In this document: piece by piece, positions 1 through 64,000 of the stretch
Position numbering within the stretch: the stretch's first letter is position 1
Layout: every line of letters starts with the position of its first letter
Origin: Hyphomonas adhaerens MHS-3
GTDB taxonomy: Bacteria > Pseudomonadota > Alphaproteobacteria > Caulobacterales > Hyphomonadaceae
Assembly: GCF_000685235.1 (NCBI RefSeq)
Contig: NZ_ARYH01000001.1
Span: 992,001 to 1,056,000 of the forward strand
Length of the DNA: 64,000 nt
Reading direction: 5' to 3'
The notes under the pieces: generated by a model
Databases searched by the model: none
The model's input: only the letters and a program-made list of their open reading frames with translations
Told to the model about the DNA's origin: nothing
Program-made: the position numbers and the translations under genes

Positions 1-1526
1 GCGGGCTTGGGTCCCGGCTCAGCACGGTGCGGGCCTCCCGCGCGTCGGTGGACCAGCGCCGCGGCCGGGCCGGGCGGCTTGAGCCGGGGGTCTGCTATCG
101 CTTGTGGGATGAGGAAGCGACACGGGGCCTGATGCCTGCGCCGGTGCCGGAGATCCTGTCGAGTGATCTGTCCGGCCTCGTCCTGACCCTCGCCGAATGG
201 GGCGAACGGGAGGCCGGAAATCTGACCTGGATGGATGCCCCGCCGGCCGGGCGGCTGAAGGCTGCAGCAGACTTGCTGCAGACATTGAAGGCCGTTGATG
301 AAGACGGACGGCTCATGCCGCTCGGGTCCGAGATGTCGCGCTTGCCGCTGCCGCCGCGCCTTGCCGCGCTGGTTGCCGGAGCGAACGGTGGAGAACGGGC
401 GCTTGCGGCGGAGGTGGCCGCGCTGGCCGGGGAACGCGGCGTCGGCGGAACATCGGTGGACCTGCGCGAGCGGCTGGCCCGTTTCCGGCAGGAGCGCACG
501 CCCCGTGCGCGCGTGTTGCAGCAACAGGCAAAAAACTGGGGCAAGGGCGCGGCGCCGTCCGGCGATCTCGCAAAACTCCTGGCTGGCGCCTGGCCGGATG
601 AGGTGGCCCGGAAACGGCCCGGCACCGCGGGCACTTATTTGCTGGCATCGGGGCGCGCGGCCACCCTCCCGGATAGTGATCCGCTGGCGAAGTCCGACTG
701 GTTGGTGGTTGCCGACCTTGGCGGAGCATCAAAAGAGGCGCGCATCTCGCTGGCCATGCCCGTCAGCGAGGCGGACGCGTTGGCAAGTGGGGACGTGGTC
801 AGCGAGGACCGGGCCGAGTTTGATTCGAAGACCGGCCGGTTCACCGCGCGGCGGGTCAAGGCGCTGGGGGCGATCGTCTTGTCGGCGTCGCCCTTGCCGA
901 AACCGTCTGCGGCCGTGGCGGCCCGGGCGATGCTGGCGGCCATTGCGGAAGAGGGCTTCGCCGCCATCGGAGCGGGCGAGGTGGTTGAGGAAACGCTGTC
1001 GCGGATTGCCCTGCTGGAGCGGGCCGGGCTGGTCGAGGCGCAAGACCTCAGCGCAGACGGGTTGCAGGCCTCGGCGCCGGACTGGCTGTTGCCATGCCTG
1101 AAAAAGGCCGGGGCGCAGGTGCCGGCAGACCACAAGGTGCGCGAGGCCTTGATCGCCTCACTGGATTGGCCGGTACAGGAAGCCCTGCGCACCGGGGCAC
1201 CGCTGTCGCTGGAACTGCCGTCCGGGCAGACGGCCCGCGTGGATTATCTGGATCCGCGTGCGCCGCTCGTGTCGGCCAGGGCACAGGCCTTTTGGGGGTG
1301 TGCGGAGCACTTGCGCATTGCGGACGGGCGTGTGCCGGTGACGGTGGAGATGTTGTCACCCGGTATGAAGCCGGTTGCGACAACACAGGACCTGCCCGCC
1401 TTCTGGCAGGGCGGCTACAAGGATATGGCGAAGGATATGCGCGGGCGCTATCCCAAGCATGACTGGCCGGAAGACCCGGCGGCGGCCCGCGCACATGAAG
1501 GCCGGACGAAGAAGCGATTGCGATGA
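1..1526 (+). CDS. hrpB: ATP-dependent RNA helicase HrpB, C-terminal part (5' truncated by window edge)
   Basis: DEAH-box helicase-family protein of unknown physiological role in most bacteria. The frame is open from the left edge. The first residues contain SxASVDQRRGRAGRLEPG, which is helicase motif VI (QRRGRAGR) of the DEAH/DEAD superfamily 2 core, followed by the typical CYRLWDEE segment. The remaining roughly 490 residues match the long helicase-associated and HrpB C-terminal region. The N-terminal Walker A and DEAH motifs lie outside the window. The stop codon overlaps the next start (ATGA), so the GNAT gene downstream is probably co-transcribed. The identification rests on motif VI and the long C-terminal region, which separates HrpB from shorter DEAD-box helicases. 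Confidence 0.9.
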   Translation, partial: GLGSRLSTVRASRASVDQRRGRAGRLEPGVCYRLWDEEATRGLMPAPVPEILSSDLSGLVLTLAEWGEREAGNLTWMDAPPAGRLKAAADLLQTLKAVDEDGRLMPLGSEMSRLPLPPRLAALVAGANGGERALAAEVAALAGERGVGGTSVDLRERLARFRQERTPRARVLQQQAKNWGKGAAPSGDLAKLLAGAWPDEVARKRPGTAGTYLLASGRAATLPDSDPLAKSDWLVVADLGGASKEARISLAMPVSEADALASGDVVSEDRAEFDSKTGRFTARRVKALGAIVLSASPLPKPSAAVAARAMLAAIAEEGFAAIGAGEVVEETLSRIALLERAGLVEAQDLSADGLQASAPDWLLPCLKKAGAQVPADHKVREALIASLDWPVQEALRTGAPLSLELPSGQTARVDYLDPRAPLVSARAQAFWGCAEHLRIADGRVPVTVEMLSPGMKPVATTQDLPAFWQGGYKDMAKDMRGRYPKHDWPEDPAAARAHEGRTKKRLR

Positions 1527-2008
1527 CCCGAAACGTCAATATCCGCAGTGACTGGCGCGACGGCGATGTTGAACGGATCGTCGATCTGCATCGGCGCGGC
1601 TATGAACAGGAGGGCGCACATTATGGCGCCGATTTCCTGGGCCATGTGCGGCACACGGTGGAAGAGGCCGATATTCCCGCGCGGCCCGGTAGCCGCGTCT
1701 GGTTCGCGGAACTGGATGGTGAAACAGTCGGCTGTGCCGCCGTGGTGGACCGGGGCGATACCGGCCAGTTGCGCTGGGTCGTGCTGACGCCGGAAACGCG
1801 GGGCCTGGGCCTTGGCGGAAAATTGCTGGATGCCGCGATGATGCATGCGAAGGCGCAGGACTGGAGTTCGATCTATCTCGAAACCACGGACGGGCTGGAA
1901 GCGTCGATGGCGCTCTACAGAAAGCTCGGTTTCGAAATGGAGATCGCGGAGGATCGCCCGCTCTGGCATGGCGGCGGCCGGTTTCTCCAGATGCGCCGGA
2001 CCCTCTGA
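1523..2008 (+). CDS. GNAT family N-acetyltransferase
   Basis: 161-residue acetyl-CoA-dependent N-acyltransferase; substrate unknown. The central segment has the beta4 strand LRWVVLTPETRGLGLGGKLL, which carries the GNAT acetyl-CoA pyrophosphate loop in the form RGLGLGGKLL (consensus Q/RxxGxG/A). It is followed by the conserved ALYRKLGFE segment near the C terminus. The start ATG overlaps the hrpB stop by four bases, which implies translational coupling. In other bacteria the same family is often fused to or paired with MarR regulators; no regulator is present here. Confidence 0.85.
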   Translation: MTRNVNIRSDWRDGDVERIVDLHRRGYEQEGAHYGADFLGHVRHTVEEADIPARPGSRVWFAELDGETVGCAAVVDRGDTGQLRWVVLTPETRGLGLGGKLLDAAMMHAKAQDWSSIYLETTDGLEASMALYRKLGFEMEIAEDRPLWHGGGRFLQMRRTL

Positions 2009-2010
2009 CC

Positions 2011-2658
2011 TCAGAAGGGGCAGGGCAGGGACAGCGCCAGCCGGTCTCCCGTGCCCGGATGATCGAAAGCGATCGCGCTGGCATGCAGGCAAAGACGCGG
2101 CTCTGCGGCCAATGCGGCCTCATGGGCGTAGAGGTCGTCGCCGAGGATCGGGTGGCCGATGTCGGCGAGGTGGACGCGCAGCTGGTGTGATCGCCCGGTC
2201 AGCGGGGTAAGACGGAGACGCGTTTTGCCAAGGCGCGTTTCCATCGTTTCGTACAGGGTCTGGCTGGGCTTGCCGATCTCGTGATCCACTTTCTGGCGCG
2301 GCCGGTTCGGCCAGTCGGTGATCAGCGGCAGGTCGATCTCTCCGGCAGCGGGGTCTGGTGCGCCCCAGACATCGGCGATGTATTCCTTCTCCACTTTGCC
2401 CCGCTCGAACAGGCGGGACAGGGCCGACTGAACCGCTTTCGACCGGGCGAACACAAGCAGGCCGCTGGTGGCCATGTCCAGCCGGTGAACGGTCAGCACA
2501 CCGGGATGCTCGGCATTGACGCGGGTGATGGCGCAGTCCGCCTTTTCCGGTCCTCGTCCGGGCACGGAGAGCAGGCCGGACGGTTTGTCGATCACGATCA
2601 GATCGTCATCGACGTGCACGTAGCGAGGCGGCCCCTGCGGCGGCGTGTAGGCGGTCAC
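2011..2658 (-). CDS. rluA: RluA-type pseudouridine synthase (dual 23S rRNA/tRNA)
   Basis: 215 residues, nearly the length of E. coli RluA (219). It isomerises uridine to pseudouridine in 23S rRNA (U746) and tRNA (U32) in the characterised enzyme. Visible family marks are KPSGLLSVPGR near the N terminus, the catalytic HRLDMATSGLLVFA motif with its active-site Asp, DLPLITDWPNRPRQK, and the C-terminal TGRSHQLRVH motif. There is no S4 domain, which separates it from RluC and RluD. Its start overlaps the end of the upstream histidine kinase gene by four bases, so it is the last gene of the leftward operon that begins at the DUF547 gene. Confidence 0.9.
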   Translation of the reverse strand: MTAYTPPQGPPRYVHVDDDLIVIDKPSGLLSVPGRGPEKADCAITRVNAEHPGVLTVHRLDMATSGLLVFARSKAVQSALSRLFERGKVEKEYIADVWGAPDPAAGEIDLPLITDWPNRPRQKVDHEIGKPSQTLYETMETRLGKTRLRLTPLTGRSHQLRVHLADIGHPILGDDLYAHEAALAAEPRLCLHASAIAFDHPGTGDRLALSLPCPF

Positions 2659-4085
2659 ACGAGGAGGTCCGGCAGGATCAGGCGGAAGACCGTGCCTTCG
2701 CTACCGGTAGAGGCGAGCATCAGGTCTCCGCCCATGCCGGCCGCAAGTTCCCGCGCGATGACCAGGCCGAGGCCTGTGCCGGTCTTGCGGGAGGACGCGG
2801 CGAACGGCTTGAACAGATTGTCCTGCGCATTCGGCGGCAGGCCGGGGCCGGTGTCGGCGAACTCAACCCCGTCGCGCGTGAGCGTCACGGTGATGCGTTT
2901 GGGCAGGGAGGCAGCGGCGACCATGGCCTCGGCGGCATTGCGGATGAGATTTGCCGCGAGGCGGTGCAGGTGTTCGGGGTCGGCATTGATGATGCGCGCG
3001 CTTGGCAGCTCGTCGATAAATTCAACTTCCGGCCAGGCGGCGAGCGCTTCGGCGGCGGCCTCCTCGATGCAGCCGCGCAGGGACACGGGCTGGATATCTG
3101 CGGGCTGGGGCGCGGCCTTGCCATAGTCCAGCGTTTCGGAAGCAAGATTGATGGCGCGGGTGAGGGCGCGTTCGAGGCGCGGCGCGGCCTTCTGCACGCG
3201 CGGGTCTTCGGACCGGGCGAGCGTATCGGAAACGAGCTGCGCCGAGGCGAGCGAATTGCGCAGGTCGTGATTGATCTTGGCGACGGCTGTGCCGAGTTCG
3301 GCCAGGTGGGCGCGCTGGCGGAAGGCGTCAGCCACGGCTTCCTCCATGTCGGACAGGGCGTTCTGGGCACGGCCGATCTCGTCTTGCCGCGAGGTTGGCT
3401 GCAGGCGCCGGGACCAGCCACCGGGGTCCATCCGGAACTGTTCCACACTGGCGGTCACCCGCGCCATTGGCCGCACGACCAGGAAGTGCAGCAGCACGTA
3501 GATCACGGTCGCCGCAATCAGGGCGATCAGGAAGGACAGGCCGAGGATACGCTGGCCATAAGCGTAGAGGTCTTTCCGGAGCGGGGCCTGGGGGACGACC
3601 ACTTCGATGATGCGGCTGGGCGTCGATCCGACAGCCGTGATGACGAGGATCCGGTCTTTCGGGGCGGCAAAGGCCCCCATGACCCGCATGACCCGGCTGA
3701 CGGGCGTCGTTTCCCGCAGGTCGAGCTGGTAAAAGCTCCCCTCGATGTCCATGCCGGAATCGAGAAGCTGGATGTGCATGTCGTCTTCGACCTCAGCCAC
3801 GGACAGGACTTCAGCATTCTCCAGCAATTGCCGGGCAAGTTCCTCCGACACCATGCGGGATGGAGAGGCATCAAGGGCGAGCGCAGCGATCCGCGCGGCC
3901 TGCAGCCGTTCATTCAGCCAGGCTGTACGGAACCCTGACGCGCTGGGAACGAAGATCAGGCCTTCGACAAAGAGAATGGCGGCAAGGGTGAAGCCGAAAA
4001 GGCGGAACGATAGCCCATGGTACCAGCGTGCGGGCGCAGGCTGGCGGACAGGGGCCGGAAGGGGTGCGCGTGCGTTGCCGTTCAC
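2655..4085 (-). CDS. Membrane sensor histidine kinase, orphan
   Basis: 476 residues. Transmembrane helix 1 lies at about 26-48 and helix 2 at about 179-204, enclosing a periplasmic sensor region of about 130 residues. A HAMP-like linker follows (about 202-253). The HisKA phosphoacceptor is in KINHDLRN (His 273). The ATP-binding domain has an N box LIRNAAEA (about 381-388), DTGPGL (411-416) and GTGLGL (436-441). All catalytic boxes are present, so it should be an active kinase. No response regulator gene is adjacent; its neighbours are a MerA-like flavoprotein and rluA. The signal is unknown. Confidence 0.88.
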   Translation of the reverse strand: MNGNARAPLPAPVRQPAPARWYHGLSFRLFGFTLAAILFVEGLIFVPSASGFRTAWLNERLQAARIAALALDASPSRMVSEELARQLLENAEVLSVAEVEDDMHIQLLDSGMDIEGSFYQLDLRETTPVSRVMRVMGAFAAPKDRILVITAVGSTPSRIIEVVVPQAPLRKDLYAYGQRILGLSFLIALIAATVIYVLLHFLVVRPMARVTASVEQFRMDPGGWSRRLQPTSRQDEIGRAQNALSDMEEAVADAFRQRAHLAELGTAVAKINHDLRNSLASAQLVSDTLARSEDPRVQKAAPRLERALTRAINLASETLDYGKAAPQPADIQPVSLRGCIEEAAAEALAAWPEVEFIDELPSARIINADPEHLHRLAANLIRNAAEAMVAAASLPKRITVTLTRDGVEFADTGPGLPPNAQDNLFKPFAASSRKTGTGLGLVIARELAAGMGGDLMLASTGSEGTVFRLILPDLLV

Positions 4086-4100
4086 ACGCGCTGAAGTAGC

Positions 4101-5534
4101 CTACGGGATGCGTTGGAGCAAGCCGACGAGACGCTGCGCGTTCTTGCTGAACACGACCGGCGTGAAATGCGCAGACGCCGCCCGCTTCACAACTTCCGCG
4201 CGCGTCGGATAGGGCGAGATGAAATTGGTCAGCGCGGTCAGCTTCAATCCGTTCGACATGGCGACGGAAACGAGCTGGAGAATGTCGCCGGCGCCCTCGC
4301 CGACGATGGAGGCGCCGACCAGTTTTCCCTTGTACAGCACCAGTTTGCATTCACCGAGTGTCTTGCCCTCGGCAATCGCCCGGTCGTTTTCGTGGAAGGG
4401 GAAGGCGGACGTGGTGACCTTGCTGCCGTGTTTGGCAATCGCTTCGGCTTCGGTCAGGCCGAGCTGGGCGACTTCCGGGCTTGTGTACGTCACTGCAGGC
4501 ACGGGCAGGCTGGAGGCCTTGGTGCCCTGTTTGAAAAGAGCCCGGCGGGTGAAGACCGAGGCGTGCCAGCCGGCGATGTGGGTAAATTGTTCCATCCCGG
4601 CGGCGTCGCCCAATGCCCAGACGCGGGGGTTGGAATGCGACCGCAGCTTGTCACCGACGACGATGCCTTTCTGATTGAACTCGACGCCGCCTTTTTCAAG
4701 ATCCAGCCCGTCCGGTACGGCGCGGCGGCCGGTGGCGACCAGAAGATGGCTGCCTTCGATCATCGGGGCGGCGTCATTGTCCGTATGGACGCGGATGCTG
4801 CCGTTTTCCTGTGAAACGCGCTGGGCCTTGTGCTGTTCGAGGATCGTGACGCCTTCCTCCCGCAAGGCCTTGATCGCGATCGCCGCATGCTCGGCATCGG
4901 CGCGCGGCATGGCCCGGCCCATTTCGATCACGGTGACCTTCGATCCGAGACGGACAAAGGCTTGCGCCATTTCCAGACCGATCGGGCCACCGCCGAGGAT
5001 GACGAGGTGGCGGGGCAGGTTCGGCACCGTGAAAATCGTTTCATTTGTGAGGTAAGGCGCATCTTTCAGTCCTTCGATCGGCGGAATGAACGCGCGTGAG
5101 CCTGTTGCAATGATGATTCGGCGCGCCTGTGTACGTGAGCTCTCCGAGACGATTGTCTTCTTGTCTGAAAAGCGGGCGGCTTCCCGGATCACGGTCACGC
5201 CGAGGCCTTCAAACCGTTCCTGGCTGTCGACCGGGGCGATGGTCGCAATGGCGCCCGCGACGTGAGCCTTGACGGCTTCCCAATCCGTTTTTGGGTCCAC
5301 AGTCCGGATTCCGTACTTATAAGCTTCGCGCACGCCTGCAGCGGCCTTTGCCGCGCTCAGCAGGGCTTTCGACGGCACGCAGCCATAGTTCAGGCAGTCC
5401 CCGCCCATCTCATGCTTTTCATAGAGTACGACTTTCAGTCCGAGCTGGGCGGCGCCGGCCGCGGCGGACAGGCCACCGGATCCGGCTCCGATGATACACA
5501 GGTCGGCTTTCAGATCCTGGACGGAAGACGTCAT
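4101..5534 (-). CDS. MerA-like FAD-dependent pyridine nucleotide-disulfide oxidoreductase
   Basis: 477 residues. N-terminal FAD motif GAGSGG (16-21), redox-active pair in GGDCLNYGCVPSK (Cys 47 and Cys 52, CxxxxC), NAD(P)-binding GGGPIGLEMA in the middle, and a C-terminal dimerisation domain containing SPYPTRAE, where Tyr replaces the His of dihydrolipoamide dehydrogenase, as in mercuric reductases. It lacks both the N-terminal heavy-metal domain and the C-terminal vicinal Cys pair of true MerA (it ends RLVGLLQRIP), so mercury reduction is unlikely. It overlaps the TVP38/TMEM64 gene by four bases, a pairing known in other bacteria, where the function is not settled. A membrane-linked redox role is inference. 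Confidence 0.85.
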   Translation of the reverse strand: MTSSVQDLKADLCIIGAGSGGLSAAAGAAQLGLKVVLYEKHEMGGDCLNYGCVPSKALLSAAKAAAGVREAYKYGIRTVDPKTDWEAVKAHVAGAIATIAPVDSQERFEGLGVTVIREAARFSDKKTIVSESSRTQARRIIIATGSRAFIPPIEGLKDAPYLTNETIFTVPNLPRHLVILGGGPIGLEMAQAFVRLGSKVTVIEMGRAMPRADAEHAAIAIKALREEGVTILEQHKAQRVSQENGSIRVHTDNDAAPMIEGSHLLVATGRRAVPDGLDLEKGGVEFNQKGIVVGDKLRSHSNPRVWALGDAAGMEQFTHIAGWHASVFTRRALFKQGTKASSLPVPAVTYTSPEVAQLGLTEAEAIAKHGSKVTTSAFPFHENDRAIAEGKTLGECKLVLYKGKLVGASIVGEGAGDILQLVSVAMSNGLKLTALTNFISPYPTRAEVVKRAASAHFTPVVFSKNAQRLVGLLQRIP

Positions 5535-6292
5535 AGAGGCGGGCTTTCGATTGTGGGCGCAGCCGCACCGGCAGTTCGGCGGGCAAAGATTTTTTTCCAG
5601 ACGACCGGCATCAGCGAGACGACGGCGAGGGCGGCAAAGGCGGGTACGAGATTGCTGGCAACCGCGCCGATGTCGGGGTTTTCACCGGCCTCGAAGGTCG
5701 CGCCGAGGCCGGCGCCGATCCAGGTGTAGGCGACAACGCCCGGAATGATGCCGACGGCGGTGGTCAGGGCATAATCTGTATAGCGCGCACCCAGCAGGGC
5801 CGGGGCAATGTTGGCCACCGGGAAGGGGACGATGGGCAGGAAGCGCAGGGCGAACATGTAGGAACGGGGATTCTCGTGAAATCCTGTCTCCATTTTGCGC
5901 AGGAACGGCCCGGCCCGTTCGCGCAGCATGCTGCCGAAGGCGGTGCGTGCAGCCAGGAACAGCAGGCTTGCCCCGAGTGTCGCACCGATCACGGTCGTAA
6001 CGGAACCGCCTGCCAGCCCGAAAAGGAACCCGCCCGCAATGGTAATCCAGAGGGCGCCGGGCACCATGAACAGGGTGGAGAGGGCGTAGATCAACACATA
6101 AGCCGCAACGGCGATGAACAGGTTCGCCTCGACGAAGCTGCGAAGGGCTTCATGCTGTTCCCGCAGGGTTTGCAGCGACAGGTAGTCGAACAGGCCGAGG
6201 CGCCAGCCGGCCAGCAGCCCGCCCGCGATCACATAGACGGGCCAGAGGCGCCGCCAGAGCGGCGCGGCAGATTTGATCTGTGTCTCGGTCAT
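5531..6292 (-). CDS. TVP38/TMEM64 (VTT/DedA-like) family membrane protein
   Basis: 253 residues, with a first hydrophobic helix near 15-32 and several more between about 50 and 235. The family signature is visible as LSTLFMVPGALWITIAGGFLFG, where a re-entrant helix enters after the Pro-Gly, and again as LRFLPIVPFPVANIAPALLG, the typical R-x-x-P-x-x-P-F segment. Members are thought to act in lipid or small-solute translocation, but the role in bacteria is not fixed. Start and stop overlap both neighbours by four bases, so it is translated together with the MerA-like flavoprotein and the DUF547 protein. Confidence 0.85.
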   Translation of the reverse strand: MTETQIKSAAPLWRRLWPVYVIAGGLLAGWRLGLFDYLSLQTLREQHEALRSFVEANLFIAVAAYVLIYALSTLFMVPGALWITIAGGFLFGLAGGSVTTVIGATLGASLLFLAARTAFGSMLRERAGPFLRKMETGFHENPRSYMFALRFLPIVPFPVANIAPALLGARYTDYALTTAVGIIPGVVAYTWIGAGLGATFEAGENPDIGAVASNLVPAFAALAVVSLMPVVWKKIFARRTAGAAAPTIESPPL

Positions 6293-7110
6293 TCGGTTCC
6301 GGCCTTCTGCGAGTCGTTGAGGGACCAGTCATAGTCATACGCGCGAATGCGCGGATTGGTGCGGATTTCTTCGGCGAGGCCTGGTTCGGCATATTTCAGG
6401 AGATGATCGATGACGGCCTGTTTCGATCCGCCGAAATCGGACTCGAACCAGTCATAGATGGAAGACACGCTCAAACCACGTGGTGTGGGGGTCACGCCGC
6501 GCGGGTCGTTGATATAGGCGCGGGCGGCTGCGGTGAGGTCTTCGTCAAGCGTGGCGCCTTGCCAGGCCCTGGTCTGGAGGTTGGGACAGGAGAGGGCGGC
6601 GCAATTGATCGCATAGTGGACCAGCGGGGTGGCGAAACGCGGGCGCAGGATGCCGTGTTCGATCTCGTCGAGGGACACGGTCTGGCCGCCGGCGTTCACC
6701 TTGATCTTCTTCCAGGGGCCGCCGAACAGGTAGCCGTCGCGGATCGAGCCTGTGGGGTATTTCTCCAGGATATAGCGCACGGTGACGGCATTGTAGAGAT
6801 TGGCCCAGGCGGCGAAGGTGGCCGCATCGGTTCCCGAAAGATCCATCTCCGCGAAGCTCGCAATGTAAGCGTCCAATGTGGCGCGGTCCTCAGTATCATC
6901 CTTGAAGGCGGCATAATCGACCCGGTTCACACCGTCCGTTCCCGGCTGGACGTATTTCTTCAGGAGGCAGGTCCATGCCGCATGGGCCGGTTTTTCCGCA
7001 GGCTGCTGCTGGACGACGCCGGAAACCGGCATGACCGGCTGCGCCAACGCACTGAGTGGCGTCAGGATCAGGGCGACAGGCAGGGCAAGACGGCAGGCGG
7101 CGGCAGGCAT
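6289..7110 (-). CDS. Exported DUF547 domain protein
   Basis: 273 residues counting from the chosen ATG at 7110, which gives a clean signal peptide (MPAAACRLALPVALILTPLSALA). An upstream in-frame ATG at 7203 would put 31 polar residues before it. DUF547 features are the YAAFKDD, FAAWANLYNAVTVRYILEKYP and HYAINCAALSCPNL segments, the last carrying the conserved Cys-Pro. The family resembles papain-fold or transglutaminase-like proteins and is usually periplasmic; its biochemical function is unknown. It is the first gene of the leftward operon and overlaps the TVP38/TMEM64 gene by four bases. Confidence 0.85.
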   Translation of the reverse strand: MPAAACRLALPVALILTPLSALAQPVMPVSGVVQQQPAEKPAHAAWTCLLKKYVQPGTDGVNRVDYAAFKDDTEDRATLDAYIASFAEMDLSGTDAATFAAWANLYNAVTVRYILEKYPTGSIRDGYLFGGPWKKIKVNAGGQTVSLDEIEHGILRPRFATPLVHYAINCAALSCPNLQTRAWQGATLDEDLTAAARAYINDPRGVTPTPRGLSVSSIYDWFESDFGGSKQAVIDHLLKYAEPGLAEEIRTNPRIRAYDYDWSLNDSQKAGTE

Positions 7111-7230
7111 GGGGTTGGCGGGCTCCGGATCGTGCAAACTGAAGCCATGACATAGCGCAGGCGGCCGGGATATGCCCGTCACGCCTCGGTCCGCTGCGAT
7201 CAAAGAGCCGTGATCGGATCGTCAGACCAT

Positions 7231-8409
7231 TCAGCCGCCTGTCGGGGGTGGATCGATCTCCATCCAGTCCTGTGGCGGCAGGTTGTAGAGCATGTCCATG
7301 ACTTCGAACCCGATCCCGTTCGGACGCCGGGAGCTGGAGTTCCAGAGGACGACCACGCCGGTGTCGCGGTCCGGGTCGAACAGGATGAAGGAGCGGTACC
7401 CCTCGACGGCGCCGCGATGGCCGACGACCCGGTCGCCATTGATGCCATACTTGTAAATCCGCCAGCCAAGGCCGTAGCGGGCGTCACGCACGGTTCCGCG
7501 GTAGCGGCTGGACATGCGCCGCTGCTCGCCGCTCGTATAGACACGCGGGGTCTGCAGCATGGTGAGGGCCGCATCGCTGAGCACGTCAGGGGCCAGCCCC
7601 ATCTGCGCGCGGGCATAGCGGGCAAGATCCAGGATGGAGCCGTTCACGCCGCCCGCGGCCGGAACCCGGTAATAATCGTCATTGACCGTTTTTTCCTGCG
7701 GCGGTCCGGGCGCGCGAGACCGTTTGGAATGGGGACGGGCCCAGGATGGGGAGGCCTGCAGCCCGGCCCGGCCGATACTGGCGGTGACCATGCCGAGAGG
7801 TTCGAAAACCGAATGCCGGACGGCATCGGCATAGGGGGCGTGCGTGACGTCTTCGACGATTTCGGACACCGCATCGTAGGCGACGTTCTGATAGGTGTGG
7901 CAATCGCCGACCGGACAGAGCGGTTTCAGTTTCGCGAGGCTTCTCCGGATTCTCGCGGCATCCCAGCCATCTTCCAGACGGGTGTCATAGGCATTGGGGA
8001 CGATGCCGAGCCGGTGGGAGAGGACGTCTTCCAGCGTGGCGCGGGTTTCTCCCCCTCCCGGCAGGCGAAGGGAGGTTTTGAAGGCCGATATCGTATCCGT
8101 CAGGCTCAGCTGATGCCGGTCGGCGAGGATCGCGACCTCTGTCGCCGCCACGCCTTTGGATAGCGAGGCCCACCGGAAGACGGTTTCATTGGTGACAGGC
8201 GACCCGCCGCGTTCGGTGACACCATATCCATTGGCGAAGCTGATTTCCCCCTTGTCGATCACGGCAACGGCAAGCCCGACGATCTCTTCCTCGGCCGACA
8301 GCCGGCTGATCCGGGCATCCAGGCGCTTGTAGTCGATCGTCTGGGCGAAAGCGGCAGGAAGCGGTAGCGTTGCAACAAGACAGACAGCCAGCGTGCGCAG
8401 GAAACGCAT
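7231..8409 (-). CDS. Exported serine hydrolase (beta-lactamase/PBP class C fold)
   Basis: 392 residues from the ATG at 8409, which begins a signal peptide ending near AAFAQ; the frame is open further upstream but that part lacks secretory character. The catalytic SxxK motif is SLSK (Ser 82, Lys 85) in the FRWASLSKG context, and the second motif YxN appears as TYQNVAYD. The VGHRGAVEGY segment near the C terminus fits the third (KTG/HTG-like) motif, with HRG in place. The family includes esterases, D-aminopeptidases and penicillin-binding enzymes; the substrate cannot be read from sequence. It is probably transcribed separately from the DUF547 operon (120 bp gap). Confidence 0.85.
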   Translation of the reverse strand: MRFLRTLAVCLVATLPLPAAFAQTIDYKRLDARISRLSAEEEIVGLAVAVIDKGEISFANGYGVTERGGSPVTNETVFRWASLSKGVAATEVAILADRHQLSLTDTISAFKTSLRLPGGGETRATLEDVLSHRLGIVPNAYDTRLEDGWDAARIRRSLAKLKPLCPVGDCHTYQNVAYDAVSEIVEDVTHAPYADAVRHSVFEPLGMVTASIGRAGLQASPSWARPHSKRSRAPGPPQEKTVNDDYYRVPAAGGVNGSILDLARYARAQMGLAPDVLSDAALTMLQTPRVYTSGEQRRMSSRYRGTVRDARYGLGWRIYKYGINGDRVVGHRGAVEGYRSFILFDPDRDTGVVVLWNSSSRRPNGIGFEVMDMLYNLPPQDWMEIDPPPTGG

Positions 8410-8456
8410 ATTCTCATCCCGTGTTTTTACGGCCCGCCCGGAACAAGACACACCAA

Positions 8457-8478
8457 GACTTTTGGGTTGTGTAAAGTC
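8457..8478. promoter_or_regulatory. Dyad in the divergent region between serine hydrolase and rpmH
   Basis: Perfect 6-bp inverted repeat GACTTT/AAAGTC with a 10-base spacer, 48 bp before the serine hydrolase start codon. The position suits an operator for that gene. No regulator is assigned and a chance occurrence is possible. Confidence 0.3.
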
Positions 8479-8562
8479 AGATGGATGGTACCGGGTGAAA
8501 ACTGTCGGCTGATCCGGCAGCGGGCGGGCTTGCATGGTCGCTTTTCATGCTGATCGCATGAC

Positions 8563-8591
8563 TTGACCCGGCCGCGCCGGGCCTGTATTGG
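8563..8591 (+). promoter_or_regulatory. Candidate sigma70-type promoter for rpmH-rnpA-yidC
   Basis: TTGACC (8563-8568) and TATTGG (8586-8591) are separated by 17 bases, about 40 bp before the rpmH start. A strong -35 with a weaker -10 is normal for alphaproteobacterial housekeeping promoters. No alternative promoter is obvious between here and yidC. Confidence 0.5.
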
Positions 8592-8629
8592 CCCCTCTTT
8601 CCGAGACACTTAGCTTCCAGAGCAGACCG

Positions 8630-8764
8630 ATGAAACGCACTTTCCAGCCGAGCAACCTCCGTCGCAAGCGCACGCACGGCTTCCGTGAGCGCATGGGTAC
8701 CAAGAATGGCCGCAAGGTTCTGGCACGCCGCCGCGCGAAGGGCCGCAAGACTCTTTCTGCGTAA
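8630..8764 (+). CDS. rpmH: 50S ribosomal protein L34
   Basis: 44 residues beginning [19 protein letters not shown] and ending in a GRKTLSA tail. This is the complete, nearly invariant L34 sequence, and the length is exactly that expected. L34 sits in the large ribosomal subunit near the 23S rRNA. It precedes rnpA by 36 bp, the arrangement conserved in almost all bacteria. dnaA is not adjacent, as usual in alphaproteobacteria. Confidence 0.98.
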
Positions 8765-8800
8765 CAACGGCGCCAGTCCGCCTCTCCGAAGGAGACGGCC

Positions 8801-9193
8801 GTGACGGCAGATACCGAAAAGACTTTGATTGAGGTCGTCCGCCTGCGCGTGCGGCCTCAATTCATTTTTGTCCGCGGCGGCCGGGCCGAACGGCGGAAAT
8901 CCCTCGTTGTTCAGGCGCGTAAGCGGTCAGGCAAGCGGACAGGCCAAGGGATAGGGGAGGCGGCAGCTCCCCATGCCGGGGCGGGTTTCACGGCGACCAA
9001 AAAGATCGGGAACGCCGTGATCCGGAACCGGGCCAAGCGGCGTCTGCGCGAGGCAGCACGCCAGCTGTTGCCGCGCCTTGGCCAGCCCGGCTGGGACTAT
9101 GTGTTCATCGCGCGTCAGGATACCGCTGATATTGGCTGGCCGCGTTTGCTTGACGATATGGAAAGCGCACTGATAAGCCTCGCCGCTGATTAA
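8801..9193 (+). CDS. rnpA: Ribonuclease P protein component
   Basis: 130 residues with a GTG start preceded by a GGAG motif. The RNase P protein signature is visible as TKKIGNAVIRNRAKRRLREA, the basic helix that contacts the RNA subunit and the tRNA precursor leader. The N-terminal region (about 25-60) is arginine-rich and matches the FVRGGRAERRKSLVVQ strand region. It assists the catalytic RNA in trimming tRNA 5' ends. It lies between rpmH and yidC; the small yidD gene often found here in gammaproteobacteria is absent. Confidence 0.95.
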   Translation: MTADTEKTLIEVVRLRVRPQFIFVRGGRAERRKSLVVQARKRSGKRTGQGIGEAAAPHAGAGFTATKKIGNAVIRNRAKRRLREAARQLLPRLGQPGWDYVFIARQDTADIGWPRLLDDMESALISLAAD

Positions 9194-9244
9194 ACCCCTC
9201 CGCCCGTCCGGGCGATCCTGCCTAAAGTTTCCGGGACCCCCGAG

Positions 9245-11065
9245 ATGGAAAAAGAAGACCAGCGCAATTTTCTGCTCGCAATGGTGCTGATGATCGCGCT
9301 CGTGCTGGGCTATCAGAAATTCTTCGTTGAACCGGCGCAGAAGAAGTACGAAGCGCAACAGGCCGCAATCGAAGCGGAAACCCAGAACAAGACAACCGAC
9401 ACGGGCGTTGTGGCCGTTGACCAGCTGAAGCCGGTCGAAGAAGCCCTGGCCGACTATCCGCGTATCGGGTTCGAAGGTGAAGGCGTGGATGGCTCCATCC
9501 GTCTTGCCGGCGCGCGCATCGATGATGTCAGCCTGCATGACTATTACCTCACGGTGGAGAAGAAGCAGGAAGTCCGCCTGTTCCGCCCGGAGAGCAGCGA
9601 GTACGGCTACTTCGCGACGTATTACTGGGCCTCCGGCGGAACGCTGGTGGCTGGGCGCAACTCCCCATGGACCCAGGTGTCCGGCGACAAGCTGACCCCG
9701 ACCACGCCGATTGTCCTGAAGCTGGAAGGCGATGGGGTGACGATCGAGCGGACCGTCTCGCTCGACGAGAACTACATGTTCACCTTCACAGACAAGGTGA
9801 CCAACACGTCCGATACCGCGCGCAGCTTCCGTGCGGTCGGCTCGATTGAACGGTTTGGCGATTTCAAGGGCTTCCTTGAGGCGACCGACCCTGGCTCCTC
9901 GGTGTCCACAGCCGCGCATATGGGCCTGATGGGCAATACGGACGGCTCGTTGCGGCTGAAGAAGTTCAGTGGCCTCTACAAGATGAAAGACATCAAGGGA
10001 GAGTCTCCCGACGGGACATTCCCGGCGCCGAATGGCGGTTGGTGGGGCCTGTCTGACAAATATTGGCTGGGCGCGCTGATCCCGCAGCAGGACATGGCCT
10101 TCTCCGGCCTGATCGACAAGAAGAAGCTCGCCACCGGCAAGGACCTGGAGCTTCGGACCGAATCTGCCTCGCTTGACCTCGCGCCGGGCGCCAGTGCCAC
10201 CATGGAAAACCGCATCTTCGCCGGCGCCAAGCGCTACGAAGTGCTGAAGGACTACGAAAAGAACCTCGGCATCCCGAAATTCGAGGATGCCATCGACTGG
10301 GGTATGTTGTTCTTCCTGACCAAGCCCTTCTTCTATGCGCTCGAATGGCTGTCCGGTATCGTCGGATCCTTCGGCTGGGCGATCCTGGCCTTCACGGTGA
10401 TGGTCAAGCTGCCGCTCGTGCCGCTCTACAATCAGAGCTACAAGTCGATGGCGAAGATGAAGAAGCTGCAGGAGCCGACCGCGGAGATCCGCGAACGCTT
10501 CAAGGCCGATCCTCAACGCCAGCAGCAGGAGATCATGAAGCTGTACAAGGAAGAGGGGGCCAACCCGCTCGGCGGCTGCCTGCCGATCCTTGTGACGATC
10601 CCGATCTTCTTCGCCCTGTTCAAGACGCTCTACGCCACGATCGAAATGCGCCATGCCTCCTTCCTGTTCCTGAAGGACCTTTCGGCGCCGGACCCGACGG
10701 CAATCGGGAACTTGTTCGGCCTGATCCCGTGGTGGTCTGCGGCTGACCTGAAATCCATTCCCTTCATCGGCATGGTGATCGGCGTGGGGATCCTGCCGAT
10801 CCTCTACGGCGCGACCATGGCGGCTCTCCAGACCCTGTCGCCGCCGCCGCCGGACCCGATGCAGCGCCGCATGATCCAGTTCATGCCGCTGATCTTCCTG
10901 TTCGTGTTCGGAGGGTTCCCGGCTGGCCTGGTCATGTACTATATCTGGTCGAATACGCTGTCCTTCATCCAGCAATACTTCATCATGCGCCGGAACGGTG
11001 TCGATACCGAGATCGGCAAGTTCGTGAAAAAGATTTTCACGGGCGGCAAGGAACCAGCCAGCTGA
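9245..11065 (+). CDS. yidC: Membrane protein insertase YidC/Oxa1
   Basis: 606 residues, the long Gram-negative form. TM1 is at the N terminus (LLAMVLMIALVLGYQKFFV), followed by a large periplasmic domain (about 55-350) and the conserved five-helix Oxa1 core (about 350-590). The core carries the LPLYNQSYKSMAKMKKLQ segment and the LGGCLPILVTIPIFFALFK signature. YidC inserts and folds inner-membrane proteins with or without SecYEG. It is essential in most bacteria. The downstream engB start follows the yidC stop by four bases. Confidence 0.97.
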   Translation: MEKEDQRNFLLAMVLMIALVLGYQKFFVEPAQKKYEAQQAAIEAETQNKTTDTGVVAVDQLKPVEEALADYPRIGFEGEGVDGSIRLAGARIDDVSLHDYYLTVEKKQEVRLFRPESSEYGYFATYYWASGGTLVAGRNSPWTQVSGDKLTPTTPIVLKLEGDGVTIERTVSLDENYMFTFTDKVTNTSDTARSFRAVGSIERFGDFKGFLEATDPGSSVSTAAHMGLMGNTDGSLRLKKFSGLYKMKDIKGESPDGTFPAPNGGWWGLSDKYWLGALIPQQDMAFSGLIDKKKLATGKDLELRTESASLDLAPGASATMENRIFAGAKRYEVLKDYEKNLGIPKFEDAIDWGMLFFLTKPFFYALEWLSGIVGSFGWAILAFTVMVKLPLVPLYNQSYKSMAKMKKLQEPTAEIRERFKADPQRQQQEIMKLYKEEGANPLGGCLPILVTIPIFFALFKTLYATIEMRHASFLFLKDLSAPDPTAIGNLFGLIPWWSAADLKSIPFIGMVIGVGILPILYGATMAALQTLSPPPPDPMQRRMIQFMPLIFLFVFGGFPAGLVMYYIWSNTLSFIQQYFIMRRNGVDTEIGKFVKKIFTGGKEPAS

Positions 11066-11069
11066 TCCG

Positions 11070-11711
11070 ATGACAGAAGAAACAGGCCCCAGCGATGACG
11101 CCCTGGAAGCAGGCCGCCGCCTGTTTGCGGGTGAGGCCACCTTCGTCATGGGCGTGGTGAATCTGAAGCAGTTGCCGACAGCCGACCGGACCGAAGTCTG
11201 CTTTGCCGGCCGTTCAAATGTTGGCAAGTCCAGCCTGATCAACGCACTGACGAACCGGGCGAAACTGGCGCGGTCCTCGGCGGAACCGGGGCGGACGCGG
11301 GAGCTCAACTATTTCGACATCGGCGAGGGCCAGCTCTATCTCGTTGACCTGCCGGGATTTGGCTACGCCAAGGTGTCCCGGTCCCAGACCGAGGCGTGGA
11401 CACGCCTGACAAAGTCCTACCTGCGCGGGCGTCCGTCCCTGCGCCGGGTCTTCCTGCTCGTCGATGGCCGCCGTGGCCTGATGGACACGGATGAGGACGT
11501 GATGAACATGATGGACAAGTCCGCCGTCACTTATCAGATCGTCCTGACCAAGGTGGACAAGGTACCGAAGGGCGAAATCGAGACGCTGGCGGCGAAGATC
11601 GAGGCCAAGCTCAAAAAACGCGGTGCCGCCCATCCGGTGGTGCTCATGACCTCCTCCGATAAAGGGTGGGGCATCCCTGAACTTCGCGCCGAGATCGCAG
11701 GCCTGATCTAG
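11070..11711 (+). CDS. engB: Ribosome biogenesis GTP-binding protein EngB/YsxC
   Basis: 213 residues. G1 motif AGRSNVGKSSLIN, G3 DLPGFGYAKV, and G4 TKVD are all present in order. Family members aid late assembly of the 50S subunit and are essential in several bacteria. The gene lies directly behind yidC, as in many alphaproteobacteria. Its TAG stop lies inside a CTAG palindrome that also supplies the stop of the convergent acylase gene (see findings). Confidence 0.95.
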   Translation: MTEETGPSDDALEAGRRLFAGEATFVMGVVNLKQLPTADRTEVCFAGRSNVGKSSLINALTNRAKLARSSAEPGRTRELNYFDIGEGQLYLVDLPGFGYAKVSRSQTEAWTRLTKSYLRGRPSLRRVFLLVDGRRGLMDTDEDVMNMMDKSAVTYQIVLTKVDKVPKGEIETLAAKIEAKLKKRGAAHPVVLMTSSDKGWGIPELRAEIAGLI

Positions 11712-13870
11712 TCCGCATCCGCGCCCGGATGATAACGCCGTGTCGCGCTTTCGGCGATTTGCAACCAGTCGAGATGGGCCTTGCGCCAGTTTTCCGTCGC
11801 GAACAGTTCTGCCTGGTCGGCATAATGGGGTGAGTTCGGATCCAGCGTGGCTGATCCGAAGGGATGGATGACCCGGGCGGTCTGGTTTCCGTCGCTGTCC
11901 CACTCCACAAGCGCAATCCAGGTGTCGCCGGCATTCATGTGCAGTTCGCCATCATCCCGGATGCTGGACGGGTAGACCGCCCGCAGTGTGTCCGGCCCGC
12001 CGCTGATCGGCCAGGTCTGGTTGCCCCGGGCAAGCTTGTTGACCTCGCCCCATTCCGGATCGATGCGGCCATGGTGGGTGTTCAGCCAGCTGACGGCTTC
12101 CCGGAAGGCGGTTTCGGGAGTGGGGGGCGGTTCGTGCGTGAAACGCGCCGTAATCTGGCGCAGTGTGGTCAGCCCGCCAAGCGCGGCGTGGCGGGACTCC
12201 ATATCCATGCCGAAATCCCATTCCGCGAGGAAGGCGGCCGCTTCGGCCAGGTCCGGCTCATCGCTCCAGTCATGCGCAAGGACGGCATCGACCACCTGTT
12301 GCGCCTCGGATCCTTCGGCATAGGCCGTGTCGAACTTGATGGACAGCAGCCGGTCCCGGTCCATGGTTCCGGTGCCATCGGTCAGCTCCATGATGCGAAG
12401 GGCGCGGTTTGTCTGGTTGGTCTGCAGGCCCATGCTTTGCGGGAAATCATCCGGCGCCAGATTGTCCGGCCCGTCCGTCGCACTGTAGGGCGTGTTGTTG
12501 GCGTTGAAGACAAAGCCGGAGGCAGGATTGATCAGTTTCGGCACGTCCGCCCAGTCGCGATAGCCGTCCCAGATCAGATCCGACCGGTCGCCCGGCAGGT
12601 CGCCGCTCCAGTCCCAGGCATCATCGCGGGCGGGGTATTGTGCATTATGGATAAAGCCGACATTCCCGTTCTTGTCGGCAAAGATGTAATTGATCGAGGG
12701 CAGGGCGTTCAGTGACATTGCGCTCAGGAAGCTGTCGAGGCCGGTGGATTTGTTGAGGCGGTAATACTGTTCCAGCTGCCGGATCTCGCCCATGCCGGCA
12801 TACCGGATGGCATAGGTGCCGGTGGGTGCCTCGATCACCGGTCCGTGGGCAGAGCGCAGGACAGGGCGTTTCACCTTCAGGGCAAAAGGTCCCCATAGTT
12901 TCACATGCAGGGTCGCCGTGGATTTCTCGAAGTCCTGCCACGCCCCATCCAGCATGTACTGGTCCTTGTTGTCCGGATTGCGGGTCAGGACATAGGTATC
13001 CGACAGGTCCTGCGCGCTGACCGTGTTGGCCCAGCCGATGTCATGGTTGAACCCATGCAGGATGACCGGCGTGCCGGGGAAAATGCCGCCCGTGATGTCC
13101 AGCCCTTCATCCGACGCAATCTGCGCCTCATACCAGGCGACCGGTCCGGTCAGCGGCTGGTGAGAGTTGATGATCAGGCGCGTGACACCATCGCCGCTGC
13201 GGGCGGGGGAGACGGCGAACGCGTTTGATCCGCGTTCAGACAGGGGCTTGGGCGCCATCAGGAAGGCTTTGTCATCTCCCTGCGGGGCGAGGGCGATGGC
13301 TTGCGTGTAATCGTCCGAGAACAGGCCGGTCAGCGTTTCGTCCAGGCCGTAGAAGAAGGGCGTCTTGAACAGGAAGCCCGCGATGATGTCCTGAGGGGTG
13401 AAGGGGGCAAGCCCGGCCCATGTTTCGTCCGGATGCTCTGAGGCGTACAGGTTCAGTCCAGCCGAATAGGCGTCTGCCAACGCCTTCACATCATCCGGCA
13501 CATCGCTTTCATATCGGGCGTCGATTGTCTCCCAGACGCCCAGAAGGGAGACGAGGTAATCGGCGGGTGCGGCGTCCTTTCCCCGGTAGCGCGCGAGGCG
13601 CCCGCGGGTGACGGCGACGACTTCCTGGATGGTCTCGAAATCATCCTCGGCGTGGGCGTAGGCAAGTCCGAAGGAGGCGTCCCGGTCCCGTTTGCCACGG
13701 ATGTGCGGCACGCCATATTCGTCACGCAGGATTTCAGCGTCATAGCCGTCAGCGGTCGCTGCCAGAATGGCCGGAGGCGGGTTTGCTGGCAGGGGATCCC
13801 ACAGAAAGATGCCGGCGCCTGCAAGAACGACGAGGGCGAGCCCCCCGAAACCGGACAGAATTCTTATCAT
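11708..13870 (-). CDS. Penicillin acylase family Ntn hydrolase
   Basis: 720 residues from the ATG at 13870, which begins an N-terminal hydrophobic anchor or signal (MIRILSGFGGLALVVLAGAG). The 65 codons further upstream are read in frame but overlap the argB start and look non-coding. The autocatalytic cleavage site and N-terminal nucleophile are seen as ERGSNAFAV (Ser 215), with the alpha-chain segment EYGVPHIRG before it and the beta-chain segments QPLTGPVAWYEA and HDIGWANTVSAQDLSDTY after it. Such enzymes cleave amide bonds of beta-lactams, N-acyl homoserine lactones or other acyl amides in the periplasm; the substrate here is unknown. It sits antisense between engB and argB. Confidence 0.88.
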   Translation of the reverse strand: MIRILSGFGGLALVVLAGAGIFLWDPLPANPPPAILAATADGYDAEILRDEYGVPHIRGKRDRDASFGLAYAHAEDDFETIQEVVAVTRGRLARYRGKDAAPADYLVSLLGVWETIDARYESDVPDDVKALADAYSAGLNLYASEHPDETWAGLAPFTPQDIIAGFLFKTPFFYGLDETLTGLFSDDYTQAIALAPQGDDKAFLMAPKPLSERGSNAFAVSPARSGDGVTRLIINSHQPLTGPVAWYEAQIASDEGLDITGGIFPGTPVILHGFNHDIGWANTVSAQDLSDTYVLTRNPDNKDQYMLDGAWQDFEKSTATLHVKLWGPFALKVKRPVLRSAHGPVIEAPTGTYAIRYAGMGEIRQLEQYYRLNKSTGLDSFLSAMSLNALPSINYIFADKNGNVGFIHNAQYPARDDAWDWSGDLPGDRSDLIWDGYRDWADVPKLINPASGFVFNANNTPYSATDGPDNLAPDDFPQSMGLQTNQTNRALRIMELTDGTGTMDRDRLLSIKFDTAYAEGSEAQQVVDAVLAHDWSDEPDLAEAAAFLAEWDFGMDMESRHAALGGLTTLRQITARFTHEPPPTPETAFREAVSWLNTHHGRIDPEWGEVNKLARGNQTWPISGGPDTLRAVYPSSIRDDGELHMNAGDTWIALVEWDSDGNQTARVIHPFGSATLDPNSPHYADQAELFATENWRKAHLDWLQIAESATRRYHPGADAD

Positions 13871-14033
13871 CGATTGTGCTTCCTCAACCCGTACCGGCTG
13901 CAACCTTAGGAGCCTTTTCCGGCACGGCAAGCGGCTTGTCGGCCCGGGCGAACCCGGCGCTTGGAGACGTGGCTCGGATTGCTGCGGCGAATAGGCGTTT
14001 CGTCCTGCCGCAAAGCGCGGTAAAGGGGCGGCC

Positions 14034-14930
14034 ATGACCGATAAGTTCTCTGCTGCCCAGTTCACCGCGAAGACCCTGTCAGAGGCGCTGCCCTATATTC
14101 AGCGCTATGTCGGGCAGATCGTGGTCGTGAAATATGGCGGCCATGCCATGGTGGATGAGTCGCTCTCCGCCATGTTCGCCCGCGATGTGGTCCTGCTGAA
14201 GACACTCGGGATCCACCCGGTGATCGTGCATGGCGGTGGGCCGCAGATCGGCAAGCTGCTGGACCGGCTGGGCATCGCGTCGGAATTCAAGGGCGGCCTG
14301 CGCGTGACCGACGAAGCGACGATGGAAGTGGTGGAGATGGTCCTCTCCGGCCCGATCAACAAATCCATCGTCCGGGCGATCAACCAGGCGGGCGGCCTGG
14401 CGGTTGGCCTGTCGGGGTCCGATGGCCAGCTGCTGCAGGCGACGAAGGCCACCAAGACCGAGCGCGACCCTGACAGCCATATCGAACAGGTGCTGGACCT
14501 CGGCTTCGTGGGAGAGCCCACAGGGGTCGATACCAGCGTGATTGAGGCGCTTTTGCAGGCCGATTCGCAGCTGATCCCGGTTGTGGCCCCGGTTGCAATG
14601 GGCCCCGATGGGCACCGGTTCAACGTCAATGCAGACATCGCCGCCGGCGCCCTTGCCGAAGCGCTGGGAGCCAGCCGCCTTCTGCTGCTGACAGACGTCG
14701 CCGGCGTGCTGGACAAGGACAAGAACCTGATGCGTGACATCAAGGTGGGGACCATTCCGGGTCTCATCGAAGATGGCACAGCTGTTGGCGGCATGATTCC
14801 GAAGCTTGAAACCGCGGCACATTCCGTAAATCATGGTGTTGGGGCGGCGGTTATTCTGGATGGACGTGCGCCGCACGCCCTCCTCATGGAGCTGTTTACC
14901 GAACATGGCGCTGGAACGCTCATTTCGTAA
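14034..14930 (+). CDS. argB: Acetylglutamate kinase
   Basis: 298 residues. Second step of the acetylated arginine pathway: ATP-dependent phosphorylation of N-acetyl-L-glutamate. Visible motifs are [12 protein letters not shown], the glycine-rich [19 protein letters not shown], the [15 protein letters not shown] segment that is diagnostic for NAGK, and the C-terminal [10 protein letters not shown]. The length matches the arginine-inhibitable long form. The last 26 bp overlap the start of the DUF1036 gene, so the four-gene group argB-DUF1036-HAD-dapD is probably one transcript. Confidence 0.96.
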
Positions 14931-15951
14931 CGTCCTGGCGGCCCTTGTGGCTGCCGTCTGTTTTCCCGGGTTTACCGCTTCCGCGCAGGGAAGCGGGGCG
15001 ACGGACGGTTGGACCCTTTGCAACAAGACATCCTACATCATCGATGCCGCTTTTGGCGTACCCGAGGAAAAGGATGTCACGGTTGAAGGCTGGCTGAAAC
15101 TCCGGCCGGGCGAGTGCAAGGTCGCCGTCGAGACACCGCTGGAGCCAAAATACCATTTCCTTTATGCGCGAACCTCGCTGGCCCACCGCGGCGGGGCGCG
15201 GGAATGGGGCGGCCGCACGGAATTGTGCGTCGACCCGACCGGAAGCTTCACGCTGGAAAACCCGCCTGAATGTGCCCCCATGGGGCTGGAGGCGCGTGGC
15301 TTCCGGGCTGTGGAGATTTCCAGCAAGGTGCGCTGGCGGACAGACCTGACCGAGATCGAGAATTACAGCCTGGACAAGGCCCGCGCAGCTGGCCTGCAAC
15401 GGCTTCTTGAAGAGGCCGGCATCACGAGCGGCGCCATCGACGGCAATATCGGCCGCCGCACCCGCCTCGCCATTGGCGAGTTCCTGAAACAGAACAAGCT
15501 CCCTGCGACGACGTCAGACGATGACCTCATCGATTTCCTTGAACAGGTGGCGAAGGAGCGAGGCCGCAATGTCGGCTTCACGCTGTGTAACCGCACCAAG
15601 AAACGGATCTGGAGTTCGATCGCCCGGCGCGGCGCCGAAGGCTGGGAAAGCCGCGGCTGGTGGCTGCTGGAAGCGGGCGGGTGTGCCCGCGTGATCGACC
15701 GTCCGCTGCGGGGCACGGAATATTACGTCTATGGCGAGATGGAAGACGGCTCGAAGATCCGCACGCTGTCCAAGGCGTCTGATGCGTTTTGCGTCGGCCA
15801 TGCGAAATTCGCCATTGCCGGGCGCGACCAGTGCGAGGGGTCGGCCTATCGTACGGCCCTGTTCGCCGCCACGCCCCCGCCGAACGAACGCAAGCTGGTC
15901 TTCGAATTCTTCGAGCGGGACTTTGCCAAGGCCGGCGGCAATGACCGCTAA
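14905..15951 (+). CDS. Exported DUF1036-PG_binding_1-DUF1036 protein
   Basis: 348 residues from the ATG at 14905, which starts a signal peptide ([20 protein letters not shown], cut near ASAQ). Two related domains start with the same pattern, WTLCNKTSY (about 36) and FTLCNRTKK (about 225), and each contains paired cysteines. They match the DUF1036 type. Between them (about 158-200) is [20 protein letters not shown], the helical pattern of a PG_binding_1 peptidoglycan-binding domain. The function is unknown; binding to the cell wall is inference from that domain. It overlaps argB by 26 bp and the HAD gene by 11 bp. Confidence 0.8.
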
Positions 15952-16687
15952 GTCTGCCGGCGTCCACATCGCCCCTTTCGGGAAATTCAATCACGTCGCA
16001 GACTGGGTGTTCGATCTCGACAACACGCTTTACCCGGCCGAATGCGACCTCTTCGCCGAGATCGACACACGCATGACGGCATTCGTCTCCCGTGTGCTGG
16101 CCTTGCCGCCGCAGCAGGCGCGCAAGGTGCAGAAGGATTATTACAAGACCTATGGCACGACGCTGTCGGGGCTGATGCATGTCAACCAGATCGAACCGGC
16201 CGATTTCCTGCACTATGTGCACGACATTGACCTGTCACCCCTGCCGGACTTGCCGGACCTGCGCGCGGCCATCGAGGCACTGCCTGGCCGGAAATTCGTC
16301 TACACCAATGGCTCGCGCCGCCATGCCGAGCGCGTGACCGAAAAGATGGGCCTCTCCCACCTGTTCCATGACAGTTTCGGAATTGAGGACGCCGCCTATA
16401 CGCCAAAGCCCCGGCAGGGTTCCTATGACCGGTTCTGCGGCCTGCATGACGTTGACCCGAAACAGTCCATCTTCTTTGAAGATCTCGCCCGCAACCTGTT
16501 GCCAGCCAAGGAAATGGGCTTCACCACGGTGCTGGTTCATTCCGAAAAGGACTGGAGCCACGAGCCCATCGAGGCCCGCCCTGCGACGCTTGAGGACATT
16601 TTGAAGGATGACGGGCCGGATCACATCGACTATGTCACCGGCGACCTCTCGGCCTTTCTCGAAGCGGCCCGGGATACATTGAAATAA
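15941..16687 (+). CDS. HAD-family pyrimidine 5'-nucleotidase
   Basis: 248 residues from the ATG at 15941, which overlaps the DUF1036 stop by 11 bp. Catalytic motif I is VFDLDNTLYP (Asp 25 nucleophile, Asp 27 acid/base), motif II is FVYTNGS, and motif IV is IFFEDLARNL. The arrangement, with a small helical cap between motifs I and II, is that of SDT1/PHM8-type pyrimidine 5'-nucleotidases, which remove phosphate from UMP and CMP. In many alphaproteobacteria this gene lies between argB and dapD, as here; the reason for the link is unknown. Confidence 0.87.
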   Translation: MTAKSAGVHIAPFGKFNHVADWVFDLDNTLYPAECDLFAEIDTRMTAFVSRVLALPPQQARKVQKDYYKTYGTTLSGLMHVNQIEPADFLHYVHDIDLSPLPDLPDLRAAIEALPGRKFVYTNGSRRHAERVTEKMGLSHLFHDSFGIEDAAYTPKPRQGSYDRFCGLHDVDPKQSIFFEDLARNLLPAKEMGFTTVLVHSEKDWSHEPIEARPATLEDILKDDGPDHIDYVTGDLSAFLEAARDTLK

Positions 16688-16724
16688 AAACCAAGACTGA
16701 AAAACAAAAACTGGGGGACAACCC

Positions 16725-17552
16725 ATGACCGAAGCCCTTGCCCGCGTAATCAACTCTGCCTGGGAGGCGCGCGATACGCTCTCCACCGACACGAAAGGCG
16801 AAGTGCGCGATGTCGTGGATGCCGCGATCGAGCTGATCGACAGCGGCCAAGCCCGCGTGGCCGAAAAAGGCGCCGATGGTGAATGGGTCGTGCACCAATG
16901 GCTGAAGAAAGCCGTGCTGCTGTCTTTCCGTCTTAACGCCAATGGCATGATCGGCGGTGTGCCGGGCGGCGGCAATTGGTGGGACAAAGTGCCTTCCAAG
17001 TTTGAAGGCTGGGGCGAGACCGAGTTCAAGGAAGCCGGGTTTCGTGCCGTCCCGCCTTGTGCTGTTCGCCGCGGCGCGTTTGTGGCGCCGAATGCCGTGC
17101 TGATGCCGTCTTATGTGAATATCGGCGCCTATGTCGGTGAAGGCACGATGATCGACACCTGGGCCTCTGTGGGCTCGTGCGCGCAGGTCGGTGCGAACTG
17201 CCACATCTCCGCGGGCACGGGCATCGGCGGCGTGCTTGAGCCGCTGCAGGCGAACCCGACCATTATCGAAGACAATTGCTTCATCGGCGCGCGGTCCGAA
17301 GTCGTCGAAGGCGTGATCGTGGGGGAGGGGTCTGTGATCGCCATGGGCGTGTTCATCACCCAGTCCACCAAGATCGTGAACCGCGCCACCGGCGAGATCA
17401 GCTATGGCAAGATCCCGCCTTACTCCGTCGTCGTGCCGGGCACGCTGCCGGACAAGAATGGCGGGCCGAGCCTCGCCTGCGCCGTCATCGTGAAAACGGT
17501 CGACGCCCAGACCCGCTCCAAGACCGGCGTGAACGAACTGCTGCGGGCCTAG
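16725..17552 (+). CDS. dapD: 2,3,4,5-tetrahydropyridine-2,6-dicarboxylate N-succinyltransferase
   Basis: 275 residues, the usual DapD length (E. coli 274). Succinyl-CoA-dependent step of lysine and diaminopimelate synthesis. Shown by [50 protein letters not shown] and [20 protein letters not shown], the left-handed hexapeptide-repeat trimer core. A GGGGGA ribosome-binding site precedes the ATG. It closes the argB-DUF1036-HAD-dapD group; dapE is not downstream. Confidence 0.97.
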
Positions 17553-17635
17553 CGGCCTGCGGGTGTTCCGCCGCGTCACGGGTTCCGCTGCCTGGTGAAA
17601 CGCGGTCTGATCTTCCGGCGAACGGAGGATCAAGC

Positions 17636-18133
17636 ATGGCGAAGAAGCTGAAACAGCACAAAGCGGTGGGCGAAGACTATCTCGCCACGGTCGGCCCCAA
17701 GCTGAAGGTGAGCCACGCCTTTCCGTTTCCGGCCTCCGCCGTCTGGGCGGCGCTGCTGGACGCAAAGGCGTGGACGGAATGGCTGGCGATCACGAAGGTC
17801 ACCTGGACCAGTCCGGAGCCTTATGGCGCCGGCACAACCCGGACGGTCGAGATCGGCGACATGGTCATCGACGAAGTCTTCTTCATCTGGGAAGAGGGCA
17901 AGCGGATGGCCTTCTATTTCGACAAGTCGACCCTGCCGATCTCTGCCGGCGTCGAGGATTACCACGTGGTCGAGACACCGGACGGCTGCGAGCTGCGATG
18001 GGCCGGCAAAGCCAGCGCGCCACTCTTCCTTGGCGGCATTGTCTCGAAACAACTGGCCAAAGGCATCGCCGAAGGCCTGCCGAAACTGGAAGCTCTGATC
18101 CGCGACAATCCCGGCCGGTTTGGACTCAGTTGA
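17636..18133 (+). CDS. SRPBCC (START-like) family protein
   Basis: 165 residues. Start at ATG 17636, preceded by ACGGAGGA; the upstream in-frame extension overlaps dapD and is rejected. The fold is suggested by FPFPASAVWAALLDAKAWTEW near the N terminus, a beta-rich middle (GAGTTRTVEIGDMVIDEVFF), and a long C-terminal helix (KQLAKGIAEGLPKLEAL). Such proteins bind hydrophobic ligands or act in polyketide or stress pathways; the ligand cannot be assigned. No signal peptide, so it is cytoplasmic. Confidence 0.75.
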   Translation: MAKKLKQHKAVGEDYLATVGPKLKVSHAFPFPASAVWAALLDAKAWTEWLAITKVTWTSPEPYGAGTTRTVEIGDMVIDEVFFIWEEGKRMAFYFDKSTLPISAGVEDYHVVETPDGCELRWAGKASAPLFLGGIVSKQLAKGIAEGLPKLEALIRDNPGRFGLS

Positions 18134-18246
18134 TGCCCGCGGGCCTGACACGGGCGGGAAATCTCGGATTTAACCCTTCAGGGTGATGAGGCGCTGCGGT
18201 TTCCGGCGTCTATGGCTCCATTGATGACAGCGATGGAGCCGCTCCC

Positions 18247-18684
18247 ATGAAACACCTGATCCTAGTCCCAGCTTTGGCAATTGCCCTTGCCGCCTGCAGC
18301 ACCACAACTGGCGCGTCCGGAGACACCGCAGAACTTGCCCCTCTGCTGGTGGCAAATCAGCCCGGAGATGGTGACATGAGCTGTCAGCAGATCTCTGCCG
18401 AAATCGACAATATGAACCTCCTGATCGTCGAGGCGGAGCAGGCATCGGCAAATGCAGAGGCCTCAGGCGCTGCTGCGGGCGCCGCCAGTGGTGCGGCGGT
18501 CAACGCTGCCCTCTATAGCGGTGCGCTTGGACGCATGCCGGGTCTGGGGTTTGCCGCCAATGCTGCGGGTGGCATCGCACAAAAACAGGCCAAGGCGCAG
18601 GCTGAACGACAGGCTGAGAATGCCAGACGGGCCGAGCTGCGCCGGACGGCTCTGACAGGAATCTCTGCAGGCAAAGGCTGCTGA
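18247..18684 (+). CDS. Small lipoprotein with Ala/Gly-rich helix
   Basis: 145 residues with a lipoprotein signal (MKHLILVPALAIALAACSTT, lipobox LAAC, Cys 18). A short segment SCQQISAEIDNMNLLIVEAEQ (about 45-65) is followed by an Ala/Gly-rich stretch with small-xxx-small spacing (about 66-108) resembling a membrane-inserting hairpin of glycine-zipper proteins, and a charged amphipathic tail. Function unknown. It lies between the SRPBCC gene and the convergent LuxR-hydrolase gene. Confidence 0.7.
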   Translation: MKHLILVPALAIALAACSTTTGASGDTAELAPLLVANQPGDGDMSCQQISAEIDNMNLLIVEAEQASANAEASGAAAGAASGAAVNAALYSGALGRMPGLGFAANAAGGIAQKQAKAQAERQAENARRAELRRTALTGISAGKGC

Positions 18685-18702
18685 GCTGGGTGGGGGGACG
18701 CA

Positions 18703-20454
18703 CTATCGGCTTGATTCTCTCAACGATAGTGCGTCGTCCACAGCCCCCGAAATGAACTCCGCGACGCGGCCGGGCCGCTCATGGAGCATGATCGAGCCAG
18801 CACCCGGCTCGATCGTAAAACGTGCGTCATGCAGACGTTCGGTGACCGCGCGCACATCGTCCGGCCGGGCGATGCGGCATTTCTCCGGCTGCAGCCAATA
18901 TTGCGGACAGCGCACCTCATTGAGATGCTGTCCCCAGTCTGAGTGTTTGGACAATTCGTCGAGATAGAAGGGCGAGCCGTCCTGCTCGCAGGCGTGAAAT
19001 ATTCCCAGCGCGTGCGCTTCCATGGCACCGGGACGGGTCAGGGCCCGCATGTCGGCGTCTGACTGGCTGTAGCGGTCGATCAGGAAATGCTTGGCGCCCC
19101 GTCGCCTGAAACTGCGCAGGCCCAGCGCATTGCTCAGTTTCAGGACCGATGGGGCATACCGCGCCGACATGGCCGCCAGCCGGACGCGCCTGTCCATGCC
19201 GGAATAGTGTTCCTTCGACAGGGGGATTCCGCCATTCACCAGGATAAGCGATGCCGCGCGCGGGCCGAGCGCATTGACGAGGCGCGCCCCATGGCTGGTG
19301 CCAAGTTGTTGCGCGATGACATGCACCTCGCCGCTGGTATGCTGGTCGATCACAGCCAGGGCATCCAGAAGACTTGTTTCCTCGAACGCGGCCTCGGTCT
19401 CCGCCGGACTGGTATAGCCATAGCTCGGCCGGGAAGGGGCCAGGAGCGTGAAATCCCGCTCCGCCAGATGCGCCAGGAATTCGGGCTGGAAGAACGGTCC
19501 CTGGATCAGGGCGTGGAGGAAGACGAGCGTGTGCTTGCCTGTTCCATGCCGGTAAAATGCAACCGTTCGCCCTGCGCGTTGCAGCGTATGCATGTGCTCC
19601 CGCGGCGTGGTCCAGCTCGTCAGCAGGTCATCACCGGACGCCGCGGGGATCTGATGGAGCATGAACGCAATGCCTGCGGACAGCTGAACCAGGTCGGCAA
19701 TGCGGGCGCAGCCGGTCTTCCGCAGGATGCTCTTTGACTGGGCCTTGATCGTTTCGGTCGAACGCCCGCGCGTATCGGCGATCTGTTTCGGGGTCTTGTT
19801 GGAGAGGTAGCCGGCGAGCACCTGCGTTTCAGAGTCTGTCAGGCCGAGGGCAGTGCCCAGCCTGGCCAGCAAATTCTCGGACCAATGGACAAAGGACAGG
19901 GAGATGCGAAGCGCAGCGTCCGGGTCTGCCGGGCGGTGGATCAGGCCAAGACATGTGCTTTCAGCATCTTCGCCGATGTTGCCCAGGAAAATCCTGTCCT
20001 GTTCTGCTGCCCGGTTCAGCGTCTTGTAGATAAGCCCCCGCGTGTCGGGATCCAGCGGCAGCTCTTCCAGAGGTACGGGCAGGTCGCATTTCAGCAACAC
20101 GCCTGCGGCATCATTGCCGCAGACCTGCAGGCTGCCGGGCCTGATCTGCAGGACGGCGTGATACGTATCCTGACTGGCTGATTGCGACTTCTCCAGCGCG
20201 ACGGCCATGTCGAAGATTTCGAGCAGGCGATCAGTATGCGTATCAAGTTCCGATTGAGCGGCCTCATTCTGCAGGACAGACGGGCTGATCTCGCCGGTCT
20301 TTGGGTTCACCGCAAAAAAATCGTGCGCCGTATCCAGGAAGTTTTCAAATGCCGTGTTGTCCAGCGGCACCTGATAAGCGACGCCAAGCAATTCGATATA
20401 GGGGGCTTCTGCCGCTGCGTCTGAAGGGGGCGGTTTCACGATGTCGGAACTCAC
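18703..20454 (-). CDS. LuxR-type HTH regulator fused to an alpha/beta hydrolase
   Basis: 583 residues. Residues 1-195 form a sensor-like region of no recognised family. Residues about 203-262 are a LuxR/GerE helix-turn-helix (LGLTDSETQVLAGYLSNKTP then RGRSTETIKAQSKSILRKTG). From about 297 to the end is an alpha/beta hydrolase: strand HTLVFLHALIQGP, nucleophile elbow GTSHG (Ser 387), candidate acid Asp 532/533, and candidate His 558 in IMLHERPG, so a catalytic triad seems intact. A DNA-binding domain in the middle of the chain with a hydrolase behind it is unusual and suggests a ligand-degrading or ligand-sensing regulator. A strong hairpin lies in its upstream gap. Confidence 0.85.
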   Translation of the reverse strand: MSSDIVKPPPSDAAAEAPYIELLGVAYQVPLDNTAFENFLDTAHDFFAVNPKTGEISPSVLQNEAAQSELDTHTDRLLEIFDMAVALEKSQSASQDTYHAVLQIRPGSLQVCGNDAAGVLLKCDLPVPLEELPLDPDTRGLIYKTLNRAAEQDRIFLGNIGEDAESTCLGLIHRPADPDAALRISLSFVHWSENLLARLGTALGLTDSETQVLAGYLSNKTPKQIADTRGRSTETIKAQSKSILRKTGCARIADLVQLSAGIAFMLHQIPAASGDDLLTSWTTPREHMHTLQRAGRTVAFYRHGTGKHTLVFLHALIQGPFFQPEFLAHLAERDFTLLAPSRPSYGYTSPAETEAAFEETSLLDALAVIDQHTSGEVHVIAQQLGTSHGARLVNALGPRAASLILVNGGIPLSKEHYSGMDRRVRLAAMSARYAPSVLKLSNALGLRSFRRRGAKHFLIDRYSQSDADMRALTRPGAMEAHALGIFHACEQDGSPFYLDELSKHSDWGQHLNEVRCPQYWLQPEKCRIARPDDVRAVTERLHDARFTIEPGAGSIMLHERPGRVAEFISGAVDDALSLRESSR

Positions 20455-20477
20455 TGCCAGTCAACACACAGGAATGG

Positions 20478-20505
20478 CTGGTGCGTCCCGCATGGGACGC
20501 ACCAG
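20478..20505. terminator. Perfect 12-bp hairpin between alcohol dehydrogenase and LuxR-hydrolase genes
   Basis: CTGGTGCGTCCC and GGGACGCACCAG are exact inverted repeats around a GCAT loop. They lie 61 bp downstream of the dehydrogenase stop and 24 bp before the LuxR-hydrolase start, both on the minus strand. No T-tract follows on either strand, so it could be a factor-dependent terminator, a processing site or an operator. Confidence 0.5.
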
Positions 20506-20565
20506 TGTTCGCCAGCATATTCAGGCAGCTTCGTTGCGGCAAGCCGGCAGGTCCCGGCATCCGGG

Positions 20566-21666
20566 TCAGTCAAACATCACAACCTGACGGGCGACGGTGC
20601 CTTTGTTGTCCTTCAGGTTCTGCAAGGCGCCCGTGATGCCATCGAGGCCGATCCGGTCCGAGATCATGTCGTCGAGGTGGAGCTTGCCCTGCCGGTAGAG
20701 TTCCACGAAGCGGGGGAAGTCGATCCGGAACTGGTTCGAGCCCATGATCGCGCCCTGAAGGCGCTTTTCGGTCACCAGCATCTCGATGCCGGGAATCTCG
20801 ATATTCACGCCAGGGGTGATCATGCCGATCAGGGTGGCAACACCGCGCGGGCGCATCATGTGATAGGCCTGCTCGGCGGTTTGCTTCAGGCCCACACATT
20901 CGAAGGCATAGTGCACGCCGCCCTTGGTCAGTTCTTTGACGGCCTCAACGGCATCGACCTTGGACGGATTGACCACGTCGGTCGCCCCGAACCGCACGGC
21001 CAGCTGCAGCTTCTCGTCTGACAGGTCCACCGCGATGATCCGGCTGGCCCCGGCAATCGCCGCGCCATTAATCGCTGAGAGGCCAACCCCGCCGCAGCCG
21101 ACCACGGCGACGGTCGATCCGGGCTCCACCTTGGCGGCATGGAAGACCGAGCCGACGCCCGTGATCACGCCGCAGCCGATCAGGCAGGCGCGGTCCAGCG
21201 GCATGTCCTTGTCGATGGCGCAGAGCGCATTCTCATGCACCAGAATCTGCTCGGCAAAGGAGGAGAGGTTCAGGAACTGGCCGACCTTTTCGCCCTTGAT
21301 CGACAGGCGCGGGGCCTCGCCCATCTGGCGCTGGAACTGGTCCTTGTTGATCGTGTGGCAGACCGACATGTGGCCGGAGAGGCAATACTCGCACGTGCCG
21401 CAGAAAGGGGAGAGGATGGAGATGACATGGTCGCCCGGCTTCACGGCCGAGACCATGGAGCCGACGGCCTCAACAACGCCCGCGCTTTCATGGCCGAGGA
21501 TGACCGGCGTTTCGACCGGGAAATTGGCATCCCAGAAATGCACGTCGGAATGGCAGACTCCGACAGCTTTCAACCGGACAAGGACTTCGCGCGGACCGGG
21601 TTTGTCGATGGTGACCTCTTCAATCGACAGCGGCTTGTTCGGCTCCCGCATCACAGCAGCTTTCAT
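20566..21666 (-). CDS. Zinc-dependent alcohol dehydrogenase (MDR superfamily)
   Basis: 366 residues. Catalytic zinc ligands in GVCHSDVHFW and GHESAGVVEAVG, the structural zinc lobe in FCGTCEYCLSGHMSVC (four Cys), a class III-like IGCGVITGVGSV segment, and the Rossmann motif VVGCGGVGLSAI. Subtype is close to the aryl/long-chain alcohol and S-hydroxymethylglutathione branch; the substrate is not determined. The start has a strong AGGAGG site seven bases upstream on the minus strand. The upstream gap to the next gene is 90 bp. Confidence 0.9.
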   Translation of the reverse strand: MKAAVMREPNKPLSIEEVTIDKPGPREVLVRLKAVGVCHSDVHFWDANFPVETPVILGHESAGVVEAVGSMVSAVKPGDHVISILSPFCGTCEYCLSGHMSVCHTINKDQFQRQMGEAPRLSIKGEKVGQFLNLSSFAEQILVHENALCAIDKDMPLDRACLIGCGVITGVGSVFHAAKVEPGSTVAVVGCGGVGLSAINGAAIAGASRIIAVDLSDEKLQLAVRFGATDVVNPSKVDAVEAVKELTKGGVHYAFECVGLKQTAEQAYHMMRPRGVATLIGMITPGVNIEIPGIEMLVTEKRLQGAIMGSNQFRIDFPRFVELYRQGKLHLDDMISDRIGLDGITGALQNLKDNKGTVARQVVMFD

Positions 21667-21756
21667 GGCATTTCCTCCTGGGATTTTTTTATTTCCGGGG
21701 AAGATGACCGGGAAAACAGGCTTTGGCGAGGCCTTCCGCTAGGTGAGGGCTGGCCG

Positions 21757-22533
21757 CTAGGAGAGCGACGGGCGCGTCAGGGCGCGCCACGGGGCGGTCA
21801 GGGTTGTGCGATCTGAGTCCGGAATCAGGTGTGGCGCGCCAAGCGCAATGGCGGCTTCGATCAGACAGAGGGATGCGGTGAACCAGGGTTCGGCCAGGTG
21901 CATGTCAGGATCCTCTACGTCCGGCCCGTCTGTCGTGTACCAGGCGTTGTCGCCGAAGAGCCGGATCGCCGTGGCGCAAACGCTGTTGAAAATGGCGGAG
22001 AGGCCCCGTCCGACCGGTGAAACCGGGACAGTGCCCCCAGCCCCGATAATGCCTTCCCAATCTTCGAACACGCGTTTGTCGTCGGGCAGGCCGTCCCAGT
22101 TCATCCAGGCCCGGGAGTAGAGCAGACCGGCGTTTGCGGCGCGGTGTTGCGAAAGCGTCTCGGCCTCTTCGCGGGTGAGCTCTATGGCGCGATCCAGGAT
22201 CCAGGCCACAGCCTCTCCGTGCGGCCCGAACAATTCGTGTGGCGGGACCGTCCTCAGGATCCGGACGGCCACCGCCCGCGTATAGTCGCCCTCATGGTTC
22301 TGAGGACGGATGGCATCCAGGACTTCCACTTCCCAGAGCGAGCCTGGCCAGCTGGTGACCAATACGCCGTCCAGCGTCCGGTCGACGACAATCCACGGCG
22401 CGTCGCGGGTTTCGTTGTGAATCTCGTCTCCCGGCGCGGCCCCGGCAAAACGCAGGTCCCGGCGTTCATCGGCAATATAGATGAAGCCGGTCTGCCTTTT
22501 CCGCCGAAGGCCGCGGAACGGGTTTGAGACCAT
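21757..22533 (-). CDS. Uncharacterised cytoplasmic protein next to alkaline phosphatase
   Basis: 258 residues from the ATG at 22533; the frame continues upstream into the end of the alkaline phosphatase gene, so the later start is chosen. I do not recognise a family. The N-terminal half contains a beta-rich part (RQTGFIYIADERRDLRFAG, WIVVDRTLDGVLVTSWPGSL, WEVEVLDAI); the C-terminal half is helical and Trp-rich. There is no signal peptide or membrane helix. It starts 8 bp after the phosphatase stop and is probably co-transcribed. Confidence 0.65.
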   Translation of the reverse strand: MVSNPFRGLRRKRQTGFIYIADERRDLRFAGAAPGDEIHNETRDAPWIVVDRTLDGVLVTSWPGSLWEVEVLDAIRPQNHEGDYTRAVAVRILRTVPPHELFGPHGEAVAWILDRAIELTREEAETLSQHRAANAGLLYSRAWMNWDGLPDDKRVFEDWEGIIGAGGTVPVSPVGRGLSAIFNSVCATAIRLFGDNAWYTTDGPDVEDPDMHLAEPWFTASLCLIEAAIALGAPHLIPDSDRTTLTAPWRALTRPSLS

Positions 22534-22540
22534 GGAAAGC

Positions 22541-24133
22541 CTATTCGCCCTCCGGCCCGGCAACCAGCCCGCTGGCGCGGCCCATGACCTGGAAGATCTC
22601 GTTCTGCTCCATCACGCCGGAGATCAGTTCCGATCCGGGGCCGGAGGCGAAGATGGCGACATCGTCGCCGCCATGGGTCTCCGACCACATCGGGTAGAGC
22701 GACTGCTGGCGGAAATCCTTGTCGGTCGTGTCGACGCCCGTGAGGTCCTTGCGCGTGCAGTCGAAGCCGTCTTCCGTCGCCGTACACGCGCCCGGTCCGT
22801 TCATGTAGCCGAGCGTTGTGTAGGGCATACCGTCGAGCGCCTTGTCGGGTGTCCCGTCCAGCGATGTGGATGACAGGCCCAGGATCGGATTGCCGCGGCG
22901 GGCATAGCCGGAAATCGTCAGGGTGTGGGAGTGGTCTGCTGTGACGATAATCAACGTATCGTCCGAATTAGTCATGTCCAAGGCCGTCTTGATCGCCTGG
23001 TCGAACTGGTCAGCTTCTTCCAGTGCGCGGGCGGCATTGCCGGCATGGTGGGCGTGGTCGATGCGTCCGCCCTCCACCAGCAGCACGTATCCGTCTGGAT
23101 CCTGAGACAGGCGGGTGATGGCCGCGCGCGTCATTTCAGAGATTGACGGTTCGCCGGCCGGATCGTCTGCGCGATCGAGTTCGTATTCCATATGAGACGG
23201 CTCGAACAGGGCCAGAACCTTGTCTTCGCTGGCGAAATCCTGCGCTTCGAACCCCTCGCGGTCAATGATGAGTTTGTGGGCCGGTTTGGCGGTCCAGTCG
23301 GCGAGGAGGTCGCGCTGGTCCTTGCGGTCGCTGGTCTTGCCCGGATATTCGGGATCCTCGGCGCCGCCTGCCAGGAAGGCCGAGCGCCCGCCGCCCATGG
23401 CGACTTCAAATCCGTCCCCAGCCGGCCAGTCGATGAACTGGGTGGCGATATCCTCACACGACCCGGCCGCTGCGCCGCCATGGCCGACATAGGCTTCCCA
23501 GTCGCGGTTTGGGGTCTTGGAATAAGCTGCCCCCGGGGTTGCGTGTGTCAGGCGGGCGGTGGTGACAAGGCCGGTGGCGAGGCCTGCCTGTTCCGCGATC
23601 TCGAAGATGGAGTCGGTCTTGTGGCCCTCAATGCTGGCGCAATTGTCATAGGCGGCATCGCCGGTGATCCCGAGGGTGCGGGAATTGGTTTTCACACCGC
23701 TCATCATGGCCGTGGCGGTGGACGCCGAGTCGGCAATCTGGGCGTCATGGCTGTAGGTCTTGGACAGTGCGGAGTAGGGCAGCTGCTCCATTGTCAGCTT
23801 GTAGGATTCCCCATCGACGCCGCGCTTCTGGCCCGCATAGATGCGGGCGGCTGTCACGGTCGGGATGCTCATGCCGTCGCCGACAAAAAGAATGACATTC
23901 TTCGCCGGGCGCAGTCCGCGCGCGTCAATCTTGGTGTCGATCGCGGCCTGCGCGTTGAGATAGTAGTCGTTGTCGGCCTGCTGCGGCACAGCAGCTTCCC
24001 GCGCCAGCGTGGCCACCGGGGAGGCAATCGGTTCCGACACAGCGGCATCTGCCGTTTCGGTTGCAGCGGGCGCGGCCGCGCATCCTGCGATCACAAGAGC
24101 AATTAAGGGCAGGGCAGTGAGTGTTTTGCGCAT
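22541..24133 (-). CDS. Alkaline phosphatase, exported lipoprotein
   Basis: 530 residues with a lipoprotein signal (MRKTLTALPLIALVIAGC, Cys 18). PhoA family: ILFVGDGMSIPT holds the first metal-binding Asp (86), DSASTATAM holds the nucleophile Ser 136, VEGGRIDHAHHAGN carries the second-metal Asp and His residues, and VTADHSHT the last metal ligands. It releases phosphate from organic monoesters in the periplasm or at the outer membrane. No convincing Pho box was found upstream (see rejected items). Confidence 0.93.
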   Translation of the reverse strand: MRKTLTALPLIALVIAGCAAAPAATETADAAVSEPIASPVATLAREAAVPQQADNDYYLNAQAAIDTKIDARGLRPAKNVILFVGDGMSIPTVTAARIYAGQKRGVDGESYKLTMEQLPYSALSKTYSHDAQIADSASTATAMMSGVKTNSRTLGITGDAAYDNCASIEGHKTDSIFEIAEQAGLATGLVTTARLTHATPGAAYSKTPNRDWEAYVGHGGAAAGSCEDIATQFIDWPAGDGFEVAMGGGRSAFLAGGAEDPEYPGKTSDRKDQRDLLADWTAKPAHKLIIDREGFEAQDFASEDKVLALFEPSHMEYELDRADDPAGEPSISEMTRAAITRLSQDPDGYVLLVEGGRIDHAHHAGNAARALEEADQFDQAIKTALDMTNSDDTLIIVTADHSHTLTISGYARRGNPILGLSSTSLDGTPDKALDGMPYTTLGYMNGPGACTATEDGFDCTRKDLTGVDTTDKDFRQQSLYPMWSETHGGDDVAIFASGPGSELISGVMEQNEIFQVMGRASGLVAGPEGE

Positions 24134-24195
24134 GAGGGCCTCCGAGAAATTCGATTCTACTGCGTCGTAAGGAGTTTGTGTGACGGTTTTCCCTG

Positions 24196-25101
24196 TCAGT
24201 CGACTGCAACACGCGGTTTACGGCCGCGCTGGGCCAGCCAGACGGCAAACAGGATGACGACACCGCCCATTGCCTGCAGACCGGTCAGAGATTCTCCGAA
24301 CAGGCGCCAGGAGACGGCTGCGGCGACAACAGGCTGGACGAGAACAAGCAGGCCCGCGACGGCGGCGGACGTTCTGCCAAGCCCCGTCACGATCAGGGCC
24401 TGACCAGCGATTTGGGAGACCAGCGCCAGGAAGATCGGGACCTTAAAGCCCGCCAGGGATTGGGGCAGGAATGTTTCTCCCGTGGCCAGAACAATGCATC
24501 CGGCGACGATGATTTCCACCAGGGTCAGCCAGAAGATCGCCTCGATCCCGCCGATGGAGCGCCGGGCGATGTTGGAGCAGAGCATGTAGCCACTAACGAG
24601 GAAGGCGGCGGCCACGGCGAAAAGGTCGCCATGAAGATTGCCCTTGCCGTCTGCGCCTCCACCAAGGGACAGGGCGGCGGCCCCCAGAATGGCCAGCGCG
24701 GCCGCCACGAACCAGAAGGCATGCGGGCGTTGCTTCAGGAAGAACCATGCGCCGAAGCCGACGAGAACATTGCCAAGGTTCACGATGAAGGTGGCATTCG
24801 AAACGGTCGTCAGGGTCAGTGCGTGATGCCAGAGCGCTATGTCGAGCGTGAAGAATGTTCCGGCAAGCAGGATGAACCGGTTCGGCAGGCGCGGCGCGCG
24901 CCGCTCGATCACGAAAACCAGCGCCAGCAGCAAGGGCAGGGCGAAGACATACCGCCAGAAGGCAATCGCCTGCGGCCCCAGTTCGTCGAGGCCAAAGCGC
25001 AGGCCAATGGGGGCAAATCCGATTCCGACACCGCCCGCCAGAACCATCAGCGGCCCGGTCCAGGAACGGGGCGTCGGCGGGGCGGCAGGTATGGCTGTCA
25101 T
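24196..25101 (-). CDS. EamA/DMT superfamily transporter
   Basis: 301 residues with about ten hydrophobic helices in two repeated EamA units (about 15-145 and 160-292), as in the drug/metabolite transporter superfamily. Each half ends with the usual GxxLVLxQPV-like segment (ALVSQIAGQALIVTGLGRTS, AGLLVLVQPVVAA). Likely export of an unknown small metabolite across the inner membrane. The start overlaps the gluQ stop by four bases, so it is the second gene of a gluQ-EamA transcript. Confidence 0.85.
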   Translation of the reverse strand: MTAIPAAPPTPRSWTGPLMVLAGGVGIGFAPIGLRFGLDELGPQAIAFWRYVFALPLLLALVFVIERRAPRLPNRFILLAGTFFTLDIALWHHALTLTTVSNATFIVNLGNVLVGFGAWFFLKQRPHAFWFVAAALAILGAAALSLGGGADGKGNLHGDLFAVAAAFLVSGYMLCSNIARRSIGGIEAIFWLTLVEIIVAGCIVLATGETFLPQSLAGFKVPIFLALVSQIAGQALIVTGLGRTSAAVAGLLVLVQPVVAAAVSWRLFGESLTGLQAMGGVVILFAVWLAQRGRKPRVAVD

Positions 25102-25943
25102 GAATTGCCTGTCATCCGGCGAAGGTCGTCCGGCGTCTTGCCTTCATCACGCCATGCGCGCAATCCCCTGTCGCCAGCACGCTTGGACAGTTTCTTGCCG
25201 TCCGGCCCCAGGATCAGCGGATGAAACCGGTAGACCGGCTGGGGCCAGTCCATCAGCGCCTGCAGCAGAGCGTGCACGGCCGTCATTTCCCGGATGTCTT
25301 CGCCGCGAATGACATGGGTCACGCCCTGCAGGGCATCATCATGGCAGCAGGCGAGGTGATAGGAGGCTGGTGTCTCCTTCCGGCCGAGGACGACATCGCC
25401 AAAAGGACGGGGATCTGCCGGCACGGCGCGCGCGGCGCCGGTACTCTCATCCAGGTAGCTCAGCCTTGTATAGCGTGGCCCCAAGGCATCCCTGGCGGCT
25501 GCCAGGGACAAACGCAAGGCATACGCCTCCCCCCGGGCGATGCGGGCGTCTTCTTCGCTGGCGGGCAGGGGGCGTCCGACAAATCCCCCTTCATCCGGCC
25601 GGGCGCCGGCCGGCATGGCCGCGGCGATCTCACGGCGGGTCCGGAAACAGCGATAGACGAGTCCCCGGCGACGCAAATTCTGCAGAACGGCTTCATATTC
25701 GTCGAAATGCTCGGACTGGCGGCGCACCGGCCCGGTCCATTCAAGGCCAAGCCACGTCAGGTCTTCGAGGATCTCCGCCTCGTATTCCGGGCGGCAACGG
25801 GTCTGGTCGATGTCCTCAATCCGCAGCAGGACCTGACCACCAGCGGCTCTGGCGGCGTCCCAGACATGGAAAGCGGAACAGGCGTGGCCAAGGTGCAGGT
25901 ATCCCGTTGGAGACGGCGCAAAACGGGTCACGAAATCCGTCAT
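25098..25943 (-). CDS. gluQ: Glutamyl-Q tRNA(Asp) synthetase
   Basis: 281 residues from the ATG at 25943; the preceding 15 in-frame codons lack conservation marks. Truncated glutamyl-tRNA synthetase catalytic core: FAPSPTGYLHLGHACSAFHVW carries the HIGH motif, and KKLSKRAGD is the KMSKS equivalent. The tRNA anticodon-binding domain is missing, which fits the YadB/GluQ paralogue that attaches glutamate to queuosine at position 34 of tRNA(Asp). The Cys residue in YRCFRTRREI lies in the region of the YadB zinc site. Confidence 0.9.
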   Translation of the reverse strand: MTDFVTRFAPSPTGYLHLGHACSAFHVWDAARAAGGQVLLRIEDIDQTRCRPEYEAEILEDLTWLGLEWTGPVRRQSEHFDEYEAVLQNLRRRGLVYRCFRTRREIAAAMPAGARPDEGGFVGRPLPASEEDARIARGEAYALRLSLAAARDALGPRYTRLSYLDESTGAARAVPADPRPFGDVVLGRKETPASYHLACCHDDALQGVTHVIRGEDIREMTAVHALLQALMDWPQPVYRFHPLILGPDGKKLSKRAGDRGLRAWRDEGKTPDDLRRMTGNS

Positions 25944-26084
25944 TTCGTTCTGTTTGCCTCCCGCTGCCGACCCTGATCCAGACGGCATGCTGTGCGATAG
26001 GCCTCGCCCGCGTCAACAGCGTTTCCCTGTTGCATGGACGCTTCAGGAACCGTATCGCCATGAGGCTTGAGAGGTCCTATTTTC

Positions 26085-27152
26085 ATGCCTGTGACGGACT
26101 GGCTGACAGCGGCGGAAACCTGGGCGGGAGCCCATGTGCGGGAGACCCGGTTTCTCGCAGTGTTGGGCCTTGTTCTGGGCGGTCTGTTTGCTGCCTTTCT
26201 ACTGCTCCTGATGTTTCGTCTGTTTGTGCGGCTGGTCCGCCGCCTCAGCGATGTGGCGGCTGCCCGCGCGCTGCGCAGGGATAAGACGCCCGGCTATCGC
26301 ATCATCCTGGCCCGTCCGGCCGGTGGGAAACGCGGCGCCACGCTGAAATGGCTACAGTCGGCGTTGGCGGATCATCTTTCCTCATTCAATTTCGGTGCGC
26401 CGTTCCGGGTCATGCGGATGAGTGTGCTGAAAGGTGGCCTGGCGCCTGAGACGATTGCGCGGGCGCGCAGGCGGATGGCCGCAGCGGACGCGGACCTGTT
26501 CGTGTGGGGCGAGCGCAACGGGCGAAAAGAGGATGGTCTGGCCCTGCATGGCCTGACGCGCGGAGGTGGCCTAAGCCCGGCAGATGCCCGGTTATTCACC
26601 TTGCGCCTGCCTGGCCGCGACAATGCGCTGGACGGCGAGATGCCAAAAATCGCAGCATTCCTGCTGGCCAAGAAACTGCAACCCGGGCTTGGCAATCCGC
26701 AATCCTTCCGTCCCGAGAAAATCAGCCTGCTCGCTGAAGTGCTGTCTGGCATGCTGGACCATGGTGGTCCCATGCCGGCGGCGCTCCGCAACGAGATCGA
26801 GGGAGATTTCTGCGCATCGGCTGTCCATGTCGCGGAAGCGGCGGGCGACCTTGCCGGGCTGGATCGTGTCATCGCGCTGCGCCGGGAACACCTGACCGAA
26901 GGGGCGGTCCAGGCCAATCCGGAACGGGCGATCCAGGCCCGGATGGATATCGGCAGGGCGCTGCTGGCGCGGGCCGCGAAAAAGTATGAGGCCGAACTGG
27001 TGCGCGAGGCGATCGGCCATCTTTCTCAGGTCGTTGAAGCGCTGAGAACCGATCCGTCCATCATGCGCGCGCAGGCGGCCTCTGATGCCATGTTCAAGGC
27101 GCAGAGCCTGATGGAAACGCGCAAACGCTTTGCGGTGAATTTCGGAACCTAG
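26085..27152 (+). CDS. Membrane-anchored protein of unknown function
   Basis: 355 residues. The ATG at 26085 has an AGAGG site upstream; a TTG at 26067 would add six residues. One N-terminal transmembrane helix (about 23-49, TRFLAVLGLVLGGLFAAFLL) is followed by a basic stretch and a large cytoplasmic domain. That domain has a YRIILARPAGGKRG segment, a DADLFVWGERNGRK strand, and a helical C-terminal part (about 270-350) that resembles TPR-like repeats. I do not recognise a family. Standing alone, convergent with msrA. Confidence 0.65.
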   Translation: MPVTDWLTAAETWAGAHVRETRFLAVLGLVLGGLFAAFLLLLMFRLFVRLVRRLSDVAAARALRRDKTPGYRIILARPAGGKRGATLKWLQSALADHLSSFNFGAPFRVMRMSVLKGGLAPETIARARRRMAAADADLFVWGERNGRKEDGLALHGLTRGGGLSPADARLFTLRLPGRDNALDGEMPKIAAFLLAKKLQPGLGNPQSFRPEKISLLAEVLSGMLDHGGPMPAALRNEIEGDFCASAVHVAEAAGDLAGLDRVIALRREHLTEGAVQANPERAIQARMDIGRALLARAAKKYEAELVREAIGHLSQVVEALRTDPSIMRAQAASDAMFKAQSLMETRKRFAVNFGT

Positions 27153-27163
27153 ACCGGCAAATC

Positions 27164-27814
27164 TCAGACTGAGAGGCCTACCGGGCATGACACGCCAGTC
27201 CCGCCAATCCCGCAATATCCGGCCGGATTCTTGGCGAGATATTGCTGGTGGTAGCTCTCAGCGAAATAGACGTTTTGAAGAGGGGCCACCTCGGTCGTGA
27301 TCTTCCCGGCAAGACCCGCCTCGGCAAGGGAGGTTTCGTAAGCCGCGATCATCCGGCGCGCCGTATCCGCCTGTGCCTCACTGGTCGTGTAGACGGCGGA
27401 ACGGTATTGGGTGCCGACATCGTTGCCCTGGCGCATGCCCTGGGTCGGGTCGTGGCTTTCCAGGAAGAGTTTCATCAGGCCTTCGAAGGTCACCACCACC
27501 GGATCAAAAATGACATCCACAATTTCGGTATGGCCGGTGTGGCCGCTGCAGACTTCCTCATAGGTCGGGTTGGGCGTGTACCCACCCGCATAGCCGACGC
27601 GCGTCAGCCAGACCCCGTCCTGTTCCCAGAACTTGCGCTCGGCGCCCCAGAAGCAGCCAAGACCAAACACGGCCCGCTCGAAGCCTGCCGGAGTATCGGC
27701 CAGCAGGTCCCGGCCATTCACGAAATGCGTGTCGGCGGTCGGAATCGGGTGGTCCCGGCCCCTCAGCGCGGTTTCGGGTGTCGGCATCGCAGCGGGTTTA
27801 CGTGTGAACAGCAT
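27164..27814 (-). CDS. msrA: Peptide-methionine (S)-S-oxide reductase
   Basis: 216 residues from the ATG at 27814 preceded by a GGAGG site; upstream in-frame codons run into tRNA-Ser and are discarded. MsrA signature [11 protein letters not shown] with the catalytic Cys, [18 protein letters not shown], and the C-terminal [10 protein letters not shown] and SCPVG with a resolving Cys. It reduces methionine-S-sulfoxide in proteins. Length and motifs are standard. It is divergent from tRNA-Ser with about 105 bp between. Confidence 0.95.
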
Positions 27815-27875
27815 GGCGGCCTCCTTCAGCTGTTCTTTTATATGGGACCTTGCTGCTGCAACGGCAATCACAGTC

Positions 27876-27904
27876 TTGCGAGGCGCGTCCCCATCAGTTA
27901 GAGC
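27876..27904 (+). promoter_or_regulatory. Candidate promoter of tRNA-Ser
   Basis: TTGCGA (27876-27881) and TAGAGC (27899-27904) with a 17-base spacer, ending 15 bases before the tRNA 5' end. Position fits a short leader. Confidence 0.4.
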
Positions 27905-27919
27905 GTCCGCTGCTGGTTT

Positions 27920-28009
27920 GGTGAGGTGGCCGAGTGGTCGAAGGCGCACGCCTGGAAAGTGTGTAGGCTAGCAATAGTCTCCAGGGTTCGAATCCCTGTC
28001 TCACCGCCA
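27920..28009 (+). tRNA. tRNA-Ser (anticodon GGA)
   Basis: 90 bases including an encoded CCA end. The acceptor stem pairs GGTGAGG with the TCTCACC before the discriminator G. The anticodon arm is CACGC-CTGGAAA-GTGTG with anticodon GGA (reads UCC/UCU). A long variable arm, typical of serine tRNAs, and the T arm GGGTTCGAATCCC follow. No second copy of the 3' end was noticed nearby, so there is no sign of an integrated element. Confidence 0.95.
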
Positions 28010-28201
28010 GCCCTACCTCCGGACAGAGCATGTGACGCCCGCCTGCGCCGAATGCCTTTCACAGGGAAATTCAGCAGATCGGTTGAGGTTACGTTACATT
28101 GCGCAAAATTCCGGCTTGTTATGCCGGTAAAACCACGTTCAATCGCTCTTGCGTATGAAGGGGCTGGCAACTTGGTTTTCCGGATATTTTATCGGCCGTT
28201 G

Positions 28202-29161
28202 ATGGCCTTGTTTGCTTGTGTGCTGTCGCTCACCGGGTGTTTGTCCATGCCGGGCGAGTCGCTGCAGCCGACGCGCCCGACTGCCTCGGTTTCAGCCAGT
28301 ACACCTGATACGGCCGCATCCGGTGAAGCTCCAGACTCTCTGGCGGCGGGGCGCGGGCGGTTCACGCTTGCAGAGTGGGGCGGGCCTGACCTGCCCGTAT
28401 GGACCTATGCGCCGGTCGGACGGGACATAACCGACATGCCAATTGTGATTGTCATGCATGGGGTCGGGCGGGATGCAGACCGGTACCGCGACGAATGGAG
28501 CGCGCTGGCGCAACTGGAAGGGTTTATTGTCGCCGCGCCCGAATTCTCGAAGGCGGATTGGCCGGGCGCTGCAGGTTACAATTTCGGGGCCGTACGAGCA
28601 GCAGGCGGTGTTGAGAGAAGACCGGAAGCGGAGTGGGCATTCTCCGCCATTGAGCCATTGTTCGAAGCCATTGTCGCCCGGACCGGCAGCCGTCAGCACG
28701 ATTATGTTATTTTTGGCCACTCCGCGGGCGCGCAATTCGTGCACAGATTTCTCTTCTTCAAACCCAATGTGCGGGTGAAGCGCTACATCGTGGCCAATGC
28801 GGGCTGGTACACCATGCCGGACTATGATGAGGCCTATCCCTATGGCCTGGCGAAGGCGGATATCCCCGAAAGTAATCTCAAGGCGGCTCTGGCGAAAGAC
28901 GTCGTTGTCCTGCTTGGCACGCAGGATATCGATCCGAACGATCCCAGTCTTCGCCGTTCACCCGAGGCGATGCGCCAGGGCGCATTTCGCTTCGCCAGGG
29001 GGCAGGCTTTCCATGAGGCTGGCAAACAGGCCGCTGCGCGGCTTGGCGTGGATTTCAACTGGCAGATTGCCACGGTGGAGGGAGCGGTCCACTCCAATGG
29101 CCAGATGGCATTCGGTGCTGTGCCACTTATTGTGGATCCAGTGTTTCTGGTTGCACCGTAG
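28202..29161 (+). CDS. Lipoprotein alpha/beta hydrolase
   Basis: 319 residues from the ATG at 28202, which gives a lipoprotein signal with lipobox LTGC (MALFACVLSLTGC). An earlier ATG at 28121 would add 27 residues before the signal; the frame also runs back through tRNA-Ser. Core motifs are IVIVMHGVGRDADRY (oxyanion strand), nucleophile elbow GHSAG in YVIFGHSAGAQF, and a candidate His near the C terminus (GAVHSNGQ). It resembles poly(3-hydroxybutyrate) depolymerase-like or feruloyl esterase-like hydrolases. Function is unknown. Confidence 0.8.
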   Translation: MALFACVLSLTGCLSMPGESLQPTRPTASVSASTPDTAASGEAPDSLAAGRGRFTLAEWGGPDLPVWTYAPVGRDITDMPIVIVMHGVGRDADRYRDEWSALAQLEGFIVAAPEFSKADWPGAAGYNFGAVRAAGGVERRPEAEWAFSAIEPLFEAIVARTGSRQHDYVIFGHSAGAQFVHRFLFFKPNVRVKRYIVANAGWYTMPDYDEAYPYGLAKADIPESNLKAALAKDVVVLLGTQDIDPNDPSLRRSPEAMRQGAFRFARGQAFHEAGKQAAARLGVDFNWQIATVEGAVHSNGQMAFGAVPLIVDPVFLVAP

Positions 29162-29196
29162 ACAGAAGAGAGCCTTCTCGCGCGGGCGTGGGGGTA

Positions 29197-30033
29197 TTAG
29201 GGGAAATTCGCCATGCGGCGCGCATCAGCGGCTGACATGGGTGTCAGGCCGAGATTCCTGAACGCCGCAGCGCACATGCTGACAAGATCCGCATTGTCTT
29301 GCGCAAGAGTGCCATCGGGGCGGTTCAGACCATTTTCGAAACCGACTCGCACATGCCCGCCCAAAGCAGCAGCGGCCGCCAGGATGGAAATCTGCGCCGT
29401 CCCGAACCCGCAAACCGCCCAGTCCGGCAGGGCTTCGCCCTCGGTGTGAAGGGCGCCCATCAGTTTGAGGAAGTCCCGTTGCCAGTCCTCGGGGTGCGGT
29501 GTGTAGCGCCCGATGACCAGAAGAATGAAGGGGTGGGCCTCCGGCACGACACCTTCCGACCAAAAATGGCGGAAGCGCCGGAGGTCTGCTTCATCATACA
29601 GGATATGCTGCAATGCGATGCCTTCGCGCTGACAATCCGAGAGGAATTGCGCGTATGTCTGCACGTCGTCAGCCTGATCGCTTGGGCAGAGCTCCCGGAG
29701 GGCGACAGAGCAGGCTTCCGGACGCACGGCTTCGACCGTGTCGATCTGTTCATCCCGGCTGTAGATCCCGCACGCCTCTGTCGTGATTTGAACGACCAGC
29801 TGGTCACCGACAGCGTCCCGGATCGCCGACACAGCGTCCTGATAGCGGGTCGGGTCCAGGCTGTGCCCGCCCGCCTCATCACGGACATGAAGGTGCAGGA
29901 GGCCTGCGCCTGCCGCAACGATCTCCCGGGCGGTTTGCGCAATCTCTTCAGGCAGGATCGGAAGTGCAGGATGGTCAGCTTGCGTACGGCGGGCGCCATT
30001 CGGGGCCACGCCGATCAGGCGGCGATTGGTCAT
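29197..30033 (-). CDS. Beta-keto acid cleavage enzyme (BKACE, DUF849 family)
   Basis: 278 residues. Family enzymes condense a beta-keto acid with acetyl-CoA, giving acetoacetate and a shortened or altered acyl-CoA; the best-known member cleaves 3-keto-5-aminohexanoate. The zinc site is visible as LLHLHVRD (His 47 and His 49) and Glu 233 in GFENGLNR, with Arg 229 four residues before it as in that enzyme. The start overlaps the aminotransferase stop by four bases, so the two are translated together and the aminotransferase probably feeds it a keto acid. The true substrate is unknown. Confidence 0.9.
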   Translation of the reverse strand: MTNRRLIGVAPNGARRTQADHPALPILPEEIAQTAREIVAAGAGLLHLHVRDEAGGHSLDPTRYQDAVSAIRDAVGDQLVVQITTEACGIYSRDEQIDTVEAVRPEACSVALRELCPSDQADDVQTYAQFLSDCQREGIALQHILYDEADLRRFRHFWSEGVVPEAHPFILLVIGRYTPHPEDWQRDFLKLMGALHTEGEALPDWAVCGFGTAQISILAAAAALGGHVRVGFENGLNRPDGTLAQDNADLVSMCAAAFRNLGLTPMSAADARRMANFP

Positions 30034-31361
30034 GCCACTTCCGCCAGGACGGTGGATATGGCGCGGGCGAGACGGGACGCGACTTGTTCGAGGTCTGACC
30101 GTTCTGCGATGTAAGGCGGGGCGATCAGGATGTGATCGCCGGATCGTCCATCAACGCAGCCGGAATTTGGATAGACGATCAGGTCTTGCGCCATGGCGGC
30201 CTTTTTGATGGCGGCGGCCAGCTTCATCTCGGGCGGGAAGGGGGTCTTGGTTGCTGTATCGCGAACAAGCTCGACCCCGATCAGGAGGCCGCGGCCGCGA
30301 ATCTCCCCGATCATGCCCGTCGGGCCAAGCGCCTGATGGAGCAGATCCACGAGCACAGGATGTAATTCGAGGATGTGCTCAAGCAGGCTCTCCTCTTCAA
30401 TAGTCCGTTGAACGGCAAGGGCGGCTGCGCAGGCGGTCGCATGGCCGATATAGGTGTGTCCGTGCTCGAAATAGCCGGGGCCAGAAACGATCGCATCGTA
30501 AACCTCGCCAGAGGCCAGCACGGCGCCGATGGGCTGGTAACCGCCGCCCAGTCCTTTCGCCATGGTGATGATATCCGGGCGGACATTTTCCTGCTCCACG
30601 GCAAATAGGGAGCCTGTTCGTCCCATGCCGCACATCACTTCATCCGCAATGAACAGGACGCCATAGGTCCGGCAGATTTCCGAGATGCGCTGGAAATAAC
30701 CTGGCGCTGCGGTTACGGCGCCGAGGGTCGCGCCGACAACCGGTTCTGCAATGAAAGCGGCGACATTTTCGGGGCCTGCCGCGAGAATTTCCGCTTCCAG
30801 CTTGTCAGCGGCCCGGCGGCCATAGGCTTCCGGCGTTTCGTCTGCATACTGGTGGCGATAGGCGTAGCACGGATCAATGAACCGGCAAGGTGCGAGAATG
30901 TCGAGATAAGGTGCGCGCCGTCCGGGATTTCCGCTGACCGAAAGCGCGCCGATGGTCGCGCCATGATAGCTCTGATTGCGGGAGATGAAGACGGACCTGG
31001 ATGGCTCTCCGCGCGCGACATGATAGGCGCGGGCGAGCTTGAGGGCCGCTTCCGTTGCTTCAGATCCTCCGGAGCAGAACATGACCCGGGGCGCGTTGAT
31101 GGGCGCGCGGTTCGCCAGAAACTCGGCCAGCTGCTCACTGGGTTCATTGGTGAAAAAGGCCGTGTGGGCAAACGCCATTTTCGACGCTTGCTCGCGGATC
31201 GCTTCAATCACACGCGGATGGCCGTGCCCCAGCGCAGATACAGCGGCGCCGCCGGACGCGTCCAGATAACGCCGGCCATTCGAGGCTTCCAGCCAGACTC
31301 CCTGGCCGCCAATGGCCGTCGGCAGCGAAGCGCCGGGTGAACGGTGAAATATGGATGTCAT
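30030..31361 (-). CDS. Class III (omega-amino acid) PLP-dependent aminotransferase
   Basis: 443 residues. The ATG at 31361 has a strong GGGAGG site six bases upstream, which decides it over an in-frame ATG at 31388. Class III marks: SGGSEATEAALKLAR phosphate-binding segment, NQSYHGAT, FIADEVMCGMGRTG with Asp 240 that binds the pyridine nitrogen, and ITMAKGLGGGYQPIG with the Schiff-base Lys 269. Class III enzymes usually act on beta-, gamma- or omega-amino groups with pyruvate or oxoglutarate. Coupled to BKACE, a beta-amino acid to beta-keto acid step is plausible. It is divergent from the LysR gene. Confidence 0.92.
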   Translation of the reverse strand: MTSIFHRSPGASLPTAIGGQGVWLEASNGRRYLDASGGAAVSALGHGHPRVIEAIREQASKMAFAHTAFFTNEPSEQLAEFLANRAPINAPRVMFCSGGSEATEAALKLARAYHVARGEPSRSVFISRNQSYHGATIGALSVSGNPGRRAPYLDILAPCRFIDPCYAYRHQYADETPEAYGRRAADKLEAEILAAGPENVAAFIAEPVVGATLGAVTAAPGYFQRISEICRTYGVLFIADEVMCGMGRTGSLFAVEQENVRPDIITMAKGLGGGYQPIGAVLASGEVYDAIVSGPGYFEHGHTYIGHATACAAALAVQRTIEEESLLEHILELHPVLVDLLHQALGPTGMIGEIRGRGLLIGVELVRDTATKTPFPPEMKLAAAIKKAAMAQDLIVYPNSGCVDGRSGDHILIAPPYIAERSDLEQVASRLARAISTVLAEVA

Positions 31362-31402
31362 GGCTACCTCCCTGATTTGGCTGGACATAGGCTCAGGACC
31401 AG

Positions 31403-31417
31403 GTATTCGTCAAATAC
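31403..31417. promoter_or_regulatory. Candidate LysR-type binding box
   Basis: GTATT-CGTCA-AATAC, a perfect dyad that contains the T-N11-A pattern of LysR-type boxes, placed between the divergent aminotransferase (start 31361) and lysR (start 31458) genes. An AT-rich stretch follows it. The TATTCGT half recurs in the dyad at 32412-32437. Confidence 0.5.
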
Positions 31418-31457
31418 AAGAAATTTCCATATGTATAGATATTGGTTATGGTGTGAT

Positions 31458-32408
31458 ATGCTCAGCTACCGGCAGGTCGAAGTCTTCCACGCGATTATGA
31501 TGGCGGGCAGCGTCAGTGGCGCGGCCGAGCGGCTCGGGCTCTCGCAGCCCTCCGTGTCCAAGACACTACAGACAATGGAGTATGACCTCGGCTATTTGCT
31601 GTTCGACCGGATCAAGGGCCGGCTGCAGCCAACCGAGGAAGCGCGGGCGCTTCTGCAGGAGGCCGAGCGGGCCCGTGAGGCATTGCAGGATGTGCGGTCG
31701 TTCGCGCGCAGACTACGCCACGGCGAGGACAGCAAGCTGCGGGTGACCGCAACGCCCGCCCTTGGCCTGCAAGTGCTGCCGGAAGCCGTCTCACGATTCC
31801 GCGAATTGCAGCCGCGAAGCCTGTTCGACATCTCCACCCACCATTCGGGGGCTATCCTCGATACCATTTCCCGCAAGAGTTTTGGCTTCGATGTCGGTTT
31901 CACCTTCGGGGCCGAAGGGGCAGAATCGCCGGTGGGATCTGTAGAGATCGGCTCAGTTTCGCTTGCATGCGTCGCCAAGCGTGGCGTCCTCGACAATTAC
32001 CCGGAAGAGATTGGCCTCGAGGATCTGGCGTCCCTGCCAGTCATCAGCCTGCATGAGAGCGAACCGCTCGGCCGGCTGCTCGCAGAGAAGGCTCGCGAAC
32101 TCGGACTGACCCTGGATACCCAGATACGAGTCCAGACTTATGGAATCGCCTGTGCGCTCGCCGAGCGTGGAGGCGGGCTTGCCATTGTCGATGCGATGAC
32201 CGCAGTCGGTCATGCGCAGAATAATCCCGCCGTTGATCTTCGCCGTTTCGATGCGAGCTTGTCCCTGCCGGTGACCGCTATCTACCCGCTCGCGCGCGGA
32301 TTGCCTGTAAACACAAGGCGGTTCGTCGATGCATTCGCCGAGGTGCTTGATGAGAAGCATGCGAGCTTCCTCGACCGGTCAGCCATAAATCCGGATATGG
32401 ATATATAA
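31458..32408 (+). CDS. LysR-family transcriptional regulator
   Basis: 316 residues from the ATG at 31458; the longer in-frame start at 31344 overlaps the aminotransferase gene and its promoter and is rejected. Residues 1-60 are the winged HTH (MLSYRQVEVFHAIMMAGSVS, GAAERLGLSQPSVSKTLQTM). Residues about 90-300 are the periplasmic-binding-protein-like effector domain. It lies between the divergent BKACE/aminotransferase pair and the TonB receptor-peptidase operon and probably controls one or both. The effector is unknown. Confidence 0.92.
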   Translation: MLSYRQVEVFHAIMMAGSVSGAAERLGLSQPSVSKTLQTMEYDLGYLLFDRIKGRLQPTEEARALLQEAERAREALQDVRSFARRLRHGEDSKLRVTATPALGLQVLPEAVSRFRELQPRSLFDISTHHSGAILDTISRKSFGFDVGFTFGAEGAESPVGSVEIGSVSLACVAKRGVLDNYPEEIGLEDLASLPVISLHESEPLGRLLAEKARELGLTLDTQIRVQTYGIACALAERGGGLAIVDAMTAVGHAQNNPAVDLRRFDASLSLPVTAIYPLARGLPVNTRRFVDAFAEVLDEKHASFLDRSAINPDMDI

Positions 32409-32411
32409 CTA

Positions 32412-32437
32412 AAACGAATAAGATTTTCTATTCGTTT
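32412..32437. promoter_or_regulatory. 9-bp dyad upstream of the TonB receptor operon
   Basis: AAACGAATA and TATTCGTTT are exact inverted repeats around an 8-base A/T-rich spacer. The dyad starts 4 bp after the lysR stop and abuts a candidate -35 box, a usual place for a LysR-type activator. It could also be a weak lysR terminator. Confidence 0.45.
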
Positions 32438-32464
32438 GTCTTGAGTTATGGGTGTCCGTGATAG
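32436..32464 (+). promoter_or_regulatory. Candidate promoter of the receptor-peptidase-GGT operon
   Basis: TTGTCT (32436-32441) and TGATAG (32459-32464) spaced by 17 bases, about 70 bp before the receptor start. The match to consensus is partial, as expected for an activator-dependent promoter. Confidence 0.35.
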
Positions 32465-32533
32465 GACGTGCCCCGGATACGAAAAGAGCAGGGCCGGCCT
32501 CGACAGACTTAATGCGGGGAAGGATCCACAAAA

Positions 32534-35497
32534 ATGAAGATTGTAAGACCAGCACTGCGTGCATTGCTCGTTGCCGGCGTGGCCGGTTCGGCGCTGACTG
32601 CGGTGGCACAGGAAACCGGTACAACTCCAACCGGAGAGGAAACGCGCGTCGAGGACAAGATTGTCGTCGTCGGCTCATACATTCAGGGCGTGGGAGACTC
32701 CGGCGCGCTACCGGTCACCGTTCTGAATCGCGAAGAACTGGATGTCACCGGCGCCTTGTCTACCGGCGACCTGCTGGTGAACATTCCGTCTGTCGGCGAC
32801 ATCGAATTCACCGACGGGAACACCGGCACAAACGGAGCTCGCGGCGATGTCACCGGCATCAATCTGCGCGGCCTGGGATCAGGCCGGTCGCTGGTTCTCG
32901 TCAATGGCCGCCGCATCACGGGTCACCCGCAGTCCGAAGCAGTCGACGGCGTTCCGGTGACCTTCTTCAACGTGAACACCGTTCCCTCGACACTGATCGA
33001 GCGGGTCGAAGTGCTGCGCGACGGCGCATCGGCCCTTTATGGTTCCGATGCAATTGCGGGCGTCGTGAACCTGTCGCTGTTCGGTGATTATGATGAAACC
33101 TACATCACCACCCAGTATGGTGCATCGACTGAGACCGATTTTGCTGAGTATTCGATCGGCGGCCGTACCGGCTTCGAGTTCAATGGCGGCCGGACGCACC
33201 TGACCATCGGCGGCAGCTACTATGGCCGTGACCCGGTCGAGGCGTGCGATGTCAGCGAATGGAATTGCAATCTCGACCGGCGCGACATGCTGCCGGAAGC
33301 CTGGCAGGGTGATACGCAGTTCGACAACCGGTCGACGATCGGTCCCTATGGCCGCTTCCAGGTGGGCGTCCTCAATCCGGACGGCACATTTGACGGAACG
33401 GCCGTTGCTCAAGACGGCACCAACCTGACTACGTCATCCGGCGTGTTCCATATGCAGCCGGATGATTTTCCGGGCAGCCGCGCCTCCATTGGCGGCGGTG
33501 TGTCGATTGACGATGGCTCGCAGGACCGCGATCTGCGCTACAATTTCGCCGAATCGCAGCGCCTGATCCCGGACTCGACCCGCTTTAACCTCGCCGCGAC
33601 TTTCTCGCATGAGCTTAATAGCGGGGTCGAGCTGTTCGGCGAGGCCATGTACTACGAGTCGGATTCGACCACCCAGCGCGCAGCCGGCCCGTTCGACCAG
33701 TCGCTCGCGCTGATCATTGTGCCGGCTTCGAACTACTACAACCCGTTCGGCGCTGTTGGCAGCCCGAACCGCCTGCCGGATATTAATGCGCCTGCGGAAG
33801 GGCTCGACATTGTGATCCAGGGCTATCGGCCGCTGGAAATGGGTCCGCGGATCATCAAGGTGGAGCAGGACCTTTACCGCCTGCTCGGTGGTGCACGCTG
33901 GGACTGGAGCGGCTGGAACGTCGAAACGGCGCTCGGCTATTCCGAAGCCACGGCACGCGATGAGGAATTCAACCGGATTTCAAAAACGCTGCTGCAGGAC
34001 CAGATCTCCCTCAGCACGCCGGATGCCTTCAATCCGTTCGGCGGCCCCGATGTGAACTCCGCAAGCGTCCTTCAGGCGGTCCGCGTGAGTTCGGTGCGCT
34101 ACGGCGAATCATCACTGCTGACGTGGGATGCGAAGGCAACCCGTGACGACCTCTTCTCACTTCCGGGCGGCGATGTCGGCATCGCGGTGGGTATCGATTA
34201 TCGCAGCGAGGAGATTTCTGAAGACAGCGATCCGCGTCTCGATGGCACAATTCAGTTCACGAATGGCGCCATTCCGGACGAGAGCGATCTTGTCGGCGTG
34301 TCGGCGACCCGCGACTTCAGCGGCGACCGGGACGTCTGGTCGGCCTTCACGGAACTGTCTATCCCGATTGTCGGTGAGGGCAACCGCGTGCCGGGCATCT
34401 ATGCTCTCGACCTCCAGCTGGCAGCCCGGTTCGAGGACTCCTCAGACTTCGGCGACACATTCAATCCGAAGATCTCCGGTCACTGGTTCCTGACGCCGGG
34501 GCTTTCTGTTCGGGCAGCTTATGGCGAAGGCTTCCGGGCGCCGAACCTCGTCCAGATCAATCAGGGCACGATCACCCGCCGGAACCAGGGTGATGCCGAC
34601 CTGTATCGTGAGGACGTCGTCGGTACGCCGAATGATGTTGGCGATACGTATCGCCCATCGGTCCGCGAGGGTAATCCTGACCTGGAAGCTGAAGAGAGCG
34701 AAAGCCGCGTTCTCGGCGTTATCTTCCAGCCGGTGGAGGGGCCGCTCGACGGCCTGCGCGTCTCGCTCGACTACTGGAGTGTCGAAACCACCAATGCGAT
34801 CACAACGCTCGGCGTCGACCGTCTTCTGGATGACGACTTTGCCAGCCTGATCGCCGGTGGAGCAGGTAGCCCGAATGTTATCCGGGGTGGACTGACGCAG
34901 GAGGATATCGACGCCTTCGCAGCCTACAATCTGGCGAATCCTTCCGACCAGCGCATGGCCGTTGGTGAAGTGCTCTACGTGATCGACGGATACGTCAATC
35001 TCGATGGGCGCGAGGTTGCCGGCTACGATATTGCGGCGTCCTATGATTTCGATACCAATTCGCTCGGCGATTTCGCAATCGGCGCGTCGGCGACAAAGAT
35101 CGAAACCTATGAGGAAACGCGCGACGGATCCGTGTTCGATGAGTTGCGCCGCAATGGCAATCCGGAATGGCGGGGCAGCCTGTTCGCCCGCTGGAACAAT
35201 GGCCCATGGAAAGCCGGCGCCCAGTTGCGCTATGTTTCGGATGTCTATGACAGCAGTGCCACCAATGATGACACCGGAGATGTCTGGGAAGTGGATAGCT
35301 GGACGAGCGTCAACGGATATGTCGGTTACGGTTTCGAAGGAGAGGGCAGCATCCTGTCAGGCGGCGATGTCCGGCTGGGCGTGCGCAATCTGTTCGACGA
35401 GCTTCCTCCGAAAGCAGACGAATCCGCTGGCTATCTCTCCGGCCTCTACTCGGTAGAAGGGCGTGTCGTCTATCTGCAGCTTTCCAAAACCTTCTAA
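32534..35497 (+). CDS. TonB-dependent receptor (large, 987 residues)
   Basis: Outer-membrane active importer. Signal peptide MKIVRPALRALLVAGVAGSA to about AVAQ, TonB-box-like region with RVEDKIVVVGS, plug domain (about 45-165) with NIPSVGDIEF, INLRGLGSGRSLVLVNGRR and VEVLRDGASALYGSDAIAGV, then a beta barrel ending in the C-terminal aromatic residue VVYLQLSKTF. It has the length and plug signature of the Caulobacter/xanthomonad nutrient receptors. Downstream, two exported lipoprotein peptidases suggest a peptide or gamma-glutamyl substrate. A ribosome-binding site AAGGA precedes the ATG. Confidence 0.93.
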   Translation: MKIVRPALRALLVAGVAGSALTAVAQETGTTPTGEETRVEDKIVVVGSYIQGVGDSGALPVTVLNREELDVTGALSTGDLLVNIPSVGDIEFTDGNTGTNGARGDVTGINLRGLGSGRSLVLVNGRRITGHPQSEAVDGVPVTFFNVNTVPSTLIERVEVLRDGASALYGSDAIAGVVNLSLFGDYDETYITTQYGASTETDFAEYSIGGRTGFEFNGGRTHLTIGGSYYGRDPVEACDVSEWNCNLDRRDMLPEAWQGDTQFDNRSTIGPYGRFQVGVLNPDGTFDGTAVAQDGTNLTTSSGVFHMQPDDFPGSRASIGGGVSIDDGSQDRDLRYNFAESQRLIPDSTRFNLAATFSHELNSGVELFGEAMYYESDSTTQRAAGPFDQSLALIIVPASNYYNPFGAVGSPNRLPDINAPAEGLDIVIQGYRPLEMGPRIIKVEQDLYRLLGGARWDWSGWNVETALGYSEATARDEEFNRISKTLLQDQISLSTPDAFNPFGGPDVNSASVLQAVRVSSVRYGESSLLTWDAKATRDDLFSLPGGDVGIAVGIDYRSEEISEDSDPRLDGTIQFTNGAIPDESDLVGVSATRDFSGDRDVWSAFTELSIPIVGEGNRVPGIYALDLQLAARFEDSSDFGDTFNPKISGHWFLTPGLSVRAAYGEGFRAPNLVQINQGTITRRNQGDADLYREDVVGTPNDVGDTYRPSVREGNPDLEAEESESRVLGVIFQPVEGPLDGLRVSLDYWSVETTNAITTLGVDRLLDDDFASLIAGGAGSPNVIRGGLTQEDIDAFAAYNLANPSDQRMAVGEVLYVIDGYVNLDGREVAGYDIAASYDFDTNSLGDFAIGASATKIETYEETRDGSVFDELRRNGNPEWRGSLFARWNNGPWKAGAQLRYVSDVYDSSATNDDTGDVWEVDSWTSVNGYVGYGFEGEGSILSGGDVRLGVRNLFDELPPKADESAGYLSGLYSVEGRVVYLQLSKTF

Positions 35498-35515
35498 GGG
35501 GATTGGAGACAGGTT

Positions 35516-35541
35516 CGGCCGGGGTGACGCGATCCCGGCCG
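35516..35541 (+). terminator. Intercistronic hairpin after the TonB receptor gene
   Basis: CGGCCGGG and CCCGGCCG enclose a 10-base loop, 18 bp after the receptor stop and 46 bp before the M14 gene. No T-tract follows. A partial terminator or 3'-stabilising hairpin that keeps receptor levels above the downstream enzymes is likely. Confidence 0.5.
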
Positions 35542-35587
35542 GACACCTTTACGCATGTTCGTTGTCCGTTCGGAGAGAGGTACCTCC

Positions 35588-36823
35588 ATGGCCATGCTGA
35601 CGCCTTCAGTATTACTGCGGACCATCGGCAGCCTTTTCGGACTTGCGCTGGCCGCGGGTTGTGTGACGGCAGGCTCGTCCGGGCCTGAAAGTATCGGAGC
35701 CTTTCAGCTCGGACCGGTCTGTGCCTATGAGTCCCTCCGCTTTGATGGATCCATCGGGACGGGCCGCCTCAATGGCTGCCGTCGCGATGGCCCAGAGACT
35801 TTTACATTGTATATCCATCCGGAAGACGCGCCGATCAATCCGAGCAGCTGGTACGCGTTCAGCCTGACAAGCGACACTCAGACCCATCTCGACCTGACAC
35901 TGGCCTATGCGCACGGACGCCACCGCTACGCACCGCATATCAGCAGTGATGGCGGGCAGACCTGGCGCACGATCGATATGGTCGAAGGCGCGGACACGGA
36001 TCGGGCACGCTTTGGACTGGACATCGCTCCGGGTACGACACTTATCAGCGCACAGCCGCGCAGAAACCTGGCAGATCGCCAGGCGTGGATCGACGGGATC
36101 GCGGCCATGCCCGGCGTCACCCGCACGCGATACGGCACTTCCGAGCAGGGGAGATCGCTCGAAGGGCTGGAATTTGGCGCTGAGGACAAGCCCGCACTCA
36201 TCCTGACTGGTGGGCAACACCCCCCTGAAGTGCGCGGCGCAATCGCGATGGAGAGTTTTGTCGAGCGTCTGCTCGAAGACGATATGCTTGCCCGCGCGTT
36301 TCGCGAACAGTTCCGCGTCGTTCTCGGTCCGGTAATCAATCCGGACGGGATTGCCGAAGGTCACTGGCGGCACAATTCGCGCGGCGTCGATGTGAACCGC
36401 GACTGGGGGCCGTTTACACAGGCCGAGACCCGCAGCTTTAAGGAATGGATCGACGGCCGGGTTTTCCCCATCGCCTTGCTTGATTTTCACGGCACCTGGA
36501 ACAGCGTCCTGTACACTTCGCCGGATGAAGGCGAAGGAGACCGCAACTGGTTTCCCGGGGCCTTTCATGCCAGCCTGGCCGAGGTGCTTGGTGAGGATGC
36601 GCCGGCGCGCGTGCAGGGGCACAATGCCGGCAGCAGCGTCGCCAAGAACTGGTTTCACGAGACCTATGCGATCCCCACTATAACGTATGAAGTCGGTGAT
36701 GCTGTGCCGCTTGAGGCAGTGCTGTCCAGAGCCCGGCTGAGTGCAGAAATCACCATGCGGCTCCTCTTGGAAGGACCGCCGGACCAACCCGATGATGCCC
36801 AGGATGGAGAAATCCCGAAATGA
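35588..36823 (+). CDS. M14-family zinc carboxypeptidase lipoprotein
   Basis: 411 residues from the ATG at 35588, which follows an AGAGAGG site; lipobox LAAGC (Cys 25). Residues 40-170 form an N-terminal beta domain as in AGBL-type carboxypeptidases. The catalytic domain has the zinc ligands His 211 and Glu 214 (GGQHPPEVRG) and His 301 (LLDFHGTW), the substrate-binding NSRGVDVNRDW segment and the catalytic Glu 368 in ITYEVGD. It should hydrolyse C-terminal or side-chain amino acids in the periplasm or at the outer membrane. The stop overlaps the gamma-glutamyltransferase start by four bases. Confidence 0.88.
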   Translation: MAMLTPSVLLRTIGSLFGLALAAGCVTAGSSGPESIGAFQLGPVCAYESLRFDGSIGTGRLNGCRRDGPETFTLYIHPEDAPINPSSWYAFSLTSDTQTHLDLTLAYAHGRHRYAPHISSDGGQTWRTIDMVEGADTDRARFGLDIAPGTTLISAQPRRNLADRQAWIDGIAAMPGVTRTRYGTSEQGRSLEGLEFGAEDKPALILTGGQHPPEVRGAIAMESFVERLLEDDMLARAFREQFRVVLGPVINPDGIAEGHWRHNSRGVDVNRDWGPFTQAETRSFKEWIDGRVFPIALLDFHGTWNSVLYTSPDEGEGDRNWFPGAFHASLAEVLGEDAPARVQGHNAGSSVAKNWFHETYAIPTITYEVGDAVPLEAVLSRARLSAEITMRLLLEGPPDQPDDAQDGEIPK

Positions 36824-38448
36824 AGTTTGCCCGCCCCCTCGCTGTCTCCGGTACGGTCACGTGCCTGTTCCTTGCGGCGTGTGCCACCTCCGCGTCTGCT
36901 CCACAGCTCACCTATGGGGTCGTTTCGTCGGCCTCGCCCGAGGCGACCGCTGCTGGCGTGGAAATCCTTGAGCGCGGTGGCAACGCAATCGATGCCGCCG
37001 CAGCGGTCCAGTTTGCGCTGGGCGTGACCGAACCGGCAATGTCCGGCCTTGGCGGGCAGACTCAGATCGTGCTTCAGAAACCGGGCGAGCCGGCCATCGT
37101 CATCAACGGAACGTCATTTGCCCCTGCCGGTATTCCGGACGTGGTTGCGGAACAGGATCTCAAGACCAGCTATTCCGCGACAACCGTTCCGTCCACGGTG
37201 AAAGTCATGGACTTCGCCATGCGCAATTATGGCAGCGGAAACGTTTCCTGGGCAGACACGCTGGCGCCAGCCATCCGGTATGCAGATGCTGGTTTCGTCA
37301 TCGGTTCATTCCGGGCGCGGGTCTATTCACGCCACGAGACTGACGTGCGCGCCAATCAGACGGTCGCCCGGCTTTTTCTCAATCCGGATGGTACCCTGCC
37401 ACAGCTCGGAGATGTCTTGCGCCAACCTGTCCTTGCCGCGACGCTCCGGCGCCTCGCTGAGGCCGGCGCAGACGACTTCTATACCGGCGAGATCGCCGCA
37501 AAGATCGCGGAAGACATGGCGGCCAATGGCGGATGGATCACGCTGGAAGACCTTGCCAGTACGCCAGATCCGGTCGTGATGGCGCCGCTGACAACCTCCT
37601 ATCGTGGTTTTGAAGTTTCCACGCTTCCGCCGCCAGCTGGTGGCTGGGTTGTGCTACAGGCCTTGAATCTTCTGGAGCAGACGCAGGCTGAAGACCTGGA
37701 TGAGGCAGATGCGACCCGCGCCGCGGCGCTCCTGGTCGCGCTCGATATTGCGCACACCTCCCGCGCGGAAAATCCTGAACTTGACCTTGTGTCTTTCGGC
37801 GCGGACATGTCCCACCGTATCGACAAGGCGACAGCCGTGGCTCTTCTAGAAGACCGGGATCATGGCGAGACAACCCACTTCTCCGTTGTGGACAAGGACG
37901 GTATGGCGGTCTCCGTCACATCGAGCATCGATTCCTATTTTGGCTCTCGCGCGGCCAGCCCGGAACTTGGGTTCCTTTACAACAACTACATGCAGACATT
38001 TGAGCTGGCACCGGGCGAGACCTTCTCTCTCGCGTCGCATGCCATGCCGTATTCTTCCATGAGTACCAGCATTGTCTCAAAGGACGGTCAGCCCGTTCTG
38101 GTCCTGGGCAGCCCCGGCAGTGCACGGATCATTTCAGCTGTGACCCAGGTGATCAGCCACTGGGTGGATGTCGATGAAGGCATCGAGACGGCGGTCGCAG
38201 CCCCGCGCGTTCACGTTGTGATCGACCGCAAGGATGGGCGCGACAATGCCTATGTCGAGCAGATGGTGGAAGGCCTGGATGTCGATGCTCTGGGGTTCGA
38301 CCTTGCCAATCCTCAGACAGACCTCATTCAGAACGGCCTGAACGCATATTTCGGCGGTGTCCACGCCATCGCGCTGGAAGAGGGCGGCTGGCGCGGCGCT
38401 GCTGACCCGCGCCGGGACGGGACTGTTGGATACGCAGGCGACAGGTAG
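36820..38448 (+). CDS. Gamma-glutamyltransferase lipoprotein
   Basis: 542 residues with a lipoprotein signal ending in LAAC (Cys 21). Ntn hydrolase that is autocleaved before the nucleophile Thr 351 in DHGETTHFSVVD, giving large (about 20-350) and small (351-542) subunits. Other marks are GGNAIDAAAAVQFALGVTEP, MSGLGGQ and SMSTSIVSKDGQPVLVLGSPG. It transfers or hydrolyses gamma-glutamyl groups, for example of glutathione, outside the cytoplasm. The M14 carboxypeptidase gene overlaps it, so both enzymes act on material brought near the surface together with the TonB receptor. Confidence 0.93.
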   Translation: MKFARPLAVSGTVTCLFLAACATSASAPQLTYGVVSSASPEATAAGVEILERGGNAIDAAAAVQFALGVTEPAMSGLGGQTQIVLQKPGEPAIVINGTSFAPAGIPDVVAEQDLKTSYSATTVPSTVKVMDFAMRNYGSGNVSWADTLAPAIRYADAGFVIGSFRARVYSRHETDVRANQTVARLFLNPDGTLPQLGDVLRQPVLAATLRRLAEAGADDFYTGEIAAKIAEDMAANGGWITLEDLASTPDPVVMAPLTTSYRGFEVSTLPPPAGGWVVLQALNLLEQTQAEDLDEADATRAAALLVALDIAHTSRAENPELDLVSFGADMSHRIDKATAVALLEDRDHGETTHFSVVDKDGMAVSVTSSIDSYFGSRAASPELGFLYNNYMQTFELAPGETFSLASHAMPYSSMSTSIVSKDGQPVLVLGSPGSARIISAVTQVISHWVDVDEGIETAVAAPRVHVVIDRKDGRDNAYVEQMVEGLDVDALGFDLANPQTDLIQNGLNAYFGGVHAIALEEGGWRGAADPRRDGTVGYAGDR

Positions 38449-38592
38449 AACAGGCGTAAGGCAGGCGGGGTGAGGGCTGCTTTTTCACAGTGCGAGGCCG
38501 CTTGGCCTGAGCCGTGTGGACAGATCGGAGCCCGGGAACTGCTCGGCTGCGAGAATGGAGATGCGCGCGCTTTCGTCTGTCGGCACCGCCAG

Positions 38593-40221
38593 CTAGAAGC
38601 GGAAAATCTCGGCCAGCCAGCGAAGCAGGGGCCGGTGGATCGTTGTTTCAACGGCCGCGCCGGGCGCATCGGCATATTCCTCCGACAGCCGGATGCTCAG
38701 CTGGGCATATCGCTCAGGGTTGAGGTCCCGGCTGTAAAGCTTGTTTTCGCTCGATAGCTGGATCGTCGTGCTGATATCGGCGATCGTCGCGTTCTGGTCC
38801 CGCCGGCCATCGGCCAGCCTCACGCTGACGCGCTGGCCGACCTTCAGGCGTCTTGCACCTGCATGGGTCACAAACGCCGAGACCATGCGCGTTTCTCCGA
38901 TCGCCTCAAGGCGCATGAGCGGCTCGTGCGCCGTCACACGCTCACCCGGCTGGAGGATGATTTCAGACACACGGCAATTACAGGGGCTGACGACTGACAG
39001 CTCATCGAGCCGGCTTCTGAGCCCGTCAATTTTGACCTCGGCTGCGGCAATTTCCTGTTCGGTTTCGCGAATGGTCACCTGCAGGGTCGCCGGTTCATAT
39101 CCCGTTGCTCTGGCATTGCCGGTGAAGTAGCCCGACCGCGCTGCACTGAGTCGCGACCGTGCATCTTCAACATCGCGTTCAGCCTGACCGATACGCTCGG
39201 TAATCTCCGCTACTGCCTGTTCCGCATTTGTACGGGTGCTGAGGGGGACCAGACCGGGTGTGGAGACCGACCTCAGCTTTTCCACCTCGGCCATGGCTGC
39301 CGAGAGTGATTGCTGCAATTCATCCCGGCGAGCTTGTGCCTTCCGGAGGGCTCGGACCGCCTGCGACGATTCCGTTTCCAACATGCCGCTACGGCCGTCG
39401 AGGATAGCATGCAGACCCTCCAGCCGAACCTCCATGACACGTTTGTTGGCTTCGGCGTCTGCAAGCTCAGCTTCGAGTGGCCGGTTTGACAAGGTCGCGA
39501 TCGTTTCGCCCGGCGTCACCTGTGTGCCTTCGTCGGCAAGGATATTCTTCACGACCGATGGCTCCGGCGCACTGATCTCGATCAGCTGCGTGTCCACCCA
39601 TGCGGCAACACTGCTGACGCTTGTCATGGCCAGGATCGAGGCTCTGGCACTCAACAAGGCCAGCACCGCCAGAAGCGCGAAGATGCCCCGTCGGACAAAT
39701 ACCTTGCGCCGGCCGATCCGAAGGACGTGGTCGACCTCTTCCTCGCTGGTCGCAGATGATGCGCCTGCGCTGACATTGCGGAGCACACCATCGACGTTTT
39801 TGAGTTTACCCGACAAATGTGCGCTGGAAATGAACCCCAGTGCACGCACCTCTTCAGGAGTCAGACCCGAGAATGTGAAGGCAGCTTCCCGCTTCTCCGG
39901 ATAAAGCCTCAGAAGCTCTGCATGCGTCTCAAACTTGAATTCGAAATCCGAGATTTGGACAGAGACCGTCGCCCGGACCTTCTCTCCTGCCAGCGCAAGT
40001 TGACGCACTTCGCCGATCCTGAAACCGCTGAGAGACCAATCAAGAGCCGGATAGGCGTGACCGTTGATCTCTATGGTCAGAGGCGCGGAATAGCGCGGAT
40101 ACTTGCGTTTATCGCGCCCGGCTGCCTCCATCGCATCTCCAAGCGATACGAAGTCTCCCGCCTCTGCCTTTTCGGCAGGCTTGTTCGGTTGTGCGTCTTC
40201 GGGGCGTTTGTTTGCGCTCAT
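38593..40221 (-). CDS. Alg44-like PilZ-HlyD membrane fusion protein (c-di-GMP receptor)
   Basis: 542 residues from the ATG at 40221; the longer in-frame reading into the glycosyltransferase gene is rejected. Residues 35-125 form a PilZ domain with both c-di-GMP motifs, RKYPR (RxxxR, 39-43) and DWSLSG (DxSxxG, 61-66). One transmembrane helix is at about 178-199. A periplasmic HlyD-like part follows: a biotinyl-lipoyl-like strand region (about 213-245), a long coiled coil (about 247-420) and a beta-barrel (VSPCNCRVSEIILQPGERVT). The architecture is that of alginate co-polymerase Alg44. It should gate the adjacent Alg8-like synthase in response to c-di-GMP. Confidence 0.85.
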   Translation of the reverse strand: MSANKRPEDAQPNKPAEKAEAGDFVSLGDAMEAAGRDKRKYPRYSAPLTIEINGHAYPALDWSLSGFRIGEVRQLALAGEKVRATVSVQISDFEFKFETHAELLRLYPEKREAAFTFSGLTPEEVRALGFISSAHLSGKLKNVDGVLRNVSAGASSATSEEEVDHVLRIGRRKVFVRRGIFALLAVLALLSARASILAMTSVSSVAAWVDTQLIEISAPEPSVVKNILADEGTQVTPGETIATLSNRPLEAELADAEANKRVMEVRLEGLHAILDGRSGMLETESSQAVRALRKAQARRDELQQSLSAAMAEVEKLRSVSTPGLVPLSTRTNAEQAVAEITERIGQAERDVEDARSRLSAARSGYFTGNARATGYEPATLQVTIRETEQEIAAAEVKIDGLRSRLDELSVVSPCNCRVSEIILQPGERVTAHEPLMRLEAIGETRMVSAFVTHAGARRLKVGQRVSVRLADGRRDQNATIADISTTIQLSSENKLYSRDLNPERYAQLSIRLSEEYADAPGAAVETTIHRPLLRWLAEIFRF

Positions 40222-40232
40222 AGTATTCCGGG

Positions 40233-41822
40233 TCAGGTTCTGGCGGCGATGGCTGCAAAAGTTATCATTGAACAAATGAAGATCGTAATAACCAGGCCCT
40301 TGAGCCAGTCTCCATGAATCGATGTCCGCAACTGGTGGACGGCCGCGGTGCCTGAATCGATATTCTGTCGTGTCCATTTCTGCCGATCGAGATGGAACAA
40401 GACCTGGATCTTGATGAACGAGCCCACGAATTGCTGATGCAAAAGGAGCAAAGGCACGAACGGTGAAGCAAGGCCGCCCTGGTGCGCGACATTGACGGTC
40501 TGGATGAACCGCGTCGCCAGCACGATGGACAGATAAGCCGGAAGTGCGACCCATTGGCCCTGCAGCAAAAAGAAGGCGAGGAAGATCGGGCCGGTCAGGC
40601 TGGTCCACATGCTGAGGCGCTGGTCCACGAGGCACCACCAGGTAAACAGCCCCATACGCCGGGGTCCCAGCGCGATCGCCCGGTCGGAATTGCGGAGCAT
40701 GTTGCCGAACCAGCGCTGCATCAGCTGAGCGGATGCATTCAGGAAGCCGCCTTTCGGCAATTCTTCCATGCAACTGACATAGGTGTCGGGCAGGTAGATC
40801 ATTGCCCATCCGTCCTTGAGGCAATGATACCAGGTCGACTTGTCATCACCCGTCAGCATCGGGAGTTTCCCAAGCCGCCAATGGTTCAGAATGTCCAGCT
40901 GCAGGCGGTCCACAAATGCTGTGTCCAGTGCGACACTTGCGCGGAAGACCGAGAACCGCCCGGTCAGGCACAGAACCCGGCGGGAGAGGCTCAGCGAACT
41001 CATATACAGATTTCGCAGCGCAAATCGCATGGCGTACCAGGTCTGCGCCAGGGCGCCGCCACGTACTTCAGCCGCGTTGTTGACCGTGAGGGCAGCCAGG
41101 TCCGGCATCATGGTGAAGAAGGGACAGGTCTTCTCCATCAGGCCGGGTGTGACGACGGTATCGCCATCCATGAGGACGACGATGCCTTCGCCGGTTTCAT
41201 TGCTGCGCTGCAGGGCTCGCAGCGCAGCAGCCATTGCGTCGCGCTTCCCGGTTCCGGCCTGGAGCTGGGTGATGAGATCGATATGTCCCGGCAGCTTTGC
41301 CTCGTTGAAGATCTGGTGGATGAGGCGGGCATCTCCGTCATCGGTCACCGAGGCCACCACTGTGGCCGGCACACCGTAGGCGGCAAGTTCCTGAAACAGG
41401 GAAGAGTAGACGCCAAAATTTTCCGACGCCGACATCTGATAGGAGGTCACAACGACACCGACATGTTCCGGCAGTGTCGAGGGATCGGCAGCGACCGTCG
41501 TGGCCTGCCGGCGTAATCGGGGAAAGACCTTGTTCCTGTAGTGCTCCGCCCGCAAAAAATGTGTCAGCTGCCAGCCATATCGCCAGGTTGCGATGAATCC
41601 CAGTGGCCAGACGATATGATCTATCCCGTGCACGGGCGATTGCGACAGGGTCACGGCAAGCAGGAACAGGAATGCTGTGACGTAAACGGACCAACTCAGG
41701 GAATACGTTGCAAACGCCACATAAAGGCGCCGGACTTCATTGCCCGCCCGTTTGACACCGTCGGCCAGCCACCCTGTTGCGTCACTCCATGGCGCAGGAA
41801 GGGAAGTTGCCTCTGAACGCAT
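40233..41822 (-). CDS. Alg8-like processive glycosyltransferase (GT2)
   Basis: 529 residues. Two transmembrane helices at about 40-60 and 70-90, a GT2 catalytic domain (about 115-375) and further helices at about 408-465 and near the C terminus. Catalytic marks are VTDDGDARL, GTGKRDAMAAALRAL, the DGD motif (Asp 219/221), TGDDKSTWYHCL with the candidate base, and QLMQRW (366-371) at the place of the QxxRW motif. Long stretches such as YMSSLSLSRRVLCLTGRFSV and LNHWRLGKLPMLTGDDKS follow the mannuronan synthase Alg8. It probably polymerises a beta-linked sugar or uronate and extrudes it; the sugar is unknown. It starts the operon, and the Alg44-like gene follows after 11 bp. Confidence 0.85.
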   Translation of the reverse strand: MRSEATSLPAPWSDATGWLADGVKRAGNEVRRLYVAFATYSLSWSVYVTAFLFLLAVTLSQSPVHGIDHIVWPLGFIATWRYGWQLTHFLRAEHYRNKVFPRLRRQATTVAADPSTLPEHVGVVVTSYQMSASENFGVYSSLFQELAAYGVPATVVASVTDDGDARLIHQIFNEAKLPGHIDLITQLQAGTGKRDAMAAALRALQRSNETGEGIVVLMDGDTVVTPGLMEKTCPFFTMMPDLAALTVNNAAEVRGGALAQTWYAMRFALRNLYMSSLSLSRRVLCLTGRFSVFRASVALDTAFVDRLQLDILNHWRLGKLPMLTGDDKSTWYHCLKDGWAMIYLPDTYVSCMEELPKGGFLNASAQLMQRWFGNMLRNSDRAIALGPRRMGLFTWWCLVDQRLSMWTSLTGPIFLAFFLLQGQWVALPAYLSIVLATRFIQTVNVAHQGGLASPFVPLLLLHQQFVGSFIKIQVLFHLDRQKWTRQNIDSGTAAVHQLRTSIHGDWLKGLVITIFICSMITFAAIAART

Positions 41823-41841
41823 TTAAAACACCGTTTATTCT

Positions 41842-41859
41842 ACAAGCTCAGAAGCTTGT
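41842..41859. promoter_or_regulatory. 7-bp dyad just upstream of the Alg8-like gene
   Basis: ACAAGCT-CAGA-AGCTTGT, a perfect inverted repeat 20 bp before the start codon and next to an A/T-rich stretch (41865-41880) that may hold the -10 element. On the transcript it would be a hairpin in the leader. An operator or leader structure for c-di-GMP-related control is possible; no T-tract supports a terminator. Confidence 0.5.
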
Positions 41860-42017
41860 CCGGCATTATTATTTATATTGTGTTCCGTTCCTGGTTGCGA
41901 TGGGCTGGGGCGGACGGGCGAAACGGGCTTCAGGGGCGAGGCTCCCGCGCCCGGTCTTCAATTTCGGAGACGGGTTCGGAAGGGTCTGCCTGCCTTACCA
42001 GTCAGCACCTGTTTTCC

Positions 42018-43415
42018 TTATTCTTCGCTCCAGGTGCCCAGTGCTTTGTAGAGGGCGATGCTGTTCAGACTGTTTTCGAGATTCGCCTGGATCAGCTGTT
42101 GCTGGGCGCTATAGTATTCACGCTGGGCATCGAGGACCGTCAGGTATCCATCAAGACCGGATTTGAACCGTTCTCCGGACAGCTCAAACGTGACCTGCGT
42201 ATCCTCCGCAAGCTGTTGGAGGGCATTCAGGCGCCGGTCAATCGTGTCGGCAATCGCAGCAGCATCGGCGACTTCCCGGAAAGCCTGCTGGATCGTACTC
42301 TGATAAGTCGCAAGGGCGGCATCGGCATCTGCGCGGGCGGCGTCCAGATTTCCGCGCCGCCGGTCAAAGTCAAAAATCGGCAGGTCGATGGCGGGTGTGA
42401 AGGTCCATCCGGTCGATCCGTCGCCATTGAAAAGGTCATCGAGTGAGCCGCTGGCTGCACCGACACCTCCCGTCAATGAAATGCTTGGGAAATAGGCAGC
42501 CCGGGCGGCGCCGATATTTGCATTGGACGCTCGCAGGCGGGCTTCCGCGGCGCGCACGTCCGGTCTTTCCAGCAGGACAAGAGAAGACTGGCCGACGGGC
42601 AGGTTCAGCGCGACCGGGGCAGGGAGGAGGCTGACCTCGCCCAGAATCGCAGTGGGCAGCGGAGCGCCAACAAGCAATTGCAGGGCGTTGACGTCCCGGC
42701 GTACCGCCGCCTCATACTGGGCCGCCTGCGCCTGTGCCCGCGCAACGGATGCGGAGGCGCGGCGCACATCCAGTTCGCTGGCGGTTCCGGCTGCAAACAA
42801 TTCCCGCGTCAGATCGAGACTTTCGGTCTGGCTCTCCGCCGTGCGATTGGCGAGTTTCAGGAGTTCATGGTCGGCAGCCAGCTGCATCCAGGTTTCGGCG
42901 ACCGTTCCGGCGAGGGAAATCTTTGCGGCACGCTCGCCTTCTTCGCTCGCAAGATATGCCTGAAGGGCCGCGTCGTTGAGGTTGCGAATCCGGCCAAAGA
43001 AATCCAGCTCCCATGCGGAGACGCCGATCTGACCGTAGGTGCTGTCATCGAAGCGATTTGCGCCAGTTGTGCCTTCGTCGAACGTGTCGCCGGTTTGTGC
43101 ACTGGCGCTGGCCCCCACGGCAGGCCAGAGCGCGGAGCGGGAGACGAGCAGGTTTGCCCGTGCCGCACGCACATTGGCGGCGGTGGCGCGCAGGTCGCGG
43201 TTCTGTTCCAGCGCAATGCCGATGACCTGCTTCAGGGCAGGCGAGGTGACCACGTCGTTCCACAGGAGGGGCGCGGCGGGTGCCGCATCAGGTGTGGCGC
43301 CAGGCAGATCGGCCGGAACAGGCAGATCACCCGCCTGGTACGCGGGCGCAAGATTGACGCAGCCGGCCAGCATCAATGTGCCCAGGGCGGTTGCGAGGAG
43401 TGCGTTGGATCTCAT
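42018..43415 (-). CDS. RND efflux outer-membrane factor lipoprotein (NodT/OprM family)
   Basis: 465 residues with a lipoprotein signal and lipobox LAGC (MRSNALLATALGTLMLAGC). Two OEP repeats of about 200 residues, each with long helices (LKQVIGIALEQNRDLRATAA and LRASNANIGAARAAYFPSIS). TolC-like trimers of this type form the exit duct of tripartite pumps. Start overlaps the pump gene stop by four bases, so it is the third gene of the operon. Confidence 0.93.
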   Translation of the reverse strand: MRSNALLATALGTLMLAGCVNLAPAYQAGDLPVPADLPGATPDAAPAAPLLWNDVVTSPALKQVIGIALEQNRDLRATAANVRAARANLLVSRSALWPAVGASASAQTGDTFDEGTTGANRFDDSTYGQIGVSAWELDFFGRIRNLNDAALQAYLASEEGERAAKISLAGTVAETWMQLAADHELLKLANRTAESQTESLDLTRELFAAGTASELDVRRASASVARAQAQAAQYEAAVRRDVNALQLLVGAPLPTAILGEVSLLPAPVALNLPVGQSSLVLLERPDVRAAEARLRASNANIGAARAAYFPSISLTGGVGAASGSLDDLFNGDGSTGWTFTPAIDLPIFDFDRRRGNLDAARADADAALATYQSTIQQAFREVADAAAIADTIDRRLNALQQLAEDTQVTFELSGERFKSGLDGYLTVLDAQREYYSAQQQLIQANLENSLNSIALYKALGTWSEE

Positions 43416-46400
43416 GCGGGGGTCTCCGCTTGTTTGTCGGGGCCGGAAAAGCGATTGGTGAGTTTGCGGACGATCACATAGAACACCGGCGCAAACAGCA
43501 GACTGAATGTCATGGCTGCAATCACGCCTCCCAGCACGATGATGCCGATGGCATTCCGGCCCGCTGCCCCGGCGCCCGTGCTGAGCGCGAGTGGCAGGAC
43601 ACCGAAGCCAAAGGCGAATGACGTCATCAGGACCGGGCGTATCCGCAAGCGCACGGCTTCAATCGATGCCTCGACCAGTTCCTTGCCCTGTTGCTCCAGA
43701 GAGCGGGCGAATTCGATGATCAGGATCGCGTTTTTCGAAGCAAGCCCAACAGTGGTCAACAAGCCGACCTGGAAGAAGACGTCATTGGAGAGACCTGCAA
43801 AGCTGGCGCCAGCAACGGCGCCGGCAACACCCAGCGGGGCAACAAGCAGGACCGAGATTGGAACCGTCCAGCTTTCGTACAGGGCTGCGAGACAGAGGAA
43901 GACAAACAGAACCGAGATGCCGTAGAGGGCCATGGCCTGATTGCCTGATTCACGTTCCTGGCGGCTGAGACCGCTCCACGCATATCCGATGCCTTCCGGG
44001 AGTTTCGAAACCAGCTCCTCCATCGCCACCATGGCAACACCAGAGCTTTGTCCCGGTGCTGCGGATCCCTGGATGTTGAAAGCCGGGACACCGTCAAAGC
44101 GCTGCAGTTGCGGTGGGCCGTAAGTCCAGTTCGTGCTGGCAATTTCACCCAATGGGGCCATTTGTCCGGTGTTTGTCCGGACAAACCAGTCACTGACATC
44201 GTCCGGTTGCATCCGGTCCTCTGCAGCGCCCTGCACATAAACCCGCTTGATGCGTCCACGGTCAATAAAGTCGTTTACATAGGTGCCGCCGAAAGCGACG
44301 GACAGCAGGTTGGTCGCGTCCGAAATGGATACGCCGAGCGCCTGAGCTTTCTGGTAGTCCAGATCAATGTTGAACTGCGGGCCGTCTTCCAGACCGTTCG
44401 GACGAACGCCGGTCAGCCGCGGATCCTGGCTCGCCATGCCCAGCAATTGGTTACGGATATTCATGAACTCTTCGTGGGTGTAACGTCCGTCATTCTGCAG
44501 GAACATGTCGAAACCGCTGGAGTTTCCGAGTTCGCGAATCGCGGGAGGCGAGATGGCGAACACCTGCGCTTCTTCGATCTGGGACAGTGCGCCCATCGCG
44601 CGCCCGACAATTGCCTGCACGGAGTTTTCCTTGCCGGGCCGTTCAGACCAGTCCTTCAGCGCTGCGAAGGCGATCCCGTTGTTCTGGCCCTGTCCCGCGA
44701 AGCTGAAACCGGCAAGCGCGAAAATACCTCTGACGTTGTCGCCTTCATTCGTCTGATAATAGTCGACAACTTCCTGCATGACATCTGCTGTCCGCTCGAG
44801 GCTGGCATTGGCCGGCAACTGGGCGAGCGTGAAGTAGCTGCCCTGGTCCTCATCCGGCAGGAAGGATGCGGGCAAGCGGATGAAGGCGAACCCTGTCAGG
44901 ATGATGATTGCGGTAAATCCGACCAGCATGACCGACTTGCGGCGCAGGGCCCGCGTGACGACGGCCTCATAGGCCTGGGAGAGCTTGTCGAACCCGTTAT
45001 TGAAAATACGTGCCGGGGCCGCCATCAGCGGATGAGCCTCACCATGGCTCGGCTTGAGGATCGTTGCGCACAGGGCAGGGGAAAGGATAATCGCTACCAG
45101 CACTGACAGAGTCATCGCCGAAACGATCGTCACCGAGAACTGACGGTAGATCACGCCTGCCGATCCCGGGAAGAAGGCCATCGGAATGAAGACGGCCGAA
45201 AGCACAACAGCGATGCCGACGAGTGCGCCGGTAATCTGCTCCATCGACCGGACGGTCGCCTCTCGCGGTGGCAGCTTGTCCTGAGACATCACCCGTTCGA
45301 CGTTTTCGACCACCACAATGGCGTCATCGACCAGGAGGCCAATGGCGAGCACCATGGCGAACATGGTGAGCGTATTGATGGACATGCCCATTATGAGCAG
45401 GACGGCGAACGTCCCGAGCAGAACCACAGGTACGGCGATCAGCGGGATGAAAGAGGCGCGGAAACTCTGCAGGAATACGAAGATGACGATAAAGACGAGC
45501 CCGATGGCTTCGAACAGGGTCTTCTGGACTTCGTGGATCGAGGTTTCGATGAAGGGGGTGGTGTCAACCGGAAACGCATATTCCATGTCTTCCGGAAAAT
45601 TGCCGGACATCGCCTCGACGGCGGACTTCACGCGCTCGGCTGTATCCAGCGCGTTGGCGCCCGTAGCGAGCGACACGGCGAAGCCAGTCGCCGGATACCC
45701 GTTGAACCGGGAAATGAAGGCATAATTTTCCGCCCCCAGTTCGATATCGGCGACATCGTCCAGCCGGACAGACCCACCTTCCGGTGTTGTTCGCAGGAGA
45801 AGGTTCCTGAACTGCTCTGGTGAGGAGAGGAGGGATTGCAGGGTAATGGTGACATTGATCTCCTGCCCTTCGACCGAAGGGGCTCCGCCGAGTGCGCCAG
45901 ATGAGATCTGTGCGTTCTGGTCACGGATCGCCTGCACCACGTCGCCCGGCATCAGATTGTATTCGACGAGTTTTTCTGGCTTCAGCCAGACGCGGATTGC
46001 ATAGGGTGAGCCGAATGCCGTGACACTGCCGACGCCGTCCAGACGGCTGATCGTGTCATACATGTTGGAGCGGACATAATCGCCAAGGTCCGTCTGGTCG
46101 AATGTTCCGCCCGGGGAATAAAGGGACGTAATCAGGAGGAAGCCAGTGCTGGCCTTGCTGACCGTCACACCTTGCCGCTGTACCTGTTCCGGCAGGAAGG
46201 GGGTCGCCAGCGACAGCTTGTTCTGCACCTGCACTTGGGCGATGTCCGGGTTCGTGCCCGGACGAAAAGCAAGCGTAAGGGACGCAGATCCATCAGAGCT
46301 GGATGTCGAGTTGACATAGTCCAGCCCGTCCAGCCCGGTCATTTGCTGCTCAATGATCTGAGTAACGGAGTTTTCTACCGCTTGTGCGGAGGCACCGGGA

Positions 46401-46546
46401 TAGTTCGCCATGACACTGATCGTCGTTGGCGCGACGTCGGGATACTGTGCGACCGGCAGCGTGCGGAGAGCGAGCCCACCCGCAAGCATGATAAGGATCG
46501 CGATCACCCAGGCGAAGACCGGGCGGTCGATGAAGAACTTTGCCAT
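43412..46546 (-). CDS. RND multidrug efflux permease (HAE1 family)
   Basis: 1044 residues, the size of AcrB/MexB. It begins MAKFFIDRPVFAWVIAILIM and has the TM4 proton relay GLLVDDAIVVVENVERVM with two Asp residues, plus two large periplasmic loops typical of the family. It exports hydrophobic or amphiphilic compounds using proton motive force. The adaptor gene lies 18 bp upstream and the outer-membrane factor overlaps its stop. Confidence 0.96.
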   Translation of the reverse strand: MAKFFIDRPVFAWVIAILIMLAGGLALRTLPVAQYPDVAPTTISVMANYPGASAQAVENSVTQIIEQQMTGLDGLDYVNSTSSSDGSASLTLAFRPGTNPDIAQVQVQNKLSLATPFLPEQVQRQGVTVSKASTGFLLITSLYSPGGTFDQTDLGDYVRSNMYDTISRLDGVGSVTAFGSPYAIRVWLKPEKLVEYNLMPGDVVQAIRDQNAQISSGALGGAPSVEGQEINVTITLQSLLSSPEQFRNLLLRTTPEGGSVRLDDVADIELGAENYAFISRFNGYPATGFAVSLATGANALDTAERVKSAVEAMSGNFPEDMEYAFPVDTTPFIETSIHEVQKTLFEAIGLVFIVIFVFLQSFRASFIPLIAVPVVLLGTFAVLLIMGMSINTLTMFAMVLAIGLLVDDAIVVVENVERVMSQDKLPPREATVRSMEQITGALVGIAVVLSAVFIPMAFFPGSAGVIYRQFSVTIVSAMTLSVLVAIILSPALCATILKPSHGEAHPLMAAPARIFNNGFDKLSQAYEAVVTRALRRKSVMLVGFTAIIILTGFAFIRLPASFLPDEDQGSYFTLAQLPANASLERTADVMQEVVDYYQTNEGDNVRGIFALAGFSFAGQGQNNGIAFAALKDWSERPGKENSVQAIVGRAMGALSQIEEAQVFAISPPAIRELGNSSGFDMFLQNDGRYTHEEFMNIRNQLLGMASQDPRLTGVRPNGLEDGPQFNIDLDYQKAQALGVSISDATNLLSVAFGGTYVNDFIDRGRIKRVYVQGAAEDRMQPDDVSDWFVRTNTGQMAPLGEIASTNWTYGPPQLQRFDGVPAFNIQGSAAPGQSSGVAMVAMEELVSKLPEGIGYAWSGLSRQERESGNQAMALYGISVLFVFLCLAALYESWTVPISVLLVAPLGVAGAVAGASFAGLSNDVFFQVGLLTTVGLASKNAILIIEFARSLEQQGKELVEASIEAVRLRIRPVLMTSFAFGFGVLPLALSTGAGAAGRNAIGIIVLGGVIAAMTFSLLFAPVFYVIVRKLTNRFSGPDKQAETPA

Positions 46547-46564
46547 CAGACTTACCTGTGTATG

Positions 46565-47746
46565 TTATTTCGATCCGCCGCGCGTCTCTTTCGCGGCGGA
46601 GGTCTGCTCGCTGGCGGGTTCAGGCTGAACCTTCATGCCGTCGCGGATGGATTGCAGGTTCGCTGTCGCGACCTGTTCTCCGGCATTCAGGCCACTCAGA
46701 ACCGTCCAGGTGTTGTCAGTATTCTGCTCAACCGTGATCCGTCTCTGCCGGACCGTTCCGTCCTTATCCACAACCATGACGGTGGCATCGCCAGTGGGCG
46801 TGCGGGAAACAACGGACTGAGGCAGGGTCGCCACGTTCTCATAATAACCGGCGATGAACTTGGCCCGGACGAACATGCCCGGCAGTATCATGTCTTCGGG
46901 ATTGGGAACGACAACCCGCACGGCCACGGTGCCTGCACTTTCTTCAACATTCACTTCGCTGAATTCGAGGTCGCCTGCCTGGGGGTAGGGGGTTCCGTCG
47001 CCCAGAATGATGTCGACGGGGACCGTGTTCTGGTCGGTGGTTGCGATTTCGCCGTCGGCAATCTGTTGGCGCCAGCTCAGGAGGCGTGCGCTGGACACGG
47101 TCAGGTCGACATAGATCGGGTTGGTCTGCAGGACGCGGGCGAGTGGTTCAGTCTGGTTCTGAGTCACAAGGGCACCCTGTGTAACGGACGAGCGGCCGAT
47201 ACGCCCTTCGATCGGGGAAGAGATCTTGGTGCGTGCCAGATCAATGCGCGCGCGGTCGAGGGCGGCTTTCTGAATACCGATGTCGGCATCCGCCTGGCTG
47301 GCAGATGCGACGGCCTGATCGTATTCCTGTTGGCTGACGGCATTGATGCTGGCCAGCCGTTCGAAACGTGCAGCCGTTTCGCGGGCAACGGCAGCGGTGG
47401 CCTCGGCGCGCGTCAGGGCGGCTTCGGCACTACGAACAGCGGCAGAATATTCAGCGGCGTCTATCTGGTATAGCGCCTGGCCCTTCTTGACTGTGTCGCC
47501 TTCCTTGAACAGGCGCTCGCTGATGATGCCGGTGACCTGCGGACGGATCTCCGCTTCGGCATAGGCGCGGGCACGTCCGGACAATTCAATCACATTCGGC
47601 ACGTCGGTCAGGCGGACCGTCATGGTCTGGACGACGGGTGCGGGAGGTGCGGTCGCTTGCTGCCCGGCCGTCTCACCACCGCAAGCGGCGAGCACGATGG
47701 CCGTGGCGAGCAAGAGGGCTGGCATGCTCTTCTTGGCGGTCTGCAT
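46565..47746 (-). CDS. RND efflux periplasmic adaptor lipoprotein
   Basis: 393 residues with a lipoprotein signal (MQTAKKSMPALLLATAIVLAAC). Adaptor order: beta strand with VIELSGRARAYAEAEIRPQV, lipoyl half (KEGDTVKKGQALYQID), alpha-helical hairpin (about 100-165), second lipoyl half (ISSPIEGRIGRSSVTQGALV), and C-terminal beta barrel (VRVVVPNPEDMILPGMFVRA). It bridges pump and outer-membrane factor. First gene of the efflux operon; the divergent TetR gene probably represses it. Confidence 0.95.
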   Translation of the reverse strand: MQTAKKSMPALLLATAIVLAACGGETAGQQATAPPAPVVQTMTVRLTDVPNVIELSGRARAYAEAEIRPQVTGIISERLFKEGDTVKKGQALYQIDAAEYSAAVRSAEAALTRAEATAAVARETAARFERLASINAVSQQEYDQAVASASQADADIGIQKAALDRARIDLARTKISSPIEGRIGRSSVTQGALVTQNQTEPLARVLQTNPIYVDLTVSSARLLSWRQQIADGEIATTDQNTVPVDIILGDGTPYPQAGDLEFSEVNVEESAGTVAVRVVVPNPEDMILPGMFVRAKFIAGYYENVATLPQSVVSRTPTGDATVMVVDKDGTVRQRRITVEQNTDNTWTVLSGLNAGEQVATANLQSIRDGMKVQPEPASEQTSAAKETRGGSK

Positions 47747-47787
47747 GAAAGTATCCTTGACGGCGTATTGGGAGGAAGGCTATCAAA

Positions 47788-47805
47788 ATAGAATGAACGC
47801 TCTAT
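47788..47805. promoter_or_regulatory. Candidate TetR operator in the efflux/TetR intergenic region
   Basis: ATAGA and TCTAT arms around ATGAACGC, 42 bp before the adaptor start codon and overlapping the candidate -10 of its promoter. The place and dyad suit repression by the divergent TetR protein. Confidence 0.5.
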
Positions 47806-47830
47806 CTAATGGTGCGGCGCACAAAGTCAA
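47803..47830 (-). promoter_or_regulatory. Candidate promoter of the RND efflux operon
   Basis: On the minus strand TTGACT (47830-47825) and TAGATA (47808-47803) are separated by 16 bases. The -10 overlaps the TetR-type dyad. Confidence 0.55.
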
Positions 47831-47864
47831 GGTGCAGATAATTAACGAGGGGGAGTAAAAACAG

Positions 47865-48485
47865 ATGGGTGAAATGCCCGTGTCGAAGACGGCTGCAAAA
47901 CGCGAGGCGCGGATCTGCGAGATCCTCTCCTGTGCAGAAAAACACTTTTCAAACAAGGGATTCCATGGTGCCGGCATTTCCGGTATCGCGGCTGATTGCG
48001 GTATCAGCGTGGGGCATCTCTATCACTATTTTGGTAGTAAGGATGAGTTGATCCTGGCGGTTGTGAAATCGGAGATGGGACGTCAGGACGAGAGTATCAC
48101 GGCCTTCGAAGACCTGTCTCCTGAAAACCTGCGGTTGGAAATGGCTGAGCTTACGACAGCAATTTTTTCGACCGACGCGGAGCCTTTCCGGACGGTCCTG
48201 AACTTTGAAATCCTGGCCGAAGCACAAAGAAACCCTGAAGTTGCGGCGCTTCTTCAACAGCAGGATACTCAGATGCGGCGCCGATTCGTGACCATACTTC
48301 GGCGCGCGGGGATCGATGACCCTGAAACGCGGACGGAACTGATCTTCACCATCTTTTCCGGCCTCTCGGCGCGGGCCCTGCGTCATCCGGAACAGGAACG
48401 CGCGGCGTTGCTGGAAGTCATTAAGGACGTGATCCTGAAAATTCTTGGTGATAAGCAGGTGGCGTCCGGTGCACTCAGCGCATGA
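47865..48485 (+). CDS. TetR-family regulator of the divergent efflux operon
   Basis: 206 residues; the ATG follows a GGGGGAG site. The N-terminal HTH is clear (ILSCAEKHFSNKGFHGAGIS then IAADCGISVGHLYHYFGSKD). The ligand domain (about 70-200) ends in a TetR_C-type helical bundle. Its gene is back to back with the RND operon with 118 bp between, the normal place for the local repressor. The stop is 35 bp before the chosen start of a CoA transferase, with which it probably shares a transcript. Confidence 0.9.
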   Translation: MGEMPVSKTAAKREARICEILSCAEKHFSNKGFHGAGISGIAADCGISVGHLYHYFGSKDELILAVVKSEMGRQDESITAFEDLSPENLRLEMAELTTAIFSTDAEPFRTVLNFEILAEAQRNPEVAALLQQQDTQMRRRFVTILRRAGIDDPETRTELIFTIFSGLSARALRHPEQERAALLEVIKDVILKILGDKQVASGALSA

Positions 48486-48520
48486 TTCAGGGCAAAGCGG
48501 CCGGACAGGCGGAGAGTAAA

Positions 48521-49726
48521 ATGGAAAATACGGCGGAAACGGCACAGGGGCCCCTGGCGGGACTTCGTGTTCTCGAACTCGGCCAACTGATTGCGGGGCC
48601 GTTCTGTGCCCAGCTCTTCGGCGACATGGGCGCCGATGTTATCAAGGTTGAGGCGCCGGGGCAGGGCGATCCGATGCGTACCTGGGGGCGGACGGGTTAT
48701 CCGCTGCTCTGGTCTGTCTGCGCCCGTAACAAGCGCTGCATCACGGCAAACCTGCGCGAGAAGGAAGGCCAGGACATCGTCCGGCAGCTGGTTCGTCAGG
48801 CAGATTTCGTCATCGAGAATTTCCGCCCGGGCACGATGGAAAAATGGGGCCTTGGCTATGAAGACCTGAAAAAGGAAAATCCCGGGATCATCATGATCCG
48901 TATCTCCGGGTACGGGCAAACGGGGCCGTATTCGAAGCGCCCCGGTTATGCGTCCGTGGGGGAGGCCATGGGCGGCGTGCGCTATCTGATGGGGGAACCC
49001 GACCGGAAACCGTCCCGCGCCGGCATTTCCCTCGGTGATACGCTTGCCGGCACGTTTGCCACAGTGGGCGCGCTGGCCGCGCTTCATCACCGGGAGAAGA
49101 CCGGGGAAGGCCAAGTGGTTGATGCCGCGATCTATGAATCGATCCTGGCGATCACCGAATCCCTGGTGCCGGAATACACGGTCGAGAATTTCACCCGCGA
49201 GCGGTCCGGCTCTTACTTGCCGGCGATTGCGCCTTCGAACATCTATGACGGCTCGGATGGCATGGTGATCATTGCAGCGAACCAGAACACGGTTTTTGCC
49301 CGGCTGTGCGACGCCATGGGCCGGCCTGAACTGAAGGACGATCCACGATACGCAACCCATGTCGCCCGCGGCGAGAACCAGGAAGAGCTGGACGCGCTGA
49401 TCAATGACTGGACCAGGACCCGTACCATCGATGAGGTCGAGGCTGTCATGATCGAACACGCTGTTCCGGTCGGCAAGGTCTATCGCGCCCGCGACATGCT
49501 GGATGACCCGCACTTTGCCGCCCGCGACGCGCTGGTCGATCTCGCAAGCGAACGCTGGGGCACGATCAAGATGCAGAACGTCTTTCCAAAACTGTCCGCG
49601 ACGCCAGGCTCGGTCCGCTGGTCCGGGCCGGAGACGCTGGGCGCGCATACCGAGCAGGTTCTCACCGAGCTGCTGGACCTGACGCCGGAACAGATCGGCA
49701 AGCTGCGAAACAGCGGGATTGTCTAG
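48521..49726 (+). CDS. CaiB/BaiF (class III) CoA transferase family protein
   Basis: 401 residues from the ATG at 48521, preceded five bases earlier by GGAGAG. The ATG at 48482 that overlaps the tetR stop would add 13 residues of poor character. Class III motifs: LAGLRVLELGQLIAGPFCAQ, FGDMGADVIKVEAPGQGDP, NKRCITANLREKEG, and NFRPGTMEKWGLGYEDL, then the GYASVGEAMGG segment that precedes the second half. The family moves CoA between carboxylic acids. The substrate is not evident, nor is the reason for the TetR link. Confidence 0.9.
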   Translation: MENTAETAQGPLAGLRVLELGQLIAGPFCAQLFGDMGADVIKVEAPGQGDPMRTWGRTGYPLLWSVCARNKRCITANLREKEGQDIVRQLVRQADFVIENFRPGTMEKWGLGYEDLKKENPGIIMIRISGYGQTGPYSKRPGYASVGEAMGGVRYLMGEPDRKPSRAGISLGDTLAGTFATVGALAALHHREKTGEGQVVDAAIYESILAITESLVPEYTVENFTRERSGSYLPAIAPSNIYDGSDGMVIIAANQNTVFARLCDAMGRPELKDDPRYATHVARGENQEELDALINDWTRTRTIDEVEAVMIEHAVPVGKVYRARDMLDDPHFAARDALVDLASERWGTIKMQNVFPKLSATPGSVRWSGPETLGAHTEQVLTELLDLTPEQIGKLRNSGIV

Positions 49727-49747
49727 GCGCGGGCCCGGCGAGCTGCC

Positions 49748-50776
49748 TTAGTCTTCCGCTTGCCCGCGCACCTCGACGGCGGTTGCCGGGAAGTCCGCCC
49801 AGACGCCGTCAACACCGGCGTCGAACAGGGCGGCGAGTTCCGCGCGGCTGTCGGTAAAGGGCGCATCCGGGCGGTCGTCCCGCACGGTGTAGACATGGAC
49901 GAGCAGCCCAGCTTCATGGGCGCGGGTGACAAAATCCGTCGGCTGGCCATCCTTGCCGAGCACATAGGAGACGTCGGCGCCGACGCCGTCTGTCGTCATG
50001 TCGTCCAGGTCGTATTCCAGTCCCATCATGGCGGCATAGGGTGCGCCGACCATGTTCTGGATCAATGGCAGGTCGCTCTTCTCCGCGACCTCAGCCAGGA
50101 AGGGCGGTTCGAAGCACTGGATGTAAACCGGGATGCCGGCGGCCTTCAGGCCTTTCGCTTTCATGGCGTCGAGGATCGGATCGGCAAGGCCTTTGCCGAT
50201 TTCGGTGTAGTGGCTCGGCCATTTGGCTTCGACGTGCAGGCCGACAATGTTGCCTTTCTCCGCTTCGGCCAGGACGAGGTCCATGATCTCGTCGAATGTC
50301 ACGAGATCCAGCGTGTCATTGTACTGCATCGGGCGGCCATCGAATTGCTGGCGGGCTTTCAGGGTCTGGATTTCCGCAAAGGTAAAGTCGTCGGCCCACC
50401 AGTCTTCCTGTTCGCCGAACGGGGTCTGGCGTTTTACCTTGCGGTCAGCGAATTCGGGATGGTCTGCAATGTCGGTTGTCGCGGAGAGGTAGAGGTCATG
50501 CCGGGCGATCAGGACACCGTCTGATGTCATCACAAGGTCCGGTTCGATAAAGTCCGCCCCCTGCGCAATGGCCGTCTTGTAGGCCATGATCGTGTGTTCG
50601 GGGTAGAGGCCGCTGGCGCCCCGGTGGGCGATGACGATCGGGCGTTCGCCGGTCAGCGTGTTCCATGCGGCGGCAGGTTCTGCGGCGGCGGATGTTTCCA
50701 CCGGGCCTGACGGGGTGGCGGGCGCATGGGTGCACGCGGCCAGGACGAGCGCGGAAGCTGTGATCAGACGTTTCAT
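49748..50776 (-). CDS. Glycerophosphodiester phosphodiesterase lipoprotein
   Basis: 342 residues with a lipoprotein signal (MKRLITASALVLAACTHA, Cys 15). GDPD-domain motifs: VIAHRGASGLYPEHT (general acid/base His), EPDLVMTSDG (metal Glu and Asp), HD after it, and a C-terminal VYTVRDD. It hydrolyses glycerophosphodiesters to glycerol 3-phosphate and an alcohol. Located downstream of the broken TonB receptor and a strong hairpin. Confidence 0.92.
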   Translation of the reverse strand: MKRLITASALVLAACTHAPATPSGPVETSAAAEPAAAWNTLTGERPIVIAHRGASGLYPEHTIMAYKTAIAQGADFIEPDLVMTSDGVLIARHDLYLSATTDIADHPEFADRKVKRQTPFGEQEDWWADDFTFAEIQTLKARQQFDGRPMQYNDTLDLVTFDEIMDLVLAEAEKGNIVGLHVEAKWPSHYTEIGKGLADPILDAMKAKGLKAAGIPVYIQCFEPPFLAEVAEKSDLPLIQNMVGAPYAAMMGLEYDLDDMTTDGVGADVSYVLGKDGQPTDFVTRAHEAGLLVHVYTVRDDRPDAPFTDSRAELAALFDAGVDGVWADFPATAVEVRGQAED

Positions 50777-50801
50777 GTCAGGCACTTTCAGGAAAGAGGC
50801 A

Positions 50802-50837
50802 GGTCCGCCGGGAGGGGAGGTCCCTCCCGGCGGGACC
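50802..50837 (-). terminator. Long G/C-rich hairpin between the broken receptor gene and the GDPD gene
   Basis: Arms GGTCCGCCGGGAGGG and CCCTCCCGGCGGGACC pair over 15 bp with one bulged base around a 5-base loop. It lies 5 bp past the receptor stop (minus strand) and 25 bp before the GDPD start. There is no T-tract, so it may end or attenuate receptor transcription. Confidence 0.55.
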
Positions 50838-50842
50838 ATGGA

Positions 50843-53286
50843 TCAGAATTTGACGTAGACGCCGGCTTTCACCATCTGCGGCTTGCCGCGGATGATCGTG
50901 TGCAGGCCGAAGGCCCCGCCGGTATTGCCGACATCGATCAGGTATTCCTCATCGAAGATGTTCTCGCCGAGAACATAGGCGCCCCAGCGCTCGCTGGCCG
51001 CATCGAAGCCCACGCGCAGGTTCGCCACGCCATAGGCCTTCTGGTATTCCTGCACCACGGTGCCGTCCGGATAGGTTTCCGGCGTCCGGACGAAACCGCC
51101 ATTGCCGTCTGCGGCATAATTGAAACCATTGTCATCTTCGAAGAAGTGCTTGCTCTTCCAGATATAGCTCGGGACGATGGAGATATCGCCGTGCTCACCC
51201 ATGGGCACGGTGATGTCCGCTGCCAGGGAAAAGCTCTGTTCCGGGCTGAGACGGAAACTGTTGCCGGCAAACTGCAGCGGGTTTCCGTTGTCGTCTTTGT
51301 CGTCATATTCCGAATGCGTGTAAGCATAAGTCGCGAGCAGGCGGACATAATCATTGACCAGCGCCTGGCCGTCGAATTCGAAACCGTACTGGGTTGCGTT
51401 GCCGGAATTCTCGGTGATGAACACGCCATTGATCGGGTCGAAACGTGTCGTCTGGAAGTCCTTGTACTGTCCATAATAGACAGAGCTGGTCATTTGCAGG
51501 CGGTCGTCGAAGAAACGGCCGAAGACACCCGCTTCCACATTGTCCAGCGTCTCGGCGTCGATCAGGTTGTAGTCCGCACCCTCGGCAGACAGGACTTCCG
51601 GACGGCGGCCGCGGCCATAGGCGACCCAGGTGTTCACATTGTCGGACACGCGGTAGGCGGCGTTGAGACGCCAGGTGAAGGCGCCGTCGGTGCTTTCCGA
51701 TGCTGACGCCATCTTGTCGAGCGTGTCAGCGCTCAGCAGCAGGGTTGGCTGCAGGGTCACACCGTTGAGGCCACCCAGACCAAGAAGGTAAGGGTTGGTC
51801 TTCAGCGCATGGCCGATCGTGCTCGCGCTGATATCTTCCTTCGTATAGCGAAGACCGGCGGTCAGCTTCAGCCGGTCGGTCACGGCATAGGTGACATCGC
51901 CGAAGAGATCGTAGGTATCGCGGCCATTGGTCGACAGCGACTGTTCAAGATGTTCGCCATAGAGCGGCACAAGCTGGTTCAGCAGCAGGGCGGCAAGCGC
52001 GGAATACTGGAGGGGCGTATCGAAGCTGCCGAAATTCTCGCCACCCGGAACGCCGCCCAGAGCGAGGTAAGTCTGCGCTTCTGCCAGGCTCAGGCCAGCC
52101 CCGGCAGCGAGCGACGGGGCGAACAGCGACTGGGCATAAGCCTCGTCGGTCGAGAAGCGAAGCTCTGCCTTGTTGTCGATGGTGAAGTAATTGCCGCCGA
52201 AGAAGGCTGTCAGCTTGCCGCCCGCATCATAGTTGAGGCGCAGTTCCTGGCTGAATGTATTGGCCTTCTGCCCCTGAAAGAACTGGAGAAGGTTGAACGC
52301 GGCGCCATCGGAGTCCCACGCTTCCTTGGAGGTCAGGTTGCGATAGTCGGTCAGGGAGGTCAGCGACCAGGCATCGTTGATGTCGTATTCGATGTTGGAC
52401 GTGATGTAGAACAGCTCACGGTCATTCCCGAGCTTGCTGCGCACCTGGTCCGGATTGATGTTCATGGCGGTGGCGCCGAACGGATCGACCTTGCCATTCA
52501 CAGGGAAGAAACCGGAAGTGAACTGCGTGCCGGTGGAATCGTCTTCCTGGTAGTTGACGAAAATGTCGGCCGTCAGCTGGTCTGTCGGCGCCCAGCGCAG
52601 GGCGGTCCGCAATGCGGTCGTGTCCTGACCCATCAGGTCGGGCGAATTGGCCGTGTTCGGAACATAGCCGTCCATCTGTTTGACTTGTCCCGCAAAGCGC
52701 AGGGCGAGCGTGTCGTTGATGGCCAGTTATAGTGGCCTTCCGCCCGGACGGAGTTGTAGTCGCCGGCTTCCAGCGTGGCGGCGCCTGAATTGCCGGCCAG
52801 CGAGGCGTGGTTCTGGATGAAGTTGATGCCGCCGACGAGGGCGCCCTGGCCGAACAGCGTGGCTTGCGGGCCTTTCACGACCTCGACGCGTTCCATGTCG
52901 AAGATGGCGAGGTTTGCGCCATAGCCCGGATTGCCAATGGCGACGCCGTTCTGGAACAGGGCAACGCGCGGCGTGCCGCTGTCGGAAACGACCCCGCGCA
53001 GCGAGTAGCTCGGCGCGTTGAGGCTCTGTGCCTGAACCTGCAGGCCCGGCACGAAATTGCCGAGGTCTTCAATGTCGTCAGCTGCGAGTTTGTCGATCAG
53101 GTCCTGATCGGTGACGGACACGTTGATCGGAACGTCGATCAGGGTCTGTTCCTGCTTCTGGGTCGTCACCGTAACGGTTTCAAGGCGGCGGTCGCTATCT
53201 GCGGCATCCGGGTCGGCGAAGGCGACGAATTGGCTGGAGAAGGTGAGAGCTGCAAGCGCGGTTGCAGAACGAAGATGACGTTTCAT
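50843..53286 (-). pseudogene. TonB-dependent receptor interrupted by a single-base frameshift
   Basis: The N-terminal frame starts at 53286 (signal MKRHLRSATALAALTF, then LETVTVTTQKQEQTLIDVPI plug start, NFVPGLQVQAQSLNAPSYSL, and VEVVKGPQATLFGQGALVGG). It runs in frame to about 52727, then is lost. The C-terminal frame (50843-52675 as an open stretch) continues the barrel and ends in GVYVKF. At 52721-52731 the minus-strand reads AACTGGCC where AACCTGGCC would join the two frames as YNLAINDTLALRFAGQVK. The complete protein would have about 814 residues. This is either a real one-base deletion or a sequencing error; both parts otherwise look conserved. Confidence 0.8.
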
Positions 53287-53860
53287 GAAAAGCCCATTCC
53301 TTGTTGCGGCGCACAATCTGCCGCTTGGCGGGCTGGCTATTTTTTTTCGCCCCGGCCTTCAAATCAAAGTTTTGCGAACGTACTTCTGTAACAATTCCGT
53401 ATACGAAGTAGAAGGGTTTTGGCGATTTGAGCGGCAAGATACGCCTGGCGGTCTGTCCGCAGAGATGGGGCATATGACAACGGATGACGAAATAGATGCG
53501 GCGCCGTGTAGGGGATGCGTATCTGTCGTGACGTATTCTTGAAAAGATTGTTCCTTGCAGGCGAACCCCGACGGACATCGGCACCGGAAGGTGGAACCGT
53601 TCCGGTTTCATTTATCTGTCATGCCCGGTCCGGATTGGGGCAGCGGCCCCGGCCTGCTGGTGCAAACCCGTCTTTGAAAGGCTACAGAAAACTGGCAGCG
53701 CCGTTCTGGCGCACTGCAATTTCTGTCCGCTCTGTTGCCATTGCAACACGGTCCTGCTGGTCCAGCCAGACAAGAAACTGTCATGGGATGCCGTTACAGC
53801 CCGACCTGAATTGTTCCGGGGCAGGGCCTGTTTCCGGGAAATACGTCAGGAGACAGATTA
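53287..53860. other. 574-bp non-coding region between the divergent receptor and metallophosphoesterase genes
   Basis: Small reading frames on both strands overlap one another and lack start signals or recognisable domains, so I see no gene. It should hold the promoters of both divergent genes. Contents noted: a TACTTC/GAAGTA dyad with an 18-base spacer (53381-53410), a run of T residues near 53341, and the TGTTGC/GCAACA dyad at 53733-53748. Confidence 0.6.
53733..53748. promoter_or_regulatory. Dyad upstream of the metallophosphoesterase gene
   Basis: TGTTGC-CATT-GCAACA, a perfect 6-bp inverted repeat, 113 bp before the start codon of the downstream gene. Candidate operator only. Confidence 0.3.
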
Positions 53861-55192
53861 ATGCGAATTTCATTTCTTCCGTCGCGTCCGGTGATGGCGG
53901 CCGCGTTGCTTGCCGTTGCTGGTCTTGCGGCCGCCTGTGCCAGTTCGGTCGCTCCACCGGTTGGGCCGCCGGCGGCAGACACGGAATTCACGATCGCTGT
54001 CCTGCCGGATACCCAGAACTATCTCGACTACACGCACCAGACCGCGGAGGGCTTCCCCTTCGATGCGAACGAGATGTTCCTGGAGCAAATGCAGTTCGTC
54101 GCCGACAATCTGGAATCCGAAGGCGGTGAGATCGCCTTCGTCTCTTCACTCGGCGATGTCTGGCAGCATCAGACGCTCGCCATGGATGAAGAACACAGGG
54201 CGCGGGGGTTCAAGTCCGTGCCGAACCCGATCATGGATGGACACTTCGCACCGACTGAAAAGGTGAAGACCGTCGAGATGCCGAAGGCCCATGAGGGCTT
54301 CTCCCTGATCGCCGGCAAGACGCCGTTCTCGGTTGTGCCGGGCAATCATGATTATGACTCCATGTGGACATCGGCGAAGTTCCCGCCGCAGGCCAGTAGC
54401 CCGGCGGATGTCGATCCGAACGATCTCAAAACCTCTCTCGGCGTCGTGCATCCGGGCGGACTCGACAATTTCCGGTCCGTGTTCGGGGCGGAGACGGCCT
54501 TCTTCAAGGACAAGCCCTGGTATGTCGCCTCGCATGATGGCGGGGCAGACAGCGCGCAGGTGTTCGAAGCGGGCGGGTATCGTTTCCTCCATATCGGCCT
54601 CCAGTTCGATCCGCCGAATGCGTCGCTTGAGTGGGCCGCTGCGGTGATGGCGCAGTATCCCGGCCTGCCGACGATCGTCTCGACACATGACTACATGACC
54701 AAGGAAGGGGAGCGCCTGCCCAACCCGATTGTCGACGGGCATGCGGTCGACCCGATCAACAACAGCCCGGAAATGGTCTGGGAAAAGCTGATCAGCCAGC
54801 AGGACCAGATCTTCCTCGTCCTCTGCGGCCATGAACATGGCCAGGCCTGGCGGGTCGATGACAATGCGTTCGGCAATCCGGTCTGGCAGGTGCTCGCGGA
54901 TTATCAGGACCGCGGGCAGACGGCGAAGGATGCCGGAGTGCAGTCGGCCTGGCCGGTCGGCATCGGCGATGGCTGGATGCGCCTGATGAGCTTCGACTTC
55001 GGCAAGGAGGTACCGGAACTGACGGTCGAGACCTATTCGACCTATTACCGGAAACAGAGCCGGGACATGGCGGAGTATGCCGGCTGGTACAAAGCGGCCG
55101 AGAAACCGGACCTGACGGATGAGGCCTTCCACGAGGAAGATGACTATGTGCTGGTGCTGGACGATTTCCGGTCGCGTTTCGGCACGCCATAG
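53861..55192 (+). CDS. Calcineurin-like metallophosphoesterase lipoprotein
   Basis: 443 residues; signal with lipobox LAAAC (MRISFLPSRPVMAAALLAVA onward). Dinuclear metal-site motifs are in order: IAVLPDTQNY (Asp), SLGDVWQHQ (GDxxxxH-like), VPGNHDYDSM (GNHD), STHDYM (His), and CGHEHGQAW (GHxH). A phosphodiester or phosphomonoester hydrolase acting at the outer membrane or periplasm is expected. Its neighbour on the left is a TonB receptor remnant and a glycerophosphodiesterase, which suggests organophosphate use. Confidence 0.88.
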   Translation: MRISFLPSRPVMAAALLAVAGLAAACASSVAPPVGPPAADTEFTIAVLPDTQNYLDYTHQTAEGFPFDANEMFLEQMQFVADNLESEGGEIAFVSSLGDVWQHQTLAMDEEHRARGFKSVPNPIMDGHFAPTEKVKTVEMPKAHEGFSLIAGKTPFSVVPGNHDYDSMWTSAKFPPQASSPADVDPNDLKTSLGVVHPGGLDNFRSVFGAETAFFKDKPWYVASHDGGADSAQVFEAGGYRFLHIGLQFDPPNASLEWAAAVMAQYPGLPTIVSTHDYMTKEGERLPNPIVDGHAVDPINNSPEMVWEKLISQQDQIFLVLCGHEHGQAWRVDDNAFGNPVWQVLADYQDRGQTAKDAGVQSAWPVGIGDGWMRLMSFDFGKEVPELTVETYSTYYRKQSRDMAEYAGWYKAAEKPDLTDEAFHEEDDYVLVLDDFRSRFGTP

Positions 55193-55313
55193 TCCGTTAT
55201 GGTCATGCTGTGATCCGGGCAGGTCCGGACTGATCCGCCCTGGTCACCCACTGATCTGTGGCCGCATGACACAGTTGTCATTCTGAGGAGGCTGTGGCCT
55301 TCCTCCGGTCAGT

Positions 55314-55736
55314 ATGTGGAACCGATCTAACCGCTCAGGACTCATGTCGCTGCTCAGCGCTGTCGCGCTGATGGCCATGATTGTGCGCGGCCTGGTTCCG
55401 GCAGGCTACATGCTCGCGGCTGCAGATACGCCGGGCGATTTCGTCAGCATCGTCATCTGCCACGGTGACGGCACGGATGGCACGCAGGCCCTGCTGGACC
55501 TGAAAAACGGCAAGATCGTCGATCCGGAAGAGATCCCGGGCCAGACCGACGACGGCAAGAACCAGGCCTGCCCATATGCCATGTCGGCACATTTCACGCC
55601 GGTAGACGTATCCGGCAAGCTGGCAGAACCTGTTGAAGCGCCCGCCCGTTTCCTCACGCAGTTCGACTATATCGTTCCCGGCCGCGGCCTTGCGGCCCCG
55701 CCGCCGCCCGCCCGCGGACCGCCCCTGACCATCTGA
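55314..55736 (+). CDS. DUF2946-type exported protein, first gene of a putative copper module
   Basis: 140 residues; an alternative ATG at 55344 follows an AGGA motif. The N-terminal hydrophobic helix with AMIVRGLVPAGYML matches the typical DUF2946 start. It is followed by a Cys-His segment (IVICHGDG) and a second Cys (QACPYAMSAHF). Such small proteins lie next to copper-related TonB receptors in other bacteria. The CxH/CPYAM/H pattern could bind a soft metal; this is inference. Proline-rich tail. Confidence 0.7.
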   Translation: MWNRSNRSGLMSLLSAVALMAMIVRGLVPAGYMLAAADTPGDFVSIVICHGDGTDGTQALLDLKNGKIVDPEEIPGQTDDGKNQACPYAMSAHFTPVDVSGKLAEPVEAPARFLTQFDYIVPGRGLAAPPPPARGPPLTI

Positions 55737-55747
55737 TTTTCCTCGCG

Positions 55748-55771
55748 CGCGCATGTCTGCGGACGTGCGCG
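55748..55771 (+). other. Hairpin between DUF2946 and DUF2244 genes
   Basis: CGCGCATGTC and GACGTGCGCG form a 10-bp stem (one G-T pair) with loop TGCG, 11 bp after the DUF2946 stop. Possible intercistronic attenuator. Confidence 0.4.
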
Positions 55772-55819
55772 TTGGTGCGCGGGCGAATGCCTTGCGCGTC
55801 CGGAATCGGATGAATTTCA

Positions 55820-56398
55820 ATGCACAACAATCTGATCGCAGCCCCTGACGGGCTGCAGGTTCCCCAGATCGGGGACCGTGAAATACACCGGCCCGGTGCC
55901 GGTGAAGACGTTGGACGGATCTGGCTGGATGCGGTCATCACGCCGAACGTTTCGCTGAACAACCGGGTGGCGCTGATCCTGGCGGCGTCCCTGATCCTGC
56001 CGGGCAGCCTTATCTGCCTCGCCACGGCGTGGATGGGCGCCTGGCTGGTCACGCCGCTTGTGTTCCTGTCGGAGATCGCCCTCGGCGCGATGATCCTCTG
56101 GCATGCCCGGTCGCTTGGCCAGTACAGGCAGCGCGTCTGCCTGACCGACACATCCATCTTTGTCGAAACACGCGAGCGGGGGGCCGATGCCGTCACCCGG
56201 TCGGACCTTTCCCCGCACTGGCTTCGCATCGACCGGGTCAACGACACCGGCCGCGGCTGCGACTCTCTCCTGCTGCGGGCAGGGCCCCGGCGCCTGGAAA
56301 TCGGCTCCGTCCTGTCACCTCCCGAACGCGCTTCGCTGGCCGATGCCATCGAAGCCGCACTCCAGAATCGCCGCTGCGGCCAGTCGCTGGCGGCCTGA
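55820..56398 (+). CDS. DUF2244 family membrane protein
   Basis: 192 residues with two adjacent transmembrane helices (about 51-70 and 75-92) and a cytoplasmic beta-rich domain after them. The family opening WLDAVITPNVSLN is present, as is RTRE-like VETRERGA in the second half. In other alphaproteobacteria DUF2244 genes are found near cytochrome c oxidase genes. Its place between DUF2946 and a copper receptor-like protein is compatible with copper delivery to oxidase, but the role is unknown. The next gene starts 17 bp downstream. Confidence 0.8.
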   Translation: MHNNLIAAPDGLQVPQIGDREIHRPGAGEDVGRIWLDAVITPNVSLNNRVALILAASLILPGSLICLATAWMGAWLVTPLVFLSEIALGAMILWHARSLGQYRQRVCLTDTSIFVETRERGADAVTRSDLSPHWLRIDRVNDTGRGCDSLLLRAGPRRLEIGSVLSPPERASLADAIEAALQNRRCGQSLAA

Positions 56399-56415
56399 CT
56401 TCCTCTCAGAAAGTA

Positions 56416-58566
56416 ATGAACATGAAACACACACTCCTTTGCAGTACAGCCGCCGCGCTCCTCGCCTCTGCCGGCATTGCGCTTCCCGCCGCCGCCCAGG
56501 CGCCGACCGAACTGCCCCCCATTGATGCGCAGGATGCGGGTTCGGCCCGCGCGGGCGACGTGGCGGTGAGCGGCACCGAAATCGCGGGAGAGGCCATTGA
56601 ATCCGGTCTCGCCACATCTTCGGATTCGCTTCAGCTCATGTCCCGCGCGCCGGGCGTCTCGCTTCAGTCGAATGGGGGTATCGCCTCGCTTCCAATTCTC
56701 CGGGGACTCGCAGATGACCGGGTCGGGGTGCTGATCGATGGCCAGCAGTCCACAAATTACTGCCCGAACCACATGAACCCCGTTTCCTCCTATATCGATG
56801 CATCGCGTGTCGAGCGGATCGTCGTGACGCCGACCCTGTCGCCGGTCAGCATGGGCGGCGACAATATTGCCGGTATCATTTCGATCGAGAGCCGGGCGCC
56901 GGAATTTTCCAGTGGCGGAGTCGAGTTCTTCGGTGAAGCCGGAGCGACGTATCGCAGCGTTTCGAATGGCATCGGCGCGTCCCTGCAGGCCAATGCAGCG
57001 GGCGAGAAAGTCAGCGCGCGATATGAAGCGAGCTGGAACAAGGCGGACAATTACAAGTCCGGGTCGGGCGACGAAGTGCGCTCCACCTTGTACCAGAATT
57101 ACGACCAGTCACTGCTGCTCGCGGCTCGTCCGGCAGACGATGTGCTGCTGTGGGTCCGGATCAGCCAGCAGGGCGTGCCTTATGAAGGCTTTGCCAACCA
57201 GCGCATGGACCTGACCGACAACAAGAGCAACAGCGTGCAGGTGCATGGCGAGGGTCCGCTCGGTGCAGGCCTGCTGACGGCCGAAGCCTCCTGGCGCAGC
57301 GTCGATCATGAAATGAACTTCCTGTCGGACAAGGGCGGGGCGGCAACTGGCGGTATGCCGATGATCACCGAGGGCGAGGATACGTCGGTCAAACTGTCGT
57401 ACGACACGCCGGTGGAAGGTGTCGGCCGGGTCCGGGTCGGGGCGGAAATGTTCCGCGCGTCGATGGACGACTACTGGCCCGCCGTTCCGGGTTCCATGAT
57501 GATGTCGCCGCTCGATTATGTGAACATCAATGATGGCGAGCGGAACCGCACAGGCGTGTGGGCCGAATGGGAAGCCGCCCCTGCGCCCGCATGGTCGACC
57601 CTGTTCGGGGTTCGCTATGAAAACGTCGAAATGGATACCGGAGAGGTGCAGCCTTATTCCTGGACCGGCATGATGAACATGCCTGACGCCATGGCGGCCA
57701 TGGCCTTCAACGCGGCGGACCGCGCCCGGGAAGATGACAATATCGACGTCACCGCGAAAGCGACATGGCGGCCGAGCGATACGCTGGCCGTCGAGTTCGG
57801 CGCCGCACAGAAGACCCGGTCTCCGAACCTTTATGAGCGCTACGCCTGGGGCAGAGGCTCCATGTCCAGCTCAATGACCAACATGACCGGTGACGGCGCC
57901 GGCTATGTCGGCGATATCAATCTGGAACCGGAAGTCGCGCGCAGTCTGGCGGCGACGCTCGACTGGTCGGATGGCGTTAAAGATGGCCGTGTGCTGCGCG
58001 TTTCCGGCTGGGCCACCCATGTCGAAGACTATATCGACGCCGACCGGATTGGCAGCCTGCGCGATGGCTTGCCGATGCTCCAGTTCGCCAACCACAAGGC
58101 GGAGCTCTACGGCCTCGAAGCCACCGGTGCGATGCCGCTCTGGCAGACGGGGTATGGCGACACGCGCTTCACCGGAACGGTCAGCTGGGCCAAGGGCGAG
58201 AACAAAGACACCGGCGACAATCTCTACAACATTGTTCCCCTTCAGGGCCTGTTCGCGCTGGAGAACCGGAAAGGTGTCTGGACCCAGGCGCTCGAACTGG
58301 AACTGGTCGATGAGAAGGATGACATCAGCGCCGTGCGTCAGGAGCTTCGCACGCCGGGCTATGTGCTGGTCCATCTGCGGGCAGGCGGGGAGATCGGCCG
58401 GGTACGCTTTGCCGCCGCGATCGAGAACCTGCTGGACCAGGACTATGACCTGCCGCTGGGCGGGATTGCGTTCGGCGACTACAAATATGATGGCCGGACC
58501 GGTCCGTACCATCAGGTCGCCGGGCCGGGCCGTTCGTTCAATCTCAGTCTGAACGTCGCCTTCTGA
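56416..58566 (+). CDS. OprC-like copper TonB-dependent receptor
   Basis: 716 residues (ATG at 56416; ATG 56422 is an alternative). Signal peptide to about AAAQ, plug domain (about 45-165) with SLPILRGLADDRVGVLIDGQ, barrel ending FNLSLNVAF. In the known copper importer OprC the metal is held by CxxxM in the plug and HxM in a barrel loop. Here Cys 116 and Met 120 (NYCPNHMNP) and His 298 and Met 300 (DHEMNF) have the same pattern and nearly the same separation (182 versus 180). Met-rich loops occur at MMMSPL, TGMMNMPDAMAAM and SMSSSMTNM. It should take up Cu(I) or Cu(II) across the outer membrane. Confidence 0.85.
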   Translation: MNMKHTLLCSTAAALLASAGIALPAAAQAPTELPPIDAQDAGSARAGDVAVSGTEIAGEAIESGLATSSDSLQLMSRAPGVSLQSNGGIASLPILRGLADDRVGVLIDGQQSTNYCPNHMNPVSSYIDASRVERIVVTPTLSPVSMGGDNIAGIISIESRAPEFSSGGVEFFGEAGATYRSVSNGIGASLQANAAGEKVSARYEASWNKADNYKSGSGDEVRSTLYQNYDQSLLLAARPADDVLLWVRISQQGVPYEGFANQRMDLTDNKSNSVQVHGEGPLGAGLLTAEASWRSVDHEMNFLSDKGGAATGGMPMITEGEDTSVKLSYDTPVEGVGRVRVGAEMFRASMDDYWPAVPGSMMMSPLDYVNINDGERNRTGVWAEWEAAPAPAWSTLFGVRYENVEMDTGEVQPYSWTGMMNMPDAMAAMAFNAADRAREDDNIDVTAKATWRPSDTLAVEFGAAQKTRSPNLYERYAWGRGSMSSSMTNMTGDGAGYVGDINLEPEVARSLAATLDWSDGVKDGRVLRVSGWATHVEDYIDADRIGSLRDGLPMLQFANHKAELYGLEATGAMPLWQTGYGDTRFTGTVSWAKGENKDTGDNLYNIVPLQGLFALENRKGVWTQALELELVDEKDDISAVRQELRTPGYVLVHLRAGGEIGRVRFAAAIENLLDQDYDLPLGGIAFGDYKYDGRTGPYHQVAGPGRSFNLSLNVAF

Positions 58567-58567
58567 C

Positions 58568-59335
58568 GTGCTGGGGAGGATTTTCACCTCCAGCTATATG
58601 GCGGGCGTGGCTCTGGCTGCGCTCGCCCATGGCGGTTTGCTGGCAGGAGTTTTCCTGCTGGCGCCCGCCAGCGCGTCCAATTTCGGCGCGCAGGAAGATG
58701 CCTTTACCGTAACCCTGGTGGAGGACCTGGTGCCGGAACCTGTCCCGGAGCCCGAGTCAATGCCGATGCCGGAACCGGAGACGCCCAGCCCACCCCCGGT
58801 CCCTGAGATTGCTGAGCCGCGGCCTGAGCCCGCCGTTCAGACGGCGGCAGAACCGGCCCCGCCTGAGGGGATGGTTCCGTCAGATGAAGTGCCGCCAGCC
58901 GAGGCTCCGTCGGTTGATGCCGGGACCGATGAAGCAACACCTGCTGCCGACAAGCCGGCGGCTCTGACACTTGATCCGGGCCTTCCGGTTACGGCGTCTG
59001 AAGCCCCGCCTACCAAGACGCAGGCGCCTGCCAGCGCAGCCGCCCTGGACGGAGAGGGGCAGGCCAAGCTGGACGCCTATGTGCAGGCGGTGCGGTTGCA
59101 GCTTGCCCGGCATGCGCCGCGCGGCGTTCGCGGGGCCGGAGATTGCCAGGTCGAATTCCGCCTCTCCCGTGCCGGAGAAGTGGTCTTCGTCGGAATACGG
59201 ACAAGCAGCGGCAGCAGGCTGTATGACCGGCGATGCCTGTCCTCTGTCACGTCCGCAGTGCCGTTCCCTGCCGCGCCGGACGGAGCTGTCGAAACGGATC
59301 TCAGCTTCACCATCGTGATGCAGCAGAAGCGCTGA
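58568..59335 (+). CDS. TonB-family energy transducer dedicated to the copper receptor
   Basis: 255 residues with a GTG start at 58568, one base after the receptor stop; an ATG at 58598 is an alternative with no better ribosome site. One N-terminal transmembrane helix (about 11-33), a Pro/Glu-rich periplasmic spacer (about 52-130, with repeated VPEP-type units), and a C-terminal TonB domain (about 170-255) with AKLDAYVQAVRLQLARHAP and VEFRLSRAGEVVFVGI. It couples the proton motive force to a receptor. No exbB or exbD is adjacent, so a general ExbBD may be shared. Confidence 0.82.
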   Translation: MLGRIFTSSYMAGVALAALAHGGLLAGVFLLAPASASNFGAQEDAFTVTLVEDLVPEPVPEPESMPMPEPETPSPPPVPEIAEPRPEPAVQTAAEPAPPEGMVPSDEVPPAEAPSVDAGTDEATPAADKPAALTLDPGLPVTASEAPPTKTQAPASAAALDGEGQAKLDAYVQAVRLQLARHAPRGVRGAGDCQVEFRLSRAGEVVFVGIRTSSGSRLYDRRCLSSVTSAVPFPAAPDGAVETDLSFTIVMQQKR

Positions 59336-59351
59336 CGCCCTGCCGGGCTGG

Positions 59352-59894
59352 TCAGAGCCCTCCGGGAAGCTTCGATGCCATCATGGCCTTCCGGTCGATC
59401 CGCCGCCCATCGACAATAAAGGTGCCGTCACCCACGGCGTGAAGGGTGCGCTGTTCCTGGCGTGTGTCATCGCGATAGGCCGCCAGGCTTTCGAGAATGA
59501 CGATGCCGTGAGGCGCGATGATCTCATCCACGCGGCACTCGATGTTCGCAAGGCATTTGCCGAGAAGCGGGGCGCTGACATGTTTCGCCTTTGCCGGGGC
59601 GAGGTCGAATTTGTCGAACTTTTCGGTGTCCGCGCCGGAACAGGTACCGATGCCGATCACCGTATCAATCATGTCGACCGTAGGGATGGCAATGACACAT
59701 TCTCGCGTATCGCGGAGTGCCTGAAAGGAATGGTTCCACGGCCCGGTCGTGATGGCGATGCGGCCGGAAAAATCGAGCACCATCGTCCAGGTGATGGTCA
59801 TCACATTGTTCTTGCGGCCATCATGCGTCGCGACGAGGGTGACGGGTCCGGGTTCAATCAGGGTGAAGGCCCGGCTGAGTTTGATGCGTTTCAT
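59352..59894 (-). CDS. Flavin reductase-like (FMN-binding split barrel) protein
   Basis: 180 residues from the ATG at 59894; the frame is open upstream but lacks marks. The family pattern is visible as GPVTLVATHDGRKNNVMTIT and ITTGPWNHSFQALRDTRECV, typical of the flavin reductase-like domain that binds FMN. It may act as an FMN-dependent oxidoreductase; no partner oxygenase lies nearby. It is convergent with the TonB gene and divergent from the dyad and DUF11-like gene. Confidence 0.85.
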   Translation of the reverse strand: MKRIKLSRAFTLIEPGPVTLVATHDGRKNNVMTITWTMVLDFSGRIAITTGPWNHSFQALRDTRECVIAIPTVDMIDTVIGIGTCSGADTEKFDKFDLAPAKAKHVSAPLLGKCLANIECRVDEIIAPHGIVILESLAAYRDDTRQEQRTLHAVGDGTFIVDGRRIDRKAMMASKLPGGL

Positions 59895-60040
59895 TCCGGT
59901 GTCTCGCGTTTCTGGCATTCTGCAAACCTGGGCACCAAGCCTTCCGTTGCCGGACAAATAGGCAGCCAAGGCCCATATTTTGCCCAAGTGTCGGGATTGA
60001 TGAAAGAACGCCTTTCCGGAGTCTGTCTTTTAATTAATCT

Positions 60041-60071
60041 TAACGCTTGTGATGGATGGTCACAATCGTTA
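60041..60071. promoter_or_regulatory. 31-bp dyad upstream of the DUF11-like gene
   Basis: Arms TAACGCTTGTGA and TCACAATCGTTA match over 12 positions with one mismatch, separated by TGGATGG. It ends 24 bp before the start codon at 60096, in the 201-bp divergent gap. The inner part TTGTGA/TCACAA resembles a CRP/FNR half-site pair, but with 7 bases between TGTGA and TCACA rather than 6. It is the longest dyad noticed in the window. Confidence 0.6.
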
Positions 60072-60095
60072 GCAGAAACGTGCCCCGTATTAAGA

Positions 60096-60581
60096 ATGAT
60101 GCTCAAGGTTTTTCCAGTCTCCCTCGGTTTTCTCGTGGCGTGTGCCATGAGCGCCCTGCCTGCGCAGGCCGATGTCCTTCTGTCTTCGGCTTCGGTCGAG
60201 AGAGTGGTGTCGATGGAATACGAGGACGGATCAACCGAGACGGAGTATGTGCCGGCCAAAGCGGTCGAGCCCGGTGAGGAACTCGCTTATGTGGTGAGCT
60301 TCCGGAATGACGGGGCTGAACCGGCGGACAGCGTGGTGATGACCATCCCGGTACCGAAAGACATGATCTATGTCGAGAATTCGGTCATCGCCGACAATGC
60401 GGCCGTGGATTTTTCCGTCGATGGTGGCGAATCCTTCGCTCCGCGCGATAAACTGACCGTCGAGGATGGCGAGCAGGTCCGCAAGGCGGCTGCCGATGAG
60501 ATCACACATGTACGCTGGACCATTGCGCGCATGACACCCGGTGAGGAAGGCATGCTGGCCTTCCATGCCATCCTGAACTGA
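60096..60581 (+). CDS. Small exported DUF11-like protein
   Basis: 161 residues; two adjacent ATG codons at 60096 and 60099. Signal peptide MMLKVFPVSLGFLVACAMSA to about AQA. The mature part resembles one beta-sandwich domain of the DUF11 type: EPGEELAYVVSFRNDGAEPA, DSVVMTIPVPKDMIYVENSV, and a closing ITHVRWTIARMTPGEEG. Such domains occur in surface proteins; here there is only one. Function unknown. The large dyad lies upstream. Confidence 0.7.
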   Translation: MMLKVFPVSLGFLVACAMSALPAQADVLLSSASVERVVSMEYEDGSTETEYVPAKAVEPGEELAYVVSFRNDGAEPADSVVMTIPVPKDMIYVENSVIADNAAVDFSVDGGESFAPRDKLTVEDGEQVRKAAADEITHVRWTIARMTPGEEGMLAFHAILN

Positions 60582-60641
60582 ACCTACCCGTCAGCTGCCC
60601 TGCATTGACCGGTGCGCCCGCCCTGGCGTAACGCCGGTGCC

Positions 60642-61271
60642 ATGACTCGTGTAAAGATCTGCGGCCTCAAGGATCCGGACCTCGTGCGCCTCTGCGCAGC
60701 GGAGGGGGCGGACTGGGTCGGCTTTGTCTTTGTCGAGGCGAGCCCGCGCTATGTGACGCCCGAAGCGGCGGAGACCTTGCTCCTCGGCGTTGGCCGGTCT
60801 GTGCCGGTGGCCTTGCTGGCAGACGCCGATGACACCCTGATTGACCGCGTGACCGCGACCGGTATCCGCGTGCTTCAGCTGCATGGGCGCGAGACCCCGG
60901 AGCGTGTGGCCGAAATCCGCGCGCGCACCGGATGTGAGGTCTGGAAGGCCTTTGGCGTGGAAACGGCGGAAGACATTGCCGGGGCAGGGGCCTTTGCCGC
61001 CGCCGACCGGCTGCTGATCGATGCAAAGCCCCCGAAGGATGCGGATCGCACGGGCGGGCATGGCCAGGCCTTCGACTGGTCGATCCTGAATGACTGGGCA
61101 GCGCCGAAACCCTGGATACTGGCCGGGGGGCTGACACCGGAGAATGTTGCCGGTGCCATCGCTGCGACAGGTGCACCGGCGGTTGACGTCTCCTCTGGCG
61201 TGGAGCGCCTGCGGGGGCTAAAGGACAAGGAGCTGGTGCGGGCGTTTCTCCGTGCCGCCAAAGAGGTCTGA
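60642..61271 (+). CDS. trpF: Phosphoribosylanthranilate isomerase
   Basis: 209 residues from the ATG at 60642 (a few upstream codons are open). Single-domain TrpF barrel: [10 protein letters not shown] with the catalytic Cys, [39 protein letters not shown] and VDVSSGVE with the second catalytic Asp. Third step of tryptophan synthesis. The next start (trpB) is one base after its stop. Confidence 0.96.
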
Positions 61272-61272
61272 A

Positions 61273-62487
61273 ATGATGGACGTTAGAAATACCTGGGACC
61301 AGTGGCCGGACCTGAATGGCCGGTTCGGTGAGTTCGGCGGACGCTATGTCGCTGAAACGCTGATGCCGCTGATCCTGGAACTCGAAGCCGAATACCGCCG
61401 GGCGCAGAAAGACCCGGCATTCAAGGCCGAGATGGACGACCTCTGGACCCATTATGTCGGCCGCCCGTCACCGCTCTATTTTGCGGAGCGGCTGACCGAG
61501 CATTTCGGCGGGGCGAAGATCTACTTCAAGCGCGACGAGCTGAACCATACCGGCGCGCACAAGATCAATAACTGCCTCGGCCAGGTGCTGCTGGCACGCC
61601 GCATGGGCAAGACCCGCATCATCGCCGAGACCGGTGCTGGCCAGCACGGCGTGGCGACGGCGACGATCTGTGCCCGTTTCGGCCTCGAATGCGTCGTCTT
61701 CATGGGGGAGACCGATGTCGAGCGCCAGAAGCCAAACGTGTTCCGCATGCGCCTGCTGGGCGCGAAGATCGTGCCGGTTTCCTCGGGCACGGGTACGCTG
61801 AAAGACGCGATGAACGAGGCCTTGCGTGACTGGGTCACCAATGTCGACAACACGTTCTATTGCATCGGCACCGTGGCCGGGCCTCATCCGTACCCGGAAC
61901 TGGTACGTGACTTCCAGTCGATCATCGGCAAGGAAGCCCGCGAACAGATCCTGGAACGGGAAGGGCGCCTGCCGGATGTGCTGATGGCCTGTATTGGCGG
62001 CGGCTCCAACGCCATCGGCCTGTTCCACCCGTTCCTTGAGGACGAAAGTGTCCGCATGATCGGTGTCGAGGCCGCTGGCCATGGGATCGAGACGGGCGAG
62101 CATGCCGCCGCGCTGAACGGCGGGCGGCCCGGCATCCTGCACGGCAACCGCACCTATCTGCTGCAAACCGATGACGGCCAGATCCTCGATGCGCACTCGA
62201 TTTCTGCCGGGCTCGACTATCCCGGTATCGGGCCGGAACATGCCTTCCTGCGTGACACGGGCCGGGCCGAATATCTCTCAACGACAGACAAGGAAGCGCT
62301 GGAGGCGTTCCAGCTCTGCACCAAACTCGAAGGCATCATCCCGGCGCTGGAGCCGTCCCACGCGCTCGCCCGCGTCGGGGAAGTGGCGCAGGAGCTCGGA
62401 CCTGACGGCCTGATCGTCCTGAACATGTGCGGCCGGGGTGACAAAGATGTGTTCTCTGTTGCCAAGCATCTCGGAGTGGAGATGTGA
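61273..62487 (+). CDS. trpB: Tryptophan synthase beta chain
   Basis: 404 residues; start at ATG 61273 (or 61276) with AAGAGG upstream. PLP lysine in [13 protein letters not shown] (Lys 97), [13 protein letters not shown], phosphate-binding GGGSNAIG, and EPSHALA. It joins indole and serine to give tryptophan and pairs with TrpA. Two non-trp genes lie between it and trpA. Confidence 0.97.
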
Positions 62488-62858
62488 GGCAGGTTCTTCC
62501 CGTTATCCTTCTTGTTTTACTGGGCGCCTGCGTGCCGACGACCAAGTATACATATGTCCCGCTGACGCAGCAGAATTTCGAGGCGGCGCAGAATGGCGAG
62601 AAGATTCCGCTCGTGGCGCACGATACAGTGCTCTGTTTTGCCGATGGGCGGACGGCACCTATCCGGGATGCGGAATGGACCGATAATGGCATCTGCGGGC
62701 AGGCACATCCCCCGATTGGCGATGATGATGGCAACCGATGCTATGACTGGGACCAGATCGCCGGTATCGGCATTCCATACGAAGGGCGCTCCCTGTCGGT
62801 TATTCCCATGGCCGCCGTGCAGATAGGAAAATGTGACCTGGAGGCGCTTGCAGAATGA
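62484..62858 (+). CDS. Small lipoprotein inserted between trpB and trpA
   Basis: 124 residues; GTG start overlaps the trpB stop (GTGA). Lipoprotein signal [20 protein letters not shown], lipobox LGAC (Cys 16). The mature part has a Cys-rich pattern (four further Cys residues) and a [19 protein letters not shown] segment. No family recognised. The stop overlaps the cutA start by four bases, so it is translated with both neighbours. Confidence 0.75.
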
Positions 62859-63175
62859 CCGACCTTCTCCTCATCCGCATCACTTGCCCGTCCCAGCGCG
62901 TGGCCGAGGACATCGGCGATGCCGCCGTTGAGCACAAACTGGCCGCCTGCGCGAACCTCGAAGGCCCGGTCTCGTCCACCTATCGCTGGAAAGGCGTGGT
63001 GGAGCAGGCGTTTGAATACATTCTCTGGCTCAAGGCGCCGAAAGCAAATTGGGACCGGATCGAGGCCCTCGTCCTTACCCATCACCCTTATGATGTCCCG
63101 GCCATGGTGGCGCTGCCTTGCCTTGAGGCGCACGACCCCTATGCCGCCTGGGTCCACGAAAACACGGAAGTCTGA
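62855..63175 (+). CDS. cutA: Divalent-cation tolerance protein CutA
   Basis: 106 residues, the usual CutA length. Family pattern: ITCPSQRVAEDIGDAAVEHK, LAACANLEGPVSSTYRWKG, and HHPYDVPAMVALP. CutA forms very stable trimers and its role in metal tolerance is debated. It lies between trpB and trpA; its stop overlaps the trpA start (TGATG). Confidence 0.93.
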   Translation: MTDLLLIRITCPSQRVAEDIGDAAVEHKLAACANLEGPVSSTYRWKGVVEQAFEYILWLKAPKANWDRIEALVLTHHPYDVPAMVALPCLEAHDPYAAWVHENTEV

Positions 63176-64000
63176 TGCCAACGGAACGTATTACCGCTGC
63201 CTTCGACCGCGCGAAGGCCGACAAGCGCGCAGTCCTTGTCTCTTATCTCATGGCCGGCGATCCGGACCTTGAGACGAGTTATCAGGCGCTCTGCGCCCTG
63301 CGCGACAATGGCGCCGACATTATCGAGCTGGGCGCGCCCTTTACTGATCCCATGGCCGATGGCCCGGCGATCCAGCGGGCTGGCCTGAGGGCGCTCGCCG
63401 CAAAGACGAAGCTGACCGATGTGCTGGCCCTGATCGCCCGGTTCCGCGAAAGCGACCAGACCACGCCGATCATCATCATGGGCTATGCCAATCCGGTCCA
63501 TTCCATGGGGTATGGCGCGTTTGCCGAAGCCGCCCACAAGGCCGGGGTCGATGGCACGATCATCGTTGACCTGCCGCCGGAAGAGGACGGCCCGCTGCGG
63601 GAAGAATACGCCAAATACGGCCTCTCCGTGATCCGTCTGGCCACGCCGACCACGCATGAGGCGCGCATGAAGAAGGTTGCCGAAGGGGCCTCCGGATTTC
63701 TGTATTTCGTCTCCGTGACCGGTGTGACAGGGGCGGGAAGCGCCGATCCTGCAGCAATTGCTGCGAATATCGACATGGCCCGGCGCGTGTCCGGACTGCC
63801 GGTTTGTGTCGGATTCGGTGTAAAAACCGGTGCACAGGCTGCGGAAATGGCTAAAATAGCCGATGGGGTTGTCGTAGGCAGTGCTTTCGTGGAGCATGCA
63901 GAGGCGGCTCACGAATCAGGGGATCTGGCCTGCGCGCCCCAGGGAATGGGGGTTCTGGCCGGAGAACTGAGCAAGGCGATCGCAGGGGTCGCAAAACCGT
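63175..64000 (+). CDS. trpA: Tryptophan synthase alpha chain (3' end cut by window edge)
   Basis: At least 275 codons, open to the right edge without a stop, and already near full TrpA length. Starts MPTERITAAFDRAKADKRAV; catalytic Glu in ADIIELGAPFTDPMADGPAI, and the second catalytic Asp in DGTIIVDLPPEED; loop segment FVSVTGVTGAG and GFGVKT follow. It cleaves indole-3-glycerol phosphate to indole for TrpB. Its ATG overlaps the cutA stop. Confidence 0.96.
   Translation, partial: MPTERITAAFDRAKADKRAVLVSYLMAGDPDLETSYQALCALRDNGADIIELGAPFTDPMADGPAIQRAGLRALAAKTKLTDVLALIARFRESDQTTPIIIMGYANPVHSMGYGAFAEAAHKAGVDGTIIVDLPPEEDGPLREEYAKYGLSVIRLATPTTHEARMKKVAEGASGFLYFVSVTGVTGAGSADPAAIAANIDMARRVSGLPVCVGFGVKTGAQAAEMAKIADGVVVGSAFVEHAEAAHESGDLACAPQGMGVLAGELSKAIAGVAKP

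Follow-up and report, generated by a model that had tools for sequence, protein, structure and literature searches.

In the 64,000-nucleotide stretch of DNA from the marine bacterium Hyphomonas adhaerens MHS-3 analysed here (the window), an alg8/alg44-like gene pair is present as a cassette at a tRNA-Ser gene, and its Alg44-like product has a long alpha-hairpin of the EmrA type. Both features are described here as new. In our main reading, to which we assign a probability of roughly 0.55, the pair encodes a c-di-GMP-gated processive synthase, the Alg44-like protein docks on a TolC-like duct, and the product is not standard alginate. The features of the window used in the analysis were the following (basis in brackets).

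27920..28009, plus strand: tRNA-Ser(GGA), where the alg8-alg44 cassette and a second island are inserted
38593..40221, minus strand: Alg44-like PilZ-TM-HlyD protein (P0002), 542 aa (Pfam, profile, model)
39004..39483, minus strand: predicted long periplasmic alpha-hairpin, about residues 247-406 (model; spacing in homologues)
39628..39693, minus strand: predicted transmembrane helix, about residues 177-198 (model; homologue hydropathy)
40024..40041, minus strand: DxSxxG motif, DWSLSG, residues 61-66 (sequence)
40093..40107, minus strand: RxxxR motif, RKYPR, residues 39-43 (sequence)
40233..41822, minus strand: Alg8-like GT2, putative processive polysaccharide synthase (P0001), 529 aa (Pfam, alignment, fold)
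41823..42017, no strand: spacer separating alg8 from oep; some 60 bp beside alg8 are AT-rich and may hold a promoter of its own
42018..47746, minus strand: efflux operon oep-rnd-mfp, next to the pair and independent of it (Pfam, comparison)
47865..48485, plus strand: divergent TetR gene, putative regulator of the efflux operon (Pfam, comparison)

The alg8 and alg44 reading frames lie on the same strand and are separated by 11 bp. P0001 matched the Pfam family Glyco_tranf_2_3 (E 7e-34), and the motifs DGD (219-221), GDD (325-327) and RW (370-371) are conserved in it. Relatives with 41-45% identity are found in complete alginate clusters of Roseobacteraceae. These GT2 catalytic motifs and the sequence relation to Alg8 place the protein in the Alg8 family, and the long matches to Alg8 reported in the initial annotation were borne out. 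A search of the PDB by sequence gave no matches, and no fitting NCBIfam name was obtained in the annotation search. Structure comparison identified hyaluronan synthase as the nearest fold, followed by BcsA. As suggested by this fold, the enzyme would polymerise a nucleotide sugar and pass the chain through a channel that the enzyme itself forms in the membrane.

In P0002 Pfam detected HlyD_3. On P0002 the Pfam PilZ family (PF07238) fell short of the E 0.001 threshold, which it passed on the homologues L042, L046 and L067. When a profile of the P0002 family was used, PilZ structures of Pseudomonas aeruginosa Alg44 were the first matches (4XRN, E 1.3e-16), and the AlphaFold model of P0002 superimposed on the Alg44 PilZ domain with TM scores up to 0.86. 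The protein thus has the architecture of the Alg44 family, an N-terminal PilZ domain with RxxxR and DxSxxG, a single transmembrane segment and a HlyD part, in the order that had been read from the letters at first. The PilZ motifs are also retained in the close homologues, and the possibility that all of these had lost them did not materialise. The Alg44 proteins of three Roseobacteraceae alginate clusters (L010, L012, L014) lack both RxxxR and DxSxxG. In PilZ motifs and fold, and in the arrangement of a GT2 next to a PilZ-TM-HlyD protein, the pair resembles Pseudomonas Alg8-Alg44 (PilZ structures 4RT0 and 4XRN). By analogy with Pseudomonas Alg44, the PilZ domain would sense c-di-GMP and switch the synthase on. 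The genome contains 12 GGDEF matches.

The model of P0002 shows, in this order, PilZ, the transmembrane segment, a helical hairpin at about residues 247-406 and beta domains, with a mean pLDDT of 72 and a pTM of 0.41, which makes the relative positions of the domains unreliable. The best structural match of the modelled periplasmic half was EmrA of EmrAB-TolC, with which it shares a long alpha-hairpin between the lipoyl halves. P0002 differs from EmrA in carrying a PilZ domain; we know of no such domain in EmrA, which serves a small-molecule transporter. As a proxy for hairpin length, the distance between the transmembrane segment and a conserved PCxC motif was compared across the sampled Alg44 loci. 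It was 233-239 in Hyphomonas, L042, L046, L047/L048, L054/L074 and L067. Nineteen loci that have a GDP-mannose dehydrogenase (GMD) gave 76-111, and loci with UDP-glucose dehydrogenase (UGD) and/or a PF05426 lyase gave 110-162. The rule is not strict, because L061 (144) and L058 (185), both labelled GMD, are longer, and L050, L053, L056 and L065 have a short Alg44 despite missing the alginate genes sought. Five further loci in the sample, which have no genes for alginate export, share the long hairpin, and the Alg44 proteins of standard alginate loci, including those of the Pseudomonas family, lack it. No description of an Alg44 with an EmrA-type hairpin was found in open-licence papers. The EmrA/HlyD-type adaptor half probably docks by its hairpin on a TolC-like outer-membrane factor, which would replace AlgK/AlgE. 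Four OEP matches were found in the genome.

The initial annotation had stated that alginate genes were missing from the window, and tblastn of the window agreed: no homologue of AlgD, AlgA, AlgG, AlgI, AlgF, AlgJ/X-like proteins or Sel1 was detected, nor was AlgK or AlgX. The pair may be a minimal machine. At genome scale the search covered AlgD, the AlgE-family porin, AlgI, PF05426 lyases and a second alg8. The nearest AlgD-like protein is 36% identical to Loktanella AlgD, a query that was itself checked to be a GDP-mannose dehydrogenase. This sole AlgD-like enzyme of the genome proved to be a UDP-glucose dehydrogenase, since it matched 4A7P at E 3e-206 and GDP-mannose dehydrogenase only at 5e-57. 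As no GDP-mannose dehydrogenase was found genome-wide, the Hyphomonas product is unlikely to be mannuronan synthesised by the established route. The AlgE-family porin model PF13372 had no match in the genome; since it also missed the Loktanella alginate plasmid, this absence is weak evidence and not proof. A full alginate cluster elsewhere with its own alg8 and alg44 was not encountered, and a second alginate locus was rejected because neither a second alg8 nor a GDP-mannose dehydrogenase was found. The failure to find a GDP-mannose dehydrogenase or an AlgE-family porin distinguishes the Hyphomonas genome from the Pseudomonas system.

It is nevertheless conceivable that the pair belongs to a reduced alginate system, in which an unrecognised dehydrogenase provides the GDP-mannuronate for mannuronan synthesis and the polymer leaves through an unrecognised porin. 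The conserved catalytic motifs of Alg8 and the occurrence of close homologues within alginate clusters would fit this, as would an AlgI-like MBOAT protein encoded on contig 4 (L133 8131-10600; 39% identity to Loktanella AlgI). The MBOAT gene lies beside that of an unnamed 356-aa partner, and the locus is also present in G004. However, it is absent from G006 and G018, both of which carry the pair, and the nature of the only AlgD-like protein, the unmatched porin and the position of the synthase outside the canonical alginate clade (see below) also speak against the proposal, which we consider unlikely. Alginate operons of atypical make-up, in which algKE or the modification genes are missing, are already on record (PMC7112194), and like these the Hyphomonas pair is a synthase locus without outer-membrane transport genes. 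Hyphomonas is not mentioned in that source, and its account of the atypical operons describes neither the hairpin nor a missing dehydrogenase.

In a tree of 54 synthases the Hyphomonas sequences grouped with those of L042 and L063, outside the clade (99/100) that contains the alginate loci of Pseudomonas type, of Rhizobium and of Roseobacter. Counting against the main reading, a long-branched clade linked to GMD also fell on the same side as Hyphomonas. Synthases adjoining ugd and lyase genes formed a separate clade. In L161, L163 and L164, from three genera that belong to a single family of another class, the genes are arranged on one strand as ugd-alg8-alg44-PL14-PL5-Sel1. L044 contains the same families with ugd following alg44; its PF05426 protein was also considered as PL38-type, and this was rejected because PL5-type structures matched far better. 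The six-gene operon is a candidate locus for a polymer made from UDP-GlcA, which may be glucuronan.

For the Hyphomonas product, a polymer of a UDP-sugar is the leading though tentative candidate. Glucuronan is one such candidate because sister synthases sit in this operon, but for Hyphomonas it is a guess. Matrix polymers of Hyphomonas have been reported to be acidic (PMC5852497). Against the main reading, this genome has no detected uronate lyase (no PF05426 match). Among 42 Hyphomonas genomes PF05426 was found in three, none of them a carrier of the pair, and PL14 in none; no control genome matched PL14 either, which leaves its absence unproven. That the pair stands for a class of synthases, in which an Alg44 with its PilZ sensor in an EmrA-type adaptor connects an Alg8-like glucuronan synthase to TolC-like ducts without AlgK/AlgE, is put forward as a tentative idea, with the odds against it.

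The product could instead be a neutral glucan or another polymer of UDP-hexose, a housekeeping precursor. No uronate gene is linked to the Hyphomonas pair, and a precedent exists in bgsBA, by which Sinorhizobium and Rhizobium make a mixed-linkage beta-glucan, a two-gene, c-di-GMP-activated unit of a GT2 and a HlyD-type protein (PMC9495663), a mode of activation that the Hyphomonas pair would share. But c-di-GMP sensing in that system resides in the C-terminal domain of BgsA itself (PMC9495663), whereas the PilZ domain of the Hyphomonas pair is on the adaptor, and those relatives that do have linked sugar genes carry uronate-forming dehydrogenases. A neutral product seems to us as improbable as the reduced alginate system.

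The site of the pair was compared among Hyphomonas genomes. The 3' end of tRNA-Ser(GGA) is directly adjoined by the end of alg44 in G006, G018 and G004. In G036, G444, G032 and G035 the site is empty, and the tRNA gene is followed directly by oep of the TetR/mfp/rnd/oep operon. This indicated that the pair is a two-gene cassette, gained or lost as such, and that the RND operon lies beside it because both flank the tRNA-Ser insertion site, not because they form a shared unit. In the window a 10.6-kb segment (28002-38593) encoding a TonB receptor, an M14 peptidase and a gamma-glutamyltransferase lies between tRNA-Ser and alg44. It is flanked by a direct repeat, CACCGCCAGC, at 28002 and 38584, and is absent at this place from G006, G018 and G004. 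G027 and G031 have other genes at the same tRNA-Ser site (L119 7840-10556 and L122 9156-10646), including an acetyl-CoA hydrolase/transferase-like one. On the other side of the pair, the AT-rich stretch of about 60 bp upstream of alg8 is conserved in G006 and G018. It contains an imperfect inverted repeat around AAGCTTCTGAGCTT; a scan for consensus promoters and terminators yielded nothing above chance.

This comparison bears on the possibility that the synthase pair and the adjoining RND operon act as one export unit. The two are on the same strand and adjoin each other in three of the four Hyphomonas carriers, and the closest non-Hyphomonas relative, L042, likewise has an mfp-rnd pair directly upstream (10669-14865). 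That pair is a different one, however, its RND protein being only about 25% identical to that of the window. In G004 about 18 kb of other genes separate alg8 from the RND operon, and in the four genomes with the empty site the operon stands alone. Moreover, RND pumps transport small molecules. A joint unit is thus quite unlikely, and the operon as dedicated exporter ceased to be the leading candidate after the empty-site comparison. The initial suggestion of a borrowed exporter, possibly the nearby outer-membrane factor, held in part: borrowing of a TolC-like factor gained support from the EmrA-type hairpin, but the adjoining factor turned out to be a neighbour by position only.

The pair was detected in 4 of the 37 Hyphomonas genomes searched, and a homologue was present in 24 of 385 genomes sampled across the class. 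In all four Hyphomonas carriers both genes are full length and free of stops, with dN/dS values of 0.09-0.15; the pair is intact and under purifying selection. These values and the lack of stops led to the rejection of a decaying remnant. In spite of the few species carrying the pair and the missing pathway genes, it is highly improbable, given also the conserved catalytic and PilZ motifs, that the pair is what is left of an acquired cluster and no longer functions.

If the main reading of a c-di-GMP-gated synthase docking on a TolC-like duct is true, the Alg8/Alg44 module would be movable as a two-gene cassette and could be adapted to an efflux duct of general use, and homology to Alg8 would by itself be no predictor of alginate. 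The genes of glucuronan synthesis were stated to be unknown in a 2023 paper (PMC10180729), and the ugd-alg8-alg44-PL14-PL5-Sel1 operon may be a concrete candidate for them.
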